A stretch of DNA of 64,000 nt. Source: a virus. The notes under the pieces were generated by a model, which was given only the letters and a program-made list of their open reading frames with translations, searched no databases and was not told the DNA's origin. This document shows, in pieces, positions 1 through 64,000 of the stretch (the first letter of the stretch is position 1; every line of letters begins with the position of its first letter). The stretch lies in the IMG/VR virus record IMGVR_UViG_3300045974_000102, positions 1 through 64,000 of that record, one strand, 5' to 3'. Both the position numbers and the translations under genes were made by a program.

Positions 1-1
1 T

Positions 2-280
2 GTTAGTGGCGCTATGCTTGAACAAGGCATAACTATCTTTGATGGTGCATTAGAGTTTAGGATAGATGGATTCTATGGCACGAGACGTGCTGTTGATGCT
101 CCTAATCTACCTAAAAGTATATGTGACGCACTAAATGGTGTATTATATTATGATGATAGGCAAATTATTACTTGCATTACTACTAAGGATTATGATAAGC
201 TTAATCCTAGAATGGAACTGACGCTCAAGAGAGTGGCAGATACCCATCCTTTAGTTAATATAAAGAACTTAATAGGATGA
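2..280 (+). CDS. RusA-like Holliday junction resolvase, C-terminal part (5' end outside window)
   Basis: The frame is open from base 2, so the ATG at 14 is probably internal and the gene starts before the window. RusA-family enzymes are small, about 120 residue, dimeric endonucleases that resolve Holliday junctions in replicating phage DNA. The visible part has the family core DALNGVLYYDDRQI preceded by D-A-P-N-L, which aligns with the usual DxDNL metal-binding element. Here the second Asp position is Pro, while the first Asp and the DD pair are kept; some phage RusA-like proteins vary there, so activity is likely but not assured. The next gene starts four bases after this stop, in an apparent operon with nucleotide metabolism genes. 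Confidence 0.7.
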   Translation, partial: VSGAMLEQGITIFDGALEFRIDGFYGTRRAVDAPNLPKSICDALNGVLYYDDRQIITCITTKDYDKLNPRMELTLKRVADTHPLVNIKNLIG

Positions 281-284
281 AGTA

Positions 285-1100
285 ATGAATTTAGAAAATC
301 TGTCTTATAATAAACGCAAGAGCAAGAAGCGAGAGTTTAATGAGTTTGGTAAAGTTACTACACTCATCAAGCAATATAAGATTTCTAATAAAGAAGTGGA
401 CTTGTTAGAAATCATACAAGCTCTTGAGGGCATTGTAAATACTTACACAATTATGCTAACCCCTGGTGATGTTAATCAACAGATTTATATCACGCCGTAT
501 ATGAAGAAGTTTCTTGGAATGTTTCTTACACCTGATGAGCGTTTAAATGCAAATATCGTTGCATATAATCAAGCCATTAGTCGTGTAAGATGGATTATGA
601 GACAGTATGAGTATGAGGATATTTACTCTCATATATTATGTATACTAATTCACACTATAAAGACAATGAAGATTGTTGGCACATGTGATTGTATATATTA
701 TATACAGTTGATTGTTAGATTTAAGTTGCATGATTTTGTAATAAAGAATGCTAAAGATGCTTGTGTAAATATTGCACAAATACCTACCAGTCATGAAGAG
801 GAAGAAGACCTTTCAGATGCAGCAGATAGAATAGCATGTTCAGCTGATATTGGTATTAATGAAAGAGAGCTTATTAATAGCTTTTATGATGAGCTTGATA
901 TATCTATTCTGGCAAGATATGATGATATATTTAAATGCTTAAGTAGATATGAGAAGTATCTTATCTATCTTAAAGATAGTATGCAACTAACAAATAGACA
1001 GATCATTACAATTCTTAGATTCGAAGACGATGAAGAACTAAGAGAAAGATTCGAGGACATAAGATTTAAGCTCGAACTAATCAATCAAGAGGGAGATTAA
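285..1100 (+). CDS. Sigma-factor-like phage transcription protein (tentative)
   Basis: 271 residues beginning just after the resolvase stop, with AGGATGA as ribosome binding site. The N-terminus is basic (KRKSKKR). Residues about 90-165 are helical and aromatic-rich (YEDIYSHILCILIHTIKTMK, then YYIQLIVRFKL), recalling sigma-70 region 2 of divergent phage sigma factors. An acidic linker at about 170-180 (EEEEDLSD) leads to a C-terminal segment at about 225-265, SRYEKYLIYLKDSMQLTNRQ and on, that reads like a region 4 helix-turn-helix. I infer a sigma-like or related factor redirecting host polymerase to phage promoters. Sequence identity to known sigma factors is clearly low, and a different DNA-binding role is possible. 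Confidence 0.42.
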   Translation: MNLENLSYNKRKSKKREFNEFGKVTTLIKQYKISNKEVDLLEIIQALEGIVNTYTIMLTPGDVNQQIYITPYMKKFLGMFLTPDERLNANIVAYNQAISRVRWIMRQYEYEDIYSHILCILIHTIKTMKIVGTCDCIYYIQLIVRFKLHDFVIKNAKDACVNIAQIPTSHEEEEDLSDAADRIACSADIGINERELINSFYDELDISILARYDDIFKCLSRYEKYLIYLKDSMQLTNRQIITILRFEDDEELRERFEDIRFKLELINQEGD

Positions 1101-1103
1101 TAA

Positions 1104-1361
1104 ATGTCAGAAGATGTAATCACAGACGAAACTACTGAAGTAGCACCTGAGCAAGAAGAAGTTACACAGCTTGAGAAGTTTCAGGCTCTTGAACAGCAAT
1201 GTTATATCATGTATCTACAACTACATGCTCTAACAAAACTACTAACTGATAAGGAAGTCCTTACTCAGGATGAAATTTCAGAAGAGATGGAAGAGATGAA
1301 TAAGAACCTTGTTAATATGGTTACTGAAATTCTCGAAGAAGAAAAGAAAGCAAAAGTTTAA
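1104..1361 (+). CDS. Small acidic hypothetical protein
   Basis: 85 residues, very Glu-rich, with a predicted helix or coiled coil over most of its length (QLEKFQALEQQ, then EEMEEMNKNL, then EEEKKAK). It starts three bases after the preceding stop, and its ribosome binding site GGGAG lies in the end of that gene, so the two are probably translated together. I recognise no family. Its size, acidity and position next to a sigma-like gene would fit a small accessory or DNA-mimic protein, but nothing in the sequence demonstrates this. Confidence 0.6.
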   Translation: MSEDVITDETTEVAPEQEEVTQLEKFQALEQQCYIMYLQLHALTKLLTDKEVLTQDEISEEMEEMNKNLVNMVTEILEEEKKAKV

Positions 1362-1391
1362 TCTGTAATGATAATTTAATGTAATGGTATT

Positions 1392-1413
1392 GGGAGGTAG
1401 GTAACTGCCTCCC
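1392..1413 (+). terminator. GNRA-tetraloop hairpin before dUTPase
   Basis: Nine-base stem (GGGAGGTAG with CTGCCTCCC, including one T-G pair) closed by a GTAA loop, a GNRA-type tetraloop. Only TTT follows, so it would be a weak terminator, or a processing or stability element, in the 74-base gap between the small acidic gene and dUTPase. Confidence 0.5.
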
Positions 1414-1435
1414 TTTGCTGTCTCTGGAGTTTAGA

Positions 1436-1906
1436 ATGAATAAAGAAGTTGAGCAGGTTGAAGTGCCTGCTATGAAGTTTAGTAATAATGAGTTGCCAAG
1501 CTATGCACATGATTTTGATGCTGGATGTGACTGTAGAGCAAGTATTCGTGAGCCTGGTATAACTAGCATTGTTATTGGACCAGGAGAGATTAAGGTTGTG
1601 CCTCTAGGGTTTTCAGCTGCTATACCTGCTGGGTATATGGGCATGATTACACCGCGTAGTGGTCTTGCTGCTAAGTTTGGTATTGGTATATGTAATGCTC
1701 CTGGTATAATTGACACTGGATTTCGTGGAGAGTGGGGAGCTATTGTGATTAATCATAGTCGTAAGCCATTTGCTATTAATGATGGTGATAGAATATGCCA
1801 GCTTGTTATTGTGCCTTATGTTCAAGGTGTACTTAAAGAAGCTGATAGTCTTGAGCCTATGGATGAGCGTGGTAGAGATGGATTCGGAAGCACAGGGGTA
1901 AAATAA
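1436..1906 (+). CDS. dut: dUTPase (dUTP diphosphatase)
   Basis: Hydrolyses dUTP to dUMP and pyrophosphate, keeping uracil out of phage DNA and feeding dTMP synthesis. I chose the ATG at 1436 because GGAG lies six bases upstream; an in-frame TTG at 1415 would add seven residues but sits directly after the hairpin. The 156-residue product has all five motifs of the trimeric family: HDFDAGCD at about 26-32, PRSGLA at 73-78, GIIDTGFRGEW at about 90-100 with the catalytic Asp93, GDRICQLVI at about 117-125, and the C-terminal arm RGRDGFGSTG at 145-154. Its stop overlaps the start of the ribonucleotide reductase gene (TAATG), so both dNTP genes are translationally coupled. Confidence 0.95.
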   Translation: MNKEVEQVEVPAMKFSNNELPSYAHDFDAGCDCRASIREPGITSIVIGPGEIKVVPLGFSAAIPAGYMGMITPRSGLAAKFGIGICNAPGIIDTGFRGEWGAIVINHSRKPFAINDGDRICQLVIVPYVQGVLKEADSLEPMDERGRDGFGSTGVK

Positions 1907-4143
1907 TGGAACTAACTGGAATTGCAAAACAGATTTATGAGTCTAAGTATAAAGGCACTGATGATAACAATGTAGTTGACACATGGAAGCGTGTAGCTTA
2001 TGCTATAGCTGGTGTTGAGAAGGACGGTAGCAGAGCTAAGTGGATGGCTGAGTTCTATGCTATGCTTAAAGACTTTAAAGTCCTTCCTGGTGGTAGAATA
2101 ACTGCAGGTGCAGGGACTAAGCACCCTTTCCTGCTTAACTGTGCCGTAGAGCCTATTACGGACTCAATAGAGGCTATATATGAAGCGATTAAACGATCTG
2201 CGATTCTTGCTAAGTCTAACTATGGTACTGGATTCAGTTTCAGTGCTCTTCGCCCTAAGAATGCTGGGCTTTCCGTCGGGGGTATTGCTTCTGGGCCTGT
2301 CTCCTTTATGCGGATCTTTGATACTAGTGGCAGCGTTATTGAAACTGGTGGTGGGCGTAGGGCTGCTAGTATGGGTGTACTCCGTGTAGATCATCCTGAT
2401 ATCTTTGAGTTCATTGATGCTAAAAGACAGGAGGGCATACTAACTCAGTTTAATATCTCTGTAGGTATTACAGATAAGTTTATGGATGCTGTGATGGAAG
2501 GTCTAGATTTCAACCTTGTCTTCAATGGTAAGATTTATCAGACAGTCAAGGCTGCTGATATTTGGAATAAGCTTGTGCATAGTGGCTATACTTATAATGA
2601 TCCTGGGCTTCTATTTATTGATGAGGTTAATAAGTATAACAATGGTCACTACATGTATGAGATTGAGGCTACTAATCCTTGCGGTGAGATACCTCTACCT
2701 CCACATGGTGTCTGTGATCTTGGGTCTATTAATCTAACTCAGTTTATTATGAGTCCTTTCAAAGAGATTTCTTCTATTGATACAGCAGGGCTTAAGAGAA
2801 CTATCCATACTCTTGTAAGGTTCTTGGATAATGTGCTTGATGTATCTAAGTATCCATTTGAAGAGAATAGACTTAGAGCTCAGGGTGATAGACGTCTTGG
2901 TCTATGTGGTATTGCCGGACTAGGGTCTGCTCTTGCTATGTTAGGCATGCCATATGATAGTGATGAAGCAAGAGAATTAGTTGGTGCGCTATGTAGACTT
3001 GTGCGTGATGAAGCATATAGAGCCTCTATTAATCTTGCTAAGGAGAAAGGTTCGTTTCCTAACTTTGATAAAGAGGAGTATCTTGAAGGGAACTTTATTC
3101 AAACTCTTCCTGAGGATATACAAGGGGACATAAGAAAATATGGGATACGCAATCTTGCTTTACTTACAGTGCCTCCTGTGGGCACAGGTAGTTTGCTTGC
3201 CGGTAATATATCTAATGGGCTTGAACCCATTTTCGCCTTGGAATATACTCGCAACGTTAGGAATCCAGATGGCACTAAGCGTGCTGAGCTTGTAGAGGAT
3301 TATGCTTGGGGACTGTATAAGAAAACTGGTGGCATTAATTATCTCGGTGCTGTATGTGATAAGATGCCTGCATTCTTTAAGACTGCTATGGAGATTGACC
3401 CTATTGACCATATCAAGATGCAAGCTGTAATCCAGAAGTATGTTGATGGGTCACTTAGTAAGACTGCTAATGTTCCTGCTTCATATACAAAGGAAGATTA
3501 TGAAAAACTATTATGGCTTGCTTATAGATCAGGACTTAAAGGCTTCACTACTTTCAGAGAAGGAAGCAGAGAAGCAGTCCTTGTTGCAACTCCAATACAA
3601 GCAGAACCAAGTGGGCAGGATATTAAAGTTGCAGCACCTAAAGAAGCAGTTACGAAATTTGCAAGACCTCGTGTCTTAGATGGTAAGACATACCAGATTA
3701 AAGAAGAAGGCAATCATCGGACTTATTGCACCATTAATTCTTATGAAGGTAAGCCATGGGAAATCTTCCTGTATAGCTCTTCAAGACATGGTGAGTGGTA
3801 TGCGGCTATCGGCAGATTAGCTTCACGTATCATGCGGAAGACTGGTGACTGGCAGGCTGTTATAGATGAGCTTAAAGAGATTGGTGGTGATAATGGATAT
3901 CTAACACCAGAGTATGGTTATATGCAAAGTAAGCCTCAGCATATAGCGCATATACTCGAGGAGTATGTAAGTGAGCTTAGCAAGGGATTACTCTGCTCGA
4001 GCGGAGAAGATGTGGGTTCAAAGCAAGATAGCAGGTGCAAACTCAGTGAAGGTCAGACGTGCCCGGAATGCGGCGAAAAAGAATTCCGCAAAGAAGGTGG
4101 CTGCAACAAGTGCTCTAGCTGTGGATACTCAACTTGTGGTTAA
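1906..4143 (+). CDS. nrdJ: Class II (adenosylcobalamin-dependent) ribonucleotide reductase
   Basis: Reduces ribonucleotides to deoxyribonucleotides with a thiyl radical generated from adenosylcobalamin; it needs no oxygen and no separate radical-generating subunit. The 745-residue length fits NrdJ. Active-site residues are visible: Cys79 (LLNCAV) and Cys270 (GVCDLGSINL) as the redox pair, and NPCGE at 257-261 with the thiyl-radical Cys259 and Glu261. The phosphate-binding PPVGTGSLLAGNISNG segment lies further on. The C-terminus (719-744) holds six cysteines, CPECG followed by CNKCSSCGYSTC, the zinc-ribbon or swinging-arm tail common in this class. TAATG coupling ties it to dUTPase. A phage copy boosts dNTP supply independently of the host enzyme, and use of B12 suggests a host that makes or imports cobalamin. 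Confidence 0.95.
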   Translation: MELTGIAKQIYESKYKGTDDNNVVDTWKRVAYAIAGVEKDGSRAKWMAEFYAMLKDFKVLPGGRITAGAGTKHPFLLNCAVEPITDSIEAIYEAIKRSAILAKSNYGTGFSFSALRPKNAGLSVGGIASGPVSFMRIFDTSGSVIETGGGRRAASMGVLRVDHPDIFEFIDAKRQEGILTQFNISVGITDKFMDAVMEGLDFNLVFNGKIYQTVKAADIWNKLVHSGYTYNDPGLLFIDEVNKYNNGHYMYEIEATNPCGEIPLPPHGVCDLGSINLTQFIMSPFKEISSIDTAGLKRTIHTLVRFLDNVLDVSKYPFEENRLRAQGDRRLGLCGIAGLGSALAMLGMPYDSDEARELVGALCRLVRDEAYRASINLAKEKGSFPNFDKEEYLEGNFIQTLPEDIQGDIRKYGIRNLALLTVPPVGTGSLLAGNISNGLEPIFALEYTRNVRNPDGTKRAELVEDYAWGLYKKTGGINYLGAVCDKMPAFFKTAMEIDPIDHIKMQAVIQKYVDGSLSKTANVPASYTKEDYEKLLWLAYRSGLKGFTTFREGSREAVLVATPIQAEPSGQDIKVAAPKEAVTKFARPRVLDGKTYQIKEEGNHRTYCTINSYEGKPWEIFLYSSSRHGEWYAAIGRLASRIMRKTGDWQAVIDELKEIGGDNGYLTPEYGYMQSKPQHIAHILEEYVSELSKGLLCSSGEDVGSKQDSRCKLSEGQTCPECGEKEFRKEGGCNKCSSCGYSTCG

Positions 4144-4160
4144 TAACACAGTAAATACTA

Positions 4161-4183
4161 AGAGCTCTGTTTAACAGAGCTCT
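4161..4183 (+). terminator. Perfect 10-bp hairpin after the reductase gene
   Basis: AGAGCTCTGT, loop TTA, then ACAGAGCTCT: a perfect 10-base inverted repeat 17 bases after the reductase stop and just before the glycosyltransferase ribosome binding site. There is no T-run after it, so it may be a leaky terminator, a 3'-end stabiliser or an RNase processing site rather than a full stop. Confidence 0.55.
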
Positions 4184-4211
4184 TGGTCAACTTTAGTGGA
4201 GGTATGTTAAA

Positions 4212-5222
4212 TTGAAAACATTATTCGTATTAAAGAAGAGACCTATTAAGCCTAATTGCAACTATATAGGATCTTCTACTGGGCTTTATAACTCAGTAAG
4301 CTTTATCACTGGTCTTTTATCGTCATATAATATGGCCAATAAAATGGTTATTGTTAATGATAACAATGATATTGATAGAGAGGTAACATCGTATAAACCT
4401 GATACTGTTATTATTGAAGCTCTATGGGTTACTCCAGAAAAGTTTGGTGTCCTAACTAAGTTGCATCCTAATGTAAAATGGGTTGTTAGACTTCATAGTG
4501 AGATACCATTCTTGGCAATGGAAGGCATTTCAATCGAGTGGATTAAAAAGTATTATAAGTATACTAATGTGCATGTAGCATCTAATAGTTTAAGAGCATG
4601 TGCTGACCTTAGATGTTTAATAGGTGAAGAAGTATTCTATCTACCAAATTATTATCCAATTGATGATTCAGTAGTTAGACCTTTTAGGACAAATTTTACA
4701 GAGCATAATATTATTAATATATCTTGCTTTGGTGCTATTCGTCCATTTAAGAATCAAATCTCTCAAGCAATAGCAGCGATTAAAGTAGCAGAGAGACTTC
4801 ATAGAAAATTAAAGTTCCATATTAATGCTACACGCATTGAACAGAATGGTAATAGTATCTATAAGAATCTTGTTAGTCTATTTGCTGATAGTAAACATGA
4901 GCTTGTTGAGTGGGATTGGCTAAGGCATGAACTTTTCTTAAATGTTGTTAGGAATAATATTGATGTTGGCATGCAGGTCTCATTCTCTGAGACTTACAAT
5001 ATTGTAGCTGCAGACCATATTAATATGAATATACCTGTAGTATCTTCTGATGAAATTGGCTTTGTTAGTTCTATTTTCAAAGCTAATCCTACTGATCTCA
5101 AAGATATCGAAGATAAGCTTTATAGAACTGTATTGCTGATGGGAGATGAGATTAATAGCTGGAATAAAATATTGTTACAGAAGCAAAATGAAACATGTAT
5201 TGCAGCATGGGGTTGTATCTAA
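4212..5222 (+). CDS. Glycosyltransferase, GT-B-like
   Basis: 336 residues starting at a TTG, supported by GGAGG nine bases upstream; no ATG fits, since the ATG at 4204 reaches a stop at once. The N-terminal half has Rossmann-type strands (MKTLFVL, VKWVVRLHSEIPF, NVHVASNS). The C-terminal half has CFGAIRPFKNQ and, at about residues 257-278, SFSETYNIVAADHINMNIPV, the acceptor/donor segment typical of GT4-like glycosyltransferases. The substrate cannot be read. Possible roles are modification of hypermodified phage DNA bases, virion glycosylation or host envelope alteration. It is the last gene of the plus-strand unit and ends at a shared hairpin terminator. Confidence 0.65.
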   Translation: MKTLFVLKKRPIKPNCNYIGSSTGLYNSVSFITGLLSSYNMANKMVIVNDNNDIDREVTSYKPDTVIIEALWVTPEKFGVLTKLHPNVKWVVRLHSEIPFLAMEGISIEWIKKYYKYTNVHVASNSLRACADLRCLIGEEVFYLPNYYPIDDSVVRPFRTNFTEHNIINISCFGAIRPFKNQISQAIAAIKVAERLHRKLKFHINATRIEQNGNSIYKNLVSLFADSKHELVEWDWLRHELFLNVVRNNIDVGMQVSFSETYNIVAADHINMNIPVVSSDEIGFVSSIFKANPTDLKDIEDKLYRTVLLMGDEINSWNKILLQKQNETCIAAWGCI

Positions 5223-5226
5223 GAGA

Positions 5227-5250
5227 AAAGGCCAGAGAGATCTGGCCTTT
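5227..5250. terminator. Bidirectional terminator between convergent units
   Basis: AAAGGCCAGA, loop GAGA, then TCTGGCCTTT: a perfect 10-base stem with a GNRA-type loop, flanked by A's on one side and T's on the other. It lies in the 31-base gap between the plus-strand glycosyltransferase and the last gene of the minus-strand late operon, so it can end both transcripts. Confidence 0.85.
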
Positions 5251-5253
5251 ATC

Positions 5254-5859
5254 TTATTCAAACTTATATGAGATGTCTATCATTGCTTTACCAACTGCAT
5301 TGTTGCTTGTTGTTCCTGTGCTAGCCGAGCCTTCTACATAAGCTCCTAAGTAAGTTTTGCCTGCTCTGACGAATTGCCACCTACCATAAATATCACCTGT
5401 AGTCCCATTGTTAGATACACCAGCTCTTATACCAATTTCTTTTTCATTTGGAAAGCCGAAGAATGGTCTTTCCTTTTCTTTAGCTATAATATTACCTACG
5501 CCAGTCTCTGTGTTTAAGGTGCCTACAACTGAGTATCCGCCCTTTGAAGGTTTTAGGTCAGCATTAGCTATGGCTTGTTCATTCTTATTTGTTGCAAACC
5601 ATTCTGGAAGCTTTAGTTTCTCTACTATAACTTTCTTTTCTATTGTTATAATTTCCTTAGGTCCAGGCACTGGAACTCTTACAATCTTTGTTACTAACTT
5701 TTCTTCTGGGACCTTAATGTATTCTTTAGTAGTAACTGGATTGACTGGCTTATACCAGTTGTAAACTGATGATCCAATAGCTAATGCAGCTATGATAATC
5801 AGTGCCACTTTAATCTTGTCCCAAGCATTAACCTTATCTCTGATATCCTGTAAGCCCAT
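5254..5859 (-). CDS. Membrane-anchored protein at lysis end, spanin-like candidate
   Basis: 201 residues with one N-terminal membrane segment (about 17-33, VALIIIAALAIGSSVY) and no cleavage site. A charged Val/Lys/Glu/Pro-rich stretch follows (about 43-86, including RVPVPGPKEI), then a predicted beta-rich C-terminal region ending in IDISYKFE. Its place directly downstream of the endolysin, separated by three bases, suggests a lysis function such as an inner-membrane spanin spanning the periplasm. However, it has no Rz-type coiled coil and the aromatic-ending strands resemble outer-membrane protein termini. I do not recognise a named family. It is the final gene of the late operon. Confidence 0.6.
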   Translation of the reverse strand: MGLQDIRDKVNAWDKIKVALIIIAALAIGSSVYNWYKPVNPVTTKEYIKVPEEKLVTKIVRVPVPGPKEIITIEKKVIVEKLKLPEWFATNKNEQAIANADLKPSKGGYSVVGTLNTETGVGNIIAKEKERPFFGFPNEKEIGIRAGVSNNGTTGDIYGRWQFVRAGKTYLGAYVEGSASTGTTSNNAVGKAMIDISYKFE

Positions 5860-5862
5860 AGC

Positions 5863-6450
5863 TTACCTCACTCTAATAAACCCTAGCACTTTAAACTTTG
5901 CTAGGTCTATCTTTCTTGTTTTATAAGCAGTGCCATCACCATTAGCTTGGTTACCGCTATCACCTGCATATGTATTGCCTTCGAATGTTTTAAATGTGGA
6001 TTTGTTTAGTTGTGATACAAGTATCCCTGTGTGCCCAGAGAAGCTACCATCTTTTGAAATACCGCTATGGATCCATATCGGTGTATCTGCTGGCTCTAGT
6101 GATACTCCCATTAAAACTTGGCTCGGTTGTAATACTTTAAATGTTAACGGCCTCTTACTTGCATATCTATAGTATATAGAGCATCCACCTGTCTGTGGCA
6201 CTGGGTTTTGTATATGCAATCTTTGTGAAGAGTCTAACCATACATTATAAACTAATGCCATGCACCAGCTCTGACCTGGAGGCAATCCTGTCCTCTTAAG
6301 TATAGTCTCTACGGCCTCACCGCGATTATATCCTACCTCTTTAACTCCCTCATATTTCTTTAACTCCACTAATACTTGGTTGTGTATAGGAGCGGCATAG
6401 GCTATAGTTGTTAACAGTGTCAGCACTAAGAGCATAAGCAGTCGTTTCAT
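5863..6450 (-). CDS. Endolysin, secreted CHAP/NlpC-P60-like cysteine hydrolase
   Basis: Degrades peptidoglycan, as amidase or endopeptidase, at the end of infection. The 195-residue protein starts behind a perfect AGGAGG. It has a Sec-type signal (MKRLLMLLVLTLLTTIAYAA, likely cut after Ala19 or Ala20). The cysteine hydrolase core is visible: Cys63 in GQSWCMALVYN, His140 in FSGHTGILVS, and Glu157 or Asn159 in TFEGNT, spaced as in CHAP-type papain-fold enzymes. The signal peptide implies Sec-dependent export, so activation need not depend solely on the holin. It sits between the holin-like gene upstream and the membrane-anchored protein downstream. CHAP versus NlpC/P60 assignment is uncertain; the catalytic class is well supported. 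Confidence 0.8.
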   Translation of the reverse strand: MKRLLMLLVLTLLTTIAYAAPIHNQVLVELKKYEGVKEVGYNRGEAVETILKRTGLPPGQSWCMALVYNVWLDSSQRLHIQNPVPQTGGCSIYYRYASKRPLTFKVLQPSQVLMGVSLEPADTPIWIHSGISKDGSFSGHTGILVSQLNKSTFKTFEGNTYAGDSGNQANGDGTAYKTRKIDLAKFKVLGFIRVR

Positions 6451-6463
6451 AATGCCTCCTTAT

Positions 6464-6796
6464 TTAAATGCCTCCACAAGCGAAGCCAAGGCCTATTAGA
6501 AAGCCTGCAATTAAAATAGCAAGCGCTAGGTTGTGTTCTTCTTTAACTTCCTTTACAACGTCAATTTGAGGGCCCATGAGTGCTTTTAGAAATACAACTG
6601 ATGATGCTACATATACCGATGACTTCATTAGCACGCCTGATACAATTTCAAATGGTATAAAGCCGAACTGAGTTGCTATAAGCGTTACTATACCAGTTAG
6701 AGCAATGTATCCAATGTTATAATGTGCCTCATTGAAGTTTCCGAACCATTTCATAATAATATTATTTAATAATAATGCTTTTATTTTTTCGAACAT
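6464..6796 (-). CDS. Holin-like membrane protein
   Basis: I take the ATG at 6796, preceded by GGGAG, rather than an in-frame upstream codon at 6820; this gives 110 residues. Three hydrophobic segments are visible at about 28-50 (IGYIALTGIVTLIATQFGF), 55-76 and 90-109 (LALAILIAGFLIGLGFACGG), with charged residues between the second and third (DVVKEVKEEH). That is the pattern of class I holins. It overlaps the end of the upstream coiled-coil gene by 35 bases and is followed by the endolysin, so the lysis assignment rests on topology and context. No holin family signature is recognised. Confidence 0.65.
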   Translation of the reverse strand: MFEKIKALLLNNIIMKWFGNFNEAHYNIGYIALTGIVTLIATQFGFIPFEIVSGVLMKSSVYVASSVVFLKALMGPQIDVVKEVKEEHNLALAILIAGFLIGLGFACGGI

Positions 6797-7370
6797 GTTG
6801 ATCTCCCGAATAGTCTGCAAATGCTATTGGACTTAATATGCTATCAAGAATAGAGCTTCTCTTTTGTTTCTGGCCTTCTCTTTGCATGGTTGGTGTATCT
6901 ATAATTGGGTTGTTAGACTCTTGCGGTTGAATATGTATGGCGATCATGTAAAGCATATATAGGAGTAGCACTATAAACAGAGTCTTTCCTATCTCTACAC
7001 CAAAGCCCTCCATCTTGCCTTTAGATTTAGTAAGCTCTTCAAGCGAGCCTTCTATTCTTATAATTTTATTAGATATGTCTGTTAGCTGTGATAGTTCCAT
7101 TATTTTATTTTTTTGACATTGTTCATGACCATGTTCTAGCACGACAAATCTTCTATAAAGTTCATCATACTTATTCCATAGCTTATCCATTGAATCAAGA
7201 CGCGTATTAATTTCAGTTACTTTAAAGCCATCAGCAACTATCTTCTGTAGTAGTTGTTTTACTTCTACAAAGTCTTGACTAATAGAATTTACTGTTGAGT
7301 GCAAGGAAGCATAGTCTACTTCTACTTCTCTAATGCGACCCTCTAGGTGCTCATTCTCTTGTATTGACAT
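6762..7370 (-). CDS. Coiled-coil protein with one membrane segment (lysis-associated)
   Basis: 202 residues. Positions 1-118 are predicted helical coiled coil rich in charged residues, followed by one membrane segment (130-147, LFIVLLLYMLYMIAIHI) and a hydrophilic tail of about 55 residues. The layout resembles XhlA-type proteins, which have a coiled coil before a C-terminal membrane helix and partner with holins, except that this protein has a long extra tail (SPIAFADYSGDQ and on). Its end overlaps the holin-like start, so their translation is likely coupled. A role in controlling lysis timing or holin assembly is an inference. Confidence 0.6.
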   Translation of the reverse strand: MSIQENEHLEGRIREVEVDYASLHSTVNSISQDFVEVKQLLQKIVADGFKVTEINTRLDSMDKLWNKYDELYRRFVVLEHGHEQCQKNKIMELSQLTDISNKIIRIEGSLEELTKSKGKMEGFGVEIGKTLFIVLLLYMLYMIAIHIQPQESNNPIIDTPTMQREGQKQKRSSILDSILSPIAFADYSGDQHVRKNKSIIIK

Positions 7371-7389
7371 TTAGACTACCGCCTTAAGC

Positions 7390-7689
7390 TTAATTTTCAT
7401 TGTATGCATAGCTGACACCTAGCTCAACAAATTTACTAAGAGCTTTCTTCTCTCTCTTTAAAGCAAATGTTAATTCAGTTTGCATTGCTAAAAGAACTTC
7501 ATTGGCTTCCATTATTTCTTTGCGCTGTGCTTCTATTTGTTCTTTGAGTGATTCGATAAGTCTGTCTTTGTCTTCACTCTGCTGTTTAATCTGGCCATGG
7601 AGCGTAAGTATCTCTTGATTTTTGCTGAATATTTGAGTAAGGTATTTCTGTTCTGATTCTACTGCTGTAATTGCTTCTAGTGTAACCAT
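7390..7689 (-). CDS. Small coiled-coil hypothetical protein
   Basis: 99 residues, nearly all helical heptad-like sequence (QIKQQSEDKDRLIESLKEQI, then AQRKEIMEANEVLLAMQTEL), with no membrane segment or cysteine. AGGAGA lies six bases before the ATG. The gene sits between the DUF4376-like fibre-assembly gene and the membrane-anchored coiled-coil gene, and could assist tail fibre trimerisation or lysis regulation. No family recognised. Confidence 0.6.
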   Translation of the reverse strand: MVTLEAITAVESEQKYLTQIFSKNQEILTLHGQIKQQSEDKDRLIESLKEQIEAQRKEIMEANEVLLAMQTELTFALKREKKALSKFVELGVSYAYNEN

Positions 7690-7734
7690 AGCTGTCTCCT
7701 GGCTAGTGTTTAATATATTGTTATTAACTTACTT

Positions 7735-8283
7735 TTACCATACTATTGCTTGAACTTCTTCTGTTGTTGTTGCAGCGTCTATTTGAGCATCTAAAGTTGT
7801 TTTCTTCTGATAAATGTATGCGCCATAAAGTTGTAGTTCAAGTATAAGCTGTCTTAAATCATTTGTTGTTAAATATGCTATCGAGTTATCAAAGCAAATA
7901 AATGGTATGCCAGAGGCTCCAGTAATTACCATGATGTCTAATAAATTTTTAGCATTATCAAGGTCTGTGCGTCTTGCATTTACTGTAATATTATTAGTGA
8001 GTCCTATTGTAGTGTAGTTAGCATTCTCTGAGATAAGTGCTATATCTCTTGCATATTTAATTTTACTATATTTCTTTTCTTTTTCTTCTTGTATATTAGG
8101 ACTTATTTCTATTATAATTGGTTCACCATCTACTACATGTGTAAAAGGATTATGGAAATCTGTATCAGGTATAGAAATATAATCTTGCCCATCTTGTAAA
8201 TTTAATATAACTGTGTCCTCTGATACTCCACTCATCTTTTTTTCTATAAAATTATTTATTGTATTGAATATTAAATATGTCAT
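7735..8283 (-). CDS. DUF4376-like tail fibre assembly protein
   Basis: The ATG at 8283 follows AGGAGATAAG, so I prefer it to the in-frame codon at 8319; the product is 182 residues. The C-terminal half resembles the DUF4376 domain found in phage tail fibre assembly proteins: RDIALISENANYTTIGL, then DLDNAKNLLDIM, then TTNDLRQLILELQLYGAYIY and a final AATTTEEVQAI. The N-terminal half is acidic. These proteins usually lie directly after the fibre gene whose folding they help, as here after the 1251-residue fibre. The two genes overlap or abut at the ribosome binding site. Confidence 0.55.
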   Translation of the reverse strand: MTYLIFNTINNFIEKKMSGVSEDTVILNLQDGQDYISIPDTDFHNPFTHVVDGEPIIIEISPNIQEEKEKKYSKIKYARDIALISENANYTTIGLTNNITVNARRTDLDNAKNLLDIMVITGASGIPFICFDNSIAYLTTNDLRQLILELQLYGAYIYQKKTTLDAQIDAATTTEEVQAIVW

Positions 8284-8284
8284 C

Positions 8285-11200
8285 TTATCTCCTAGACCCA
8301 AATATGCCCATGAAAGCAAAGGAATTAAATGTACTACCTTGGTCTGTGGCCCTTCTTCCTTTTATAGAATATGTCCCGGATTGTGGAGATGCTTGGAAAG
8401 CTACTATTGATGTGGATCCTGGCGTATTCCAGTATAAAAAATTACCACCAAAGTTATGTATATAACTTATTTTGACCCCAGATGGGTTTTCTATCCATGC
8501 TTCTGCGTTCCCTTCGCATGTGACTTCTGCAATAAAATAAAACTTTGCTACATCAAGGACATCAGCAGCTGATAATGTTATACTATTTATTGTCCAAATT
8601 CCAACTCCTGCTAAACTAACTGCTGTTGTATTGGCTGCCAGACTAATTGGTTTTGTAGCAGCCTCTGCTGCTATCTTGCCTGTGCTTATTGCATTCTGAT
8701 TTATAATTCCTGCTGAAAGGTCGCCTACTGTTAGTCTGCCTGCTTGAATAGTGCCAGCCCAAATATCCTCTGCAGTTATCTTTCCTCTTACTTCTAGTTC
8801 GGTTCCATTCCATGATATATGGTTTGTTGTGCTTCCGTGTGCACCATCTCCCACATTAAAAAGAGCCGTTCCAAATCCGTTCACACCATATAGCAATCCA
8901 TTTCCAGAACCATCAGCATTTTTACTTGCTGATTTTATCCAGCCATTTAAACCTAACTCTAAGCCACCTCTAACATTTGTTATTATCGTATTAAGAGCAG
9001 CAGCTGTTCTATCTGCACCCTCTGTTATTCCAAGGCCAGCACATGATATATCTGCTAAACCACTATCTCCTCCATTAAGTCTATATGATGTGCCAGTAGG
9101 CTTAGTGAGTGATATAGACTGATTATCTATGCTTCCATGGAAAAATCCAAAAGCGAAGCCATCGAATACTACTGACCCTCTAAGGAAGCCTTCAGGCCAT
9201 CCAGGGCCATTCCATGCCGCCATTATAAAAAAGCGTATTCCATAAATAGGTGCTGCAGTTTTTGCATTGCCTGCTGGCCAAGATCTAGCTACGAATGGTA
9301 TTCTCTGCCACTTATTAAGAGTATAGCTAGGTATTTTTACGTCCGTATCAGTATAAAGAGACGAAGCGGCATTTAAGTATACCCTTACCTTTATCCCACA
9401 TGTTCCAGAGGCATAGGAAAGCAAGTTCACATCTACTGTTCCTGCTATTATAGTATTGCCGTCCATTGGTATATCAAACATTACGCAGGACATCATACCC
9501 TCAGCCGCGTTTCCAATAGGAGCGAACTTTACTGCGTTATGCCCATATCTTACAATGCTAGTCTCTTTAACTGGAGCCTGACCGTTCCATATTACCCATC
9601 CAGATGGGTAAGTCTGCCCAACTGGCCAGTCTTCAAATGAAGGATTAAAGCCAAGTGTTGTTGCAGCATCATTGTTTAATATATCAACATAAGGCACTTC
9701 TGTAATGCCAGTCCACTTGGCAGTTAGTGCTGCTCCTGATGCATTAACTAGTGCTTGATTTGCTAATACTACACCAGTAGCAGCATTTGAAACTACTGTG
9801 GTAGCTGGAGTTCCCATTATAATTGAGCCAGTTGTTAAATTTATATTACCACTAACAGATAAGTTAGCTCCATCCCATTTAAGTCCTTGTGAATTATTAC
9901 CTACTTCGAACTTCGCTTTTTGTCCATCATTAAAATCTACTCCTAATATAAAACCACTTCCAGCTCCGAAGTCTGTCTTACCTGCCCTAATAGCACATTC
10001 TCCACCTGTAGCAGATAGTGTTATTAGCTTAGAGTCTATAGTTCCAGCGGTTATTTGGTTAGCAGTAATTGTTCCTGCGTATATTATAGATGAATTTAAT
10101 GTGCCAGTTGTTACTTTATTAGCGACAACTGTGCCTGTATATACACCACTTGCATCTATGTAAGTATTGCTGGTCCAAAGAGAAGGAACTGTTGTTCCTA
10201 TTGCTACCCAGTCTACATCAAATACGTCTCCTGGTTGGTTACCAAGGTCAAGCCTTATAGATGTTATAGTGTTTGTTACCCAGTCATTAGTGGGTCCGCC
10301 ACCTATTACGCTAGTCATGTTTGCTTCAATGACATACCAAGTATTAGATGATGCTATATTAGTCATCTGCTGATAGTATGTTGCTACTATGCCGTGCCCA
10401 GACGTGCTGTAGAATATCTTGCCGTCCCAGTTGCCAATACTTCCTGCTGTTCTTCTTATCCGAGCTCTTATTTTAGGATATAAAGATCCGTTAATAGATA
10501 AAGTTGGACTTGTAAATATAGGGTCGAGACCTGAAGAGGTTAATGTTATATATTCTAGATTTAATGTCGCTGAACCATTGCCGAATACCCAGCCTTCTGC
10601 ACTATTTGAAAAGTTCCATGCTGATATAGCTGTATAAGATGCCATTGTGTTTAATATGTCTTGATCACCAATTGTATCACCTGCGGCATTCTCCAAGTTT
10701 AATCCTGACGTTGCGCCAACAGTGGCCTTAAGTTGTCCAGTATATCCTGCTGGACCAGGGCTCCAGTCTGAGAATACTCCTGCTGCTGCCTGTCCTGTTA
10801 GTGCTTTGCCTAGATACATTGGACCAAGGTGAAGATAGCTTTCTGTTGAGGTAGAATAAGTGCAGAATTTAGCAACAGTGATATAAATACTCGCGGTAGC
10901 AACATTGGTTTTGAAGAAACCGCCTGTCTTCTTATAGTTGCTTAATAGATAGCCACCTGGCATTTCATTATCATTTATTATGGATAAGGTAGTTGATGTA
11001 ATATAGCCACCTAGGCCATTGTATTCTGCCAATGTTAATTGGACCTTACATCCTCTAGCACCAGTGTAAGCATATAACTCATACCAAGAGTTAGCGACTA
11101 CAGCATAATACTCCGTGTAAAAAGCTGAGTATGCCGTAGTTGGTGGAGTGTTAGTTGGGTGTTTGATATATGGAGTGATGTTTGGTGGTGGTAAGACATA

Positions 11201-12040
11201 GCCGCTACTGTATTGAGTGCCATAGGTAGTGCCAAGTGCACCTGGCATACTTTCCCAGAAAGCTAGTCCATGATTTGTCCAGTTGCTATGGTCTGCATCA
11301 ATAATCAAATTGCTTGAAACGCCCACTTTTAGATTTGTCTCGTCGGCTCCTACTGTAGCATAATCTGCTGCCTTTCCACTACCAGGCGCTATGTCAGCCC
11401 ATTTTAAGTAAGACCCTGATGCCATTGTAATGTTAGCTTTTATGTCTAGTGCTTTAGTTGCTGGATTGTATCTTAGATATGAAGGTGCACCTGAGCCACA
11501 GATATTAAGTTCACCTGTATTTAAATCCCATGCAACACCTGATGTTGTTGGGCTGCCTGATACCCAGCTTTGAGAATGTAATGTGCCAGCTACCATATCA
11601 TCAGCATTAAGCACGCCTCTGACTTTCATTGTGGTTCCATCCCATACTAAGTAGCTATTGCCACCAGCACCAGATGCACCTATGAAACCAAAGGTGCCAT
11701 TAGCCTTTATATAGCTGGTGTAGCTAGTCCCATCATAGAACCCAACTCCACGCTCGCCCATTACAAAGCCAGCATTTCCACTTACTGCTGGCCATCCAGA
11801 TGGGTATAAAGTGTTCCACTGTAAATTACCACGACTGTCAAACTTAGTCAGGCCACTTACGGCAGCTGTCGTTAATATCGCCAGCTGCCAACTTGTGCCA
11901 TTGTAATATTTAAGGAGTGGTGGAGACTGACTTGTGTCTAACCAAGTCTGGTTTAATACAGCAGAGGCTGGTTGTGTGTTCGAGACAAAAGTATAGTCAT
12001 TGTAGTCTACTATTGAAATAGAGCCGATACCTAAAGCCAT
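8285..12040 (-). CDS. Large tail fibre / receptor-binding protein
   Basis: 1251 residues. The N-terminus (MALGIGSISIVDYNDY) resembles that of the next gene upstream and is probably a shared attachment segment. Repeated beta-type fibre modules of the form AGTITANQITAGTI occur through the middle and near the C-terminus (TAEDIWAGTIQAGRLTVGDL), as in host-specificity fibres. Between them are jelly-roll-like stretches with many aromatic residues, which may bind sugars. The last about 130 residues (AVSLAGVGIWTINSITL to FGSRR) look like a globular tip. YPSGW occurs twice (LYPSGWPAVSG and TYPSGWVIWNG), echoing the repeat in the 1611-residue fibre. Receptor binding is inferred from architecture and position before the fibre-assembly gene. 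Confidence 0.75.
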   Translation of the reverse strand: MALGIGSISIVDYNDYTFVSNTQPASAVLNQTWLDTSQSPPLLKYYNGTSWQLAILTTAAVSGLTKFDSRGNLQWNTLYPSGWPAVSGNAGFVMGERGVGFYDGTSYTSYIKANGTFGFIGASGAGGNSYLVWDGTTMKVRGVLNADDMVAGTLHSQSWVSGSPTTSGVAWDLNTGELNICGSGAPSYLRYNPATKALDIKANITMASGSYLKWADIAPGSGKAADYATVGADETNLKVGVSSNLIIDADHSNWTNHGLAFWESMPGALGTTYGTQYSSGYVLPPPNITPYIKHPTNTPPTTAYSAFYTEYYAVVANSWYELYAYTGARGCKVQLTLAEYNGLGGYITSTTLSIINDNEMPGGYLLSNYKKTGGFFKTNVATASIYITVAKFCTYSTSTESYLHLGPMYLGKALTGQAAAGVFSDWSPGPAGYTGQLKATVGATSGLNLENAAGDTIGDQDILNTMASYTAISAWNFSNSAEGWVFGNGSATLNLEYITLTSSGLDPIFTSPTLSINGSLYPKIRARIRRTAGSIGNWDGKIFYSTSGHGIVATYYQQMTNIASSNTWYVIEANMTSVIGGGPTNDWVTNTITSIRLDLGNQPGDVFDVDWVAIGTTVPSLWTSNTYIDASGVYTGTVVANKVTTGTLNSSIIYAGTITANQITAGTIDSKLITLSATGGECAIRAGKTDFGAGSGFILGVDFNDGQKAKFEVGNNSQGLKWDGANLSVSGNINLTTGSIIMGTPATTVVSNAATGVVLANQALVNASGAALTAKWTGITEVPYVDILNNDAATTLGFNPSFEDWPVGQTYPSGWVIWNGQAPVKETSIVRYGHNAVKFAPIGNAAEGMMSCVMFDIPMDGNTIIAGTVDVNLLSYASGTCGIKVRVYLNAASSLYTDTDVKIPSYTLNKWQRIPFVARSWPAGNAKTAAPIYGIRFFIMAAWNGPGWPEGFLRGSVVFDGFAFGFFHGSIDNQSISLTKPTGTSYRLNGGDSGLADISCAGLGITEGADRTAAALNTIITNVRGGLELGLNGWIKSASKNADGSGNGLLYGVNGFGTALFNVGDGAHGSTTNHISWNGTELEVRGKITAEDIWAGTIQAGRLTVGDLSAGIINQNAISTGKIAAEAATKPISLAANTTAVSLAGVGIWTINSITLSAADVLDVAKFYFIAEVTCEGNAEAWIENPSGVKISYIHNFGGNFLYWNTPGSTSIVAFQASPQSGTYSIKGRRATDQGSTFNSFAFMGIFGSRR

Positions 12041-12049
12041 AAGTGATCC

Positions 12050-13687
12050 TTAATTGACATCTACTATAAATTTCGCTTGTCCTACTATGTCTGCGTCTTC
12101 TACACATATCCACTTTCCAGTTCTAGTTGTTCCTGCTGGACCTGTTGTGGCTGTAAATGACTGTGCATTACCATTAGCATCATAGGATTTCCAGGTGTAT
12201 GTATGAGTCCATCCACTAGCTCCAGTAGCAGTTGGTGGGACAATTACTGCATTTGCCCAGGTGCCACCAGATACACATCTTCTTAAGACACCTGTTGCGC
12301 CTGCTGTAGATGTTGCTGTCATATCCATCCACGCATGCCCTGATACTGCTGTAGGTGCAGTAGTTTGAAAGTCAACAAAGTTTGCTGGTTCAGGATAGAT
12401 ACCTGTTAGTGGATCGTCTTCTGCACCATTAATATAGCATCTTGCTATAAGAATAGCTCTACCTACGCCTCTAGGTAATGATGTCGCATTAGTAGTAAAG
12501 ATCTCTACCTTCATCGGGTCTAGATAATCACTTACGTTAAACGACATTGTATATGTTTGACCAAGATATTGTGGCTCTTTATCTACTAAGATAACTTTAA
12601 ATATACCATAGTTAGTAATGGCTTCACGAGGAGGGCGGATATAGTTAGATGCAGACTCTATACCAGTGCCATATGCTCCAGAGACAGCTGATGTAGCTGC
12701 ACCTGGGAAGTTTATATTTGTTAGTATATCAGAGGAAACTAAACCTGATGTAGGATTAGTAATTAATCTCCATCCTTTTCCAAAAGATGTACCCTGTGGT
12801 AGGTTCCCATCAGATACCCAGCTATTAGCTGGAATATAGGTGCCAGTAACTGCCGCTGTCCATCCAATAGCGTTTCCTGCAGAGCTAGTTAGAATTCTAT
12901 ATTCTGCTGTTGTGCTATTATCTATTTTTACTAATTGTCCAACTACAAACTGATTAGGAGTAATTGTAGTAGTAACTGCGCCTGGACTTATAGTTACGCT
13001 AGGTATCCCATCTCCTGATGCATCAAGCTTATACCAGAAGTAATCATTCTGAGTTGTATCTAAAGCTGATCCTCTTATAAAATCTACACCAAGCTGCACA
13101 TAATTTGGATATGTGCTGCCATTTAATGTATTATATTCTGTTCCAAATGGTTCAACTCTGAATAGAGAGTTCTGACTAGTACCACTTTTGTTCGCTACAA
13201 AAGCTTGCGGACAAAAACAACTTAATCCCAATGCTGTATTAATGTGTCCTGGTGTGGGGTCTGTATAAATATAGTCGAATTTAATAAGGAGTATTTGGCT
13301 AGCTATTCCTCCTGTTCCGAAACAGTTTTTAATTATCTTCATTCTCCAAGGTGTTGATACGCCCTGTGTTCCTAGATAACTAAAGAAAGTGCCTTGACCA
13401 CTACACGGTAGCCACGCTCCAGTATCTGCCTTATAGGACCATGCGCCTAGTGTAATTCTAGTCCAAGTAGCAATGGTAGCGTTCATGTCTCCTGATGCAG
13501 CATCTGAACTAAATGTCATAGTAGGTGTAAGGGTTACATTGCTTATTCCCCAGTCTGGTGTAAATGGTGTTACTCCATTCGTTGGGTCCCAAGTTTGTAT
13601 TGCTGTTCCTGAAATATCCATACTGCCTTGGTATATCCCAGCATCATTAAGGTCTGTAATCGTGATTTGTCCTATTGCTAAAGACAT
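12050..13687 (-). CDS. Tail fibre-associated structural protein
   Basis: 545 residues. The first about 20 (MSLAIGQITITDLNDAGIY) match the start of the following 1251-residue fibre, suggesting a common docking motif. The body is Gly/Ser/Thr-rich beta sequence with no recognised catalytic motif. The C-terminus (KWICVEDADIVGQAKFIVDV) resembles the end of the upstream 1611-residue fibre (LNITDADIAGTATFSCELLE), so the two proteins also share a terminal Ig-like element. It probably forms part of the fibre network. No named family recognised. Confidence 0.65.
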   Translation of the reverse strand: MSLAIGQITITDLNDAGIYQGSMDISGTAIQTWDPTNGVTPFTPDWGISNVTLTPTMTFSSDAASGDMNATIATWTRITLGAWSYKADTGAWLPCSGQGTFFSYLGTQGVSTPWRMKIIKNCFGTGGIASQILLIKFDYIYTDPTPGHINTALGLSCFCPQAFVANKSGTSQNSLFRVEPFGTEYNTLNGSTYPNYVQLGVDFIRGSALDTTQNDYFWYKLDASGDGIPSVTISPGAVTTTITPNQFVVGQLVKIDNSTTAEYRILTSSAGNAIGWTAAVTGTYIPANSWVSDGNLPQGTSFGKGWRLITNPTSGLVSSDILTNINFPGAATSAVSGAYGTGIESASNYIRPPREAITNYGIFKVILVDKEPQYLGQTYTMSFNVSDYLDPMKVEIFTTNATSLPRGVGRAILIARCYINGAEDDPLTGIYPEPANFVDFQTTAPTAVSGHAWMDMTATSTAGATGVLRRCVSGGTWANAVIVPPTATGASGWTHTYTWKSYDANGNAQSFTATTGPAGTTRTGKWICVEDADIVGQAKFIVDVN

Positions 13688-13698
13688 AAGTGTTTCTC

Positions 13699-16600
13699 CT
13701 ATTCAAGTAATTCGCAAGAAAATGTTGCGGTGCCTGCAATATCTGCATCTGTTATATTTAGTGTCAGTGTCCCACTTGGATATCTGCTTATTACTGAGGC
13801 ATTCCAAGCTGCGTCTAATGTGTTATAAGGGACTGGCGATATTCTAGTCCATCTAAGTTTAATCGGATCTATTATACCAGTTACTTCAGTTTTACCTTTC
13901 CATACTCTAGCTGATAATACTGTTATGGTGCCAACCAGGTCTGTCTTTCTGAAGTTGAAACCGTTGCTAGATAAAATTCTTAAGACCCATGCTATATCAT
14001 CTTTACTAGGTATTTCTCTAGCTGGCACTCCTAGAAAACCACCATCGTCACCGCCAATCATTACGTCACCTGAAATGCGTAATATCTTATTAATAGGATC
14101 CCATCTAATTCTTGTGCCATTTCCACTGGTTGCGGCACCTAATATAAATTCTCCATTCTCCAAATCCATATATGTGCCATAGCCAGAAGTTGCCCAACTT
14201 AATGACTCTAGTGTGCCAGACCTAATATCATAGGCTGACAGTGAACCCGCTTTAATATTATCTGATGTAATTGTATTAGCTGCTATTTGGTCTGATGTAA
14301 TTGAATGAGCTTTAATACGATAGGCATCTATTGATCCTGTTGTGATATTATCTCCGCTTATAATAGTCTTCCCATAGTTGGCTACGAGAGTTCCATCAGA
14401 GGACATTGTTGCAAAGAGAATAATACCGGAGGCTGCCATTTGCGTTGTATTAAAAGCTAAGTCATTATAAGTGATATTAAGTGATGATTGTCCTTTAATC
14501 CAATAAGCAAACATTTTCCCTGTAGCTGGTGGGCTCCATGTTCCTGGTCCAATTGTGACTGTTCTGTTTACACCTGAAGGCGGAATGCCAGGTATTACAT
14601 CATACCAACTTAGTGTGCCAGTTAACCATTGTAAGTTACCACCTGAGTTCTTATAAAAATCTAAGCCAGTTCTTGTTATACCAACCATGCCTACTTCTAT
14701 TGAATTTGCTTTAATGGAGTTAGCTGCTATTACACCTCCGTTTATCTTTGTTACATCTCCTCCATCTGTCCAGCTAGTTAATTTGGACTGTCCTGATACA
14801 GCTATACTACCAGCCTGAACTAATGTTACTCCACCATCTACTGAAACTGATGCTAGTGATGCAGCATTAATTCTTTGTGCGTCAAGCGTTCCTGTTATTT
14901 TCGCTGAGCCTATATCTAAACTTAAAATCTGTGCTGTAGTTATTATTGCATTACCCATTTGCCCTGATGCAGTAATAAGTGTTCCTGCTGATAACTGCGT
15001 TGCTGTAATTGTATTAGCTTTCAGCCTATCAGCGTTTACAGTGCCAGCAGTAATATCTGTGCCGTCTATAATTGTCTTGCCATAATTTACTATAAGATTC
15101 TTTACTGCTGTGCCTTGTATGCCTGAGTAAGTTGCTATAACTAAGTTGCTAGCTATAAATGCTGTGGCTCTATTGAATGTGCTTGCTATACAATTACCAG
15201 ATGTGTCTTTAGTCCAATAGAAATATGTTGTGCCACCTGACACTGGGTAAGTGCCACTACCTGCGTAGACTGTTTGAACTATTGCATTACTTAAGTCGTC
15301 TGTATATGCTACTGAGCCTGAGCTCCATGATACCTTATCATAGTCTTTATCAAGTGTGAATGCTATACCATCGAATGTTACGTTACGACTTCCAATGCTT
15401 AATCTATTGGCTGAAATAGAGTTTGCTGCAATTGCCCCACCATTGATTTGTGTATTATTCGTTCCTCCCATCCAGTCTGATAACTGTCCACCTATTCCTA
15501 TTGATACCTGTCCTGGTAATATCTTAGTTGTTCCAGCGTTTACTGCGCTTGCTGACATAGTAAGTCGCTGCACATCTATAGTGCCTGCTGTTATCTTAGC
15601 TGCATCTAGGTTTAGTATCTTAGCGTCATCAATGGCAGCGTTAGCAATCTTGGCGTTGCTTATAGCGCCGTCTACAATAAAGGCTGAGCCTATCACTTGA
15701 TTAGCTATCGTGCTCCATTGTTTAAAGGCAAATCCAGCTATATTTCTACATATAATAAAACTATTAGCTGGCACATTTCCAGAGACAGTTACAGAACTAT
15801 ATCCTGTTGTATTTTTTGTCCAGTAAATAAATTCTTTATTTGTTGAGCTTGCTGGTACCGTGAAACCTGAACCACCAAAATATAAAGTATGAGTATTCCA
15901 TGCAGCATAACCTGATGATGGAGAATTATTAGTCCATACATCATTCTCTATTACTGGTATGCTGTTATATATACTAGATGTTTTAGCTGTAAAGTCTACG
16001 TCTGAGTATGTGACTGGACCTACATCTTTATAAACACCAGTGGACCATGCTCCTATATTATTAGATGTGTCTACTGCTCTTATGAAATACCAGTATCTTA
16101 AGCCTGCTGTTAGATCTCTATCTATATAGTTAGTTGCTGTTGGACCTACTGAGCCTATAAGTATCGCACCACTTGCTGGGACTCCTGATGAGGCACCACT
16201 TACAGATCTATAAATGTCTATCCTAAGGATATCTCTTTCTAATGGTGGATTCCAATTCAAAAATACACTTCTAAATGAAGTTTGTATTGGATTGATTGCA
16301 GCCCATGCAATACCGCTTGGTGCTATATTGTCTCCTGGAGCTTGTTGTAATATAACATCAGGCGATGTATATGGAGATCTATTCCCTAGAAAATCTATGG
16401 CCATTATTGAGAAAGAATAGTCTACTTTTGGTCTTATATAATTTAAGATGAAAGATAGCTCTGACGTTATTCCTGTCATATAGTCTGCAGAGCCACTAGC
16501 TTCTTTCCATCTATACTGATAGGTTATAGGCTTTCCTCCATCGTCTACTGCTGCCCATGAGACTGCTATCTTACTATGTGGATTGCCATATTCGTCTATC

Positions 16601-18534
16601 CATGTGTTCCCAGTAGATGATATAGAAGATCTTAAGTTTGTAATAATTGGAGCATCAGTATCAAATATACCAGTGCCAAGTCTTAATGGCGATCCGCTTA
16701 CTGGTCCGTTCCACGCAGAAGCATTATCTGACTTATCTAATGCTCTTACCCAATAGACATAGTTGCTTCCATAAGCTGTGTCTTTATCAAAGAAAACATT
16801 GAATGTACCATTGTGTATACCATGCACATTGAATATATTTCCTGATGTAACACTTCCTACATGAGTATATCCTCCACCACTTGGGTGCGCGACAACATTT
16901 GTATAGCGTGCTATTTCAGCATGAGAAATGTCTGCTTCCATTAAAGGAGACCATTGTAAGAATAAGTATCCTATGCCATTAGTTATAGCAAGGTCTCTAG
17001 GCATATCAGGTGGAATATTATCAGCCCATGATAGAATTGGGAATTCATTAGACCAAACTGAACTCTCACCAGCTTCACCATTAAACCTAACTTGGACTAC
17101 ATAGTTTGTATAGGCTTCTACATTTTGCCATGTGTATGTCATTTCGGGAGAATCTATTCCTGTCCAGCTTCTTTGCCCTGCTGCCATAGAAATTCTATAA
17201 GAATAAGATCCTGCTCTTGTCGTATCATTTATTGTGGCTTTAATCCAAGGATACGTATTTGAGTAGCCATCTACATCTCTACCAGTTGTCAGGACTACAT
17301 TAGATGGAGGATCAGGTGTTCCGACAAACATGTTAAAGTAGGCAGTTGAATATGGTGATCTATTGCCAGATCTGTCAACTGCACAAAGTTTAAGTGTCCA
17401 TTGAGCTATTAGTCTTCCTACTACAAATGCTGCTACTGGAGCATAACGTATTTCTGATGATCTTGATGGCCAGTATTTATTGGCAAAGGTAACTATATCT
17501 GGTGTGAATGTTGTGCCAGATGCTCCTGGTGCACAGTAAATTTCATAACCAATAACATCTTGAGCAAAAGAATGATTCCAAAATACCATTACTTTATCGT
17601 AAAGAATAGAGACTGATGTAATTACTGGTGCGTCTGGTTGGCTATAATCTTTAGCTGTTGTTATTACTAAAGTGCCAGACCACGGAGAAATATTTCCATC
17701 ATTATCTATTTGACAAACTTCAAAATTATACTGTGTAGAATTTAGTAATGGAGTTACTCTACAAGATGTATTTGCTGTGTATGTATTTACCCAAGCGTCT
17801 GTTGATGATCGTCTGTATCTGATAACATAGCTATCTAAATTTACAGGAGGGCCGCCAGATACATACCATGCAAGATCAACCCAAGCGCTTTGTGCTAAAA
17901 GGTTTTTATAGTTTACACCTGTTGTCCCGCTAGTTGCCCATGTTGGTGCTATAAGATTTTGTTTTCTAATAGCACTAAGTCTACCATTAGGCTCTATTAC
18001 TAGATTGTCTCCTACTATAATACCACCTAGTCTGCTTGTGGTCGCTGGAGCAATTAAGCCGCCTCCTGACCCATCGCCAGCCATCGGTTTCCATCCTGAG
18101 TGTGTTGAATCACCTGCTATCCACAATGTATATATAGCGCGTCCATTAGAAGTGCCTAGAGGGCAGCCACTTGGATAGCCGCTAGGATAACCACTTGTTG
18201 ACGCCCATCCACTAGGATAGAAAAGTGGGCAGCCACTTACCCACGTTTTAGCACATGTCCATCCACTAGGATAAGTTCCTTGGTCTACCCATCCACTAGG
18301 AAATCCAAAAGGGCATCCGCTTGGATAACCACTTGCTGAAGTCCAACCGCTTGGATAACCTAAAGGGCAGCCAGTAGCTGCTCCGCTTGCATCAGCATTA
18401 AGAGTCCATCCACTCACTGCGTATAGCTCACCAATAACTGAAGGTATAAGACTATTTAATGGACTTATACCCCCTACAGCTATCCTGGCAATATGGAGAT
18501 CTTCACCTACTATATCTCTATGTTGTTCTCTCAT
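13699..18534 (-). CDS. Giant fibronectin-III tail fibre with YPSG repeat
   Basis: 1611 residues. After a short head (1-50) comes a Cys-containing YPSG repeat (about 53-128). Residues about 195-910 hold roughly six fibronectin type III domains, recognisable by patterns such as YWVRALDKSDNASAW and YWYFIRAVDTSNNIGAW. Residues about 940-1430 hold tandem modules of the AKITAGTIDVQRL type, two of which are long near-duplicates (INGG-IAANSI, then YGKTII-G--IT-G). The C-terminus is an Ig-like element ending in ITDADIAGTATFSCELLE. The stop is TAG, followed at once by the next gene's ribosome binding site. The architecture is that of gpJ-like central or side fibres that contact the host surface. Confidence 0.8.
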   Translation of the reverse strand: MREQHRDIVGEDLHIARIAVGGISPLNSLIPSVIGELYAVSGWTLNADASGAATGCPLGYPSGWTSASGYPSGCPFGFPSGWVDQGTYPSGWTCAKTWVSGCPLFYPSGWASTSGYPSGYPSGCPLGTSNGRAIYTLWIAGDSTHSGWKPMAGDGSGGGLIAPATTSRLGGIIVGDNLVIEPNGRLSAIRKQNLIAPTWATSGTTGVNYKNLLAQSAWVDLAWYVSGGPPVNLDSYVIRYRRSSTDAWVNTYTANTSCRVTPLLNSTQYNFEVCQIDNDGNISPWSGTLVITTAKDYSQPDAPVITSVSILYDKVMVFWNHSFAQDVIGYEIYCAPGASGTTFTPDIVTFANKYWPSRSSEIRYAPVAAFVVGRLIAQWTLKLCAVDRSGNRSPYSTAYFNMFVGTPDPPSNVVLTTGRDVDGYSNTYPWIKATINDTTRAGSYSYRISMAAGQRSWTGIDSPEMTYTWQNVEAYTNYVVQVRFNGEAGESSVWSNEFPILSWADNIPPDMPRDLAITNGIGYLFLQWSPLMEADISHAEIARYTNVVAHPSGGGYTHVGSVTSGNIFNVHGIHNGTFNVFFDKDTAYGSNYVYWVRALDKSDNASAWNGPVSGSPLRLGTGIFDTDAPIITNLRSSISSTGNTWIDEYGNPHSKIAVSWAAVDDGGKPITYQYRWKEASGSADYMTGITSELSFILNYIRPKVDYSFSIMAIDFLGNRSPYTSPDVILQQAPGDNIAPSGIAWAAINPIQTSFRSVFLNWNPPLERDILRIDIYRSVSGASSGVPASGAILIGSVGPTATNYIDRDLTAGLRYWYFIRAVDTSNNIGAWSTGVYKDVGPVTYSDVDFTAKTSSIYNSIPVIENDVWTNNSPSSGYAAWNTHTLYFGGSGFTVPASSTNKEFIYWTKNTTGYSSVTVSGNVPANSFIICRNIAGFAFKQWSTIANQVIGSAFIVDGAISNAKIANAAIDDAKILNLDAAKITAGTIDVQRLTMSASAVNAGTTKILPGQVSIGIGGQLSDWMGGTNNTQINGGAIAANSISANRLSIGSRNVTFDGIAFTLDKDYDKVSWSSGSVAYTDDLSNAIVQTVYAGSGTYPVSGGTTYFYWTKDTSGNCIASTFNRATAFIASNLVIATYSGIQGTAVKNLIVNYGKTIIDGTDITAGTVNADRLKANTITATQLSAGTLITASGQMGNAIITTAQILSLDIGSAKITGTLDAQRINAASLASVSVDGGVTLVQAGSIAVSGQSKLTSWTDGGDVTKINGGVIAANSIKANSIEVGMVGITRTGLDFYKNSGGNLQWLTGTLSWYDVIPGIPPSGVNRTVTIGPGTWSPPATGKMFAYWIKGQSSLNITYNDLAFNTTQMAASGIILFATMSSDGTLVANYGKTIISGDNITTGSIDAYRIKAHSITSDQIAANTITSDNIKAGSLSAYDIRSGTLESLSWATSGYGTYMDLENGEFILGAATSGNGTRIRWDPINKILRISGDVMIGGDDGGFLGVPAREIPSKDDIAWVLRILSSNGFNFRKTDLVGTITVLSARVWKGKTEVTGIIDPIKLRWTRISPVPYNTLDAAWNASVISRYPSGTLTLNITDADIAGTATFSCELLE
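14280..15700 (-). repeat. Two tandem long modules inside the giant fibre (approximate bounds)
   Basis: Two copies of a module of about 235 residues. Each contains INGG(A/V)IAANSI, a fibre core, and YGKTII(D/S)G(T/D)(D/N)IT(A/T)G followed by a series of ANTITxxQ-like heptads. The unit offset is about 710 bases. Divergence is high at DNA level, so this is an old duplication kept for protein length or avidity. Confidence 0.5.
18151..18378 (-). repeat. YPSGW / SGCPLG amino-acid repeat in fibre N-terminus
   Basis: Residues about 53-128 of the giant fibre consist of repeated short units such as GCPLGYPSGW, SGYPSGCPFGFPSGW and TYPSGW, with cysteines at 56, 74, 94, 102 and 124. Codons for the same residues vary between copies, indicating selection on protein sequence rather than a recent slippage expansion. 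Confidence 0.85.
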
Positions 18535-18554
18535 TTATACTTCCTTTGAGATTA

Positions 18555-19634
18555 TTATCCTGTGCGCTGCCACATATATACTACGAGGTAGGGAGGCATA
18601 TTATCATGCGCTACGCCAGATCCGCAAGCCCCAGTTTGTGTTGGGACAGCTCCTGGGCTAGATACTGGGTCATTCCATGTTTGCCATGTAGGCCTTTTCT
18701 CATATGTTGGTGAATTATAAGTGTGAGTATGTGCAGGTAAGTTTGCTTCAGTAAGTGCAACGGTTGATGAGCCGCCAGGGAAGCCTACTGCCCAGGCACC
18801 TCCAGCTCCTAAAAGGAATCTTCCTGGAGCGAATGCTGTCCAAGCTCCTCCAATAGTAGTTGAAGGATCAGTATTGTTTACTGATAAGTAAATGGCACCT
18901 ATTGGCCACATAGCTCGGAGAAGGTCTGCTAGATGAGCGCCATCAAGCATATCAGCGTTTAGACTTGGAACTACTGCAGAGCTTCCTACTTCAAAAGAAG
19001 GACCACCGCTATAGCTGAATTGTGCTTTTTGTGCAACAGAGAATGCTCCACCTACTGTTAAGCTTCCCGTATTATTAGTGCCACCATTTAATGTAGCTCC
19101 GGCATTTACGATAAGACCTTGTGATGCTGTAAGGGCTCCAGCGATGTTAGTCGCACCAGCTACGCTTAGAGAAGAACTCATTGTTGTAGCGCCACCTACA
19201 TTTAATGTGTTGCTTAGAGTTGCAGCACCGTTAGCTGTTAAGGCTCCCTGCGTGCTAGCACCACCTATCATAACAAGTTTGCCTGCTATTTGTAAGTCAT
19301 TACCGAAGGTAGCTATTCCACTAACTGTAAGTTGTTTTTGGATTATCACATTATCTCTAAAAACTGTAGCCCCAGTAGTATCTAAGATCCCAAGCAATAC
19401 AGTGTTGCCTGATGCTGTTATGTTATTCTCTATGTTCAACGAACCAGATACATCCAGTTTGGTAGTAGGGACTTTACCTAAACCAATGTCACCATTCTGC
19501 ATTGCAGTAACTCTATATTCAAGATAGTTTAGTGCAAACCGAAGTTGGTTAATATGTAAATAACTTGGTTTAGAGATTGGAGCTATTAAGTCTGCTCCCC
19601 AAGCTGTTACCTGTGCCATTGTGCCTGCTGCCAT
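18555..19634 (-). CDS. Tail collar / gp10-like short fibre protein
   Basis: 359 residues behind GGAGG. Residues about 70-210 are repeated short beta units (GALTANGAATLSNTLNVGGA and similar), probably a triple-stranded shaft. LNADMLDGAHLADLL at about 228-243 is a junction motif common in fibre proteins. The C-terminal 115 residues match the gp10/gp12-type baseplate fibre tip: WPIGAIYLSVN, GGAWTAFAPGRFLLGAG, LPAHTHTY and MPPYLVVYMWQRTG. The His-x-His-Thr motif coordinates iron in T4 gp12-like tips. It likely makes short tail fibres or wedge-tip fibres contacting the cell. It heads the fibre cluster and is followed by the 1611-residue fibre. Confidence 0.85.
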   Translation of the reverse strand: MAAGTMAQVTAWGADLIAPISKPSYLHINQLRFALNYLEYRVTAMQNGDIGLGKVPTTKLDVSGSLNIENNITASGNTVLLGILDTTGATVFRDNVIIQKQLTVSGIATFGNDLQIAGKLVMIGGASTQGALTANGAATLSNTLNVGGATTMSSSLSVAGATNIAGALTASQGLIVNAGATLNGGTNNTGSLTVGGAFSVAQKAQFSYSGGPSFEVGSSAVVPSLNADMLDGAHLADLLRAMWPIGAIYLSVNNTDPSTTIGGAWTAFAPGRFLLGAGGAWAVGFPGGSSTVALTEANLPAHTHTYNSPTYEKRPTWQTWNDPVSSPGAVPTQTGACGSGVAHDNMPPYLVVYMWQRTG

Positions 19635-19661
19635 TTCAAACCTCCGTTAAGTAGCGATAAC

Positions 19662-21536
19662 TTATTTAAAGCGCACGTCTATTGTTTTGTCGTTGCTTAA
19701 GTTTGAGAAAGTATAAGAACTATTTGCAAACAACTCTTTAGTTCCGTCGATATAAACTTCTGCAATACTAAAGCCTTGTGCTGGTGTTATACTGAAATTC
19801 ACACTCTCATTGTCCTTAACCATTAGTTTTCCATAAGGACTTATGGTCCCACCGTCTCCACATATAGCTACAACCTCATAAATTTTATGTGTATCATAGT
19901 CAATTTGCAATATATGCTTTGTGGATACCTCAAGATTATTTTCTATAACATTATTTATATTGTCTAAAACAGTTTTAGTATATTCGTCTGGTGAATATGT
20001 TCCATCGAAAGCAATCTGTTTATTTCTAACTGGCATATCGGCATTTAGCACTGCAATGACTGAATCATTAGTAGGAATTTTTATTGCACCAGTTAGTATA
20101 TCTTCAGCTAAAATGCCGACAGAAGATTTACAGGCAATTTCCTTGTCTCTTAATACTCCACCAATCTGCCTAATGTCTACTGTCTTTACAATTTGAGATT
20201 CAGCATTTGCAGATATAGCTATTATGACTACAGACTTAAATCCACTTGCTGCACATGTAGCTTGATAACTAGCTAGGTTACTAAAAGAGTTTGGAGCAGT
20301 TAATGAGTTTTGTCCTATAGCTTCATCCATTCCTATCTTAGCATAGTAAACAGATCTTTCACCATCTTGCACGTCTGGCTTTATATATATAGCAAAGTAG
20401 CCACCAGCAGTAAGAGAGGCTTTACTTAAATCAAGAAGTTTAAATTCATAATAATCTTCTTTTATATAATGTGAAGCATATACTACATCTCTGTCCGATA
20501 ACTTAATTGGCAGATAAATAACTCCATCCGTATTAAAATCTAAGAGCTGTATATAATATACTGTGTCTTTATATTGTATTCCTGCTTTAAGCGCTAGGTT
20601 AGTAAAGGCATATTTAACTTGTCCAGTATAATAGTCTTTTACAATAACTTCTAGTTGCTGTGCCTCTGTGCCATCTGTTAGAATATTAAATTGACTTTGC
20701 ACTGTATCTTGACTTAGTATTTTACATTTTTTATTTTCTTTATATTTGAAATAACCTTTTCCTGCGAATTCTTGATTATAGTATTCTGGTATGCTGTAAG
20801 AATATGTATGTGAGTTTATGGTTTCTTTAAATGTTGTATTTAGTATGCTTATATACCATGGGTCTTCAATGTTGCACTTAGGCATTCTATATAATTTAGT
20901 ATCTGAAAGCGTTGACACATAAATATCACCGATATAGTTTCTTAACTGTATTACTCCTGATAGGTCTACAAAATACTTAAATCCAGAATAAGATCTACCT
21001 GCTACCTCTTCTATCGTCATTTCTGTAGCAACTGGCGTGAAGTTAACTAAGCGCTTAATTATTTTATTGCCTCTGGTATACTCAATGAACAATGGAGCTT
21101 CAGGTTTATTTAAATATACTATTGTATATGGTGCTGCATAGTTTTCAGAAACTAGATAATTATCCTTTGTAATTGTAGATCCAATAATATCTATGATTCT
21201 TATTTCGTTTTCTTTTACCATCTCTCCTAGTTCAAATTTATAGAAATAAGGTATATAGTCAGCTTTTGATGCTACATACTTAAACTGATTGGTAACTAAG
21301 ATTTTATCTGTGCCAATACTTTTAGACTCTAACAGTAGAAACTTTCTAAACTTATCTGTTATACTTCTTTCTGGAGTTACTGCTGGGTCTACCCCTATAA
21401 AGTCTTCTGGAAATTTATCTTTAGAGTCAACCGCAAAATAGTATAGAGGAACAAAGTCTCCTGGTATATCGGAGCCCTCTTCTACATAGGTAAGACTGAA
21501 GCTATCTAAAACTGGTATCTCTAAGTCAAAGCGCAT
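19662..21536 (-). CDS. Baseplate/fibre protein with C-terminal InlB-type repeat domain
   Basis: 624 residues; the start MRFDLEIPVLD resembles MRYDLELNVVD of the 770-residue protein encoded at 22748-25060, and a later segment (IEYTRGNKIIKRLVNFTPVA, then IEEVAGRSYSGFKY) also parallels it, so the two are probably paralogues. Residues about 560-624 read as a bacterial InlB B-repeat-like module (GGTISPYGKLMVKDNESVNF, then ITPAQGFSIAEVYIDGTKEL, then YTFSNLSNDKTIDVRFK), a domain frequent in surface proteins. The rest has no recognised family. A peripheral baseplate or adhesion role is inferred from position. Confidence 0.6.
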   Translation of the reverse strand: MRFDLEIPVLDSFSLTYVEEGSDIPGDFVPLYYFAVDSKDKFPEDFIGVDPAVTPERSITDKFRKFLLLESKSIGTDKILVTNQFKYVASKADYIPYFYKFELGEMVKENEIRIIDIIGSTITKDNYLVSENYAAPYTIVYLNKPEAPLFIEYTRGNKIIKRLVNFTPVATEMTIEEVAGRSYSGFKYFVDLSGVIQLRNYIGDIYVSTLSDTKLYRMPKCNIEDPWYISILNTTFKETINSHTYSYSIPEYYNQEFAGKGYFKYKENKKCKILSQDTVQSQFNILTDGTEAQQLEVIVKDYYTGQVKYAFTNLALKAGIQYKDTVYYIQLLDFNTDGVIYLPIKLSDRDVVYASHYIKEDYYEFKLLDLSKASLTAGGYFAIYIKPDVQDGERSVYYAKIGMDEAIGQNSLTAPNSFSNLASYQATCAASGFKSVVIIAISANAESQIVKTVDIRQIGGVLRDKEIACKSSVGILAEDILTGAIKIPTNDSVIAVLNADMPVRNKQIAFDGTYSPDEYTKTVLDNINNVIENNLEVSTKHILQIDYDTHKIYEVVAICGDGGTISPYGKLMVKDNESVNFSITPAQGFSIAEVYIDGTKELFANSSYTFSNLSNDKTIDVRFK

Positions 21537-21547
21537 ATAAGACCTTC

Positions 21548-22738
21548 TTAGTTGGCTGAATAAACAGATTTATTACTTGTGACTTCTTTCTTGTATGAGC
21601 CCTTAATAATGCTTTGTAAAGACTCTGTAATGCTATAGTCTCCACCGATAACCATATATTGATTATCACCACCAGTTACCATATTAGATGTAATCCAATA
21701 AATGTCTGGTCTTTGCGTTGCAGTTATAAGTTGATTGACTTGTATTGCGTCATCTATATTCCCATTGTCATATACGAATATCTTATTAGGCTCAACTAAT
21801 CCAGCACCAGTATTGCATGGAGCATAAGGTCTATATCTAACAGCGTGTGGTAAGTCAACTGTTAACAAAGGACTTTGTAGTGTTCTAGCAAGAGATAGAC
21901 TGCCTGTAGGTTGTGCTACATATGAAAAGCCAGGGACACCAGTACAAGCTGGAAGGCCTGAAGTATAGTCATAAGTATTAGCAATGCAGTAATCATTTAC
22001 AGTCCTTCCTGTGCATCCAGACGCTGCAACAGCATATTTACATGGCACTCTTACGAACCACCATTTATTATTATCTAAAGGAAGACAAGGCCCTGAGTTA
22101 TAAGTTAATGTGAATGCATTATCTGTTATAGACATTGAATAGATCTTTAAAGAACTGTTAGCAGATACTAAGGTAATTAGTTCCACATTTACTGTCAGTA
22201 AAGCAGATGATATAGTTCTAGATGCTGTATTACTAAGTGTCCAAGATTGCTGGCTCGCACCTGCCGCAGTTACTATCCCTGAGCCAGAGTAGAGGAAAGA
22301 AATATACTGTCCAATCTTTGCATCTGCTGGTATATATGCTGTCCCTAATATATTGAGTGAGTTAGTAGTTGTTCCTGTGGTATATGACATGCCCGTAGCG
22401 GACACTGTTATCTGTGAGCCTTTGGCACCTGATGCAGAAAAGGTTTGTATGCTTGTAACGCTATACTTATCGCATATGTTCTGTAGTGTGTCTAACGAGT
22501 TTATGGCCTTATAGAGTTTACTTGAGCTACCAACCAAGCTAGTTATATTACCAATGAGTTTCTTATCTGGCATATTACTAATCTGGTAATCTTGGCCGTT
22601 ACCTAAGTATGCCTCAATCTTACTGAAAGCACCATTATACAAAGCAAATATTCCATTAAGTTTAGATGGTGCTGGAGATTCGCCACTAATGATCTTTATT
22701 TCTGTAAGTATTAATTTTCTAAAAGCTTGACTTGACAT
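21548..22738 (-). CDS. Hypothetical tail-associated protein
   Basis: 396 residues. It opens with a short helical region (about 1-105, FRKLILTEIKIISGE to YSVTSIQTF), followed by Ser/Thr/Gly-rich beta sequence with several cysteines around 230-275 (VPCKYAVAASGCTGRTVNDY and on). No family or catalytic motif recognised. It lies between two probable paralogues of the MRxDLE type and shares their spacing and codon use, so it is presumably part of the same peripheral baseplate assembly. Confidence 0.55.
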   Translation of the reverse strand: MSSQAFRKLILTEIKIISGESPAPSKLNGIFALYNGAFSKIEAYLGNGQDYQISNMPDKKLIGNITSLVGSSSKLYKAINSLDTLQNICDKYSVTSIQTFSASGAKGSQITVSATGMSYTTGTTTNSLNILGTAYIPADAKIGQYISFLYSGSGIVTAAGASQQSWTLSNTASRTISSALLTVNVELITLVSANSSLKIYSMSITDNAFTLTYNSGPCLPLDNNKWWFVRVPCKYAVAASGCTGRTVNDYCIANTYDYTSGLPACTGVPGFSYVAQPTGSLSLARTLQSPLLTVDLPHAVRYRPYAPCNTGAGLVEPNKIFVYDNGNIDDAIQVNQLITATQRPDIYWITSNMVTGGDNQYMVIGGDYSITESLQSIIKGSYKKEVTSNKSVYSAN

Positions 22739-22747
22739 ATGTTTTCC

Positions 22748-25060
22748 TTATAAGAATGGATTAATTATTCGAATATTACTTTGCGTAGCCGCTATAGATA
22801 CGGCACAGTTAGCGTTGAAACATCCTACAGCATCACTCCTACCAACAATTGATGTATCTTTATAGTAAAGATCATCTCTACCAGATGCAGGATAATATTT
22901 GCCATATCCCATTTCACACTTATCATCTATAGCGTTGGTCCAGATGCAGTATGTAGATGTGCAGCTTATGCCTACGCGGTTCTTCATATATTCATTTATT
23001 GTGAAATAACCCATCGGACCTAGTTGTGGATTTATTAATGATGTAGCTGGCATTGGATAGCCCACTGGTATGAATTCAGACTCTGCTCCTAGCGTGCTCT
23101 TAATTGTGATTGTTATCTCGTTTGATTCTAATGATGCTTCATTGCTATTACAAAAAGCCTTAACTTTAATCGTTGCTGCTCTGTCTGTTACTAACCACAT
23201 ACCAATAACATTACTGCCGCTTGGAGGATAGCCAGCATATCTAAAATCAATAACTGATTGTATATCTCCACTTGGTGAAATAGGAACATTATAGAGCTTA
23301 ATCTTATCACTAGGATACATGCCACTAGCATACCCTCCAGTTGGATGTAGTGTTGGCACATAGCTTACAGCAATCCCAGTTACAGCTCTAGGCGAGTAAG
23401 TTTCTTGTAGATAGTAGCCGGTTGGTGGCAGTATATCTTTTACATAAGTGGCAGTTGGAAAATTGCTTATAATGGTTGGAGAAGATGTAGCTGGTGCCGT
23501 TACGTATAAGTCTCTAATGAGCATGTTACCGTATGTCCTGCCGGTAACTGAGATAGGCTTTTGATATGTGCTATAGAACCATCCGCTGGCGGCTGGCTTC
23601 CCTGGCACTCCTGTTGCTGATTTTACAAAAGCTATTCTTCTTCCAGTTAGTGAGTAGTCTGCTAATGAGTTAGAAATATAATACTCAGATATTGTTTTAT
23701 CTGCATTTACTGCACCAACTAATTTACCTAAAATTGGATCATCATCCAATACATAATACAGATATACATTTCCAGTCGTCGGGATTGGTTTTAAGTTTAC
23801 TGGTAAGGTTACTATTGTATCGCCACCAAAAGGTGTTATCCATTCTTTTTGTATAAAGTAACCTAGCTTTTGACTTCCTAATAGTGCTGTAGCTGTAGCT
23901 TCACCATTGGTTCCGGTAGCTATGGTAACAGTATTTGGGTTGTTTCCGTCTGTACTGTTAAGCCAATATGCTCCCGCGTTTTCTCCAGAGAGAACAAAAT
24001 CAATTTCTGCTCCTGCTATTACAGCATTAGAAGGATTGGTTAGTTTAGCTTTAATTGAAGCTGACGAAAGACTTGTTATAACTGTAGCATCAGCTTCTAT
24101 TGTTAAGGTAGCTGGAACTGCTGCACTGTTAATTCTTGTAGAAGCACAAAGTGCTCCGCTCTTAAAGTTTAATACACTCGGAGATATATTTATGTCTTTG
24201 AAAACAATATCTTCTATTGCACTTCTTGAACTTTGTTTATATGTAATAAGTGGCGCTATTTCGAATGTAGATGTTAAAGAATCTCTTCCCGGCTCTAGTC
24301 CAATAGTTTTGCTTATAATAAGTGTGCCTGATATAAGTCTGTAATTTGTTGTCCCTGTAAATTCTTCTAGTCTGAAGTTTGTAATAGGAAATTCTGGCAT
24401 TGTGAAAGCATTCTTTGTTGTGCCATCAGGATATCTTATTTTAAAAATGCACGAGTATTTTATTACACTGTCTATATAGGCTATATTATTTAATATTGTA
24501 TAGCTATTGTCGGAGTATCCTAAACTACCTGCTGACAAGAATGTTGATGCTAATGATATACCATCATATGGAACATAAGAATAAGATCTGTAGCGCTCAG
24601 TGCTAGCTAGTAAGGGGTTAAGCTTTAATGTATAAATATCTATTGTCGCTGGAATATAGTCTGAATCAAGAACACATTTATAGTATCCATAAACGGCATC
24701 ATAACTAAATTGCTTTGTTACATACTGAGCTGACCATAAAAATTTACTATTGTAAGAATAGACGCCACCACCATTGAATACTGGTGCTATTATATTGTCT
24801 CGGATAATCAATGAGTTTATCTTAACTGCATTTTCTGATACTATGCCTGAAAGAAAACCAGTAGTTGGAAGAGGAGAGCTGCCTTTTAGTTTCATCCAAT
24901 CAGTTCCGCCAGTATTAAGTGCCCAAACTGATTCAAGCTTTTTAGTATCCCACTTTATAGGATTTGCTATATTACTGTTACCATATGCTAACGATGCAAC
25001 ATAGTCAACTCGGTCTTGTGTTAGCTTGTCAACTACGTTAAGCTCTAAATCATATCTCAT
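22748..25060 (-). CDS. Baseplate/fibre protein with Ig-like (Big_1) domain
   Basis: 770 residues, N-terminus MRYDLELNVVD shared with the protein encoded at 19662-21536. Residues about 313-395 look like a bacterial Ig-like Big_1 domain (VITSLSSASIKAKLTNPSNA, then GAEIDFVLSG, then IATGTNGEATATALLGS), as in invasins and intimins. The C-terminal third is rich in Tyr/Pro/Ser-Gly turns (HPTGGYASGMYPSDK, ISPSGD, YPPSGSN) and has six cysteines near the end. It starts within the stop of the preceding small gene (ATGA overlap). A surface-exposed adhesion or baseplate role is inferred. Confidence 0.6.
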   Translation of the reverse strand: MRYDLELNVVDKLTQDRVDYVASLAYGNSNIANPIKWDTKKLESVWALNTGGTDWMKLKGSSPLPTTGFLSGIVSENAVKINSLIIRDNIIAPVFNGGGVYSYNSKFLWSAQYVTKQFSYDAVYGYYKCVLDSDYIPATIDIYTLKLNPLLASTERYRSYSYVPYDGISLASTFLSAGSLGYSDNSYTILNNIAYIDSVIKYSCIFKIRYPDGTTKNAFTMPEFPITNFRLEEFTGTTNYRLISGTLIISKTIGLEPGRDSLTSTFEIAPLITYKQSSRSAIEDIVFKDINISPSVLNFKSGALCASTRINSAAVPATLTIEADATVITSLSSASIKAKLTNPSNAVIAGAEIDFVLSGENAGAYWLNSTDGNNPNTVTIATGTNGEATATALLGSQKLGYFIQKEWITPFGGDTIVTLPVNLKPIPTTGNVYLYYVLDDDPILGKLVGAVNADKTISEYYISNSLADYSLTGRRIAFVKSATGVPGKPAASGWFYSTYQKPISVTGRTYGNMLIRDLYVTAPATSSPTIISNFPTATYVKDILPPTGYYLQETYSPRAVTGIAVSYVPTLHPTGGYASGMYPSDKIKLYNVPISPSGDIQSVIDFRYAGYPPSGSNVIGMWLVTDRAATIKVKAFCNSNEASLESNEITITIKSTLGAESEFIPVGYPMPATSLINPQLGPMGYFTINEYMKNRVGISCTSTYCIWTNAIDDKCEMGYGKYYPASGRDDLYYKDTSIVGRSDAVGCFNANCAVSIAATQSNIRIINPFL

Positions 25061-25410
25061 GGCGTTACCCTTATTGCAGTATTGTTATATGCAAGCTTAA
25101 AAATTGTATTGTCTAGTTTATTCCCAAGCTGTTGTTTAATATGTGGTATTTGAAATGTAGTTATTGCGTAGGATGTGCCACTTACTGTAGCTGCTGCATA
25201 TATAGTAAAGTAAGATTCATCTCCCCATATAGTCATTGCAATAGGTGCACCAGTGCTTTGGTATTCAAATGTATTAACGTCTGATAATCTTGAATTTAAT
25301 GTAGCGCTTACTTTAGTTACTCCTGCCACACTTGGTGAAATAAGTGCTCCTATAAACTCACCATTAACTGCGTATAAGGGCTCGACATGCAAAGCCATAG
25401 ATGTATTCAT
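25057..25410 (-). CDS. Small hypothetical structural protein
   Basis: 117 residues of mostly predicted beta sequence (SRLSDVNTFEYQ, then MTIWGDESYFTIYAAA). The start overlaps the stop of the nuclease gene by one base (TAATG), and its stop overlaps the next start (ATGA), so it is tightly coupled on both sides. No family recognised. Confidence 0.6.
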   Translation of the reverse strand: MNTSMALHVEPLYAVNGEFIGALISPSVAGVTKVSATLNSRLSDVNTFEYQSTGAPIAMTIWGDESYFTIYAAATVSGTSYAITTFQIPHIKQQLGNKLDNTIFKLAYNNTAIRVTP

Positions 25411-26258
25411 TATTTGTCTCCACTACATACAATTTTATATCCACAGTATCTACATTCAAAGTCTCCAAATGGTGATCTATCATAGTCTTCTAATTGCTTC
25501 TTTGTTATGATACCAAGTTTATAATAAAGTGGCAATAGTTCTCTTGGATATATGTCAGTGAAATCTTTAGGTGGCGGAGACTCACTTAGTATATAGTCAT
25601 ACAGTAGAGAATATCTGTCTAAGATATTAGTTACCGTAAATCTCTTGTCTACTATTCCGTCTACAACTGGATATAGTATATCTCCGTCAGGAATTACTGA
25701 TACAACAAATTCTTTAATTTCACATGTATCTCTGCGTATATACATAAGAATAAACTCTTCTATAGTTTCTTTCATAGCATATGCGTAAACTAATGTTTGG
25801 AATAGATTCTGCCACTTAGGATAAGCAGCTCCCCAAGGCGAACCGTATATCATATTAGTAACCCATTTATTATTGCCACCAATACTTTTAATCTCAAGTC
25901 CTACTGGTCTGCCATTATATTCAATGATAGCATCTATCTTTCCACTTATATTATACTTCGCTATCTCAAATCTAACTTGGCTGTCCTTTAAGATGCCTTT
26001 GTCTTTTAGTAAGTCAAGCAGCATCTTTTCTGTGTAGTCACCAAGTTTAGCTGTAAGCTGTTGCCCTGTATTCCAGTCAGAGTCTTCTGTGCAGCCAAGG
26101 CAGCTATAGTAAGCAGCTCTTAAGCATTTGCCTTGCACTCTTTTATATTTTTTGTAATCTATTAGTGCTGAAGACTGGGTAGGATACATTCTGTCTTTAT
26201 GCTCATGTCCACTTCTGTTTGTTTCTATGAGCTGTGATTCTAATAATTCTTTAACCAT
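25410..26258 (-). CDS. Cas4/RecB-like PD-(D/E)XK nuclease
   Basis: The ATG at 26258 gives 282 residues; a TTG at 26279 would add seven. PD-(D/E)XK motifs are clear: GKIDAIIEYN with the metal-binding Asp, then GLEIKS as the ExK, then QNLFQTLVYAYAM as the motif with the conserved Gln. Cysteines KCLRAAYYSCLGC near the N-terminus and FECRYCGYKIVC at the C-terminus are placed as in the 4Fe-4S-binding nucleases Cas4 and AddB. These enzymes act as single-strand exonucleases or end-processing nucleases in recombination. No Cas genes are nearby. It is unusual in being embedded, with tight overlaps, in a baseplate gene series. Confidence 0.8.
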   Translation of the reverse strand: MVKELLESQLIETNRSGHEHKDRMYPTQSSALIDYKKYKRVQGKCLRAAYYSCLGCTEDSDWNTGQQLTAKLGDYTEKMLLDLLKDKGILKDSQVRFEIAKYNISGKIDAIIEYNGRPVGLEIKSIGGNNKWVTNMIYGSPWGAAYPKWQNLFQTLVYAYAMKETIEEFILMYIRRDTCEIKEFVVSVIPDGDILYPVVDGIVDKRFTVTNILDRYSLLYDYILSESPPPKDFTDIYPRELLPLYYKLGIITKKQLEDYDRSPFGDFECRYCGYKIVCSGDK

Positions 26259-26529
26259 TGAATTGCACCATCTTTTCAAGCGTATCTATCTCTTTGCTTA
26301 ATGTTAGAGTGAGTATTTTAAATGCAAATTTATACATTGATATATTGTATGCGTCATTAATTACTTGGTATAGTGTAGATATTGCATTAAGAATAATTTT
26401 ATCTTTTGTCTTTACCTTTAGTTCATCAAGTCTATATTTAAATGTGTTAAGCGACTGCACCTTAATGTGGTTAGGAACAAGCTCTTGCTCGCTGAGCATA
26501 ACCTCATCGGCATAAGTTTCGTATTTCAT
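26251..26529 (-). CDS. Small helical hypothetical protein
   Basis: 92 residues, predicted all-helical (SLNTFKYRLDELKVKTKDKI, then KFAFKILTLTLSKEIDTLEK), no membrane segment. Its end overlaps the preferred start of the Cas4-like nuclease by eight bases, so it might be a nuclease partner or small tail chaperone. Nothing more can be read from it. Confidence 0.55.
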   Translation of the reverse strand: MKYETYADEVMLSEQELVPNHIKVQSLNTFKYRLDELKVKTKDKIILNAISTLYQVINDAYNISMYKFAFKILTLTLSKEIDTLEKMVQFNG

Positions 26530-28629
26530 TTATACCACCGTGAGTGAAACTGCTGTTATTATTGGGGTTAAGTATTTATTGCTTGACTCTAGTATAAGTT
26601 TTGCAGATGCATATAAATTTTGGTGGGTAATATTATACATTATTTGAATGCTGTTAACTGGCACTTCTGGTATGGAAGGTAAGTAGATATATCTTTCTGT
26701 TGGGCTACCGTCAAATCCGAACAGAATATTGTCACCAAAGCCAGCACTTATAAGTGCATCAATTGGTGCAAATGTTAATAACCTATTAAATAGTATCCCA
26801 GCAGGTTTCTTGTTTAGCTTAGCTCTTTGATAGGAGATTGAAACTCCTACTCCACTACCACTCTGCGTAGATGGACAAACAAATATCTTGCCTCCATTTG
26901 GTTCAATAGAGTATGTAAAAGGCACGTTTGTTGAAGATGTTAACTGAAGTCTATAGTTTATAGCATTAGCATCTTGCACTGTTTCGCTAAATGGCATAAA
27001 TGATTCACCAAGATCTATAAGTGTTGGTCCATATAGAATCTTGGTAGTTGTTATCATATCAGATATAGGTCCGAGAACTTTATAGTCAGGCATGCCAGTA
27101 AATGAATACAATAGGTTATCTGGTTTAGCTATTGCCTGATAATAATCTAAGATTGCTGCACCAGATGGTAGCATCATATCTTTAGTATGTATCTCTATGA
27201 AAGATATGCCTTTTTTAAGTCTTATTTTCCCTGTTACTACTTGTCCGTCTACCTTACAGGACTGTGCACCTATATCAACAATTATGTTATCTTCAAAGTT
27301 TAGTAGAAATGTTTTATAGTAGTTATTATTTAATGTCCAGTTCTCATATCTAAATGGATCTGCAGAATTGCCTGATAAGAAATTTCTATTAAGGCCATAG
27401 AATATGATTGCTTTTTGATAGTTCATATTCCATTGATTATAAGCTACAGTTCCTTCTACTCCACCGAAAGGAATTATATATTTTAAGAATTCCTTTGTTA
27501 TCCCACTTGCATTCGCTGGGGCAGGAACAGATGATGCTGGAATAATAAAGTTTCCATATTTATATTTAAATAATGATATATCTGAATCTGTATCTGCCTC
27601 AACTTGGTTATATGAAATTGGAGTTCCAGTGGTTGAGTCTAAAGAAAGAAATTGTTTAATATTAGTGTTTAATATCGAGTTGGTATCTGTGTGAGCTAAT
27701 CTAGCTACAGACGAACCAATAAGTTCTCCTATGTCTATAGGTAAAGATTCATATGTGCCAGTTTTCGCAAATATAATTTCTTTGAAAATTTCTATTGCGC
27801 CTATTTGTATAGCTATAGGCTTATCGGTATTTACGTTAAGACTCTCAATCTGCAGTATGATAGAGTCTATTTCTAGTGGTTCAAAGTTAAGCAGGATCTC
27901 ATTAGTTGCCTGAATTGAAGTATAAATAGAAGAGCCTTGACTTTTAAGTATAACTTTTGTATTAATTACATCATTCAGCATTTTTATATAAAGCATATTA
28001 CAGAACGTTGTATTCACAGCAATGGTAAATATAGTATTTACTTTTTCTGCCTTGCTTGATACTTTAATTGAAGGCGAGTCTGCTAATGGCAACTCTGTTA
28101 TATCACTTAAATTTGAGAAGACTAATTCACCATCTGAGATAGCAGATATATTAATATAATCATTATACATTTGTGCATTATTTATAAAAAATGGTAAAGT
28201 AATACATGATCCTATCTTCCCTACATTAGAGCTACCTGTTTGAAATGAATAAGAAAGATCTATATTATTACAAGAATAATTAAGCAGAGCATTAATATCT
28301 CGTTTAAATGAAGTAAGCTCATAGTCAATTCTCTTGGAAAGATCTATGTATGAGTTAGATAAATACTGGTGCTCACTAATAATATCAGTAGTGCTATTTG
28401 TTATAGCATTGAATAGTCCTGTTATTCCACTTAACTTATTATTAAGGATGCTGGCGCTTGCAATATCTTTAAATCCTATACTTGGTATATTGCTTGGTAT
28501 AAATACTGCATCTACATCGCTAGTAGACTTCCCATAAATATCTGAGAACATTGGACAAATGCCAGTGTCTTTTATTGTAGCAATAATATTTGTTTCTATC
28601 ATTTTATTAACTATAAGATCTTTCAGCAT
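26530..28629 (-). CDS. Large baseplate-associated structural protein A
   Basis: 699 residues, no recognised catalytic motif. The N-terminal about 130 residues are partly helical with many Ile/Ser/Asn; the rest is beta-rich with Ser-Gly turns (NASGITKEFLKYIIPFGG, LPSGAAILDYY, SGSGVGVSISYQ). It begins on the stop of the next upstream gene (TAATG). Its position in a run of four similar-sized proteins just downstream of the Baseplate_J gene suggests peripheral baseplate or wedge-to-fibre connector parts. Confidence 0.6.
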   Translation of the reverse strand: MLKDLIVNKMIETNIIATIKDTGICPMFSDIYGKSTSDVDAVFIPSNIPSIGFKDIASASILNNKLSGITGLFNAITNSTTDIISEHQYLSNSYIDLSKRIDYELTSFKRDINALLNYSCNNIDLSYSFQTGSSNVGKIGSCITLPFFINNAQMYNDYINISAISDGELVFSNLSDITELPLADSPSIKVSSKAEKVNTIFTIAVNTTFCNMLYIKMLNDVINTKVILKSQGSSIYTSIQATNEILLNFEPLEIDSIILQIESLNVNTDKPIAIQIGAIEIFKEIIFAKTGTYESLPIDIGELIGSSVARLAHTDTNSILNTNIKQFLSLDSTTGTPISYNQVEADTDSDISLFKYKYGNFIIPASSVPAPANASGITKEFLKYIIPFGGVEGTVAYNQWNMNYQKAIIFYGLNRNFLSGNSADPFRYENWTLNNNYYKTFLLNFEDNIIVDIGAQSCKVDGQVVTGKIRLKKGISFIEIHTKDMMLPSGAAILDYYQAIAKPDNLLYSFTGMPDYKVLGPISDMITTTKILYGPTLIDLGESFMPFSETVQDANAINYRLQLTSSTNVPFTYSIEPNGGKIFVCPSTQSGSGVGVSISYQRAKLNKKPAGILFNRLLTFAPIDALISAGFGDNILFGFDGSPTERYIYLPSIPEVPVNSIQIMYNITHQNLYASAKLILESSNKYLTPIITAVSLTVV

Positions 28630-30497
28630 TATATTAACTCCAGTTTATACTCATTACAGATAGATGTGAAGTATGGTATTAAGCTTGTATCTTCTACTGT
28701 CTTACATGAGTATTCAACACATATCTGTGTGTTACTTGGCATCTTTGGTAAAGCTGCAATGGATACAGAATTGTTGGAAATTGTTAATTGCTCTCTTATC
28801 TTTACAATAGGAAGATATGAAATGCTATATTTGTTATACGGATTAAATGCATGTTCATTTATTCTTACTGTATCATATGCCTCACCAGTGTTAATAGTAA
28901 AGTCTGCTGGAGTTAGATTACCAACTACATTTCCGCTAACGTCTATAGCCTGTATGAACATGTCTTGTTGAGAGCTTGAGACTGTTTTCTGCGGTAGATG
29001 AAATAGATTTGCTTCTCCAGATGGCACACCGATATATGGTTTAAAGTAAATATGCATTATACCACCGGATATTCTTTTCTCTGCCGGTATAGAAATAATA
29101 CTATGCTCTGCTTTAGGGCTTTGTATAATTTCATATGAATCATTTTTTAAAATGCTGCCATTAACCTGAACAACTATATTGCCGCTAGGTGATATTACAC
29201 TCTCATATGGTATATAGTATAGTGGAACTCTTGTTGAGCTATCTGTATAGGATGTATTAGTCGAGCTATATGGAATTGTTGTAAAGTCTATTACATAAGG
29301 ATTATGTTCTCCATAAGATATATGGTTCCCTACGTATGCAGCTACGTCTATTGGCTTAGCCTTCAGATAATATGAGCCTTGAGTATTTGCTATAATATAT
29401 TCACGTCTTATTGTTTTATTGATTATATTAGCTTTATTAATTTCTATTTTAACCCTTACCTCTGAAGAGACTGCACCAGTGCTTATATCATTATCAACTG
29501 CGTCTAGTGAAATTGTTTCTTGTTTTGCTATTGGTTTCCATTTCGTGCCATTGTTGTTTGAGATAAAGTATTTTATATTTTCTGTGCCTATATCTTTTGC
29601 ATCAATATATGCTGAGCTAATTTGCTTACCACTATTAAATGCAACTGAGACGTATTCGCCTTTTGGCTCATACTCTGTTTGTCTTATTGTAATTTCTCTT
29701 ATGCCAATACTATATCTATACTTTGCACCAAAGCTTGTGCCTACTGTAATATATGAGTCTTGTATAATTTTTACTCTAGCATATCTAATTTTCATTGGTG
29801 TAAAGCGAATATAATAGTCAGCCTTGTTTACCTCTATTGGCTTTTGCACGTCAATCCAAGTAATGCCATCCTGAGAAACTGAGACGTTTTCTATTGTCGC
29901 AAATCTTGTATCATTGTCTGCATACAGCCTTATATAAATACCGTTAGCAATGGCCTCTTCTGCGAGCTTAGTGACCCCTATAAAGCACAAGTTAGATAAA
30001 GACAGGGCATTACATATCTTCTCATATCTAAACAGCGCAGAGGAGCTTGTAGTGAGAACTGAAGTTATGTCATCATTTATCTTTACTGTTGACAGAAGGT
30101 CTCCTGGCGAGCCATTGCTGCCAGATTCTATGATAATTGAATTAGCTTGTAGAGTTATAGTATTTTTTATTGGTAATACTAAATCTCCATTCTGCAGATC
30201 AATGTTTAATGCTTTGTCTATAGGAAAAGCTGTGTCAACATATTGTTGTGATAGAAAGGATTCAACAACAACATTCTTATTTACAAATTTATATGGAGAG
30301 ATAGATTTAGCTAGACTATATACAGACAAGAATCTGTTAAGCACAATGTCTTCTGCTATAGATGATTTGCCATATAGTGTGCCAATCTTTTCAGATGCAC
30401 TTATAATGTTAGAGTGCACATTATTGTCTGCTGTGCTCAATACCAGTGTCTCTGTAAATATTGAATCTTGTGTTGGTATAGTTAATTTAGTTAACAT
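28629..30497 (-). CDS. Large baseplate-associated structural protein B
   Basis: 622 residues. A segment around 225-320 reads IRFTPMKIRYARVKI, IGIREITIRQTEYEPKGEYV, then ENIKYFISNNNGTKWKPI, a pattern I associate with discoidin-like wedge or fibre-adaptor proteins of large myoviruses. Later, VISPSGNIVVQVNGS continues the Ser-Gly turn theme. It overlaps the following gene by one base. A structural role is supported by context; an exact homologue cannot be named. Confidence 0.6.
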   Translation of the reverse strand: MLTKLTIPTQDSIFTETLVLSTADNNVHSNIISASEKIGTLYGKSSIAEDIVLNRFLSVYSLAKSISPYKFVNKNVVVESFLSQQYVDTAFPIDKALNIDLQNGDLVLPIKNTITLQANSIIIESGSNGSPGDLLSTVKINDDITSVLTTSSSALFRYEKICNALSLSNLCFIGVTKLAEEAIANGIYIRLYADNDTRFATIENVSVSQDGITWIDVQKPIEVNKADYYIRFTPMKIRYARVKIIQDSYITVGTSFGAKYRYSIGIREITIRQTEYEPKGEYVSVAFNSGKQISSAYIDAKDIGTENIKYFISNNNGTKWKPIAKQETISLDAVDNDISTGAVSSEVRVKIEINKANIINKTIRREYIIANTQGSYYLKAKPIDVAAYVGNHISYGEHNPYVIDFTTIPYSSTNTSYTDSSTRVPLYYIPYESVISPSGNIVVQVNGSILKNDSYEIIQSPKAEHSIISIPAEKRISGGIMHIYFKPYIGVPSGEANLFHLPQKTVSSSQQDMFIQAIDVSGNVVGNLTPADFTINTGEAYDTVRINEHAFNPYNKYSISYLPIVKIREQLTISNNSVSIAALPKMPSNTQICVEYSCKTVEDTSLIPYFTSICNEYKLELI

Positions 30498-30506
30498 ACG
30501 GTATCC

Positions 30507-32474
30507 TTAGCTGCAAAGTAGCTTATATTCAAATACAGATGGTGAAATATATTCAGGCTCAGCAGATCTTATCTCTATTGCACCCTGCACTGTTCCATAG
30601 AAGGACGTAAGTCTTCCATTAGATATATTTCTTAGTGCTATTTTATAGTCTCCGTTCATATCTGTGAAATATGTATAGTAGATATTTCCACCTGGTGAGA
30701 CATTCCATATTTTATTAGAGTCTGGACCGAAAGCTTCTGGATCTGATTTGAATGTTTCATTGATGCTATAGAGCTTAGGTAGATATTCAGCTAAATAGAC
30801 ACATTTCGGACTATAGTTGTCAAAGCTAAATGTGCCACTAGCTGCAGCATATGTCCAGCCAGAAGCTGGCACAGTAGAATTCCAAACCTTAACGCTGGTA
30901 TCTACAGGCATGCGTGGCATGAATACTGCTCTGCCAGAGTTTATATTTATTGGCTGTATGTATTCCAACACAGTCATATTTGAAACTCTTATGGCTCTTT
31001 CTTGTGGCATAATTGGAAGAAATATTGAATCGCCATTTGAAGTAAGTTTTATGTTATATTCTATAAATGATTTTTGATTAATACTTCTATTTGGTATAAA
31101 GTGTGTTTCATCTATTATTACTGAGCTTACATCTGCTACGATCATTTCTGTAAATGATATTGCGCCATGCTGTGCATATCGTCTTGATATAGCCTTTATG
31201 TCACTTATTTTATAATCAAATGCATGCACTAACTTACCACCAAATGACTTTATATAGCTATTAGGTTGGGTTAAAACAACACTATAGTCATCTACTGGAC
31301 TATTAGCAATTACAATTGACTCCGGATTGCCATAGAATATGTATGGAGCAATGAAGGGTGTATCGAAACTCTTTGCCTTTATTAAGTGATTTTGTGTTGT
31401 TGTTCCAAGTAGTAGAGGTGCACTTTCATATACTGATGGATATGTGCTAAGATCTGTATATGAAATATAAGATATGGGTTCCAGTTGATTGAACCTTGTT
31501 TTAACTGATAGTCTTGGTGGTAAGACATCAAGCATTTTTATATTTAGTTTCCAACTGTCTCCGAGTTTTATATCGGCATTAAGAGGGAATATAATACCGA
31601 GCCCTATGTCTATATCTCTTTCTATAAGTAAGCTAGTTGTTTGACCAAATATTACATTTATACTAGAGGAAAAATCATAATCATTTGTTGAACAAACTAT
31701 CTGCGCACCACTTGGCATTGCGTCTACATTCGATATAATAATCTGAATTGAATCAGCATAGTAGCCGAATATTGTTCCAGTTACTGCTGGTGATACATTT
31801 ACGTTTTTATTTGTAGATGGTATTGTCAAATATGATAATGGATATCCAGTCTTATTGCTTTGGTATCTATTTATAAAGTATCTAATAGCAGAAGAGCTAG
31901 ACTCGTTATATGATGTGTGAGTCGCAGCATCATCGTCATAGCATTGCATTGACATTGGTGGGTGAATATTTTCTGTTATAATTGGAAGTGATAAAAATGG
32001 ATATGCATTTAATATGTCTGCTGATGTGCCGCTTCTTGTATTAATTGGTGAGGCTTTTATGTCGATGTTTTTTGGATATAGGAAGTTGTTATAAAATACA
32101 AAAGAGAAAAATCTATTGTATTTCTTTGCATTTAATATATTTGTTAGGTCTTTATGTAAGTTAGAAATATATGAATATTTGTTTTTTGATATATCTCTCA
32201 ACTGCAGAAAGGTTATATAGTTAGCATACATAATAGTATATGCGGCATAGAAGTCCATATATGCTAATAGTAATACTCCGCTTATTTGTGCAGATGAAAA
32301 TTCAGATGAGCTTATGCTAAATAAATTAAGTAATGGATTAAATATACCGCCCTTATTAATATAGTCATTAAGCTTATTTTGTAAGGAATATGAGTTAATA
32401 GATATACTTTGCAGTATTACAGATAGTGCTTTCCTCTTAAGTGTATCTAAAGATGTTCTTGTGTCAATAGACAT
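30507..32474 (-). CDS. Large baseplate-associated structural protein C
   Basis: 655 residues. The N-terminal about 120 residues are helical (TRTSLDTLKRKALSVILQSI and on), followed by long beta-rich sequence with MPSGAQIVCSTNDYDF and VPASGWTYAAASGTFSFDNY. The start codon overlaps the preceding stop by one base. No catalytic motif or named family. It probably assembles with neighbouring proteins A, B and D in the peripheral baseplate. Confidence 0.6.
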   Translation of the reverse strand: MSIDTRTSLDTLKRKALSVILQSISINSYSLQNKLNDYINKGGIFNPLLNLFSISSSEFSSAQISGVLLLAYMDFYAAYTIMYANYITFLQLRDISKNKYSYISNLHKDLTNILNAKKYNRFFSFVFYNNFLYPKNIDIKASPINTRSGTSADILNAYPFLSLPIITENIHPPMSMQCYDDDAATHTSYNESSSSAIRYFINRYQSNKTGYPLSYLTIPSTNKNVNVSPAVTGTIFGYYADSIQIIISNVDAMPSGAQIVCSTNDYDFSSSINVIFGQTTSLLIERDIDIGLGIIFPLNADIKLGDSWKLNIKMLDVLPPRLSVKTRFNQLEPISYISYTDLSTYPSVYESAPLLLGTTTQNHLIKAKSFDTPFIAPYIFYGNPESIVIANSPVDDYSVVLTQPNSYIKSFGGKLVHAFDYKISDIKAISRRYAQHGAISFTEMIVADVSSVIIDETHFIPNRSINQKSFIEYNIKLTSNGDSIFLPIMPQERAIRVSNMTVLEYIQPININSGRAVFMPRMPVDTSVKVWNSTVPASGWTYAAASGTFSFDNYSPKCVYLAEYLPKLYSINETFKSDPEAFGPDSNKIWNVSPGGNIYYTYFTDMNGDYKIALRNISNGRLTSFYGTVQGAIEIRSAEPEYISPSVFEYKLLCS

Positions 32475-33244
32475 TATTTACCCCAAGTCTTCCCGTCAAG
32501 TAAATAAGGCATTATATCAATACCTTTATTCGTTATACCATATTTGAAAAGTAAGTTTACAGGCATTAAGTTAAGATCTGTAGACTCAACAACAAAAACA
32601 TCCTCTAAGTATTCATATGTTAAATAGAATGCAGTAAACTCAGATTCATATACCTCTAAGTATCCTGTCTTACTGTCTAGATAAAATTGTTTAGGCACTT
32701 TAAGATCTGCTAGTGAATATACTCTTTCAAGACAAAGTCTTTCTGAGCTCTTCACAACAAATGTATCTGTAATAATATTACTATTATTAAGCATGGTAGA
32801 CTTCTTTGTAATCTTATTCAAGCCTACCTTTACATTTGTATTTCTTATCAGGTTTTTGCATGCAGTGTTTCTATGTAAGCCATCATATAGTGAATAAGAA
32901 AATTCTATACTATGATCAAGTATATCTAAGATCTTCCCTATAGTGGCTTCATCGTTATTGACATATATTCTTATGATCTCAGAGCTGCCTTCAATTGTAA
33001 AATATTCCCAGTCGAGAGTGCATCTAAATATATTTCCTGTTGATGATGTAATATTAAAAAGGTTATAAGTATTAAGTCCTGCCTGTGCTGGTATTGTATG
33101 AACTTGAGTATAGTAGTCTGTCTTATATTTGTATCTTCCTATTCTTTTAAGTCTGTCGACTAGGCTCTCATCTTCTTCGCCTGGCAGTCTATTGGCTCCG
33201 AGATATAGTGCTACCTCGTCTAGGTTATTCCAAATGTTTATCAT
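32474..33244 (-). CDS. Baseplate wedge-type protein
   Basis: 256 residues. The N-terminal MINIWNNLDEVALYLGANRL, then EEDESLVDRLKRIGRYKY, is the sort of short helical opening seen in tail protein I/wedge proteins that act with Baseplate_J partners (compare the ESDESYRxRL-type motif). The rest is mixed alpha/beta. ATGA-type overlap with the upstream gene couples the two. The assignment is by position and this weak motif only. Confidence 0.5.
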   Translation of the reverse strand: MINIWNNLDEVALYLGANRLPGEEDESLVDRLKRIGRYKYKTDYYTQVHTIPAQAGLNTYNLFNITSSTGNIFRCTLDWEYFTIEGSSEIIRIYVNNDEATIGKILDILDHSIEFSYSLYDGLHRNTACKNLIRNTNVKVGLNKITKKSTMLNNSNIITDTFVVKSSERLCLERVYSLADLKVPKQFYLDSKTGYLEVYESEFTAFYLTYEYLEDVFVVESTDLNLMPVNLLFKYGITNKGIDIMPYLLDGKTWGK

Positions 33245-34881
33245 AGTGTAGCCTTCTTAAGTGCAGTTATAGTATCTGATGTAACTATCATTCTATAGAC
33301 ATCATTATAAAAGAAAGTATCAAATATGTTGTGCAGCTTTATACCGTTAAATAAAACATTTCCTATTGATGATAGCTTGAACAGATAGTGCCTATCGCCA
33401 TGAAGCTTTAATCTACATTGAGTATATTGCCCAAATGAATTAGTGTCTGAAGGGTAAGTCCATCCTGAAGGCACATTAGGTGCGAATCCTACTAATGAAC
33501 TAATGTCTTTGATGTAGAATGGCTTCAGTTTAGTTCTGTCTAATTCTATCATGTAGTCAGAATCTTTCTCTCCAGAGACAATAAACCTAACAGTAGCAGT
33601 ATCTCTTCCATCTCCAAACAGATCTTTAAATGGTATATTAATCCTATTAGTTTCTATATTTTCTTTATAAAGGTTAAGTAGAATATCTGTCATGTAAGGT
33701 GCGCTATGACCATCAAGGCCCACTTCATTTACAATGATTGTCATTGTATCTATATCGTTATGTCTTGAAGTAGGATATACCCAAATACTAAATCGTTCAT
33801 TTAAGCAGTCTTCTTCATAATCAACTCTGATAGCTTGGAAAGAAGATTTATTAATGTCTAGCTCTGCTGCATAAGTCTTTGGAATTATTAGTGGGAAGCA
33901 ATAAAGTTTAAGTGTATCTGTTGTTATGTAGGCAAGTTTGTTAGCAGTATCTATAAAGTAGTTAGTTATAGTTTCATTTGCTTGGAGTGCAAGGTCTACA
34001 GTCTTGTAAAGATCTAGTGTCGGTGGATAAGTAACAGCATTATTTGCACTGATACTGATCTGTAGTTGTTTATATACGGTGTCAATTGATGCGAATGATC
34101 TGTAAAAGTCGCCCTCTACTTTATCTACAACTAAGTATTCCCATTGACCAACTTCTCCATTGATGTAAGGATAAAGAATTATTGAACAGTTTAGGTCTGT
34201 TCCAATTGATAGAATAGATGATATATAAGAAAACTCTGTATCTGTTTGCACATCTGCTACATTTAGTATATCAATTCTTTCTTCAACTTTCTTGTTTGAT
34301 ACGTCAAGGCCTTCTATTACAAGTGTGATATTATTAAACCCTTCTGATAGTGCTGAGGCATAAAATCCACCAGCTAGCCTAATAGTTACTGCTGTATTAG
34401 GGACAGCAAGACTCATGTTAAACTTAACGCGTGGGTGCATTTCTAGTAATACAGATCCAGGCAGTGATGTAAATTCAGTTAAGAATGCGTCACATGGAAA
34501 TGAGTGTCTGAAAAATTCATCTGCGGACTCAACTTGCTTCATAAGGTATTGTTTATTTGTATATTTTGAGAAGCCACTTACAGGAGTAGCAAAGATAATA
34601 TCATCAACTCTAGACTGGATAATCTCTGGCATAGCTGAAATAGAAAAGCCATTCACTCTATTAACTGTTATGAACTCAAGATTATTGAGTTTAAAGTTTG
34701 GAGCATATGGTATATCTTCAAGTATCTCATCATTGGAATCAATAAGACAGCTTAGAAGTCTAATCGTAGCTGATGAGTCATTGTTATATTTTATCTTATT
34801 AACTGTAGCAGCTAAGTATAAACTATAGGTAAACTTGTTTATATTCTTAGCAGTAGTTGCCTTTAATGGATACTTAAGCAT
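33241..34881 (-). CDS. Large baseplate-associated structural protein D
   Basis: 546 residues, beta-rich, with conserved-looking stretches such as SVLLEMHPRVKFNMSLAVPN and IWVYPTSRHNDIDTMTIIVN and the Ser-Gly turn VPSGWTYPSD near the C-terminus. No enzyme motif. It starts on the stop of the Baseplate_J gene (one-base overlap) and its stop overlaps the next start, so it is expressed stoichiometrically with the wedge genes. Confidence 0.55.
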   Translation of the reverse strand: MLKYPLKATTAKNINKFTYSLYLAATVNKIKYNNDSSATIRLLSCLIDSNDEILEDIPYAPNFKLNNLEFITVNRVNGFSISAMPEIIQSRVDDIIFATPVSGFSKYTNKQYLMKQVESADEFFRHSFPCDAFLTEFTSLPGSVLLEMHPRVKFNMSLAVPNTAVTIRLAGGFYASALSEGFNNITLVIEGLDVSNKKVEERIDILNVADVQTDTEFSYISSILSIGTDLNCSIILYPYINGEVGQWEYLVVDKVEGDFYRSFASIDTVYKQLQISISANNAVTYPPTLDLYKTVDLALQANETITNYFIDTANKLAYITTDTLKLYCFPLIIPKTYAAELDINKSSFQAIRVDYEEDCLNERFSIWVYPTSRHNDIDTMTIIVNEVGLDGHSAPYMTDILLNLYKENIETNRINIPFKDLFGDGRDTATVRFIVSGEKDSDYMIELDRTKLKPFYIKDISSLVGFAPNVPSGWTYPSDTNSFGQYTQCRLKLHGDRHYLFKLSSIGNVLFNGIKLHNIFDTFFYNDVYRMIVTSDTITALKKATL

Positions 34882-36086
34882 TATTGTGTCACCGTTATGA
34901 TAACAGAGCTTTCTTTAGGCTCTATGATAAGTTTCTCATTTTTAGATAAATAGATTTTTTCATCAATCGTTGTTACACTATAAGGAACCTTACCTCTAAA
35001 ATCCATTGGGCCAACATACCCATTCACTAATGTCAAGTCGCATGATACTATGTCATAACTAGCGCTAGTAATATATTTAGCTATATCCTGTATATAAAAT
35101 TCTGTGCCAAAATAGTTATTTATATATGTAGATAACCTATCTGTAAGAAGAGTAGTTATTGTTGTAGACTGTTGCACATCATATGTCTGTCTTGTCTTAA
35201 CAGCAGCAACAATTTCTAGTCCTATATAATTAGGCTTTGTTACTGTATAGTTGACCCACGGTGGTATAACTGAATCGAGAACTGTTTGAGCTGCTGATAT
35301 TGTTGCGTCTGATGTTATAGGTGATATCCCTTGCACATAGAAGGTGCATGTGCCTCCACCATTTGAAGCATGATCTATATAGACTTCAGATATACCTGGT
35401 ATACTTGTGAGCATATCATAAAGTCCAAAATAGTTAGTCTTTGGAAATGCTTTTAAAGAATTAGAAATTCTGTATCTATAGTTCTCGTCTGTCTCGTCTG
35501 AGCGACCAGTTCCAATTACTGAAACGTTCGTAACTAATAATGAGTTAGATGCTGCTCCAACATATTCAGTAAAATTATGTGAAGTTAATGTATTCGCCTG
35601 GATGATTTCATTTGGACCAGATAGTAACTCTGCACCTATAAAGCATTCTGCGGCAGTAGTTAATAGTGTTACTTGTGCCTTTAATCTAAACCTAAATGTA
35701 TTAGTGCCACTTCCACCAGAGATAATTGTTCCCTCAGGAATAACTATATTATTTGGTGTTGAGCCTATTGTATTTATATCACCAAACTTACCATACTTTA
35801 CATAAAATTTTAATGTCTTCATGTCTTCTGTAATGAATGGGGTTACAGACTTTCTTCTTTTTGTGCCAAAGAAGTTTTCTCCTATGTAATTCAAATCTTT
35901 GCCTTGAGAGCTAATAATACTATTGCGCTTAGAGTAAAGATCAAGCTGGTTCTCAAGTTGCATCTGTTCGTATGCACATGACTGTGCAATCTGATATGCT
36001 TTAGATCCTGGCACTAAATTATAAAGTCCAGTTCTATCCTGCATTCTTGATACTATTCGACTAAGCTTATCATCTATTGTAGCCAT
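34881..36086 (-). CDS. Baseplate_J-family wedge protein
   Basis: 401 residues, homologous in pattern to P2 gpJ / T4 gp6-type wedge proteins that form the ring around the hub and trigger sheath contraction. Diagnostic parts: an N-terminal helical segment with NLVPGSKAYQIAQSCAYEQM, IVIPEGTIISGG (rim strand of the jelly-roll), NVSVIGTGRSDETDENYRYR at about 190-210, and GISEVYIDHASNGGGTCTFY. These elements come in the usual order and the length is typical for large-phage versions. It follows a gp25-like protein, the standard order of myovirus baseplate operons. Confidence 0.88.
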   Translation of the reverse strand: MATIDDKLSRIVSRMQDRTGLYNLVPGSKAYQIAQSCAYEQMQLENQLDLYSKRNSIISSQGKDLNYIGENFFGTKRRKSVTPFITEDMKTLKFYVKYGKFGDINTIGSTPNNIVIPEGTIISGGSGTNTFRFRLKAQVTLLTTAAECFIGAELLSGPNEIIQANTLTSHNFTEYVGAASNSLLVTNVSVIGTGRSDETDENYRYRISNSLKAFPKTNYFGLYDMLTSIPGISEVYIDHASNGGGTCTFYVQGISPITSDATISAAQTVLDSVIPPWVNYTVTKPNYIGLEIVAAVKTRQTYDVQQSTTITTLLTDRLSTYINNYFGTEFYIQDIAKYITSASYDIVSCDLTLVNGYVGPMDFRGKVPYSVTTIDEKIYLSKNEKLIIEPKESSVIITVTQ

Positions 36087-36092
36087 GTATAA

Positions 36093-36488
36093 TTACCTAT
36101 AAGATTGTTGGTTTTCGAGGTTGACAATTATTTGGAAGGTATCGCTTGTATCAATCTGATTTGTTTTAAATCGTAGTCCAACAAATAGTTTACCATTTGT
36201 TATAGAGCTCATTTTTATATCATAGTCTTGATTTGCGAAGAGATTGTTCAGTGTTAAAACTTTACGGATTTCGTATTCTACAGATGTGCGTGAGAATGCG
36301 CCTTGGCCCTGGATAAATCTTTCAATACCAGCAGCACAGTCATCTAGTAAGAAGTCGTCATATCTGCCAGATATGCGTCTCTCTGCTGTTTTCATTGTAG
36401 ACAATGAGTAAGACCTTTCAACTTCTATATCGCTACCAATAATGATATCGTCTGCATCGTCTGTTTTAAAGTCAGTTATTTGTAGCAT
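36093..36488 (-). CDS. gp25-like baseplate wedge protein
   Basis: 131 residues. The sequence ERRISGRYDDFLLDDCAAGI, then VEYEIRKVLTLNNLF, then NGKLFVGLRFKT has the layout of the gp25/gpW-like lysozyme-fold wedge proteins: an entry strand, an amphipathic helix that dimerises with Baseplate_J, then a closing sheet. It sits directly upstream of the Baseplate_J gene, separated by six bases, as gp25 genes commonly do. Sequence support alone is modest; context raises it. Confidence 0.6.
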   Translation of the reverse strand: MLQITDFKTDDADDIIIGSDIEVERSYSLSTMKTAERRISGRYDDFLLDDCAAGIERFIQGQGAFSRTSVEYEIRKVLTLNNLFANQDYDIKMSSITNGKLFVGLRFKTNQIDTSDTFQIIVNLENQQSYR

Positions 36489-36521
36489 ATTACAAGCTCC
36501 TTAAACAATTGTTAATAACTA

Positions 36522-36926
36522 TCATCCAAGTATAGCCTTTATCATTTTAGCTAGCCCAGATAAATGCTTAGCGAATGGTGGGTCACTATAGACCAAAACT
36601 GGTAGTGGCGTATAGACAGTTGATGGCAACCCAGTTAGTAGCTCATCATTAAATGTCCAGAAGGACGCGAACCTTGTATCTGATGGATAGTTAGTTATAT
36701 GCGTTTTACCATTTATAACCGTGCCTCTGTCATTGATAGAAAGTCCATTTGAGCCATTAGTAATTCCAACTTTATTTGGCGTAGTAAATACCTGTGCTAT
36801 GCCATCTCTACTCTTTAGTATCTTTTCGTCAACACTAAATCTTAAATGTTCACAGTCATAAGAGAATGCTGTAGCATCTAAAATATTTCCACTATTATCT
36901 GTAAGTTCTACATTTTCTATTCCCAT
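36522..36926 (-). CDS. Hypothetical baseplate/spike-associated protein
   Basis: 134 residues, mostly beta (LRFSVDEKILKSRDGIAQVF, then LSINDRGTVINGKTHITNYP), ending in a short helix (AKHLSGLAKMIKAILG). Its start overlaps the preceding stop by one base. No family recognised. Position between an OB-fold-like protein and gp25 suggests the tail tip or spike complex. Confidence 0.5.
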   Translation of the reverse strand: MGIENVELTDNSGNILDATAFSYDCEHLRFSVDEKILKSRDGIAQVFTTPNKVGITNGSNGLSINDRGTVINGKTHITNYPSDTRFASFWTFNDELLTGLPSTVYTPLPVLVYSDPPFAKHLSGLAKMIKAILG

Positions 36927-37300
36927 TATTGATCAAAGACCCCGCCTATATAGAAGTGATTAAGCGCATACATTTTTGGTGTTACTCCCATGTCATTAAC
37001 CTTTCCCATAATCTTAGCATTAAATCTTCCACCTGTATGCTGGACATATACTAGTTCACCAGCTTCATATTTATTGCCTGCCATATAGTCATGTTGTGAG
37101 CACGATATGATAGCCTCAACTGCTGGATTAAAAGTGCCTTCTCTTTCTAGCACAACAGTAAAAACACCATGACCATCATCTATACTTTTTATTATACCTC
37201 TACACTGCTGAGGAGTATTGGTTGTATCTGTTGTGCGATTAAGCATGTCAATGCCTAACTCACTTACATCATTAAATAATCCTGCTATATTACCAGACAT
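36926..37300 (-). CDS. OB-fold-like baseplate spike component
   Basis: 124 residues. After a helical start (about 1-30), the sequence CRGIIKSIDDGHGVFTVVLE, then CSQHDYMAGNKYEAGELVYV, then RFNAKIMGKV has the strand order and polar turns of the OB-fold found at the N-terminus of gp5-type spike proteins. It follows the giant hub gene with a one-base TAATG overlap. A hub-to-spike adaptor function is inferred. Confidence 0.45.
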   Translation of the reverse strand: MSGNIAGLFNDVSELGIDMLNRTTDTTNTPQQCRGIIKSIDDGHGVFTVVLEREGTFNPAVEAIISCSQHDYMAGNKYEAGELVYVQHTGGRFNAKIMGKVNDMGVTPKMYALNHFYIGGVFDQ

Positions 37301-40300
37301 TATGCTTTCTCCTTACACCACTTAATTACAGCGTATCTCTTTTCTGCATAATTCTTCTCAACATCATAATTATGCTTTAGCTGCTTAGAGCTTTCGCCTT
37401 TAGGTATCGGATTGTTATCTGCATCAAAGCCTCTGCATTGCATACCATTATATCTCCAATAGCTTAGCTTATGGATAACCTCTCTCTTAGCCCAAGGATC
37501 TGTGCCTTTATATTCGCCCATATATCTTGTTTCTGCATCTATAGCTCTTTCTGCTATATGTTTTACACCAGCAAATATAACCCATTTTGCATACTTCACA
37601 TGATTATCACTTAAGTCTTCCCAGCTTCTTGGAAACGCAGGAGTCTTTGTTTTAATCCAATCTGCATCCTGAGCCATTTCACGAATAATCTTATCGACCC
37701 ACTCTTTACCATGAGAGCCATCTTGTCCAGCAGATAGTTGCATTAAGCCAATGTCGCTTGACTTAGCGTGTGCATTAAATGAACTTTCACACTCTATTGT
37801 TGTAGCTATCATTAATGGGTCTAGAAGTGGAGTTGTATTTTTATACTTATTAAAAGCTCCTAATACCCAACTGAACAATACTTCTGGTGTTGCTATATCT
37901 TGGTTCTTCTTGTTCATTTGCTCAAGCTTCCATTTAATATATTCAATCCCTTTACCTGGTGGCACAGCCTGTAGGTCAGCTAGTGATAGAGGTGTTCCAG
38001 GATATGCCTTTTTGAATTCTGATGGGCTCATGTCTGCCATAGCGCCTGGTAGTGGATTAACTACATTTCTATTTGGATTCTCAAGCTTAGATATTCCTGT
38101 CCAGTTGACTGAGGTGTAGTCACCTATCTGACGTAGTGTATTGTCAATTGTTTTCTTGTAGTCTGCTATAATTCCTTTACCAAACATGAATGCATCATTA
38201 TTTTTATAGCCTTCCATACCTTGCATTAGTAGTGAATTACGATACCATATAGGATGCACTATTATTGCATTATTCTTTGTGATAGACTTAATAGCCATGC
38301 TCTCAAACAACTGCGGTATCATCTCTATACAAGTAAGTAGTAAATATGCTATACCAGCTTTCATAGGAGCTGCATGGATGATTGTGCCAAATGGACTAAG
38401 GGCTAATCTTTCTCCAAAGCTTCTCTTCGCCATTGCAGTTATAGTTGCTCCAGCCTCAGCTTCTACAGCTGCGGCTACTGGTTTTGTGGTAAGCGCCTTA
38501 GCTAGGTCTGACATAAGATTTTTCTTCTTTAATAGATTACGCGCAACTGTTGATTCAGCCCCTGCTCCGAATGTTGCTTCTTCGAGAGCTTTCGCTATTT
38601 CTATTTCTGACATACCAAGTATTTCAGCACTTTCTTTCTTAAGTATCGTAGCTATCTGATCTATTAAACTCTTTCTGCTATGGGCTGCCCATTTCTCAGC
38701 GAGTGTAGTAGCAAAGCCTTTTACATTAGTTAGTATCTCTCTAGCCCTAAACTTAGCTCTTGCTGCGTTTCTGCTTAATACTCTTTGCTCAGCACTATAC
38801 ATCCTCTCTGACATTATAAATTCATCTGCACCTCTAAGCCAGTGCATTAGCCCGCCAAAGAAATAGCCAAACTCTCCAGCAGACACCATAGCATTAAAGC
38901 CCATTGCTTCTTTAGCTAACATAGGCACATATTCGTATTCACGTCTTTCCATAGCTGCAGTATCTGGATTTGCTTTTCTATTCTTTGCTTCATCACTACC
39001 TATGACCTGACTGATAAGAAATGCCCCACCTGCTATAAAGGCAAGTGCAGCTAATACCCAGACACCCATTGATCCTAGTGCGTATCCTCCTATTGCTTGT
39101 AGGACTCCTCCTACACCAATCGTGCCTATGTGTTCAAACATAATTCGTTTGAATACTTGTGCTGTGCTTAAATACGAGTCATGGTTGACTGAACATACTA
39201 GGTTAGGCACTATATGAGTTGTATAGCCCATCTCTGAGTCGAACTTATGTATAACAGTTTCTACTTCAACCCAGCCATACATCTTGTTTACTTTGTCAGC
39301 AATGTATATCTTATCATAAGGCTCTATTTTAGAATTGCCTCTAATAATAAGTGTGCCACCATATAATCTTTCAGCACCTTCTTTAAGTCTGCCAATAGCA
39401 TATTGATTAGCCACGTCTTCATTGTCTGTCCAGTTTATAGATTCGAACTTTTTAATTAGATATGTTGGATCTATATCTGCATCAATACAGAACTCAGTTA
39501 CCTTGTCTGAGTCTTCTACGTCCTTCTGGTTCTTAGCATACTGAACAGTTATATGATTCCACCCTCTGTCAGGTGTAGCCTTTATGCCATTGTGTATAAT
39601 ATCTTTAAATGACGATACCATATGGTGTTTCTGAAATGGAATAAATGGTGCTACTGCATTGAAGAATTTGGTGCCTTCAGCAAATTCACCATATCTATTA
39701 AGCTTTGGCCCTAAGTTCTTAATTGCTTCTCTAATGCCTTCAGCATACATATCTGTGCTTAGTAGTGACATTGAGGTTAAGGATGGAGCCATTGCTTGAA
39801 TAGGGTCATCTGTTCGGAAATAATTCCATTCTGCTGGACCTAAAAATAGAGTTGAGCGGTTTCCATAAGGTCTTACATCTAGTGCATAGTTAGGATAAAG
39901 GCGCTTAATGTTTTGTAACACATCCCATATAGTAGTCTTATTATTAATATTAAAGTTAACGCCATGCCATAACTTATTCCAAATGTCAGGAGCATAGATA
40001 TTGTCATCTATTGGATTGTTACCAGACTGGAATATCTTATAGAAGTGCTGTCCTATTTCAAGACTTGCCTTCTCATTATTATATAGGGCTCCAGCGAATG
40101 AGCATCCTATCTCACGGATACGTCCTGCAAGAACGCTTAGATAACCATGCTCACCTTGCTTGCCCCACCATTTATGCATAACTTCTTCTGTCCAGATGTC
40201 TGGCACATGTGTTAGTGGTTTATATAATGTTGCTATAGATGCACCTGCAGCAGTTAGAGCCATATATCTAAATAGTTGCTTAGGTCCGAGAAAGGCCGCT

Positions 40301-43300
40301 GTAGCTGAGATGCCTGCACCAGCACCAAATATAAGTCCTGACTTCCAGCTATCTTTAAACATTGCCATTACAGAGATATGACTGCGACCAAATCTTTCTA
40401 TGAAGCTTCCATATATCTGTCCGAAGTGTGCGACTTGTGGATTACTTCTTAATATCTTACTTATAATGTCTGCATAGTTATTGCCACTTATATTTTCTGC
40501 TCTTGATGATGGCGCAGAAATAAGTTCTCTTCCGTCACCATGAGCTTCTATCTCATAAATGTAAGTATCTTTGTTTCCACTTAACGATGTAATAGTGCCA
40601 ATAAATACTGTATCTAGCATTCTAGGATCTGTTGAATATCCAAGTCGAAGTGCTATTCTCATTCCAGTGCGCAAAGGAACTACAGATGCTCCATAAATAC
40701 CAGCTGAGCCGTCTGAGAAAATACGAGTGTCTTCTTCTGTGTCCTTGATATTCTGTGGTGAGTATGGGCTAGATCCTTCAAATACATTTCTAGATGTGAT
40801 CTGATTAGGTCTTATTTCTGTAGAAATATACTTAGGGTCTATAACAATCCTGCATCTTAATAAGTGAACAGGGTTGTTCTTATCTCTAATAACCATTAAG
40901 TCTTGGACGAGTCTAAAGTCATAATAGTCATCAAGTGAATAGTATTTATAATCAGAAGTATCTGATTTAATTACATAAAGCTTATATGTAGGGAATGCAT
41001 TCTCTAGGCCATCTGTAGGCATCATGCTTTTTAGGATGTTCTCAGCACTCTGATTAGCTGCTGACTTCATATCTGCATTAGTAACTTCACCACCAGTCCA
41101 TGGCTTATCATTACTCATACTATATGCGGCAGCTTGTTCAGTTAGGTTTGTTGTATCTTTTTTGTAGTAGTTATATATAGCCTTATCTACTGCATTAGTA
41201 GGCGTTGCAGAGGCATCAGATCCATAACCTGTAGAAGTAATCTGAGTTGCATCTATCATTGGTCTCCATGTGTTAGATTCAAACTCTGCTATGCTGCTCC
41301 CTTGGTAGCCTGGCATGCCATCTATCGTGTCTTTCCATAAGCCATTTAAATTACTTGGATCACTAGAGCCAGCTTTAGTAAATGTATTTATCCATACATC
41401 ACCTGATGGAGCCAGTGTGTCACTTGGAGAGAGCGTGAACTTAGTGCTATTGAAATCTCTAATCGGACCTTCGGCATTGAAAACATATTCTGAGACTGCA
41501 CCTATACTATCTGTGTAGCCCATAGAAGATAAATAGTATGCCGCTGGACATCTACTTAAAAGTCCAAGCTGTCCTTGGAGTTCCATTAGTGTTCCATATC
41601 TAGGCATTGGAGCGCCAAGCTTCGTGTTATCTTTTATAATTGGATGACAGTCAGATACTAGAGTTGAGCTTACAGGTCCTACTGTTCTGCCATCGGCTCT
41701 CTTAATAGCAATCCCTCTGCTATTTCCATCTGCTACATTTACAATATCGCCTTGCTCCTGCTTTTTATCATTATTATAAAGTCTGGCAGAGTAAGTAGAT
41801 GTAATAAATCCTTCTGCTTCTTTTCTAAGTGCATTCATCCTGCCATATGCACAGTCTGTAAGCATGCTTGTGCTAGTCAGACTTGTTGGTGGTCTATCTC
41901 TACCTTCTACTATAGATCTAGCCCATCCTGCCCATCCTATAGTTTTAGGATCCATCATAGCCTTGGTAAGTGATGATTCTTTTCTTTCATCGTCTCTAAC
42001 TACTTTGCCATCTTTGACATAATTAACATTCATATCTTTAAGTCTTGTTGGCATTGTGTTTGCTATAATAGGACTAAGTGGAGAGTCTTTATCTATAAGG
42101 TCTTTAAAGGTTGCACCTTCTTCGGCACTAAAGGATTCTCTTGCATAAACATTCTTCCATACTGTTGTGTTCATAGATGGAGAAACAAAGTCTACAACGT
42201 CTGTCTTAATTTTGTCAAGGAACTCATATAAGTTAGTTACTTTATAGTTAACATACCAATCGCCCATAGTGGCTGAGTCAAGCATAGATGCTGCTACAAA
42301 ATTATCAATCCATGGGAAATATCTATGGCCGCCCCATGGCTTAATTTTCATAAGTTCAGGTTCAAGGATTACTTCTCCTTCTGGAACTTCTTCTTCGGAT
42401 TGGTTTTCTACAGACTCGCCGTATGTTCCAGTGCCTTCAACTACGCCTCTTATTAGTAGAACATAAAGTGCTACCCAGCGCCTTACGCTGCTGTTAGTTG
42501 AGATGTCTCTTTCGCTCTTAATATCAACTTCTAGGATCCAGTTGCCGCTTACTCCATCTTCGCCTTCTGTTGCAAGATATTCTTTGCACTGGGTAGTCAT
42601 CTTACCATAATTACGCAAGATCGCGTGCTCTCTGTAGTCACCTTCGAAGTAAAAATATAGGGCTCTGCCATCATTTGCAAAAGCTTGTTTCTGGTTCCAT
42701 GTTTCTTCGAATGCATCTTTAAACAAAGCCATAAGTAATACTTTGGCATTCATTCTCTGTTCAGCAGTGGCGGTTTTATCAAGCATTGCTAACAGTTGGC
42801 CTTTAGTTATCGTGTTTAGGCCTGATGTTATATTCTTAGTAAAGTAACTTGATGAATATTCTGGTAGCTCAGCAAACTCCTCATCTGCAAAGCGAGACAT
42901 TTTATTTATTTGCCAATTCTCTAATGATTTAATTACGCCTACATTTGATTCTGGTAAAAGCAGTTTATCTTCATATATACCACCAGCTAAAGCTTCAGCA
43001 AAGGTTATGTTACCTCCACCCCACTCTGGATTTGTGCTTCTTATAAAGAACTTCCAATTATTAAATATCTTTGATTCGTTCCATCCGGCTTTACGACTTA
43101 CTACGTCAGTTACTAAAGCAAGGAGTTGGGCTATTTGCTTATATTTAGTTCTAGCTCTATTGTCTGTTACAGTGCTATAGAGCTGTGCTCTGCTATCTAT
43201 AAGGCCCATGATGCCAGTCTTTGGGTCGTCTGCTATAAGAAAGTAAGATGAAAGTATAGCCCTGGTAGCTTTCTTAAATACTGACAAGTCTGGTGGTATG

Positions 43301-45525
43301 CCATTGAATGAGTTCTTAGCCATCTTATCTAGAATATCATTCTCACCATCAGCTAATGAATTAGTCTTTTCTCTTTCAATAATTTTCCCAACTCTTGCCT
43401 TAACTGCTTCATCTGATTGGGCGATAGCTACTACTCTACTAAGCCCCCAATAGGAGTCTTGCTGAGCTGCTTTATTAATATAGCGAGCATTGTAAATATA
43501 AGACTCTTTTGTTAAAGAAAGATTTACATCACTTAAACCTGGGTGTCCATCAAGTGAGGTAATAATAGAACTCTGCAGTGTAAGAACTTCTGTCAAGCAT
43601 AGTTTGGTGACACCATTTGCTATTATGTATCTGCCATCATAAGTTCCATAGTTTGGACCTCTATCATATTCTGGTCTATAGGTCTTTAATACTTTACTAA
43701 TAGTTTCTGAGTTAGTTGTCTTGAAGTTAATATCTACGTTAGTTTCGCCTGGTCCAACATACTGAGCTGTTGGAATAGACATGCCAATGATAGGTATCCA
43801 TGCAAAGTTGTTTTGATATGTTACAGCAAGACTATGTGCTTCTTCTTCAATAGTCGAGTCTACAATTAAATTTAATCTTCTGGACATTTCTTCAGCTTGT
43901 CCATTGCTAGCTTCAACTGCCTGATGAAACTTCTCTCTATCTATTTTATGGATTAGTAGAGATGAGTCTTCTGCGAACCATACGCGGTCTGGGTCATTAA
44001 GAATTTCTTCAACGAATAAGTTGTATGGGTGTATCGCATCTTCTAGGACAAGTGTCTTAGGAATAGTTGCATCTTTTTCGTCTTTAATAGTTGTCTTTAG
44101 AGACAAGTCTTTTAACTGTGATATTGTTCTTGCATTCTTATCATACTTATAATATTCAAGTCTTTCAAATGTATCACCGTTGAAATATGAGTTATAATTA
44201 AATAGTGAGAACTGGAATGTTGCGCCTAGTGAGCCTGGGTGTCCATCTAATGTGTAGACAGTATAAGAGTCCATTGTAACAGGAATATAGTCTGTGCCAG
44301 CATATGGACTTAGTATTACATGTCCTTCTCCTATCAACTTTCCAACTAAGTCAACTGATCTAATAAGATTAAATGGACAGTATGTATACTGCACAATAAT
44401 TCTCTTTAGTTCATTGTTGATAGCCTCTTCTCCACTGAATATTACGTTCATCTTTATTGCAAGTCTATTCGTAGAGTTAGAAATTGGCTTAGACTCTCTG
44501 CCTAATATAGGGACGCTATATGTTGTGCGCATTTGAGCAATAGTCACGTGTGTAGGAGGAACCTTAAGCCACACGTCGCCTATCTTAATTATTTCAGTTT
44601 CACTATCACATTTAGATAAGATCTCTTGTCTTCTAAGATCATCCGTGCCATAGAGTTTATTAAAGTCTCTTCTGGCTGTATCTCTCATTGCAATAACAGA
44701 CTGATTCTGTGGAGTTGTAGGCAGAGCTGCTGCATTTGCTACATCTGGATTTAGCTTTAGGAATGCTGCAAATCTTTGATTTAGGTATTGTGGAGTAATA
44801 CTATTTACTGCATCTGCCCATGCTGGATCTTTTGATGGAAGCAATGGTATAGCTTTGCCTATATCAACAAGCATAACATTTAACTCTCCTCGTTGATCTG
44901 TAGCTATACCATAATCGTTTACGAATGGGAGACCTGTTATTGCTGTTTGATCTTCAAATGCTACCTGAGCAGGAGTTATGGCTCCAGTGCCAAGACTGTC
45001 AGTTCTTAGCTTCTGGATATCTAATACCATATTAGGATTTTTAAAACCTTCTTGTAAAGTTTCATGTAGAAGTATAGTGCCTTCTACAGCTTTACCAACT
45101 TCTGGAACAGCATTACCTTTTGCATCTACACCAGCAAGGTTGCTATTAGTGGTTATATGGGCAAGAGCAACTTGTTCGCTGCTGCCATCTGTATAAACAA
45201 GTTCAAGTTGAGTGGGTCCAGTTGCTTTAACAAAAGATACTATCTTGCCAGGCTCAACACCTTTTACTTGTTTGCTGTTAACCATTACAGTAGGATATGT
45301 ATTTATATCTCCAGAGCGATAAGCTTGATATGTTGGTGTGTCGACCTTATATGCAGCATGCTGAGCTATTGTTGCCATTGATGCTTTTAAATTTTGCGCA
45401 GTTGTCCCATTACCTGACCAAGCTGATGTTGAGAACTTCTTTTTATTTTCATCTAAAAGGTTGTAATTCCACACATTAGCTGCTACGGAACTTACACCAT
45501 CATACGAACTTTTTAAAATTGCCAT
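37300..45525 (-). CDS. Giant tail hub protein with C-terminal lytic transglycosylase
   Basis: 2741 residues, very large for a hub. The C-terminal about 200 residues are an SLT-type lytic transglycosylase: ATTIECESSFNAHAKSSDIG (catalytic Glu at about 2579) followed by LMQLSAG. Residues about 1535-1670 read as a gpD/gp27-like hub (AFPTYKLYVIKSDT, then RLGYSTDPRMLDTVFIGTIT, then IYEIEAHGDGREL). GWVEVETVIHKFDSEMGYTT at about 2095 recalls late-control D proteins. Membrane-like stretches occur at about 1700-1735 and 2132-2172. LDGHPG recurs near 425 and 658, marking a duplicated beta domain. The protein probably forms the tail tip that opens peptidoglycan during DNA entry. Confidence 0.8.
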   Translation of the reverse strand: MAILKSSYDGVSSVAANVWNYNLLDENKKKFSTSAWSGNGTTAQNLKASMATIAQHAAYKVDTPTYQAYRSGDINTYPTVMVNSKQVKGVEPGKIVSFVKATGPTQLELVYTDGSSEQVALAHITTNSNLAGVDAKGNAVPEVGKAVEGTILLHETLQEGFKNPNMVLDIQKLRTDSLGTGAITPAQVAFEDQTAITGLPFVNDYGIATDQRGELNVMLVDIGKAIPLLPSKDPAWADAVNSITPQYLNQRFAAFLKLNPDVANAAALPTTPQNQSVIAMRDTARRDFNKLYGTDDLRRQEILSKCDSETEIIKIGDVWLKVPPTHVTIAQMRTTYSVPILGRESKPISNSTNRLAIKMNVIFSGEEAINNELKRIIVQYTYCPFNLIRSVDLVGKLIGEGHVILSPYAGTDYIPVTMDSYTVYTLDGHPGSLGATFQFSLFNYNSYFNGDTFERLEYYKYDKNARTISQLKDLSLKTTIKDEKDATIPKTLVLEDAIHPYNLFVEEILNDPDRVWFAEDSSLLIHKIDREKFHQAVEASNGQAEEMSRRLNLIVDSTIEEEAHSLAVTYQNNFAWIPIIGMSIPTAQYVGPGETNVDINFKTTNSETISKVLKTYRPEYDRGPNYGTYDGRYIIANGVTKLCLTEVLTLQSSIITSLDGHPGLSDVNLSLTKESYIYNARYINKAAQQDSYWGLSRVVAIAQSDEAVKARVGKIIEREKTNSLADGENDILDKMAKNSFNGIPPDLSVFKKATRAILSSYFLIADDPKTGIMGLIDSRAQLYSTVTDNRARTKYKQIAQLLALVTDVVSRKAGWNESKIFNNWKFFIRSTNPEWGGGNITFAEALAGGIYEDKLLLPESNVGVIKSLENWQINKMSRFADEEFAELPEYSSSYFTKNITSGLNTITKGQLLAMLDKTATAEQRMNAKVLLMALFKDAFEETWNQKQAFANDGRALYFYFEGDYREHAILRNYGKMTTQCKEYLATEGEDGVSGNWILEVDIKSERDISTNSSVRRWVALYVLLIRGVVEGTGTYGESVENQSEEEVPEGEVILEPELMKIKPWGGHRYFPWIDNFVAASMLDSATMGDWYVNYKVTNLYEFLDKIKTDVVDFVSPSMNTTVWKNVYARESFSAEEGATFKDLIDKDSPLSPIIANTMPTRLKDMNVNYVKDGKVVRDDERKESSLTKAMMDPKTIGWAGWARSIVEGRDRPPTSLTSTSMLTDCAYGRMNALRKEAEGFITSTYSARLYNNDKKQEQGDIVNVADGNSRGIAIKRADGRTVGPVSSTLVSDCHPIIKDNTKLGAPMPRYGTLMELQGQLGLLSRCPAAYYLSSMGYTDSIGAVSEYVFNAEGPIRDFNSTKFTLSPSDTLAPSGDVWINTFTKAGSSDPSNLNGLWKDTIDGMPGYQGSSIAEFESNTWRPMIDATQITSTGYGSDASATPTNAVDKAIYNYYKKDTTNLTEQAAAYSMSNDKPWTGGEVTNADMKSAANQSAENILKSMMPTDGLENAFPTYKLYVIKSDTSDYKYYSLDDYYDFRLVQDLMVIRDKNNPVHLLRCRIVIDPKYISTEIRPNQITSRNVFEGSSPYSPQNIKDTEEDTRIFSDGSAGIYGASVVPLRTGMRIALRLGYSTDPRMLDTVFIGTITSLSGNKDTYIYEIEAHGDGRELISAPSSRAENISGNNYADIISKILRSNPQVAHFGQIYGSFIERFGRSHISVMAMFKDSWKSGLIFGAGAGISATAAFLGPKQLFRYMALTAAGASIATLYKPLTHVPDIWTEEVMHKWWGKQGEHGYLSVLAGRIREIGCSFAGALYNNEKASLEIGQHFYKIFQSGNNPIDDNIYAPDIWNKLWHGVNFNINNKTTIWDVLQNIKRLYPNYALDVRPYGNRSTLFLGPAEWNYFRTDDPIQAMAPSLTSMSLLSTDMYAEGIREAIKNLGPKLNRYGEFAEGTKFFNAVAPFIPFQKHHMVSSFKDIIHNGIKATPDRGWNHITVQYAKNQKDVEDSDKVTEFCIDADIDPTYLIKKFESINWTDNEDVANQYAIGRLKEGAERLYGGTLIIRGNSKIEPYDKIYIADKVNKMYGWVEVETVIHKFDSEMGYTTHIVPNLVCSVNHDSYLSTAQVFKRIMFEHIGTIGVGGVLQAIGGYALGSMGVWVLAALAFIAGGAFLISQVIGSDEAKNRKANPDTAAMERREYEYVPMLAKEAMGFNAMVSAGEFGYFFGGLMHWLRGADEFIMSERMYSAEQRVLSRNAARAKFRAREILTNVKGFATTLAEKWAAHSRKSLIDQIATILKKESAEILGMSEIEIAKALEEATFGAGAESTVARNLLKKKNLMSDLAKALTTKPVAAAVEAEAGATITAMAKRSFGERLALSPFGTIIHAAPMKAGIAYLLLTCIEMIPQLFESMAIKSITKNNAIIVHPIWYRNSLLMQGMEGYKNNDAFMFGKGIIADYKKTIDNTLRQIGDYTSVNWTGISKLENPNRNVVNPLPGAMADMSPSEFKKAYPGTPLSLADLQAVPPGKGIEYIKWKLEQMNKKNQDIATPEVLFSWVLGAFNKYKNTTPLLDPLMIATTIECESSFNAHAKSSDIGLMQLSAGQDGSHGKEWVDKIIREMAQDADWIKTKTPAFPRSWEDLSDNHVKYAKWVIFAGVKHIAERAIDAETRYMGEYKGTDPWAKREVIHKLSYWRYNGMQCRGFDADNNPIPKGESSKQLKHNYDVEKNYAEKRYAVIKWCKEKA

Positions 45526-45537
45526 TATAACCTCTTG

Positions 45538-48500
45538 TTAGGAGTATCTATACATATCTTCTTTATAAGGATTTGAACCATCTTGGCGGGTATGAACTGT
45601 ATTATATCCTCTGGAGGATACAATGTTTCCTATTGTTGACATCGCTTCTCTGCTGTCTGTTAATAAGTTCATGCTCGTATTATAATTTGCTTTGGTCTGT
45701 AAAGTTCTCTGTGAACCCATTTGAGAGCGTGGTGCTTGGAACGCTGGATTGTTTACTGATGGTAAATCATTTGGATCTTCAATAGCTCCATCGTCTGTTG
45801 CTAAATTCCACATAGCTAAGCCTGCTAGTGCTGCAGCACCTGCCCCTATCATTCTTGGTAGTGTGACATGATCCTCAATAAACTTCCAAGCCTTATCAAC
45901 TCCAGCGAATTTCCTTGACGGTGGCACATAAGATCTTCTGAGCGTCTCAGCTACAGTCATTTCAATATTAGCATCTATAAGTTTAGACCTGTGCATGTGA
46001 TCCATTATAATTTTAGGTATATCTTCTTTATTAGTTTTACCAGTTTCAACTCTCTTAGCTAGCGAGTTAAGCATGCCGCCTATACTGTCAGATGTTCCAG
46101 CCCCAGCTCCTTCGTCAATACCCTTAGAGAGCATGTTAAGGAAGCCACCATTGAAACCAAGTGCTTCTGCTTCGTCTTTGCTAAACTGTGATGCTATAGT
46201 TGGTGTATTTTTGATTGCTCTCTGATACTCTGCGAATGCATCTTCTACCTTAGTTGTGGCACCTGAATATCTGTGAGCTACACCATACTCGTCGAAATTA
46301 AGCTCTCTGATATTATATGTTAGGTCAGCTAAGTGATTAGAGGCATTCCACATTTCTGTGCCTCTAACTGCATTTTCTGCCATCCATGATGTTCCACTCT
46401 TTCTTGCTGCTATAGCTGCATGAGCTAAGATGGGGCTCATCTCACCGCCAGAGTTTCTAAGTAGATTTACATAGCCTTCATCTGTAATATTGCCCATAGC
46501 TTTAAGCACATTATCCATAGTAGCCTCGACTCCATTGGGGCCAAGGATAGACTGTATATGCTTTGAACTAATAATGCTCTGCTCCCAGAACTTAGGGACA
46601 AATGTATGAATGAATGTTCTATATTTTGAGAATGTGTCTTCAGCTATTCTGCCATCTACAAGTCCTTCAAGGCCACCTTTCATCTGGAATGTCTGCGCAG
46701 AGAATGCACCTGTTAGGCCTTTAGTAAGCCATGCTGCTATACCAGTATTAACCTCAAGATGGGAGGCAGATTCGAACATTGCCTCAACTTCTTTATCTCC
46801 CATTTTTGCAAATGATTGGAATCTCATATCTGGGAATAGAGTGCCAATTGCACTTCTGTTTCCTGCTGCGTTCATAAAGTTAAAGACAGTCTTCTGGTTA
46901 CCATTAATTTCAGCAAGTCTTTCTGCTTTAGCTTTGCTGCCAAACAGTGTGAGTAATTGTATTTTATCACCGTCATGGTCAGCGTTCATAAGTAGTCTTT
47001 GTGCATGACCTAGTGCTAAGCTCTTGCCTTGTATCGGATTCTTTTGATCCCAGTCTGGGAAGATATTAGCTAGTGCCATACTCTTGGCGTAGATAGCAGG
47101 GTAACGTGTGACCATGCCAGTTAAGCCTTCTTTATCAATTATATTCATTGCCTCTTTGGAATAAAATCCACCACCACCATCTAAAAATTTATTTATATAC
47201 CATTCTAATTCTTTACCTTTAGCAATTTTAGCTTCTGCCATCATACTGCCTACTGTATGTAGTGTATCATTTTGCCAAGCAAATAGACTCTCTCTTGATT
47301 CTATTCCCGCCACATCTAAGTTCTGCTCAAAGAAGTTTCCTTCACCAAACCAGTCTCTAAGAACATCTTTTACTTCTACATTATTGCTTTCAGCTGCAGA
47401 CATTGCTTCAGATAACATTTCATCTATTGAAGCCGCATATGTTTCTTTTGAAACTTTAGTTACATTACCTATTGCGTAATGTAGGTCTTGAGCTTCTTGC
47501 CAATAGGATGCCTTATCTTCTACCATCTTTTCAAGCTTAGTTAATGGTGATGACTTCTCTGATAAGAAGTTTACATCTGGAGTATTCATACTATAATAAG
47601 CCCCAGGGACGTGTAGTGATGCTTCACGTAGGATGCCGCCCTTAGTTGAATGTCCATGAATATCTACAGCATATGCTAAAGCCTCTAGTCCACTTTTGCT
47701 TAATTCTCCTTGTGGTGAGTTAACTACATCATTAAGTAGCTCATGCACTTTCCATGAGAAGTCGCTCAATGCTACCTTATCTTCTTCAGGCATATAGTAG
47801 CCGCCTTTGAAGTAGTCATTGCCTGGTATAAAGACTTGTCTGTCATGTGCCTGTAGTAAGAAGCCGTTTGGATTATTGTTTGAAGATAAGAATGAATCCA
47901 AGAAATGTAGTGGATCCTGAATGTTTCTTCTGGCTTTATCGCCATATCCATAAGGTCCCATTATTTTCTTTAGCTCTTCAACATCAACTAACTTGGCATC
48001 TGTAAACGCAGATACATCTTCACCTGCAATAGACATCTCCATTAGGCGCTGTTGCTCCATAAGCCTTGGTGTGTCTATTATACTTCTTAGAGACAGTTCT
48101 TCCATGACACCAGGAGTGTCTCTTAGATACTGCATATCTCTAAATCCTATACGCATTGTGTTACTGCCTATGCCTTGCGCAAGAGATTCAGTCTCTTGTG
48201 GCGAGAAGCCAGTCGCAAGCCAGAAGTTTGTATCTAGACCCTCTAGCGCATGGTAATCATGCCCAAATTTACGTTCATAATTTAAAAAGCCTCTCTGGCG
48301 CATCTTATTATAGTTACGAGGACCTAGTCTATTTGTGGCATATTCTAGTCCTTCGAAAACTAACCTTTCAGTATTCCTGTGCGCTAGTATCTTAGCCTTT
48401 CCAGTTGTATTAAGCGCATTTAAGTCTTCAACAACTTTTTCTCCCATATAACCTAGGTCATCAAGTGACCCTATTGATGTATCCATTCCAGCATGCCTTT

Positions 48501-50883
48501 GCAAGCCAACTAGGTTTTGCACATCAAGAAATTGCTGCACAGGGTTATCGCTTATCTGAAACTGTAGTCCCTCAGTCTTTGCAATCTCACTGAGGTTAAG
48601 ATCGCCTGTGCGGTTGCCAGTAAGGTATTGTGAGAAGCGTGACGCTGCATCGCCTGTAAGAGTTAAATTATTGTCTAGAGCAAGTAAGTGTCCTCTTAGA
48701 GCATCTTGCATAAATGGTAGAGCTGCTCCTACATTCTTTCCAATAACTTCTGATGTCGGACCAGTACCGCCTTTCGGGCCATGAATAGCAAGTAATGCTT
48801 TCTCGTAATAGTTAAGAGACATTCTAAATTCATCTTTCCCAGGTGAGTACATCCTAGTGACAGCAGCACGCGTTGACTGGCCATGAGCTAAAAGCTTAGT
48901 TGTGTCTTCTATATATTTGCCGTGCAAGATCCAGCCATCATAGCCAAGCTCTTGGCGTAAAGCTCTAGACTCAAGAGTCCGTAAGATATCTTCTTCGTCT
49001 TGCTCAAACATTGCTTCTGCTCTCACTAAAGATTCTCTGCCTACAATTTCTTCGTCTTTAGCTATATCACCTGTGAGCTGTCTACCTACTCTATTGACTC
49101 CAATATGTGTGCCTTTTTTCATTGTTAACTTCTGAACATCTATGTCTCCAGCAGCTATCTTCTTATATACACTACCTATCGAGCCAACACGTCTTTCGCC
49201 AGATTTAGTTATATAGTTGACTTCAGCTTCCTCAGCATAGAAGTTTTCAAACTTTACTTTTTTATATGTACCATCTTCCTGCATTTCTTCTCTATATTCT
49301 AATTTTGGCACAGTAAGTCTCTTAATGAAATCATCTACATATATATTCTTTCCTCTCTTAACTGACAAATCTACCCATCTAGATACTTCAATAGCCTGGT
49401 CTGTTGTAGGGTCTAGTGTGCCTAATAGATTAAGATTTCCACCTAGTCTCATATGCTGTAGGTGTGGACTTTCCATGTAGTTATTTGTAAACATGCCTGG
49501 GTTATATCTTGCTTGTGTCGTGCCGAAGTAAGACGGCTTGTTACGGTTAGCGAATGATATTCCTTTAAATGCCTTATCGCCTTCTGCTTGGTAGATGCCA
49601 TATAGGTTTTCTCTAGCATTTGCCGATAAGTCTGCTACCTGCTTCTGCGGACCTACAAATCCGAAGTGTTTCTGTAGAAATGATTTAGTCTTTTGGAAGT
49701 TAGGGTTTACTGCCTTTGCTCCCATGGTCTTTGTTTTGAAGGTCATTAGGTCTGGGTTGCCACGGATACCTTCACCCATCCCATACAATAGTCTTTGGAT
49801 ATCAGGATTGAAAGCATCTTCCCCAGGACGGAATGAATGCAATTGCGATGTGCCCATAGCTACTGAGTCAATGCCTTTTAGATGTGCCTTATCGCTTAGC
49901 TTTAGTCTACCAAAGAATGTTGCTTCGAGCTCTGAGCCTGCTAGTGCTTCTGCTGCGGGATTAACACCTTGGATGTTCTGAGCTGTTTCAGTTGCGCCCT
50001 TTAATACTTTAGCAAGCATCCTTGCTAGATTGGTTTGAGAGCCAACAAGACCAGCCTGCTCTCCTATAGTAACGGCCATCATTTTCTCAATATCGCTCTT
50101 AGTAACGCCTTTGCCTTCTAGGCTCTTGTAATAGTCACGTGCCATGTCAAAGTCTAAGCTTCCAACAATACCACGCTTCTTTATATCCCTAAGTGACTCA
50201 AGGATATGAGTGTTAGGATCCATTACCTCAGCACCAAGACCTTTGGGTGTGTCTACTATATCGTATTTCCTTGAGTGCACCCATCTTGAATGTGTGCCTT
50301 CTTGTATCCTTGTCTCTACCCACGCTTTAGAGCTCTCATCGTATTTCGAGAAGGGCACATTAAGTTTATATCCGCCTACGTCTACGATAGCATTGGTGCC
50401 TTGGAAGCCTTCAAATCTTCCCTTGATACCTATACTCTCAAGTATACCCATAAGCTCCTGACCGATAGGGCTGCCCTCTTCATCAACTACCTCTTCTAGC
50501 TTATTGAAATACTGCTTACCAGCTCTTCCTTTAGATGCGCTTAGCTGTGCAGCATCAAGGTCATGTCTAATAAGTTCATACTTCTCAGCATTTTTACCAG
50601 CTAAGTCTTCTCTGAACTTATTTAGGATCTTGTTCCTTGGGTTAGCTTTCGCAGAGCCAGTAGACATTGCCTCATACATTCTATCAGCTACCTTAGCTGA
50701 TGTGCTTTTCTCAGCAGCAACTTTAGGATATATAAAGTTGACAGCCTTTGTGCCTACTTCCATAAACTTCTTTTTATCGTAAGCATAGAACCCAAGTGCT
50801 GCTGCACCTGTGCCTAGAATGCCAGCAGTCATTAGTGAGCCAAGAGTGCCTGAGTCTTCTTCATATGGGCTGTTCGGGGTCAT
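45538..50883 (-). CDS. Giant virion-cluster protein with RNA polymerase beta/beta-prime-like core
   Basis: 1781 residues. Membrane-like segments lie near both ends (about 10-34 and 1675-1695). Residues 1260-1325 closely resemble the beta-prime catalytic barrel: TRYPAIYAKSMAL (R1260, P1262, S1268), a 30-residue spacer, NADHDGD at 1300-1306 matching the metal-binding NADFDGD, then KIQL and KAKAERL, recalling residues after the triad in multisubunit polymerases. Beta-like two-lysine candidates lie upstream: K695 with HGPKG at 701-705, or HGHSTKGG at 1076-1083; the latter's spacing to the triad better fits known single-chain enzymes. Encoded between tape measure and hub, it is likely packaged. 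The motif match is seen; polymerase activity and ejection are inferred. Confidence 0.6.
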   Translation of the reverse strand: MTPNSPYEEDSGTLGSLMTAGILGTGAAALGFYAYDKKKFMEVGTKAVNFIYPKVAAEKSTSAKVADRMYEAMSTGSAKANPRNKILNKFREDLAGKNAEKYELIRHDLDAAQLSASKGRAGKQYFNKLEEVVDEEGSPIGQELMGILESIGIKGRFEGFQGTNAIVDVGGYKLNVPFSKYDESSKAWVETRIQEGTHSRWVHSRKYDIVDTPKGLGAEVMDPNTHILESLRDIKKRGIVGSLDFDMARDYYKSLEGKGVTKSDIEKMMAVTIGEQAGLVGSQTNLARMLAKVLKGATETAQNIQGVNPAAEALAGSELEATFFGRLKLSDKAHLKGIDSVAMGTSQLHSFRPGEDAFNPDIQRLLYGMGEGIRGNPDLMTFKTKTMGAKAVNPNFQKTKSFLQKHFGFVGPQKQVADLSANARENLYGIYQAEGDKAFKGISFANRNKPSYFGTTQARYNPGMFTNNYMESPHLQHMRLGGNLNLLGTLDPTTDQAIEVSRWVDLSVKRGKNIYVDDFIKRLTVPKLEYREEMQEDGTYKKVKFENFYAEEAEVNYITKSGERRVGSIGSVYKKIAAGDIDVQKLTMKKGTHIGVNRVGRQLTGDIAKDEEIVGRESLVRAEAMFEQDEEDILRTLESRALRQELGYDGWILHGKYIEDTTKLLAHGQSTRAAVTRMYSPGKDEFRMSLNYYEKALLAIHGPKGGTGPTSEVIGKNVGAALPFMQDALRGHLLALDNNLTLTGDAASRFSQYLTGNRTGDLNLSEIAKTEGLQFQISDNPVQQFLDVQNLVGLQRHAGMDTSIGSLDDLGYMGEKVVEDLNALNTTGKAKILAHRNTERLVFEGLEYATNRLGPRNYNKMRQRGFLNYERKFGHDYHALEGLDTNFWLATGFSPQETESLAQGIGSNTMRIGFRDMQYLRDTPGVMEELSLRSIIDTPRLMEQQRLMEMSIAGEDVSAFTDAKLVDVEELKKIMGPYGYGDKARRNIQDPLHFLDSFLSSNNNPNGFLLQAHDRQVFIPGNDYFKGGYYMPEEDKVALSDFSWKVHELLNDVVNSPQGELSKSGLEALAYAVDIHGHSTKGGILREASLHVPGAYYSMNTPDVNFLSEKSSPLTKLEKMVEDKASYWQEAQDLHYAIGNVTKVSKETYAASIDEMLSEAMSAAESNNVEVKDVLRDWFGEGNFFEQNLDVAGIESRESLFAWQNDTLHTVGSMMAEAKIAKGKELEWYINKFLDGGGGFYSKEAMNIIDKEGLTGMVTRYPAIYAKSMALANIFPDWDQKNPIQGKSLALGHAQRLLMNADHDGDKIQLLTLFGSKAKAERLAEINGNQKTVFNFMNAAGNRSAIGTLFPDMRFQSFAKMGDKEVEAMFESASHLEVNTGIAAWLTKGLTGAFSAQTFQMKGGLEGLVDGRIAEDTFSKYRTFIHTFVPKFWEQSIISSKHIQSILGPNGVEATMDNVLKAMGNITDEGYVNLLRNSGGEMSPILAHAAIAARKSGTSWMAENAVRGTEMWNASNHLADLTYNIRELNFDEYGVAHRYSGATTKVEDAFAEYQRAIKNTPTIASQFSKDEAEALGFNGGFLNMLSKGIDEGAGAGTSDSIGGMLNSLAKRVETGKTNKEDIPKIIMDHMHRSKLIDANIEMTVAETLRRSYVPPSRKFAGVDKAWKFIEDHVTLPRMIGAGAAALAGLAMWNLATDDGAIEDPNDLPSVNNPAFQAPRSQMGSQRTLQTKANYNTSMNLLTDSREAMSTIGNIVSSRGYNTVHTRQDGSNPYKEDMYRYS

Positions 50884-50892
50884 AATATATCC

Positions 50893-53800
50893 TTAATATA
50901 AATACTGGAACTGTGATAGTAGAATACCACCATACTTATCGTATCTCTTTCTGACACGATGATCTTCTTCGTCTGTTGTCTCTTCTAAGTGCATCATAGC
51001 ATTAGGTGATGTTACTGGTGCGCCGTGTGATGATTGTATAACGTCATTCTGTGCTATATATGGCAGTATCTCTCCCGTCATGGTAGCACTTGTATTATGG
51101 ATAGAGTTTATGTCAATAGCTGATTGATAAGCTCCTGGGCTATAAACTGCTCTTACTAAGTGGTCATCGAAGAAGCCATAGTCTTCTATTTGTTCGCCCT
51201 GGTCTTTAAGTGCCAACACTTCTACTTTTTCAATGTCAACGTCAGGTGACCAGCCAAGCCAATCAGTCCCTGGAAGAGCATGACTATTAGAATACTGCTG
51301 AATAATCTTTGAGCGTGCCCAGTCGCCTCTTGTAATGCCAGTGCCATCAGTCTCGTGCATATACTGACGAATATCACTATCAGATAGATCGAAGGCTTCG
51401 TTTGCTTGTATCTCTGCAAATTCTTCTCTATCTCTTTCAGAACCTGCCTCTGCTAATCTCTTTGCCCATAGACCCTTATAAAGACGCTTAGATGCTTCTG
51501 GTAAGAACTTAAATATTTTGCCACGCTTCTCTGGACTGCTTTCATTTGCAAAGAAGTCAAAGTATGCTCTTTCGTTCTGTGGCAATGCTGTTAATTCATC
51601 ACGTAAGCTGTTATCTGTTGGATCTGCACCTATCATAGTAGAGCGCCACTTAGCATGGTAGAACTCTGCTTCTTGATAGTCGCCAGCGTCAGAAGATTGG
51701 TTAGCTAGCATCTTATATTTTAGATATTTGATTATATCCCAATACTGCTGCTTCTCTCTTCTTTCTGCTGTAAAGCTTGGTATAGTATCAATACCGAATA
51801 CGCGGTGTCCTATATTTGCTATCATAGGCTTTAATAGATGTTCGATAGGGTGCTGCCAAAGTCTTACTTCTTTACCAAATACTTGATAGTCTAAATAGTT
51901 AGTGAGATAGTCTCTATTAGGGATAAGTTTTCTATCCCAGAAGGTAGACTTATCTGTCATATTTTCCCAGTAGCCAGCGAGAAAAGTATTATAAGAGCCT
52001 ATCTTATCTTGCGCTAAGTTGTGCGAAGCTAGATTACCTGTATCTGCGAAAGGAGATCCTTCGTCCCACATATCTTCTTGCATGCCGCTCACATAAGCCT
52101 CAAGCCCTTTAGACATGTCTGGCATTGACTCTGGAGCAGCAACTTGCATATCTATTCTTTTGCCGGGCGATAGATGAGAAGCCATTGCGCTCATAGAAGA
52201 CTTCTGTATTTCTAAGGCGTCATTTGCTAATTGGCTTGTGTCATCATATCTAAACTTCTGAAGCAGTCTTGCTCTAATGTCCTGCACTCTATTGGATACG
52301 CCAGCCGCTCTATATGTAGTCTCATCTCCTTCAAGGCCAAACTCACCAGTTTCTAGGTCTGCCCAGTCTACTACACCTGAGCGATCTTCTGTCGCTATGC
52401 TCTGAGTATATTCTTGAGAATGTGCAAAGATCTGCTTCTTTAACTCACCAACTTGAGTTAATGTATCATAGTATCTCTGTTCTTCTGCAGGAGAAAGGTT
52501 GTTCCCTATTGCTAGCTGCAAAACGCTAGCTGATGTATTTCTAAATTCTGACGAGTATGGAGCTATCTGCTGTAAGATTTCAAGTCTAACTGGATCTGGA
52601 TACTCTTCTAAGTCCATTCCTTTAACTTCAGGAAACAAGAACTCCCAGCCTTTACGTGATGTCATTAACCAGCCCTGTGGAGCCTTATCAAATGTGGTGC
52701 CATGCGTATAGTCAATGCTTTGTTTGCTTCGCTCTGAGTTCCATATATCTTCTTCTCTTTGAGGTATCCAGTTAACACCAAATAGCTCATTTGGAAGATC
52801 GTTGATTGTCCACTTAGATCTCGGATTAGTAAACACACGACGTAAGAACTCGCCACCTATACCTGTAATATCTCCAGCTCTCCATCCCCACATGATCTGT
52901 GCTGGATCATACATTGCTGAAGCATCTGCTTTTCTTGGGACATAAGAATCAATACCCTTCTTCCCTGCAGCAAACTGATATAGAGAGCGGAACATGAAAC
53001 CTTTGAAACCAGAGTATTCAGTTCCTTGATCCCACATCTTAATCATATTCTGTCCGAATAGATTATCAGATCTCTTCATAGCCTCATAGAGCTGCGGTGT
53101 AGAGTCTATAGCAGAGTTGTTATGTTGAATATCTACAGCTAGCCTTAAGTTCTTAGCTACTGCTCTTTCATAGTATTGGTCGGCCTTATCATCTGGGATG
53201 CCTCCACCACCAAAGAAGTTAGGCTTTATGCCACGAGAGTCTAACTCATCAAATACTCTCTGCATTTCCGCAGATGGGTCATTGAAGTAGTTATCGGACC
53301 TTACGCGCAAGAAAGACCAGCCCTCTTGTTCAAGTTCCCTTTGTCTCTTAGCATCCTTAATCTTCTTCTTGCCACTATGGAAAGATACACCGTCAGCTTC
53401 AAGGGCAGCATATTTACTGCCATCTCTAATAACCATATCTATATAATAATTACCTTCATTTATCTGCGGGTAAACATCATAGCCCTGAGCCTTAAGTGAT
53501 TGATAAATCCCTCTTTCAAAAGGATTGCCTAATTCGCCTTCGCCTGGCTTATGGTATTCTTTCTGAGGTTTGATTACTCTACCTATTGTTGCAGCGATGA
53601 GTGGCCCGAGCAAAGGTATGTTCTGTCCATATTGGGATGATTTATATACCGGTTGTGATTCAGCGTGGTAGTCCTCTAGCATGTATCTATCGAATAGGCC
53701 GAACGTAAATGAGTTGAGTAGTCTATGTCCATAGCTCGGATAGATAACTCCCTTGTTTTGCCAGTCAGACTGTATAAGATTTAATGCCTCTCTTCTGTAT

Positions 53801-56800
53801 TGGATTACTTTGCCACCCTGATATGGCGTTGGCGATAAAATCCATCCTCTATTTTTTCTTACTTCAATATCTCTATTGCCATTAATAATAGCCTTACGTT
53901 CTTCATAAGTTTTATTAGAGCCTAAGAAGCCAGGTAGAAATGGGATCATAGGGGCCATTAAGAGGCCAAATGCTGCAGTCTTTGGGTTTTGTATTAGCCA
54001 ATTGAATGCTCTTTGAGAGCCAGTCTTAGTAACAGCGCCTACAAACTTCTCTGGCCTTAGAGCTTGTCTAAGCCATGGAGCAACTTGTATATTAGATTTA
54101 AGTAGATCTCTACCTACTTTATCAAAAGATCTTCTAATATAAGATGGGCCTGTCTTATATAAGTGTTGAGCAAATAAAACTGTAGTAGCTGCACTAATAG
54201 CTGGAGCTAAAACACCTAGACCTGTAGATCCTGGAGCAGCTTGCTCTTGACGCTTTGCCATCCTCGTTAAGCCAAGAATATCTGATATCTTAGAATATGC
54301 TAGCTGAGCTTTGTGATAAGCAGCTATAGGAAGCCCTGTAAGCGGTCCTGAGCCTTTATCAAACGTTAAGGCACCTAACATATGGTTTGCTAAATCAAAT
54401 GCCTTGTAGGCCGCATATGCTGGCAGAATACGCTTAATGCCAATGTCCATGAAGTAGCGAGGAATGCCACCCTTCATATCATATACAGGTAGGCCTAAGT
54501 GTGGCGCATTGATAAATTCAAGAGCACGACCAGCCATAGTGTAGATTGGGTTATGAGACTTAGTGAGCTTGTCTATTGTCTTGCCCATGAATTTGTTGTC
54601 AACAAATAGAACCTCGAATGGAGTTTCAAGGAACTGGTTCATAGGGTTAATAGTTATTTCTCTAAAAGCCTTGCCCCAGTGGCGAGCCATTTGATGGATG
54701 CCTTCTTTGCTCCATCTCTTTGCGCCACGGTAGCTCTGAACAAGAAGTGCTGTGTCTGCATCTCTTGTCATTTTGCCCATGTTCTTATAGAGTAAGTTAG
54801 TGCCGCCACCAATGCCTTTAGGTAGCATGTCAAGGTGCCATTTAACTGTCTCAATTGCTTTCCATATAGGTTGGAAAGTTGGGTTGCGTTTCATGAAGTC
54901 AGATTTTCTTGCTGTCTTTAAATACTCATCTAGTGGTATCTTATAGGATGCTCCTGATCTGACCAAAGATTCTTGAACTCTACCAAATACAATTGGGTTA
55001 ACTTGTCTAGTAAACTCTCCAGTTGCTCTATTAAAACTATTAACATTCTTGGCGCTAGCTGTTCTTAATTTAGATATATTAAGGTTTACATCAAGGACAA
55101 ACTTGCGTCCCATTCTATCACCATTAAGACTTTGATTTATAGCGTTAGATGCTTCGTCAAATTCTTGATACCATATTACTGCTGCACCATTAGGTTGTGT
55201 GCTTATCTTAATTATGTTCTTCTTAACCTTATCTGGTATTCTAGTAGGCTTAAGTATTTCAGATATTTCATCAAAGACTTCTGGGTTAGTATCTTGTATA
55301 GAGGCTAGTAGGTCATCAACAGCAATGCCATGATCATGTAAGCCTCTGATCCTCCCGCCGTTGATAGTAGAAAATCTTTTCCATTTACCACTAAGTTGTC
55401 CAGTTGCTTCATCAACATCACCTATAAATCTCTGTGACCCTCTACCCATATATTCGTGCATAGATGAAACGCGAAAGAGTCTGAATGTTGGCACAGCAGC
55501 TTCTATTTTTCTTGCGCCATAAAGCATAGTGCGGCCAAGCATTGTCATTGCTTCGCCAAGATTTGTTGGTATAACTTTAGACTTATGTGCCCCAAGTAAG
55601 TTTGGGTCATGTAACATTGCCGAGAAACCTACTGACCATAATGATAAGCCTGCTGTGAAGCCAAGTGCGCCAAGTCTGCCTACCATAGTAAGTGCACTAG
55701 CGCCGTCTGCTTCATTACCAGATGAATAAGTTTTATATTCATTAGATATACCAGTCTTGTTAAAGCTCATACTACTGCTTGAAAGCTTTTGTTTCTTATC
55801 TCCACCACCAAAATAAGTAGCTGCACCAAGTAATGCAAAGACACCAGCTAAGCTTGAATATTGAGCTATCTTAGTTGCAGCTCTATTGTGCTCCATGAAG
55901 TTCATGGCGTTGTGAAAAAATCCACCGCCTCCACCTCCTGCACCTCCACCTCCACCAAACATGGAAGGTGTAAAGCCACCTGACTTAGATGCATATATAG
56001 AAGAGAACCCTTTCTTTATACTGCTTGTTCTTTTGTCTATTAGACCTAGCATTTGTTGAGTAAGCTCTGAGACACTATAGCCTTGCTTCTGAGTTTCACG
56101 CTCCATAACATTTTGGAAAGCCTGATGTAAGAACTGGCCACCAATATCAGATCGTAATACCTTATCTATACCATGTTTTAATTCGTCTCCATGATTGCCT
56201 TTTGTGAGCGAGTTCTTAAACTCATCCATAACATCACCAAAGGCAGCTTTTAGTGCAACCTCAAGGCGTGTATCAGCACCAGCTACGTGTAATTCTTTTC
56301 CATTAAAAAATGGCTTAACTTTACTATGCCAGGAGAATAGATTTGCTACATCTTCAACCTTCCAAAATATAGCGTGTTGGAATTCTTCAAAAGTATTAGG
56401 CGCTCGCGCTATTCTGCCTGCAGTCTCTTTAAAGGCGATTGGGTTAATATTAATTGTTAACCGCTCCATGATATTTCTATCTTCTTTAGCAAGTCTGAAA
56501 GCTAATAGTTGCCAATCATGTTCAGCACCTATAAAATTAATTTTCCCTGCTTCATATAAACCTTTAAATCTTTCATAAGCTTTTTTATCTCGCTTAGCAA
56601 GCTGAACAAGCATTGCTGGAATATCGAAGTCTGTATTCCAGGTCATTATATTTTTAACCTTGCCAGCGGTAGCATCATTCATTAGATTATCTAAAACATT
56701 AAACAAGCCTTGCTTCTCTGCTTTATTATAAAAAGCTTCTTGTGTCATAGATTTCATTTCAATGTTGCCGTTCAATCCTTCAAGAAGGGCTTGAACCTGG

Positions 56801-57348
56801 GCATCTGTTTGATTAAATATACCAAGTGACATGTCTGATATATTTAAGTATTTATCACCTACAGGTATTACGTTGTTAGTTATTAGGGCTCTGTTAATCT
56901 CTCTGGGACCAAGCACTTCCATAGCATAGTGCACTTGTCTATCACTTAACCCCTTCCCTGCTATATCCTTTTTAGTTAGATAATTATAAAGGCCTTCATG
57001 TGTTTGCGTCTGTATTCTTGACTTTTTAACATTAGTGCGTTGGCCGCGTATCATCTTGAATTCTTCTACGTGGCCTTGACTGTGGACATTTAGATCTCTT
57101 ATTGAGTGAGGATTGGTTACTTGGATATGATGGATAGTGTCGCTTAAACCTGGTTCCATATAAGCCATTTGCAATAGCTCCATATGTCCATGTGAAAGCA
57201 AAATTTCATCTGCTGATGGCAATGCCCTTCTACCATCTTGCATCTTCGATAAATTATAGAAGAAGAAATTTAAATGATTAGTTTCGATATCTATAAACAT
57301 CGAGATGTCTTTTAGATATTTAGTGTAATCATTATTAGAAGCTGCCAT
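50893..57348 (-). CDS. Tape-measure-position giant protein with DEDDh exonuclease and Vsr-like nuclease domains
   Basis: 2151 residues. The N-terminal about 370 hold all DEDDh exonuclease motifs: FIDIET (D20, E22), TWNTDFD (N238, D242) and HVAGAD (H354, D359, the HxAxxD element); the exo I to exo II gap is longer than usual, implying an insertion. A Gly-rich linker at about 461-477 and hydrophobic segments at about 495-515, 554-579, 970-995, 1041-1061 and 1120-1141 fit a tape measure that crosses the inner membrane. Residues about 1260-1360 match the MTES_1575/DUF559 (Vsr-like) fold: NPFERGIYQSLKAQGYDVYP, YYIDMVIRDG, LEADGVSFHS, then EGWSFLRVRSDNYFNDP. Position after the chaperones supports the tape-measure role. 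Confidence 0.75.
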   Translation of the reverse strand: MAASNNDYTKYLKDISMFIDIETNHLNFFFYNLSKMQDGRRALPSADEILLSHGHMELLQMAYMEPGLSDTIHHIQVTNPHSIRDLNVHSQGHVEEFKMIRGQRTNVKKSRIQTQTHEGLYNYLTKKDIAGKGLSDRQVHYAMEVLGPREINRALITNNVIPVGDKYLNISDMSLGIFNQTDAQVQALLEGLNGNIEMKSMTQEAFYNKAEKQGLFNVLDNLMNDATAGKVKNIMTWNTDFDIPAMLVQLAKRDKKAYERFKGLYEAGKINFIGAEHDWQLLAFRLAKEDRNIMERLTININPIAFKETAGRIARAPNTFEEFQHAIFWKVEDVANLFSWHSKVKPFFNGKELHVAGADTRLEVALKAAFGDVMDEFKNSLTKGNHGDELKHGIDKVLRSDIGGQFLHQAFQNVMERETQKQGYSVSELTQQMLGLIDKRTSSIKKGFSSIYASKSGGFTPSMFGGGGGAGGGGGGFFHNAMNFMEHNRAATKIAQYSSLAGVFALLGAATYFGGGDKKQKLSSSSMSFNKTGISNEYKTYSSGNEADGASALTMVGRLGALGFTAGLSLWSVGFSAMLHDPNLLGAHKSKVIPTNLGEAMTMLGRTMLYGARKIEAAVPTFRLFRVSSMHEYMGRGSQRFIGDVDEATGQLSGKWKRFSTINGGRIRGLHDHGIAVDDLLASIQDTNPEVFDEISEILKPTRIPDKVKKNIIKISTQPNGAAVIWYQEFDEASNAINQSLNGDRMGRKFVLDVNLNISKLRTASAKNVNSFNRATGEFTRQVNPIVFGRVQESLVRSGASYKIPLDEYLKTARKSDFMKRNPTFQPIWKAIETVKWHLDMLPKGIGGGTNLLYKNMGKMTRDADTALLVQSYRGAKRWSKEGIHQMARHWGKAFREITINPMNQFLETPFEVLFVDNKFMGKTIDKLTKSHNPIYTMAGRALEFINAPHLGLPVYDMKGGIPRYFMDIGIKRILPAYAAYKAFDLANHMLGALTFDKGSGPLTGLPIAAYHKAQLAYSKISDILGLTRMAKRQEQAAPGSTGLGVLAPAISAATTVLFAQHLYKTGPSYIRRSFDKVGRDLLKSNIQVAPWLRQALRPEKFVGAVTKTGSQRAFNWLIQNPKTAAFGLLMAPMIPFLPGFLGSNKTYEERKAIINGNRDIEVRKNRGWILSPTPYQGGKVIQYRREALNLIQSDWQNKGVIYPSYGHRLLNSFTFGLFDRYMLEDYHAESQPVYKSSQYGQNIPLLGPLIAATIGRVIKPQKEYHKPGEGELGNPFERGIYQSLKAQGYDVYPQINEGNYYIDMVIRDGSKYAALEADGVSFHSGKKKIKDAKRQRELEQEGWSFLRVRSDNYFNDPSAEMQRVFDELDSRGIKPNFFGGGGIPDDKADQYYERAVAKNLRLAVDIQHNNSAIDSTPQLYEAMKRSDNLFGQNMIKMWDQGTEYSGFKGFMFRSLYQFAAGKKGIDSYVPRKADASAMYDPAQIMWGWRAGDITGIGGEFLRRVFTNPRSKWTINDLPNELFGVNWIPQREEDIWNSERSKQSIDYTHGTTFDKAPQGWLMTSRKGWEFLFPEVKGMDLEEYPDPVRLEILQQIAPYSSEFRNTSASVLQLAIGNNLSPAEEQRYYDTLTQVGELKKQIFAHSQEYTQSIATEDRSGVVDWADLETGEFGLEGDETTYRAAGVSNRVQDIRARLLQKFRYDDTSQLANDALEIQKSSMSAMASHLSPGKRIDMQVAAPESMPDMSKGLEAYVSGMQEDMWDEGSPFADTGNLASHNLAQDKIGSYNTFLAGYWENMTDKSTFWDRKLIPNRDYLTNYLDYQVFGKEVRLWQHPIEHLLKPMIANIGHRVFGIDTIPSFTAERREKQQYWDIIKYLKYKMLANQSSDAGDYQEAEFYHAKWRSTMIGADPTDNSLRDELTALPQNERAYFDFFANESSPEKRGKIFKFLPEASKRLYKGLWAKRLAEAGSERDREEFAEIQANEAFDLSDSDIRQYMHETDGTGITRGDWARSKIIQQYSNSHALPGTDWLGWSPDVDIEKVEVLALKDQGEQIEDYGFFDDHLVRAVYSPGAYQSAIDINSIHNTSATMTGEILPYIAQNDVIQSSHGAPVTSPNAMMHLEETTDEEDHRVRKRYDKYGGILLSQFQYLY

Positions 57349-57910
57349 CTACAAACTCCCCATTTGGTCCCATATCGTTAAAGTAATTTGCAACAGCTTT
57401 AAGTTCCTCAGGCGTTACTGACTTAATACCCTTTTTAGGCTTAGAGCCACCTTTCTCTGCAGAGAAACTCTCACGCATCTTATTGGTATCTATGGCTGGT
57501 TTGCCTAATACAGCCTCACTAAAAGCAAGCTCTTCCATAAGTTCATTAAGTGTCATCTGTTTTAAGTCTTTAAGTGTATATGTAGGCTGTGCTTGTATGA
57601 TAGCTCTGTAGAACATAAAATATAAGCTGTTTTCTACATTTGCACGTGCCTTCTCAATTAGCACTGGCACATCAGTAAGCTTCATTATGAAGCCCGATAG
57701 TTTCATTGCGCAGCCTACTACTGCAAGGATAGCACCTGCTTCCAGCTCTTTAGCATTATATTTATGGTCTGTTATTTCGTTAAAGATAAATTCTTCAGTA
57801 TTAGGATTTTCTTTAAGTAGAGCAGCACTGAACCTATCTGCTTCGTCAGCAGTTAGTGTTCTGAATATAATGTCTGTAGAGTCTGCCAGAGGAAGTTTAT
57901 ACTTCTTCAT
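57335..57910 (-). CDS. Tail assembly chaperone, second
   Basis: 191 residues, its own GGAG ribosome binding site before ATG at 57910; its end overlaps the tape-measure start by 14 bases. Composition is mixed helical, with a middle segment AILAVVGCAMKLSGFIMKLT and a Lys-rich C-terminal linker (SAEKGGSKPKKGIKSVTPEE). Two small genes directly before a tape measure gene are typically its assembly chaperones. In many phages the second is made by frameshifting from the first; here an 11-base gap and a separate ribosome binding site make independent translation more likely. Confidence 0.6.
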   Translation of the reverse strand: MKKYKLPLADSTDIIFRTLTADEADRFSAALLKENPNTEEFIFNEITDHKYNAKELEAGAILAVVGCAMKLSGFIMKLTDVPVLIEKARANVENSLYFMFYRAIIQAQPTYTLKDLKQMTLNELMEELAFSEAVLGKPAIDTNKMRESFSAEKGGSKPKKGIKSVTPEELKAVANYFNDMGPNGEFVDGSF

Positions 57911-57921
57911 GAAAGCTCCAA

Positions 57922-58329
57922 TTATGTTTCTAAGATTAGTTCAAGAGCCTTGTTAGGATCTTTAAGGAAGTTGCTTACTGCTAGGATTTGATAGACCAGT
58001 GTGAGGACTAGTCCTGCTTCTAAGGACTGTATGAGCACAGCTTCTGGCTTTGGATGGATTAGTGAAGCTTTAAGGATAGCTTCATGTGTAGACATCTTAT
58101 CTAGGTTTGCTCTCCTGATATCAGCGAACTCTGCCCATGGTAGATATTTATACATAAAGAATTGTAGTTGATCTGCCGGACCTAAGAATGTGCAGTAGAC
58201 ACGCTTATTAAAAGCCTTAGCTCTTTCAAACTCAGGCTTGGTCATTTTGTAATAAGCAATTTTGTCCCAGTTAATTTCATCGTAAAGTGATTGTTTAACA
58301 TCTTTTACTTCTTCTAGCTCTTCACTCAT
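57922..58329 (-). CDS. Tail assembly chaperone, first
   Basis: 135 residues. An acidic N-terminus (SEELEEVKDVKQSLYDEINW) precedes helical sequence (LQFFMYKYLPWAEFADIRRA) and a hydrophobic segment near the end (EAGLVLTLVYQILAVSNFL). The size, helical content and place between a tube-like gene and the second chaperone fit the first of the paired tape-measure chaperones. No sequence family named with certainty. Confidence 0.55.
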   Translation of the reverse strand: MSEELEEVKDVKQSLYDEINWDKIAYYKMTKPEFERAKAFNKRVYCTFLGPADQLQFFMYKYLPWAEFADIRRANLDKMSTHEAILKASLIHPKPEAVLIQSLEAGLVLTLVYQILAVSNFLKDPNKALELILET

Positions 58330-58360
58330 AAAAACTCCTTGGTTGTTTGATACGTGTTAA

Positions 58361-59926
58361 TTACTTGATTGTGCGGGCAATAAAAGTATAATATTCTTGC
58401 ACAGGCTGTCCTTGCTGTCCTAACATGTGTCCATGTCCTGTAAGTGTGCATCCGTCTATAATTTTATGAACATAACCATTGTATTCAATAGCTAGTGTAA
58501 ACTCTGCTGTGTCCTCTGCTCTGCGGAGAGATGGAACTGTTTTTTCTGGTGCATCAAAGAACTTCTCTGAAGCTGATATAACCTTAGCGGCCTTGACTTT
58601 CTCAAGCTGTGCACTTATATCATTTTTCTTTTGAGCAATACTGTCTATAATATTTTTTAATTTCTTCTCTGCATTATCTCTGTTTAGTAGAGTAATCTTT
58701 GTAGTCGCTCCGGTGTTTTCTTTAACTGCGTCTGCATTTAAAGATGCATCAGCGTAACTTTGCTCTAAATTAAAGGCACCAGATACTGCTGGCTTTGCTG
58801 CTATTAAAGCCTTTATCTCGCTCTTCTTAGCAGCTAGTTGTTGAGGATATGCATCTATATAGTTATTATATTCAGCGGTTATCTTGTCTAGATCTTTTTG
58901 TGTTGTCAGTATGCTCGACTGAGCTATAGTATATTGATTTTCATAAGTTGTTATTGTATCAACTGGTGTAGTAGGATCTGCTCTTAAGCCTGGAAGTCTT
59001 GCCGCTATTCCATCTGCTGTGCTTCTAAGTGCGACCAGCCTAGCATTAAGAGCCATAATTTGTCCTGCAGCTCCATCCATATAAGTCTTTGCTCCTTGTT
59101 CAAAGTTAGCAAGACTACCTGTTGCTGATGGATTGTTTACTTTTGTCCAAAGAGTATTATAGTCTGCAGCAAATCCAGATGGCTGTGCATCCATATAAGC
59201 ATCTCTGGTCTTCATGGCCTTGCTAAGTAACTCATTTGCTATGCCTGTCAAAGCGCTTGTAGCATCATTAGATACAATTGATGCTGCATCTGCTACTGAT
59301 AAAGCTTGCTGTGCAGCAGCCTGATCTCTTATAAGCTTATTGATTTCGTCTTGTATAGCCTTATACTTATTAAGCTCTTTAGAATAGTTAATTGCTTTTT
59401 GTTTTTCATCATATATTTCACTAACAATATCATCACTAGTAACTGAATAATCAAGGCCATCAACTTTATCAAGAACTCCTAATAGATAGCCATCGAACTT
59501 ATAGTTAATAGTAAATGTTCCGTGGACAATTATCTGGCCTCTAGCAATAGTAGTAAACTTCTGAGAGTTATAACCATAGATTGGTTCTTTTGTTTCTCTA
59601 TACTGATAACTAATATCATAAGCATCATCTATATGTATTCCGCCAATATAAATCTTTGCTTGAGATGCGGTAACATAATCTGCCTTTTCAGGAGTAGCTT
59701 TTTCTTTTAAGAAACCAATAAGGTTATTAGTTGAATTAAGAGCTTGTTGTCTAGCTGTTGCAAGTTCTTGAGGAGTAGGAGGAGAATATGGAGTAGGAGC
59801 TGTGTTAGCATTAGGGTCATAAATAACAGAACTGTTATCAAGTAGTGTATATCCAGCACTTGTTTTACCTTGTTGCGGCACTATAGCATTAGCACCTGGA
59901 ACTGTTGAAAGAAGCGAGTATCCCAT
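58361..59926 (-). CDS. Tube-fold-like protein split by a coiled-coil insertion
   Basis: 521 residues. Residues about 86-155 (SQAKIYIGGIHIDDAYDISY, then FTTIARGQIIVHGTFTINYK) and 470-521 (FTLAIEYNGYVHKIIDGCTL, then PVQEYYTFIARTIK) look like two halves of one tail-tube-type beta domain. Between them, about 175-450, lies a long Ala/Lys/Glu-rich helical region of coiled-coil character. The C-terminal YTFIAR matches YTFIAN near the end of the tail tube protein. It may be a tail terminator, tube initiator or tip adaptor whose coiled coil packs in or around the tube lumen. Function inferred. Confidence 0.55.
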   Translation of the reverse strand: MGYSLLSTVPGANAIVPQQGKTSAGYTLLDNSSVIYDPNANTAPTPYSPPTPQELATARQQALNSTNNLIGFLKEKATPEKADYVTASQAKIYIGGIHIDDAYDISYQYRETKEPIYGYNSQKFTTIARGQIIVHGTFTINYKFDGYLLGVLDKVDGLDYSVTSDDIVSEIYDEKQKAINYSKELNKYKAIQDEINKLIRDQAAAQQALSVADAASIVSNDATSALTGIANELLSKAMKTRDAYMDAQPSGFAADYNTLWTKVNNPSATGSLANFEQGAKTYMDGAAGQIMALNARLVALRSTADGIAARLPGLRADPTTPVDTITTYENQYTIAQSSILTTQKDLDKITAEYNNYIDAYPQQLAAKKSEIKALIAAKPAVSGAFNLEQSYADASLNADAVKENTGATTKITLLNRDNAEKKLKNIIDSIAQKKNDISAQLEKVKAAKVISASEKFFDAPEKTVPSLRRAEDTAEFTLAIEYNGYVHKIIDGCTLTGHGHMLGQQGQPVQEYYTFIARTIK

Positions 59927-59929
59927 ATA

Positions 59930-61261
59930 TTATCTCCTAACGTCCTGCTTAACACTGTTCATAACTTCTGTAGCAGTTAACTCTTTGTTGAAGCTAGGCG
60001 TGCCACTGAATGTTCCATTAACAAAGCTTTCTGTAATGCTATTAAGTGATGAGATAGATACAAATTTTTCATTGCCATTATATCTAACCATTGGAAGTAT
60101 ATCTGATGCGACATAAGATACTTTGTTTGTAATGTTAGGCATTGCCATACCTTGATACTGGTTCTCATCTATTATCTGCACATTCTTAAGCATAAACTTG
60201 CTGAAGATACCACGCTCATTGCAACCCATAACTAATATATGGAATGGTGCTAAGGAGTCTAATAGTTGCACTTCATACATGCCTTGTATTTTCCTAAAAA
60301 TATCTGAGCGCTGGTAAGCATCAGATTCATATGCAAATCGTTCACGCTTTCTTGTCCAGTCTTGTGAAGAGGATTGTGTTTGCGGTTGGAAGTTATCAAA
60401 CTTAGAGCTTATAGTCTCTAGCTCTCTTGTTATTCTTGAGCGAAGTCTTCCAAGAATATCCTCAGTAAAAATAGCAAACGCAATTGATCCGGCAATTGTT
60501 CTAAGGCCTGATGTATATTTAACTGGGTTAGACTGCCCAAGCTGCCTTACTGGATATCTTTCTCTTATGGTCGAGTAGGAGATTGACATAACATTATCCA
60601 TCTCAAACATAATAAGCTCTTTTTGCTGAGCTGCTTCTGGAACATCATTCATAAGGTCTGCTATAGATGGGACCTCTGATATGTAGAAACATACTAGGTC
60701 AGCACCGCCTATTGTATTCTGTAGTATACTATTGTTATCTGCGTTGCCTGATTTCCAGACTTCTTTATAAGGATTTACTACATCACCTGTAAAGGTCTGT
60801 TTGGTGTATTTAGAACTGCCATCCGAAGCATTAGATACTTTTAGAGATGCTGTTTGTGGTGGGTATGATGCTGTGGTTTTAGCTAAATCCAAAAGATAGT
60901 TAGCTGAAGCATTTTGTTCTAATTGTGTTTTTGTTGTGCCTATAGGTGTCTGAGAAGTCATTATACCATCTGGCCCAACAACAAGAGTTCCTATATTCTT
61001 TATCTCTCTTTCATCTCTGGCGCACAACAAAGCACTTACTATTGTATTATTAAACTCATAAGTGTTAAGGGCAGATTTAGGATTTTCTTGTCTATAATCA
61101 TTCGTAGCCTTGGCTACAATTTCTTTGGCACCGTCTGGATACTGTTGGTCAACAAGCACAGAAGGCACAGTAACCTTCATGTCAGGATTTACAGCGCTAG
61201 TAACAACTAGAGCATCCTGTCCAAGGATGTCAAATGTGATATTGCTAGAATTTATTCCCAT
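59930..61261 (-). CDS. Tube-like structural protein
   Basis: 443 residues. The C-terminal half has tube-like features (MFEMDNVMSISYSTIRERYP, GSIAFAIFTEDILGRLRSRI, then HILVMGCNERGIFSKFMLKN). IDENQYQGMAMPNITNKVSY replaces the YTFIA ending seen in its relatives. The N-terminal half is less structured. It lies between a terminator after the tail tube gene and the split tube-like gene four bases downstream, so it is probably a minor tube or tail-completion protein. Confidence 0.55.
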   Translation of the reverse strand: MGINSSNITFDILGQDALVVTSAVNPDMKVTVPSVLVDQQYPDGAKEIVAKATNDYRQENPKSALNTYEFNNTIVSALLCARDEREIKNIGTLVVGPDGIMTSQTPIGTTKTQLEQNASANYLLDLAKTTASYPPQTASLKVSNASDGSSKYTKQTFTGDVVNPYKEVWKSGNADNNSILQNTIGGADLVCFYISEVPSIADLMNDVPEAAQQKELIMFEMDNVMSISYSTIRERYPVRQLGQSNPVKYTSGLRTIAGSIAFAIFTEDILGRLRSRITRELETISSKFDNFQPQTQSSSQDWTRKRERFAYESDAYQRSDIFRKIQGMYEVQLLDSLAPFHILVMGCNERGIFSKFMLKNVQIIDENQYQGMAMPNITNKVSYVASDILPMVRYNGNEKFVSISSLNSITESFVNGTFSGTPSFNKELTATEVMNSVKQDVRR

Positions 61262-61280
61262 GCTGCACCTCGTAAATTTT

Positions 61281-61323
61281 TATAAAAAAGGCCCGAAAGC
61301 CATATGGATGACAAGTCGGGCCT
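61281..61323 (-). terminator. Rho-independent terminator after tail tube gene
   Basis: On the minus strand, AGGCCCGA pairs with TCGGGCCT across a 19-base loop, followed by TTTTTTATA. It sits 25 bases after the tail tube stop and would reduce transcription into downstream tail genes relative to sheath and tube. Confidence 0.85.
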
Positions 61324-61348
61324 CAGTTTTCTGCCTTCAATAAAGAGT

Positions 61349-61993
61349 TTATTGATCTAGGCGTCTCATTGGAGACATCGAGTTGGCAATGAAAGTATAT
61401 TTCTTTTCAATATTAAGTTCATCAATAGAGATAGCAACACCTTCATTAATAACTGTGCATCCAAAGATACGGAACGCCATCTTGTCGCCCTGTTCGTTTA
61501 CACCAACAACAGTGATATTGAACGGTGGGATTTGGTCAGCATAGAATGGGTCTACTTCTGTCCAAAGATCTGACTTAGCAAGAGCTCCTCCTGCTGGCAC
61601 GTTAACTGTTGCACCGGCAGAAGTAGTAGCAGGATTCAGTGCAAGATTTTTGTCTGAATAGCCCTTTGCTTGTAGATCAGACTCATCTTGTCTAATCCAC
61701 ACTTTAGGTGCAGATGAGCTCTGGCTAAAGATTTTGCTTACATAAGAAATAAGCGCATCATAGCCAAGTTGCGCAAGGATGAAAGAACCACCGATGCCAC
61801 GCTTTCCTTTAGGGATTGCGATTGGGCTTTTACGTCCCATGACGTAAAGTGGACCTGATTCTCTATTTACTCCAACTGTAAACGACATGCATTCGCCAAC
61901 GTATTCGTCGCCAAAAATTACAACCGTATCAGCTCCAGAGAAAACAGAGGCAAGGCCTGTCTTGTTTGAGTTGAACATATCACCAGTACTCAT
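61349..61993 (-). CDS. Major tail tube protein
   Basis: 214 residues starting 11 bases after CCTCC (GGAGG in transcript sense). Tube-type features: FGDEYVGECMSFTVGVNRES at about 27-47, GKRGIGGSFILAQLGYDALI at about 63-83, and a C-terminal NITVVGVNEQGDKMAFRIFG, then SIDELNIEKKYTFIANSMSP. The length and order fit myovirus tube proteins, which form hexameric rings inside the sheath. It follows the sheath gene and precedes a strong terminator, consistent with very high expression. Confidence 0.75.
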   Translation of the reverse strand: MSTGDMFNSNKTGLASVFSGADTVVIFGDEYVGECMSFTVGVNRESGPLYVMGRKSPIAIPKGKRGIGGSFILAQLGYDALISYVSKIFSQSSSAPKVWIRQDESDLQAKGYSDKNLALNPATTSAGATVNVPAGGALAKSDLWTEVDPFYADQIPPFNITVVGVNEQGDKMAFRIFGCTVINEGVAISIDELNIEKKYTFIANSMSPMRRLDQ

Positions 61994-62017
61994 AATTGTC
62001 TAAACCTCCGTAATGAT

Positions 62018-62040
62018 GGGGCAGGCTATTAACCTGCCCC
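62018..62040 (-). other. Hairpin between sheath and tube genes
   Basis: GGGGCAGG, loop of seven, then CCTGCCCC in the 56-base gap. No T-run follows in the transcript direction, so it is more likely a processing or mRNA-stability element that lets the tube be made in greater amount than the sheath, or an attenuator. Confidence 0.55.
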
Positions 62041-62049
62041 TTTATTCTA

Positions 62050-64000
62050 TTAGGCCCCAGCGGTCACATTTCTGTCGATTACAGCCTCAATGTCTACTTG
62101 TGTCAATTCTTCCGGTGGGTTAAGCGATGTTTTTAGGAAGAACTTACCAATAGCTTTTTGAGATTCGATAATCTGCAGATCGAATGTGTAGCCGTTTAGA
62201 AGGCCTTTATTTACATCAAGGCCGAAGCTTTCAGCTAGTTTTGTTTTAGCAGCTTCGTAGTAGTATCTGTTAACAGCCTTACCAATGAAGCCAGCGAGAA
62301 GAGCGCGTTTGCCCTCGATTACAGTCTTGATAATTCTTGTAGTAGAGATTAGGTAGTAAGCTGACTGATCTCTTGCTACAGAGTTACCATTGTTAATTAC
62401 CCAGCCAAGACCGTGCTCACGAGTAACTACAATGTAGCCCTTAGCTGCTAGGTCCGAATACCACTTGCGATTGACAATAACGCTAACAGTAACATTAGAA
62501 TTAACACCAATCTTGCTGAATGAGATACCTTCATTCTTAGGCTTGCCAGCTAGCATACCAAGAGCATAAATACCACATGCATCAATGTATGATTTACCAG
62601 AAGCTCTATTAGTGAAGGTAAGTAGACCAGCACCAACAAGAAGGAATTTGCCAAGGTCTACAGTATTATTGTAGGTATCATAGATGACATCGCCATCAAT
62701 GAAGCCTTGGTCAGTCATTAGAAGTCCCCATGCAGGATCAGAGTAAGAGCCATTTATTGGATCACTCATACCACAGCGGTTGAATGCTGTAGAGCCAGAC
62801 AGTGAAGGTTCACCAAGTAATCCTGTTCCATCGCTTGCAAGAGATAGAATTGTATTGTCAAGTCCTGCCACATACACAGGTGTAGGAGCTTTACCAATCC
62901 AGTTTACAATGCCTGATCTTGTGAACCCAGCTGCTGTAACTGTGTCGATATCTGCATTCATGCCACAAAGTGGAGTGTTATAACCAATTGTTGCTTGATT
63001 GCAGAAGTTAGCGAACATATAGCCAAAGTGTGCAAGATAGTATCCTGGCAGTTTGACATCAGACCATGCACTGAATTCAATATGGTCACCCATATCATAT
63101 TCTTTGATGTATCCAAGGCCAAGTTGGAATGGCTGTGTGCCGGTAAATGTAGTCGAGACAGTTGTCCCGATGAAAGCACCACCAATAACTTTAGTAGCCA
63201 CTACAGCGGCACCAGAAGTAAATGGTGCACCAGATGCCATGTAGTATGAGAATGGCACGCCTACTGAACTATTTAGCGGACTAACAATATTAACTACATT
63301 GCCAGTTGCATCAACTGCTTTATACTTGATGGTATAGCCAGAGACTGATAGATAGCCTTCTGCCTTGATATCCGCCTGTGTAAAGCCGCCAGATGCAGTA
63401 AGTGTAAGCTGAGTAATACCAGAGGCACTGATAGGAGTTGTGAATACTGGCTTCTTAACGGTAAGTTGATAATCAGCAACTTGGTATACAGTCTTAGAAG
63501 TATAAGAGTGCACGTCGTTACCAGCAGTTGTCATTATAGAGACTGTGCCTGCAGCGGGCCAATCATCAGCAGCGTCTACGTTAAGTATAGAGGCTGATGT
63601 GGTATCACTTACAAGTGTAGTTGCTCTTGTGGTATTGCCAGTATAGCTATATGTTTCGTTATAAGCGACACCAGCCGGAATGATATAGTCAGGTGTATAT
63701 TGTTCAAGATCTGCTAGAGCATTACGGAAATACTTGTAATAGGCTCTATAGTCTGCCGATGATGGTGTTGAGCCGACTGCACATTCACTATCAGAAGCAG
63801 TTACAGATAGACCGAATGCGCTCTGTGAGTATGCTGTTAGTGTTGTTAGTGTTGTTGCAAGTGGATCACTATCAAGATCTATACCGGTGATTGTGCCAGT
63901 GCCAGCTAGTGTTGCAGTTACAGTGAAGTAACCACCATCTATACCTCTTAGTGAGTCGTAAACTTTCTGCTTGTTCTTATCCCAGATTTTAACGCCTCTG
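62050..64000 (-). CDS. Tail sheath protein (5' end outside window)
   Basis: The frame has no stop from 62050 to the right edge, so the ATG at 63534 is internal and at least 649 residues are present. Contractile sheath features: upstream of 63534, KYFRNALADLEQYTPDYIIP is the sheath core pattern in which a helix leads to a buried strand ending IIPAGV. Near the C-terminus, VNRYYYEAAKTKLAESFGLD, then GLLNGYTFDL and FLKTSLNPPEELTQVDIEAV match the handshake domain of sheath proteins. A central segment (WNTxxx-like loops, FTNRASGKSYIDACGIYALG) resembles the domain that carries sheath-sheath contacts. It is followed by the tail tube gene as usual. Confidence 0.85.
   Translation of the reverse strand, partial: RGVKIWDKNKQKVYDSLRGIDGGYFTVTATLAGTGTITGIDLDSDPLATTLTTLTAYSQSAFGLSVTASDSECAVGSTPSSADYRAYYKYFRNALADLEQYTPDYIIPAGVAYNETYSYTGNTTRATTLVSDTTSASILNVDAADDWPAAGTVSIMTTAGNDVHSYTSKTVYQVADYQLTVKKPVFTTPISASGITQLTLTASGGFTQADIKAEGYLSVSGYTIKYKAVDATGNVVNIVSPLNSSVGVPFSYYMASGAPFTSGAAVVATKVIGGAFIGTTVSTTFTGTQPFQLGLGYIKEYDMGDHIEFSAWSDVKLPGYYLAHFGYMFANFCNQATIGYNTPLCGMNADIDTVTAAGFTRSGIVNWIGKAPTPVYVAGLDNTILSLASDGTGLLGEPSLSGSTAFNRCGMSDPINGSYSDPAWGLLMTDQGFIDGDVIYDTYNNTVDLGKFLLVGAGLLTFTNRASGKSYIDACGIYALGMLAGKPKNEGISFSKIGVNSNVTVSVIVNRKWYSDLAAKGYIVVTREHGLGWVINNGNSVARDQSAYYLISTTRIIKTVIEGKRALLAGFIGKAVNRYYYEAAKTKLAESFGLDVNKGLLNGYTFDLQIIESQKAIGKFFLKTSLNPPEELTQVDIEAVIDRNVTAGA

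Follow-up and report, generated by a model that had tools for sequence, protein, structure and literature searches.

Tail-borne and two-barrel RNA polymerases of phages

The concept of a tail-borne RNA polymerase is already known from the Thermus phage P23-45, whose gp96 is presented as a virion RNA polymerase fused to the tape measure (PMC10770324; PDB entries 8h2n and 8h2m); in the account given there, this virion enzyme transcribes the gene of a second, non-virion one. Phage 0305phi8-36 encodes an RNAi-polymerase-like protein, gp99, which its genome description places in the non-structural right arm (PMC2147016), and the listing given in a survey of 224 jumbo phages has two-barrel polymerases only in group 1 of that survey, 0305phi8-36, and c-st (PMC7824862). 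Single-chain two-barrel polymerases further include YonO of SPbeta and gp66 of the crAss-like phage phi14:2, the latter a virion enzyme.

The window analyzed here comprises bases 1 to 64000 of a virus record of 115,882 bases (39.6% G+C). On its minus strand, adjoining the tail hub gene on the upstream side, lies an open reading frame (45538..50883) for a giant protein of 1781 aa, P0001, a candidate virion RNA polymerase. In our assessment, P0001 is probably a single-chain, highly diverged two-barrel DNA-dependent RNA polymerase, contained in a giant protein beside the tape measure or serving as the tape measure itself, and ejected from the virion. Similarly to P23-45 gp96, it is a giant protein encoded in the tail module and contains a polymerase motif of the DxDGD type, and this phage has a candidate for the second, non-virion polymerase that is found in P23-45. 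However, P23-45 has a long tail without a contractile sheath, and the motif regions of gp96 and P0001 show no significant sequence kinship. The initial annotation had proposed a polymerase family embedded in a myovirus tail module; the novelty extends to the P0001 family itself but not to the concept, for which P23-45 gp96 is a precedent (PMC10770324). Phage 0305phi8-36 is comparable in having a two-barrel-type polymerase together with a related tail module, but the counterpart of its gp99 would here be the second polymerase-like gene (see below) rather than P0001. With YonO and gp66, P0001 would share the single-chain two-barrel organization, although its family profile, compared up to E = 10, matched beta' subunits in the PDB and no such single chain. 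With the virion polymerases of N4 and T7-like phages, which have another fold and other motifs, it would share the idea of an ejected polymerase; as had been expected, there is no sign of kinship to the T7-like enzymes. No paper describing the P0001 family was found in the open-access literature, including the available text of the P23-45, jumbo phage, and 0305phi8-36 papers; nor was such a polymerase seen in the survey of 224 jumbo phages, whose listing has two-barrel polymerases only in the groups named above.

Active-site motif and its conservation at the hub locus

The predicted catalytic barrel of P0001 is marked by the RxP motif RYPAIYAKS (residues 1260 to 1268; 47080..47106, minus strand) and by NADHDGD (residues 1300 to 1306; 46966..46986, minus strand), which contains the predicted metal-binding residues D1302, D1304, and D1306. 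The distance from the RxP motif to the triad falls within the 35 to 50 residues typical of two-barrel RNA polymerases. Both motifs are found at the residues given in the initial annotation, with the Asp triad intact. In 20,000 residue shuffles of P0001, the full pattern RxPx5[ST]..DxDGD appeared twice; DxDGD alone appeared in 3% of them, so that the bare triad is weak evidence, and it is the conservation of the motif that provides the strong evidence. A reading of the DxDGD loop as an EF-hand was rejected, as its Gly residue occupies loop position 4, not position 6 as in EF-hand loops. Used directly as a query, P0001 had no match in Pfam, PHROGs, the PDB, phage records, viral contigs, or genome contigs, and the peptide patterns chosen from it automatically differed from those that are conserved. 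A DNA scan with the exact NADHDGD codons returned viral beta' subunits and unrelated matches, with no tail relatives among them. The beta' subunits encoded in six viral contigs (L009, L012, L017, L021, L025, and L029) have NADHDGD instead of the usual NADFDGD.

Relatives were therefore sought not with the motif but through the neighboring hub gene, P0003 (2741 aa; 37300..45525, minus strand), which served as the anchor of the synteny comparison. P0003 matches the hubs of Acinetobacter phage ME3, Bacillus phage KLEB27-3, and Moorella phage MTATph1, and a search with the hub-domain alignment led to 14 viral loci, most of which again encode a giant protein directly upstream of the hub; a search of genome contigs with the hub gave no match. 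Four of these giant proteins (L047 to L050) are clear relatives of P0001, with E values from 5e-27 to 5e-89 and 25 to 30% identity. A second family, referred to here as KLEB-type, comprises proteins of 2260 to 2523 aa from L051, L052, L053, and L068 and gp034 of KLEB27-3, which its depositors labeled “structural protein.” In all nine relatives, R[YF]P and DxDGD occupy corresponding positions. The protein from L068 came from a pattern search that included the motif; the search from the hub yielded the other eight, which are distinct members of both families with genes directly upstream of it, and the retention of RxP and DxDGD in every one of them is accordingly independent of the motif. Conservation of the triad in homologs, on which the initial annotation had staked its proposal, is thus observed. 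Within a 211-residue stretch in which the other members are 21 to 28% identical to P0001, 18 positions are invariant in five relatives, including R1260, P1262, I1264, S1268, N1300, D1302, D1304, G1305, and D1306.

Departures from this pattern are seen at other loci. In ME3 gp036, the motif reads REP..GGDHDQD, that is, DHDQD replaces DxDGD, retaining the three aspartates and losing the glycine. HHalign did not establish homology of either the ME3 protein or those of L054 and L055 to P0001; accordingly, the ME3 protein was included by motif and synteny only, and L054 and L055 were treated as being devoid of the polymerase core. These two loci encode, near the same position, proteins of 1273 to 1441 aa without DxDGD (L054:12758-17083 and L055:2468-6289), which suggests that the core was gained or lost at the hub locus. 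In MTATph1, a pair of IS21-like transposase genes is inserted in the homolog of the giant gene (L032:12081-14323); the flanking parts, CDS27 and CDS31, remain, and no polymerase core is recognizable. This insertion is possibly a natural loss of the core.

Relationship to the multisubunit polymerases

A profile of a 73-column stretch was built from nine sequences (P0001 and the eight relatives found through the hub) and compared with all PDB chains up to an E value of 10. All 32 matches were the largest subunits of RNA polymerases, led by PHIKZ055 of phiKZ (E = 7.5e-4) and the beta' subunit of PBS2 (E = 2.3e-3), which agrees with the likeness to a beta'-type catalytic core originally proposed. 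With P0001 removed, the best E value was 2.5e-4; polymerases made up 30 of the 32 matches, and CysB (E = 0.9) accounted for the remaining two. The reversed profile, used as a control, had one unrelated match (E = 0.3). The five-member family of the window alone reached E = 0.46, with the phiKZ polymerase as the top match and in the correct place. In HHalign comparisons with viral beta' subunits, the window family gave E = 1.8e-6 and the KLEB-type family E = 4.9e-5; the joint profile of both reached 5.2e-6, versus 0.17 or worse for 20 column-shuffled controls of that profile. The Pfam domain PF00623 (Rpb1 domain 2), used in a genome search, fell exactly on the motif stretch in five relatives and passed the Pfam cutoff in one of them when summed with its in-frame neighbors; in a whole-library scan of the proteins of three relatives, it stayed under the cutoff, with E values of 7.6e-4 to 0.015. 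PHROG 2987, annotated as RNA polymerase beta subunit, matched L052 with E = 1.8e-6.

The sequence of P23-45 gp96 is present in the PDB copy used and was not matched by the family profile, and when the motif region was compared with gp96 by HHalign, the E values were 0.035 to 0.11, as opposed to 1.8e-6 to 4.9e-5 for beta'. The motif stretch therefore groups with multisubunit beta'/RPB1 rather than with gp96. The initial annotation had named YonO, gp66, and QDE-1-type enzymes as the relatives; instead, the profile is closest to multisubunit beta'/RPB1 (phiKZ, PBS2, and Pol I/II/V), and no QDE-1, YonO, or gp66 chain was matched at E = 10 or better in a PDB copy in which the presence of QDE-1 and gp66 is unconfirmed. 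The alignment with the multisubunit enzymes, such as PHIKZ055 and PBS2, covers the RxP and NADxDGD stretch over 50 to 65 residues; in contrast to those enzymes, P0001 is one giant tail-module protein whose remaining sequence cannot be aligned with theirs, and no other subunit-like genes were recognized beside it. On these sequence comparisons, we judge the P0001 family to be a new, deeply diverged family of the two-barrel type of RNA polymerases.

In addition to the beta'-type catalytic stretch (RxP and DxDGD), two blocks downstream of it are conserved. Aligned independently, the window and KLEB-type families have both blocks invariant and with equal internal spacing: K1388-x3-G1392 in P0001 corresponds to K2118-x3-G2122 in the KLEB-type family, and Q1435-x2-I-x2-K1441 corresponds to Q2176-x2-I-x2-K2182. 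In P0001, these blocks lie in AAWLTKGLTGAFSAQTFQ (residues 1383 to 1400; 46684..46737, minus strand) and QSIISSK (residues 1435 to 1441; 46561..46581, minus strand), respectively. Their order and appearance (AAWLTKGLTG versus GYLTRRLVDV of bacteria) are compatible with the K-x3-G block being the bridge helix and the Q-x2-I-x2-K block being the start of the trigger loop. Upstream of the RxP motif, the catalytic barrel may begin, by eye, at STKGGILREASLHVPGAYYSMN (residues 1079 to 1100; 47584..47649, minus strand), for which the beta' counterpart would be GKRVDYSGRS. Also upstream of the RxP motif, the KLEB-type family has GSAKMDMSGRFRIQGVSP, which resembles GKRVDYSGRSVIVVGP of beta'. For the second barrel expected of a two-barrel enzyme, with its two conserved basic residues, no unambiguous lysine pair of the beta type was found in the sequences compared; K663, R672, and K716 do not vary within the window family. 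AlphaFold2 predictions had very low confidence both for residues 480 to 1640 of P0001 (five sequences, mean pLDDT 41.9) and for a KLEB-type relative (four sequences, mean pLDDT 44.4).

Genomic neighborhood in the tail module

The minus-strand genes are ordered as two small ORFs, P0002, P0001, P0003, and the baseplate genes. The latter include a baseplate J protein (34881..36086, minus strand; E = 1.3e-10), which indicates a contractile tail and bears out the assignment to a myovirus tail module made initially. The two small ORFs (57335..58329, minus strand) occupy, judging by position only, the place of the tail chaperones gp143 and gp144 of 0305phi8-36 (PMC2147016). In the latter phage, the ORF directly before the hub is assigned, in the same description, as the tape measure (PMC2147016), so P0001 itself is possibly in the tape-measure position. 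Of the location “between tape measure and hub” that had been proposed for P0001, the adjacency to the hub thus holds and the tape-measure side is uncertain.

The upstream neighbor, P0002, is another giant protein (2151 aa; 50893..57348, minus strand), homologous to ME3 gp035, MTATph1 CDS26, and KLEB27-3 gp033. Its N-terminal part (56239..57348, minus strand) is a DEDDh-type 3'-5' exonuclease-like domain, whose residue set D20/E22, N238/D242, and H354/D359 is invariant in five relatives, and its residues 1277 to 1369 (53242..53520, minus strand) form an MTES_1575 domain of the restriction-endonuclease fold (E = 3e-22). Such a pair of nuclease domains is unusual for a tail protein. The polymerase-like proteins of the KLEB-type family have a DEDDh set at their own N terminus (L053:6754-13536, L052:9861-17432, and L031:7224-14528), and the PHROG 192 exonuclease matches L053 with E = 8e-6. 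The polymerase-like and exonuclease-like parts therefore travel together in the tail module in two arrangements. Each family has a complete DEDDh set, but the domains of the two families cannot be significantly aligned, and we do not claim that the domain moved between the proteins.

Possible function and alternative interpretations

By analogy with P23-45 gp96 as described in PMC10770324, P0001 is most likely a virion polymerase. Its presence in the virion is suggested by the location of its gene in the tail module and by the depositors' label for KLEB27-3 gp034. It would be carried in the tail and ejected together with the DNA, D1302, D1304, and D1306 would bind Mg2+, and the ejected protein could transcribe the first phage genes before the host polymerase or without it. 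The exonuclease-like and endonuclease-like domains of P0002 would be ejected along with P0001. A possible target of P0001 is the second polymerase-like gene, as in P23-45. About as likely as not is a more specific scenario, an independent origin in which a beta'-like catalytic barrel was captured into a giant protein at the tape-measure position of a contractile tail, with the exonuclease and endonuclease being co-ejected, and feeds a second polymerase of different derivation.

The same observations could be accommodated by a stretch that derives from an RNA polymerase in a protein that is now an inactive structural component of the tail, such as the tape measure, with the barrel kept as a scaffold. 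The placement of P0001 directly upstream of the hub, which is the tape-measure position in the description of 0305phi8-36, would suit such a role, as would the finding that P0001 and its relatives are best conserved in their last 100 to 115 residues (41 to 43%), the altered surroundings of the triad in ME3, and the unrecognizable core in MTATph1, L054, and L055. Nevertheless, the R, P, Gly, and three Asp residues of the motif are invariant across nine aligned sequences that share just 18 to 36% identity with the first of them, and a scaffold would have no need for a metal triad; we regard this alternative as unlikely. The exonuclease-like domain that accompanies both families, in P0002 or as the N-terminal fusion of the KLEB-type proteins, could also point to a two-barrel polymerase of another specificity, a PolD-like DNA polymerase or an RNA-templated enzyme, that might, for instance, repair or extend the ends of the incoming genome. 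That is quite improbable, as the signature is of the DxDGD form, with three Asp residues, and all polymerases matched by the family profiles in the PDB are RNA polymerases, with no PolD among them. Least probable of all, and very unlikely, is a chance resemblance or some other Asp-rich metal site, EF-hand-like or nuclease. The frequency of bare DxDGD among the shuffles leaves room for coincidence, but the conservation of the motif and the profile results with their negative controls already contradict it.

If P0001 is indeed a virion RNA polymerase, the carriage of a polymerase in the tail evolved on more than one occasion and drew on different branches of the polymerase superfamily, and transcription can begin without the host enzyme in a lineage that has cultured members (ME3 and KLEB27-3). 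P0001 would also offer a strongly reduced active site for comparison with the cellular enzyme, and a connection of transcription to DNA ejection would become testable in phages with contractile tails.

A second polymerase-like protein

Outside the window, the plus strand of the same record encodes another polymerase-like protein of 1021 aa, with the motifs GRNPMVGPGNAQ..GDEDGD (record positions 104979-108044 in G000; L004:3979-7044). It has no match of its own in Pfam, PHROG, or the PDB; in its relatives, encoded in G001 and G004, the motifs R[HN]P[MV]VGxG and GD[EF]DGD are retained. Among the proteins compared, its motif region is nearest to that of P23-45 gp96 (HHalign E = 9e-4), whose motif FRNPVMGHGGA..VDFDGD resembles this protein and not P0001. 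The protein is a candidate non-virion RNA polymerase, and it is plausible, given the P23-45 example, that the phage encodes both a virion and a non-virion polymerase. No promoter-like motif common to the upstream regions of the arm genes was found. Within the window, positions 285-1100 encode a 271-aa protein whose best Pfam match is DUF7018 (E = 0.017) and whose C-terminal part looks sigma-factor-like by eye.
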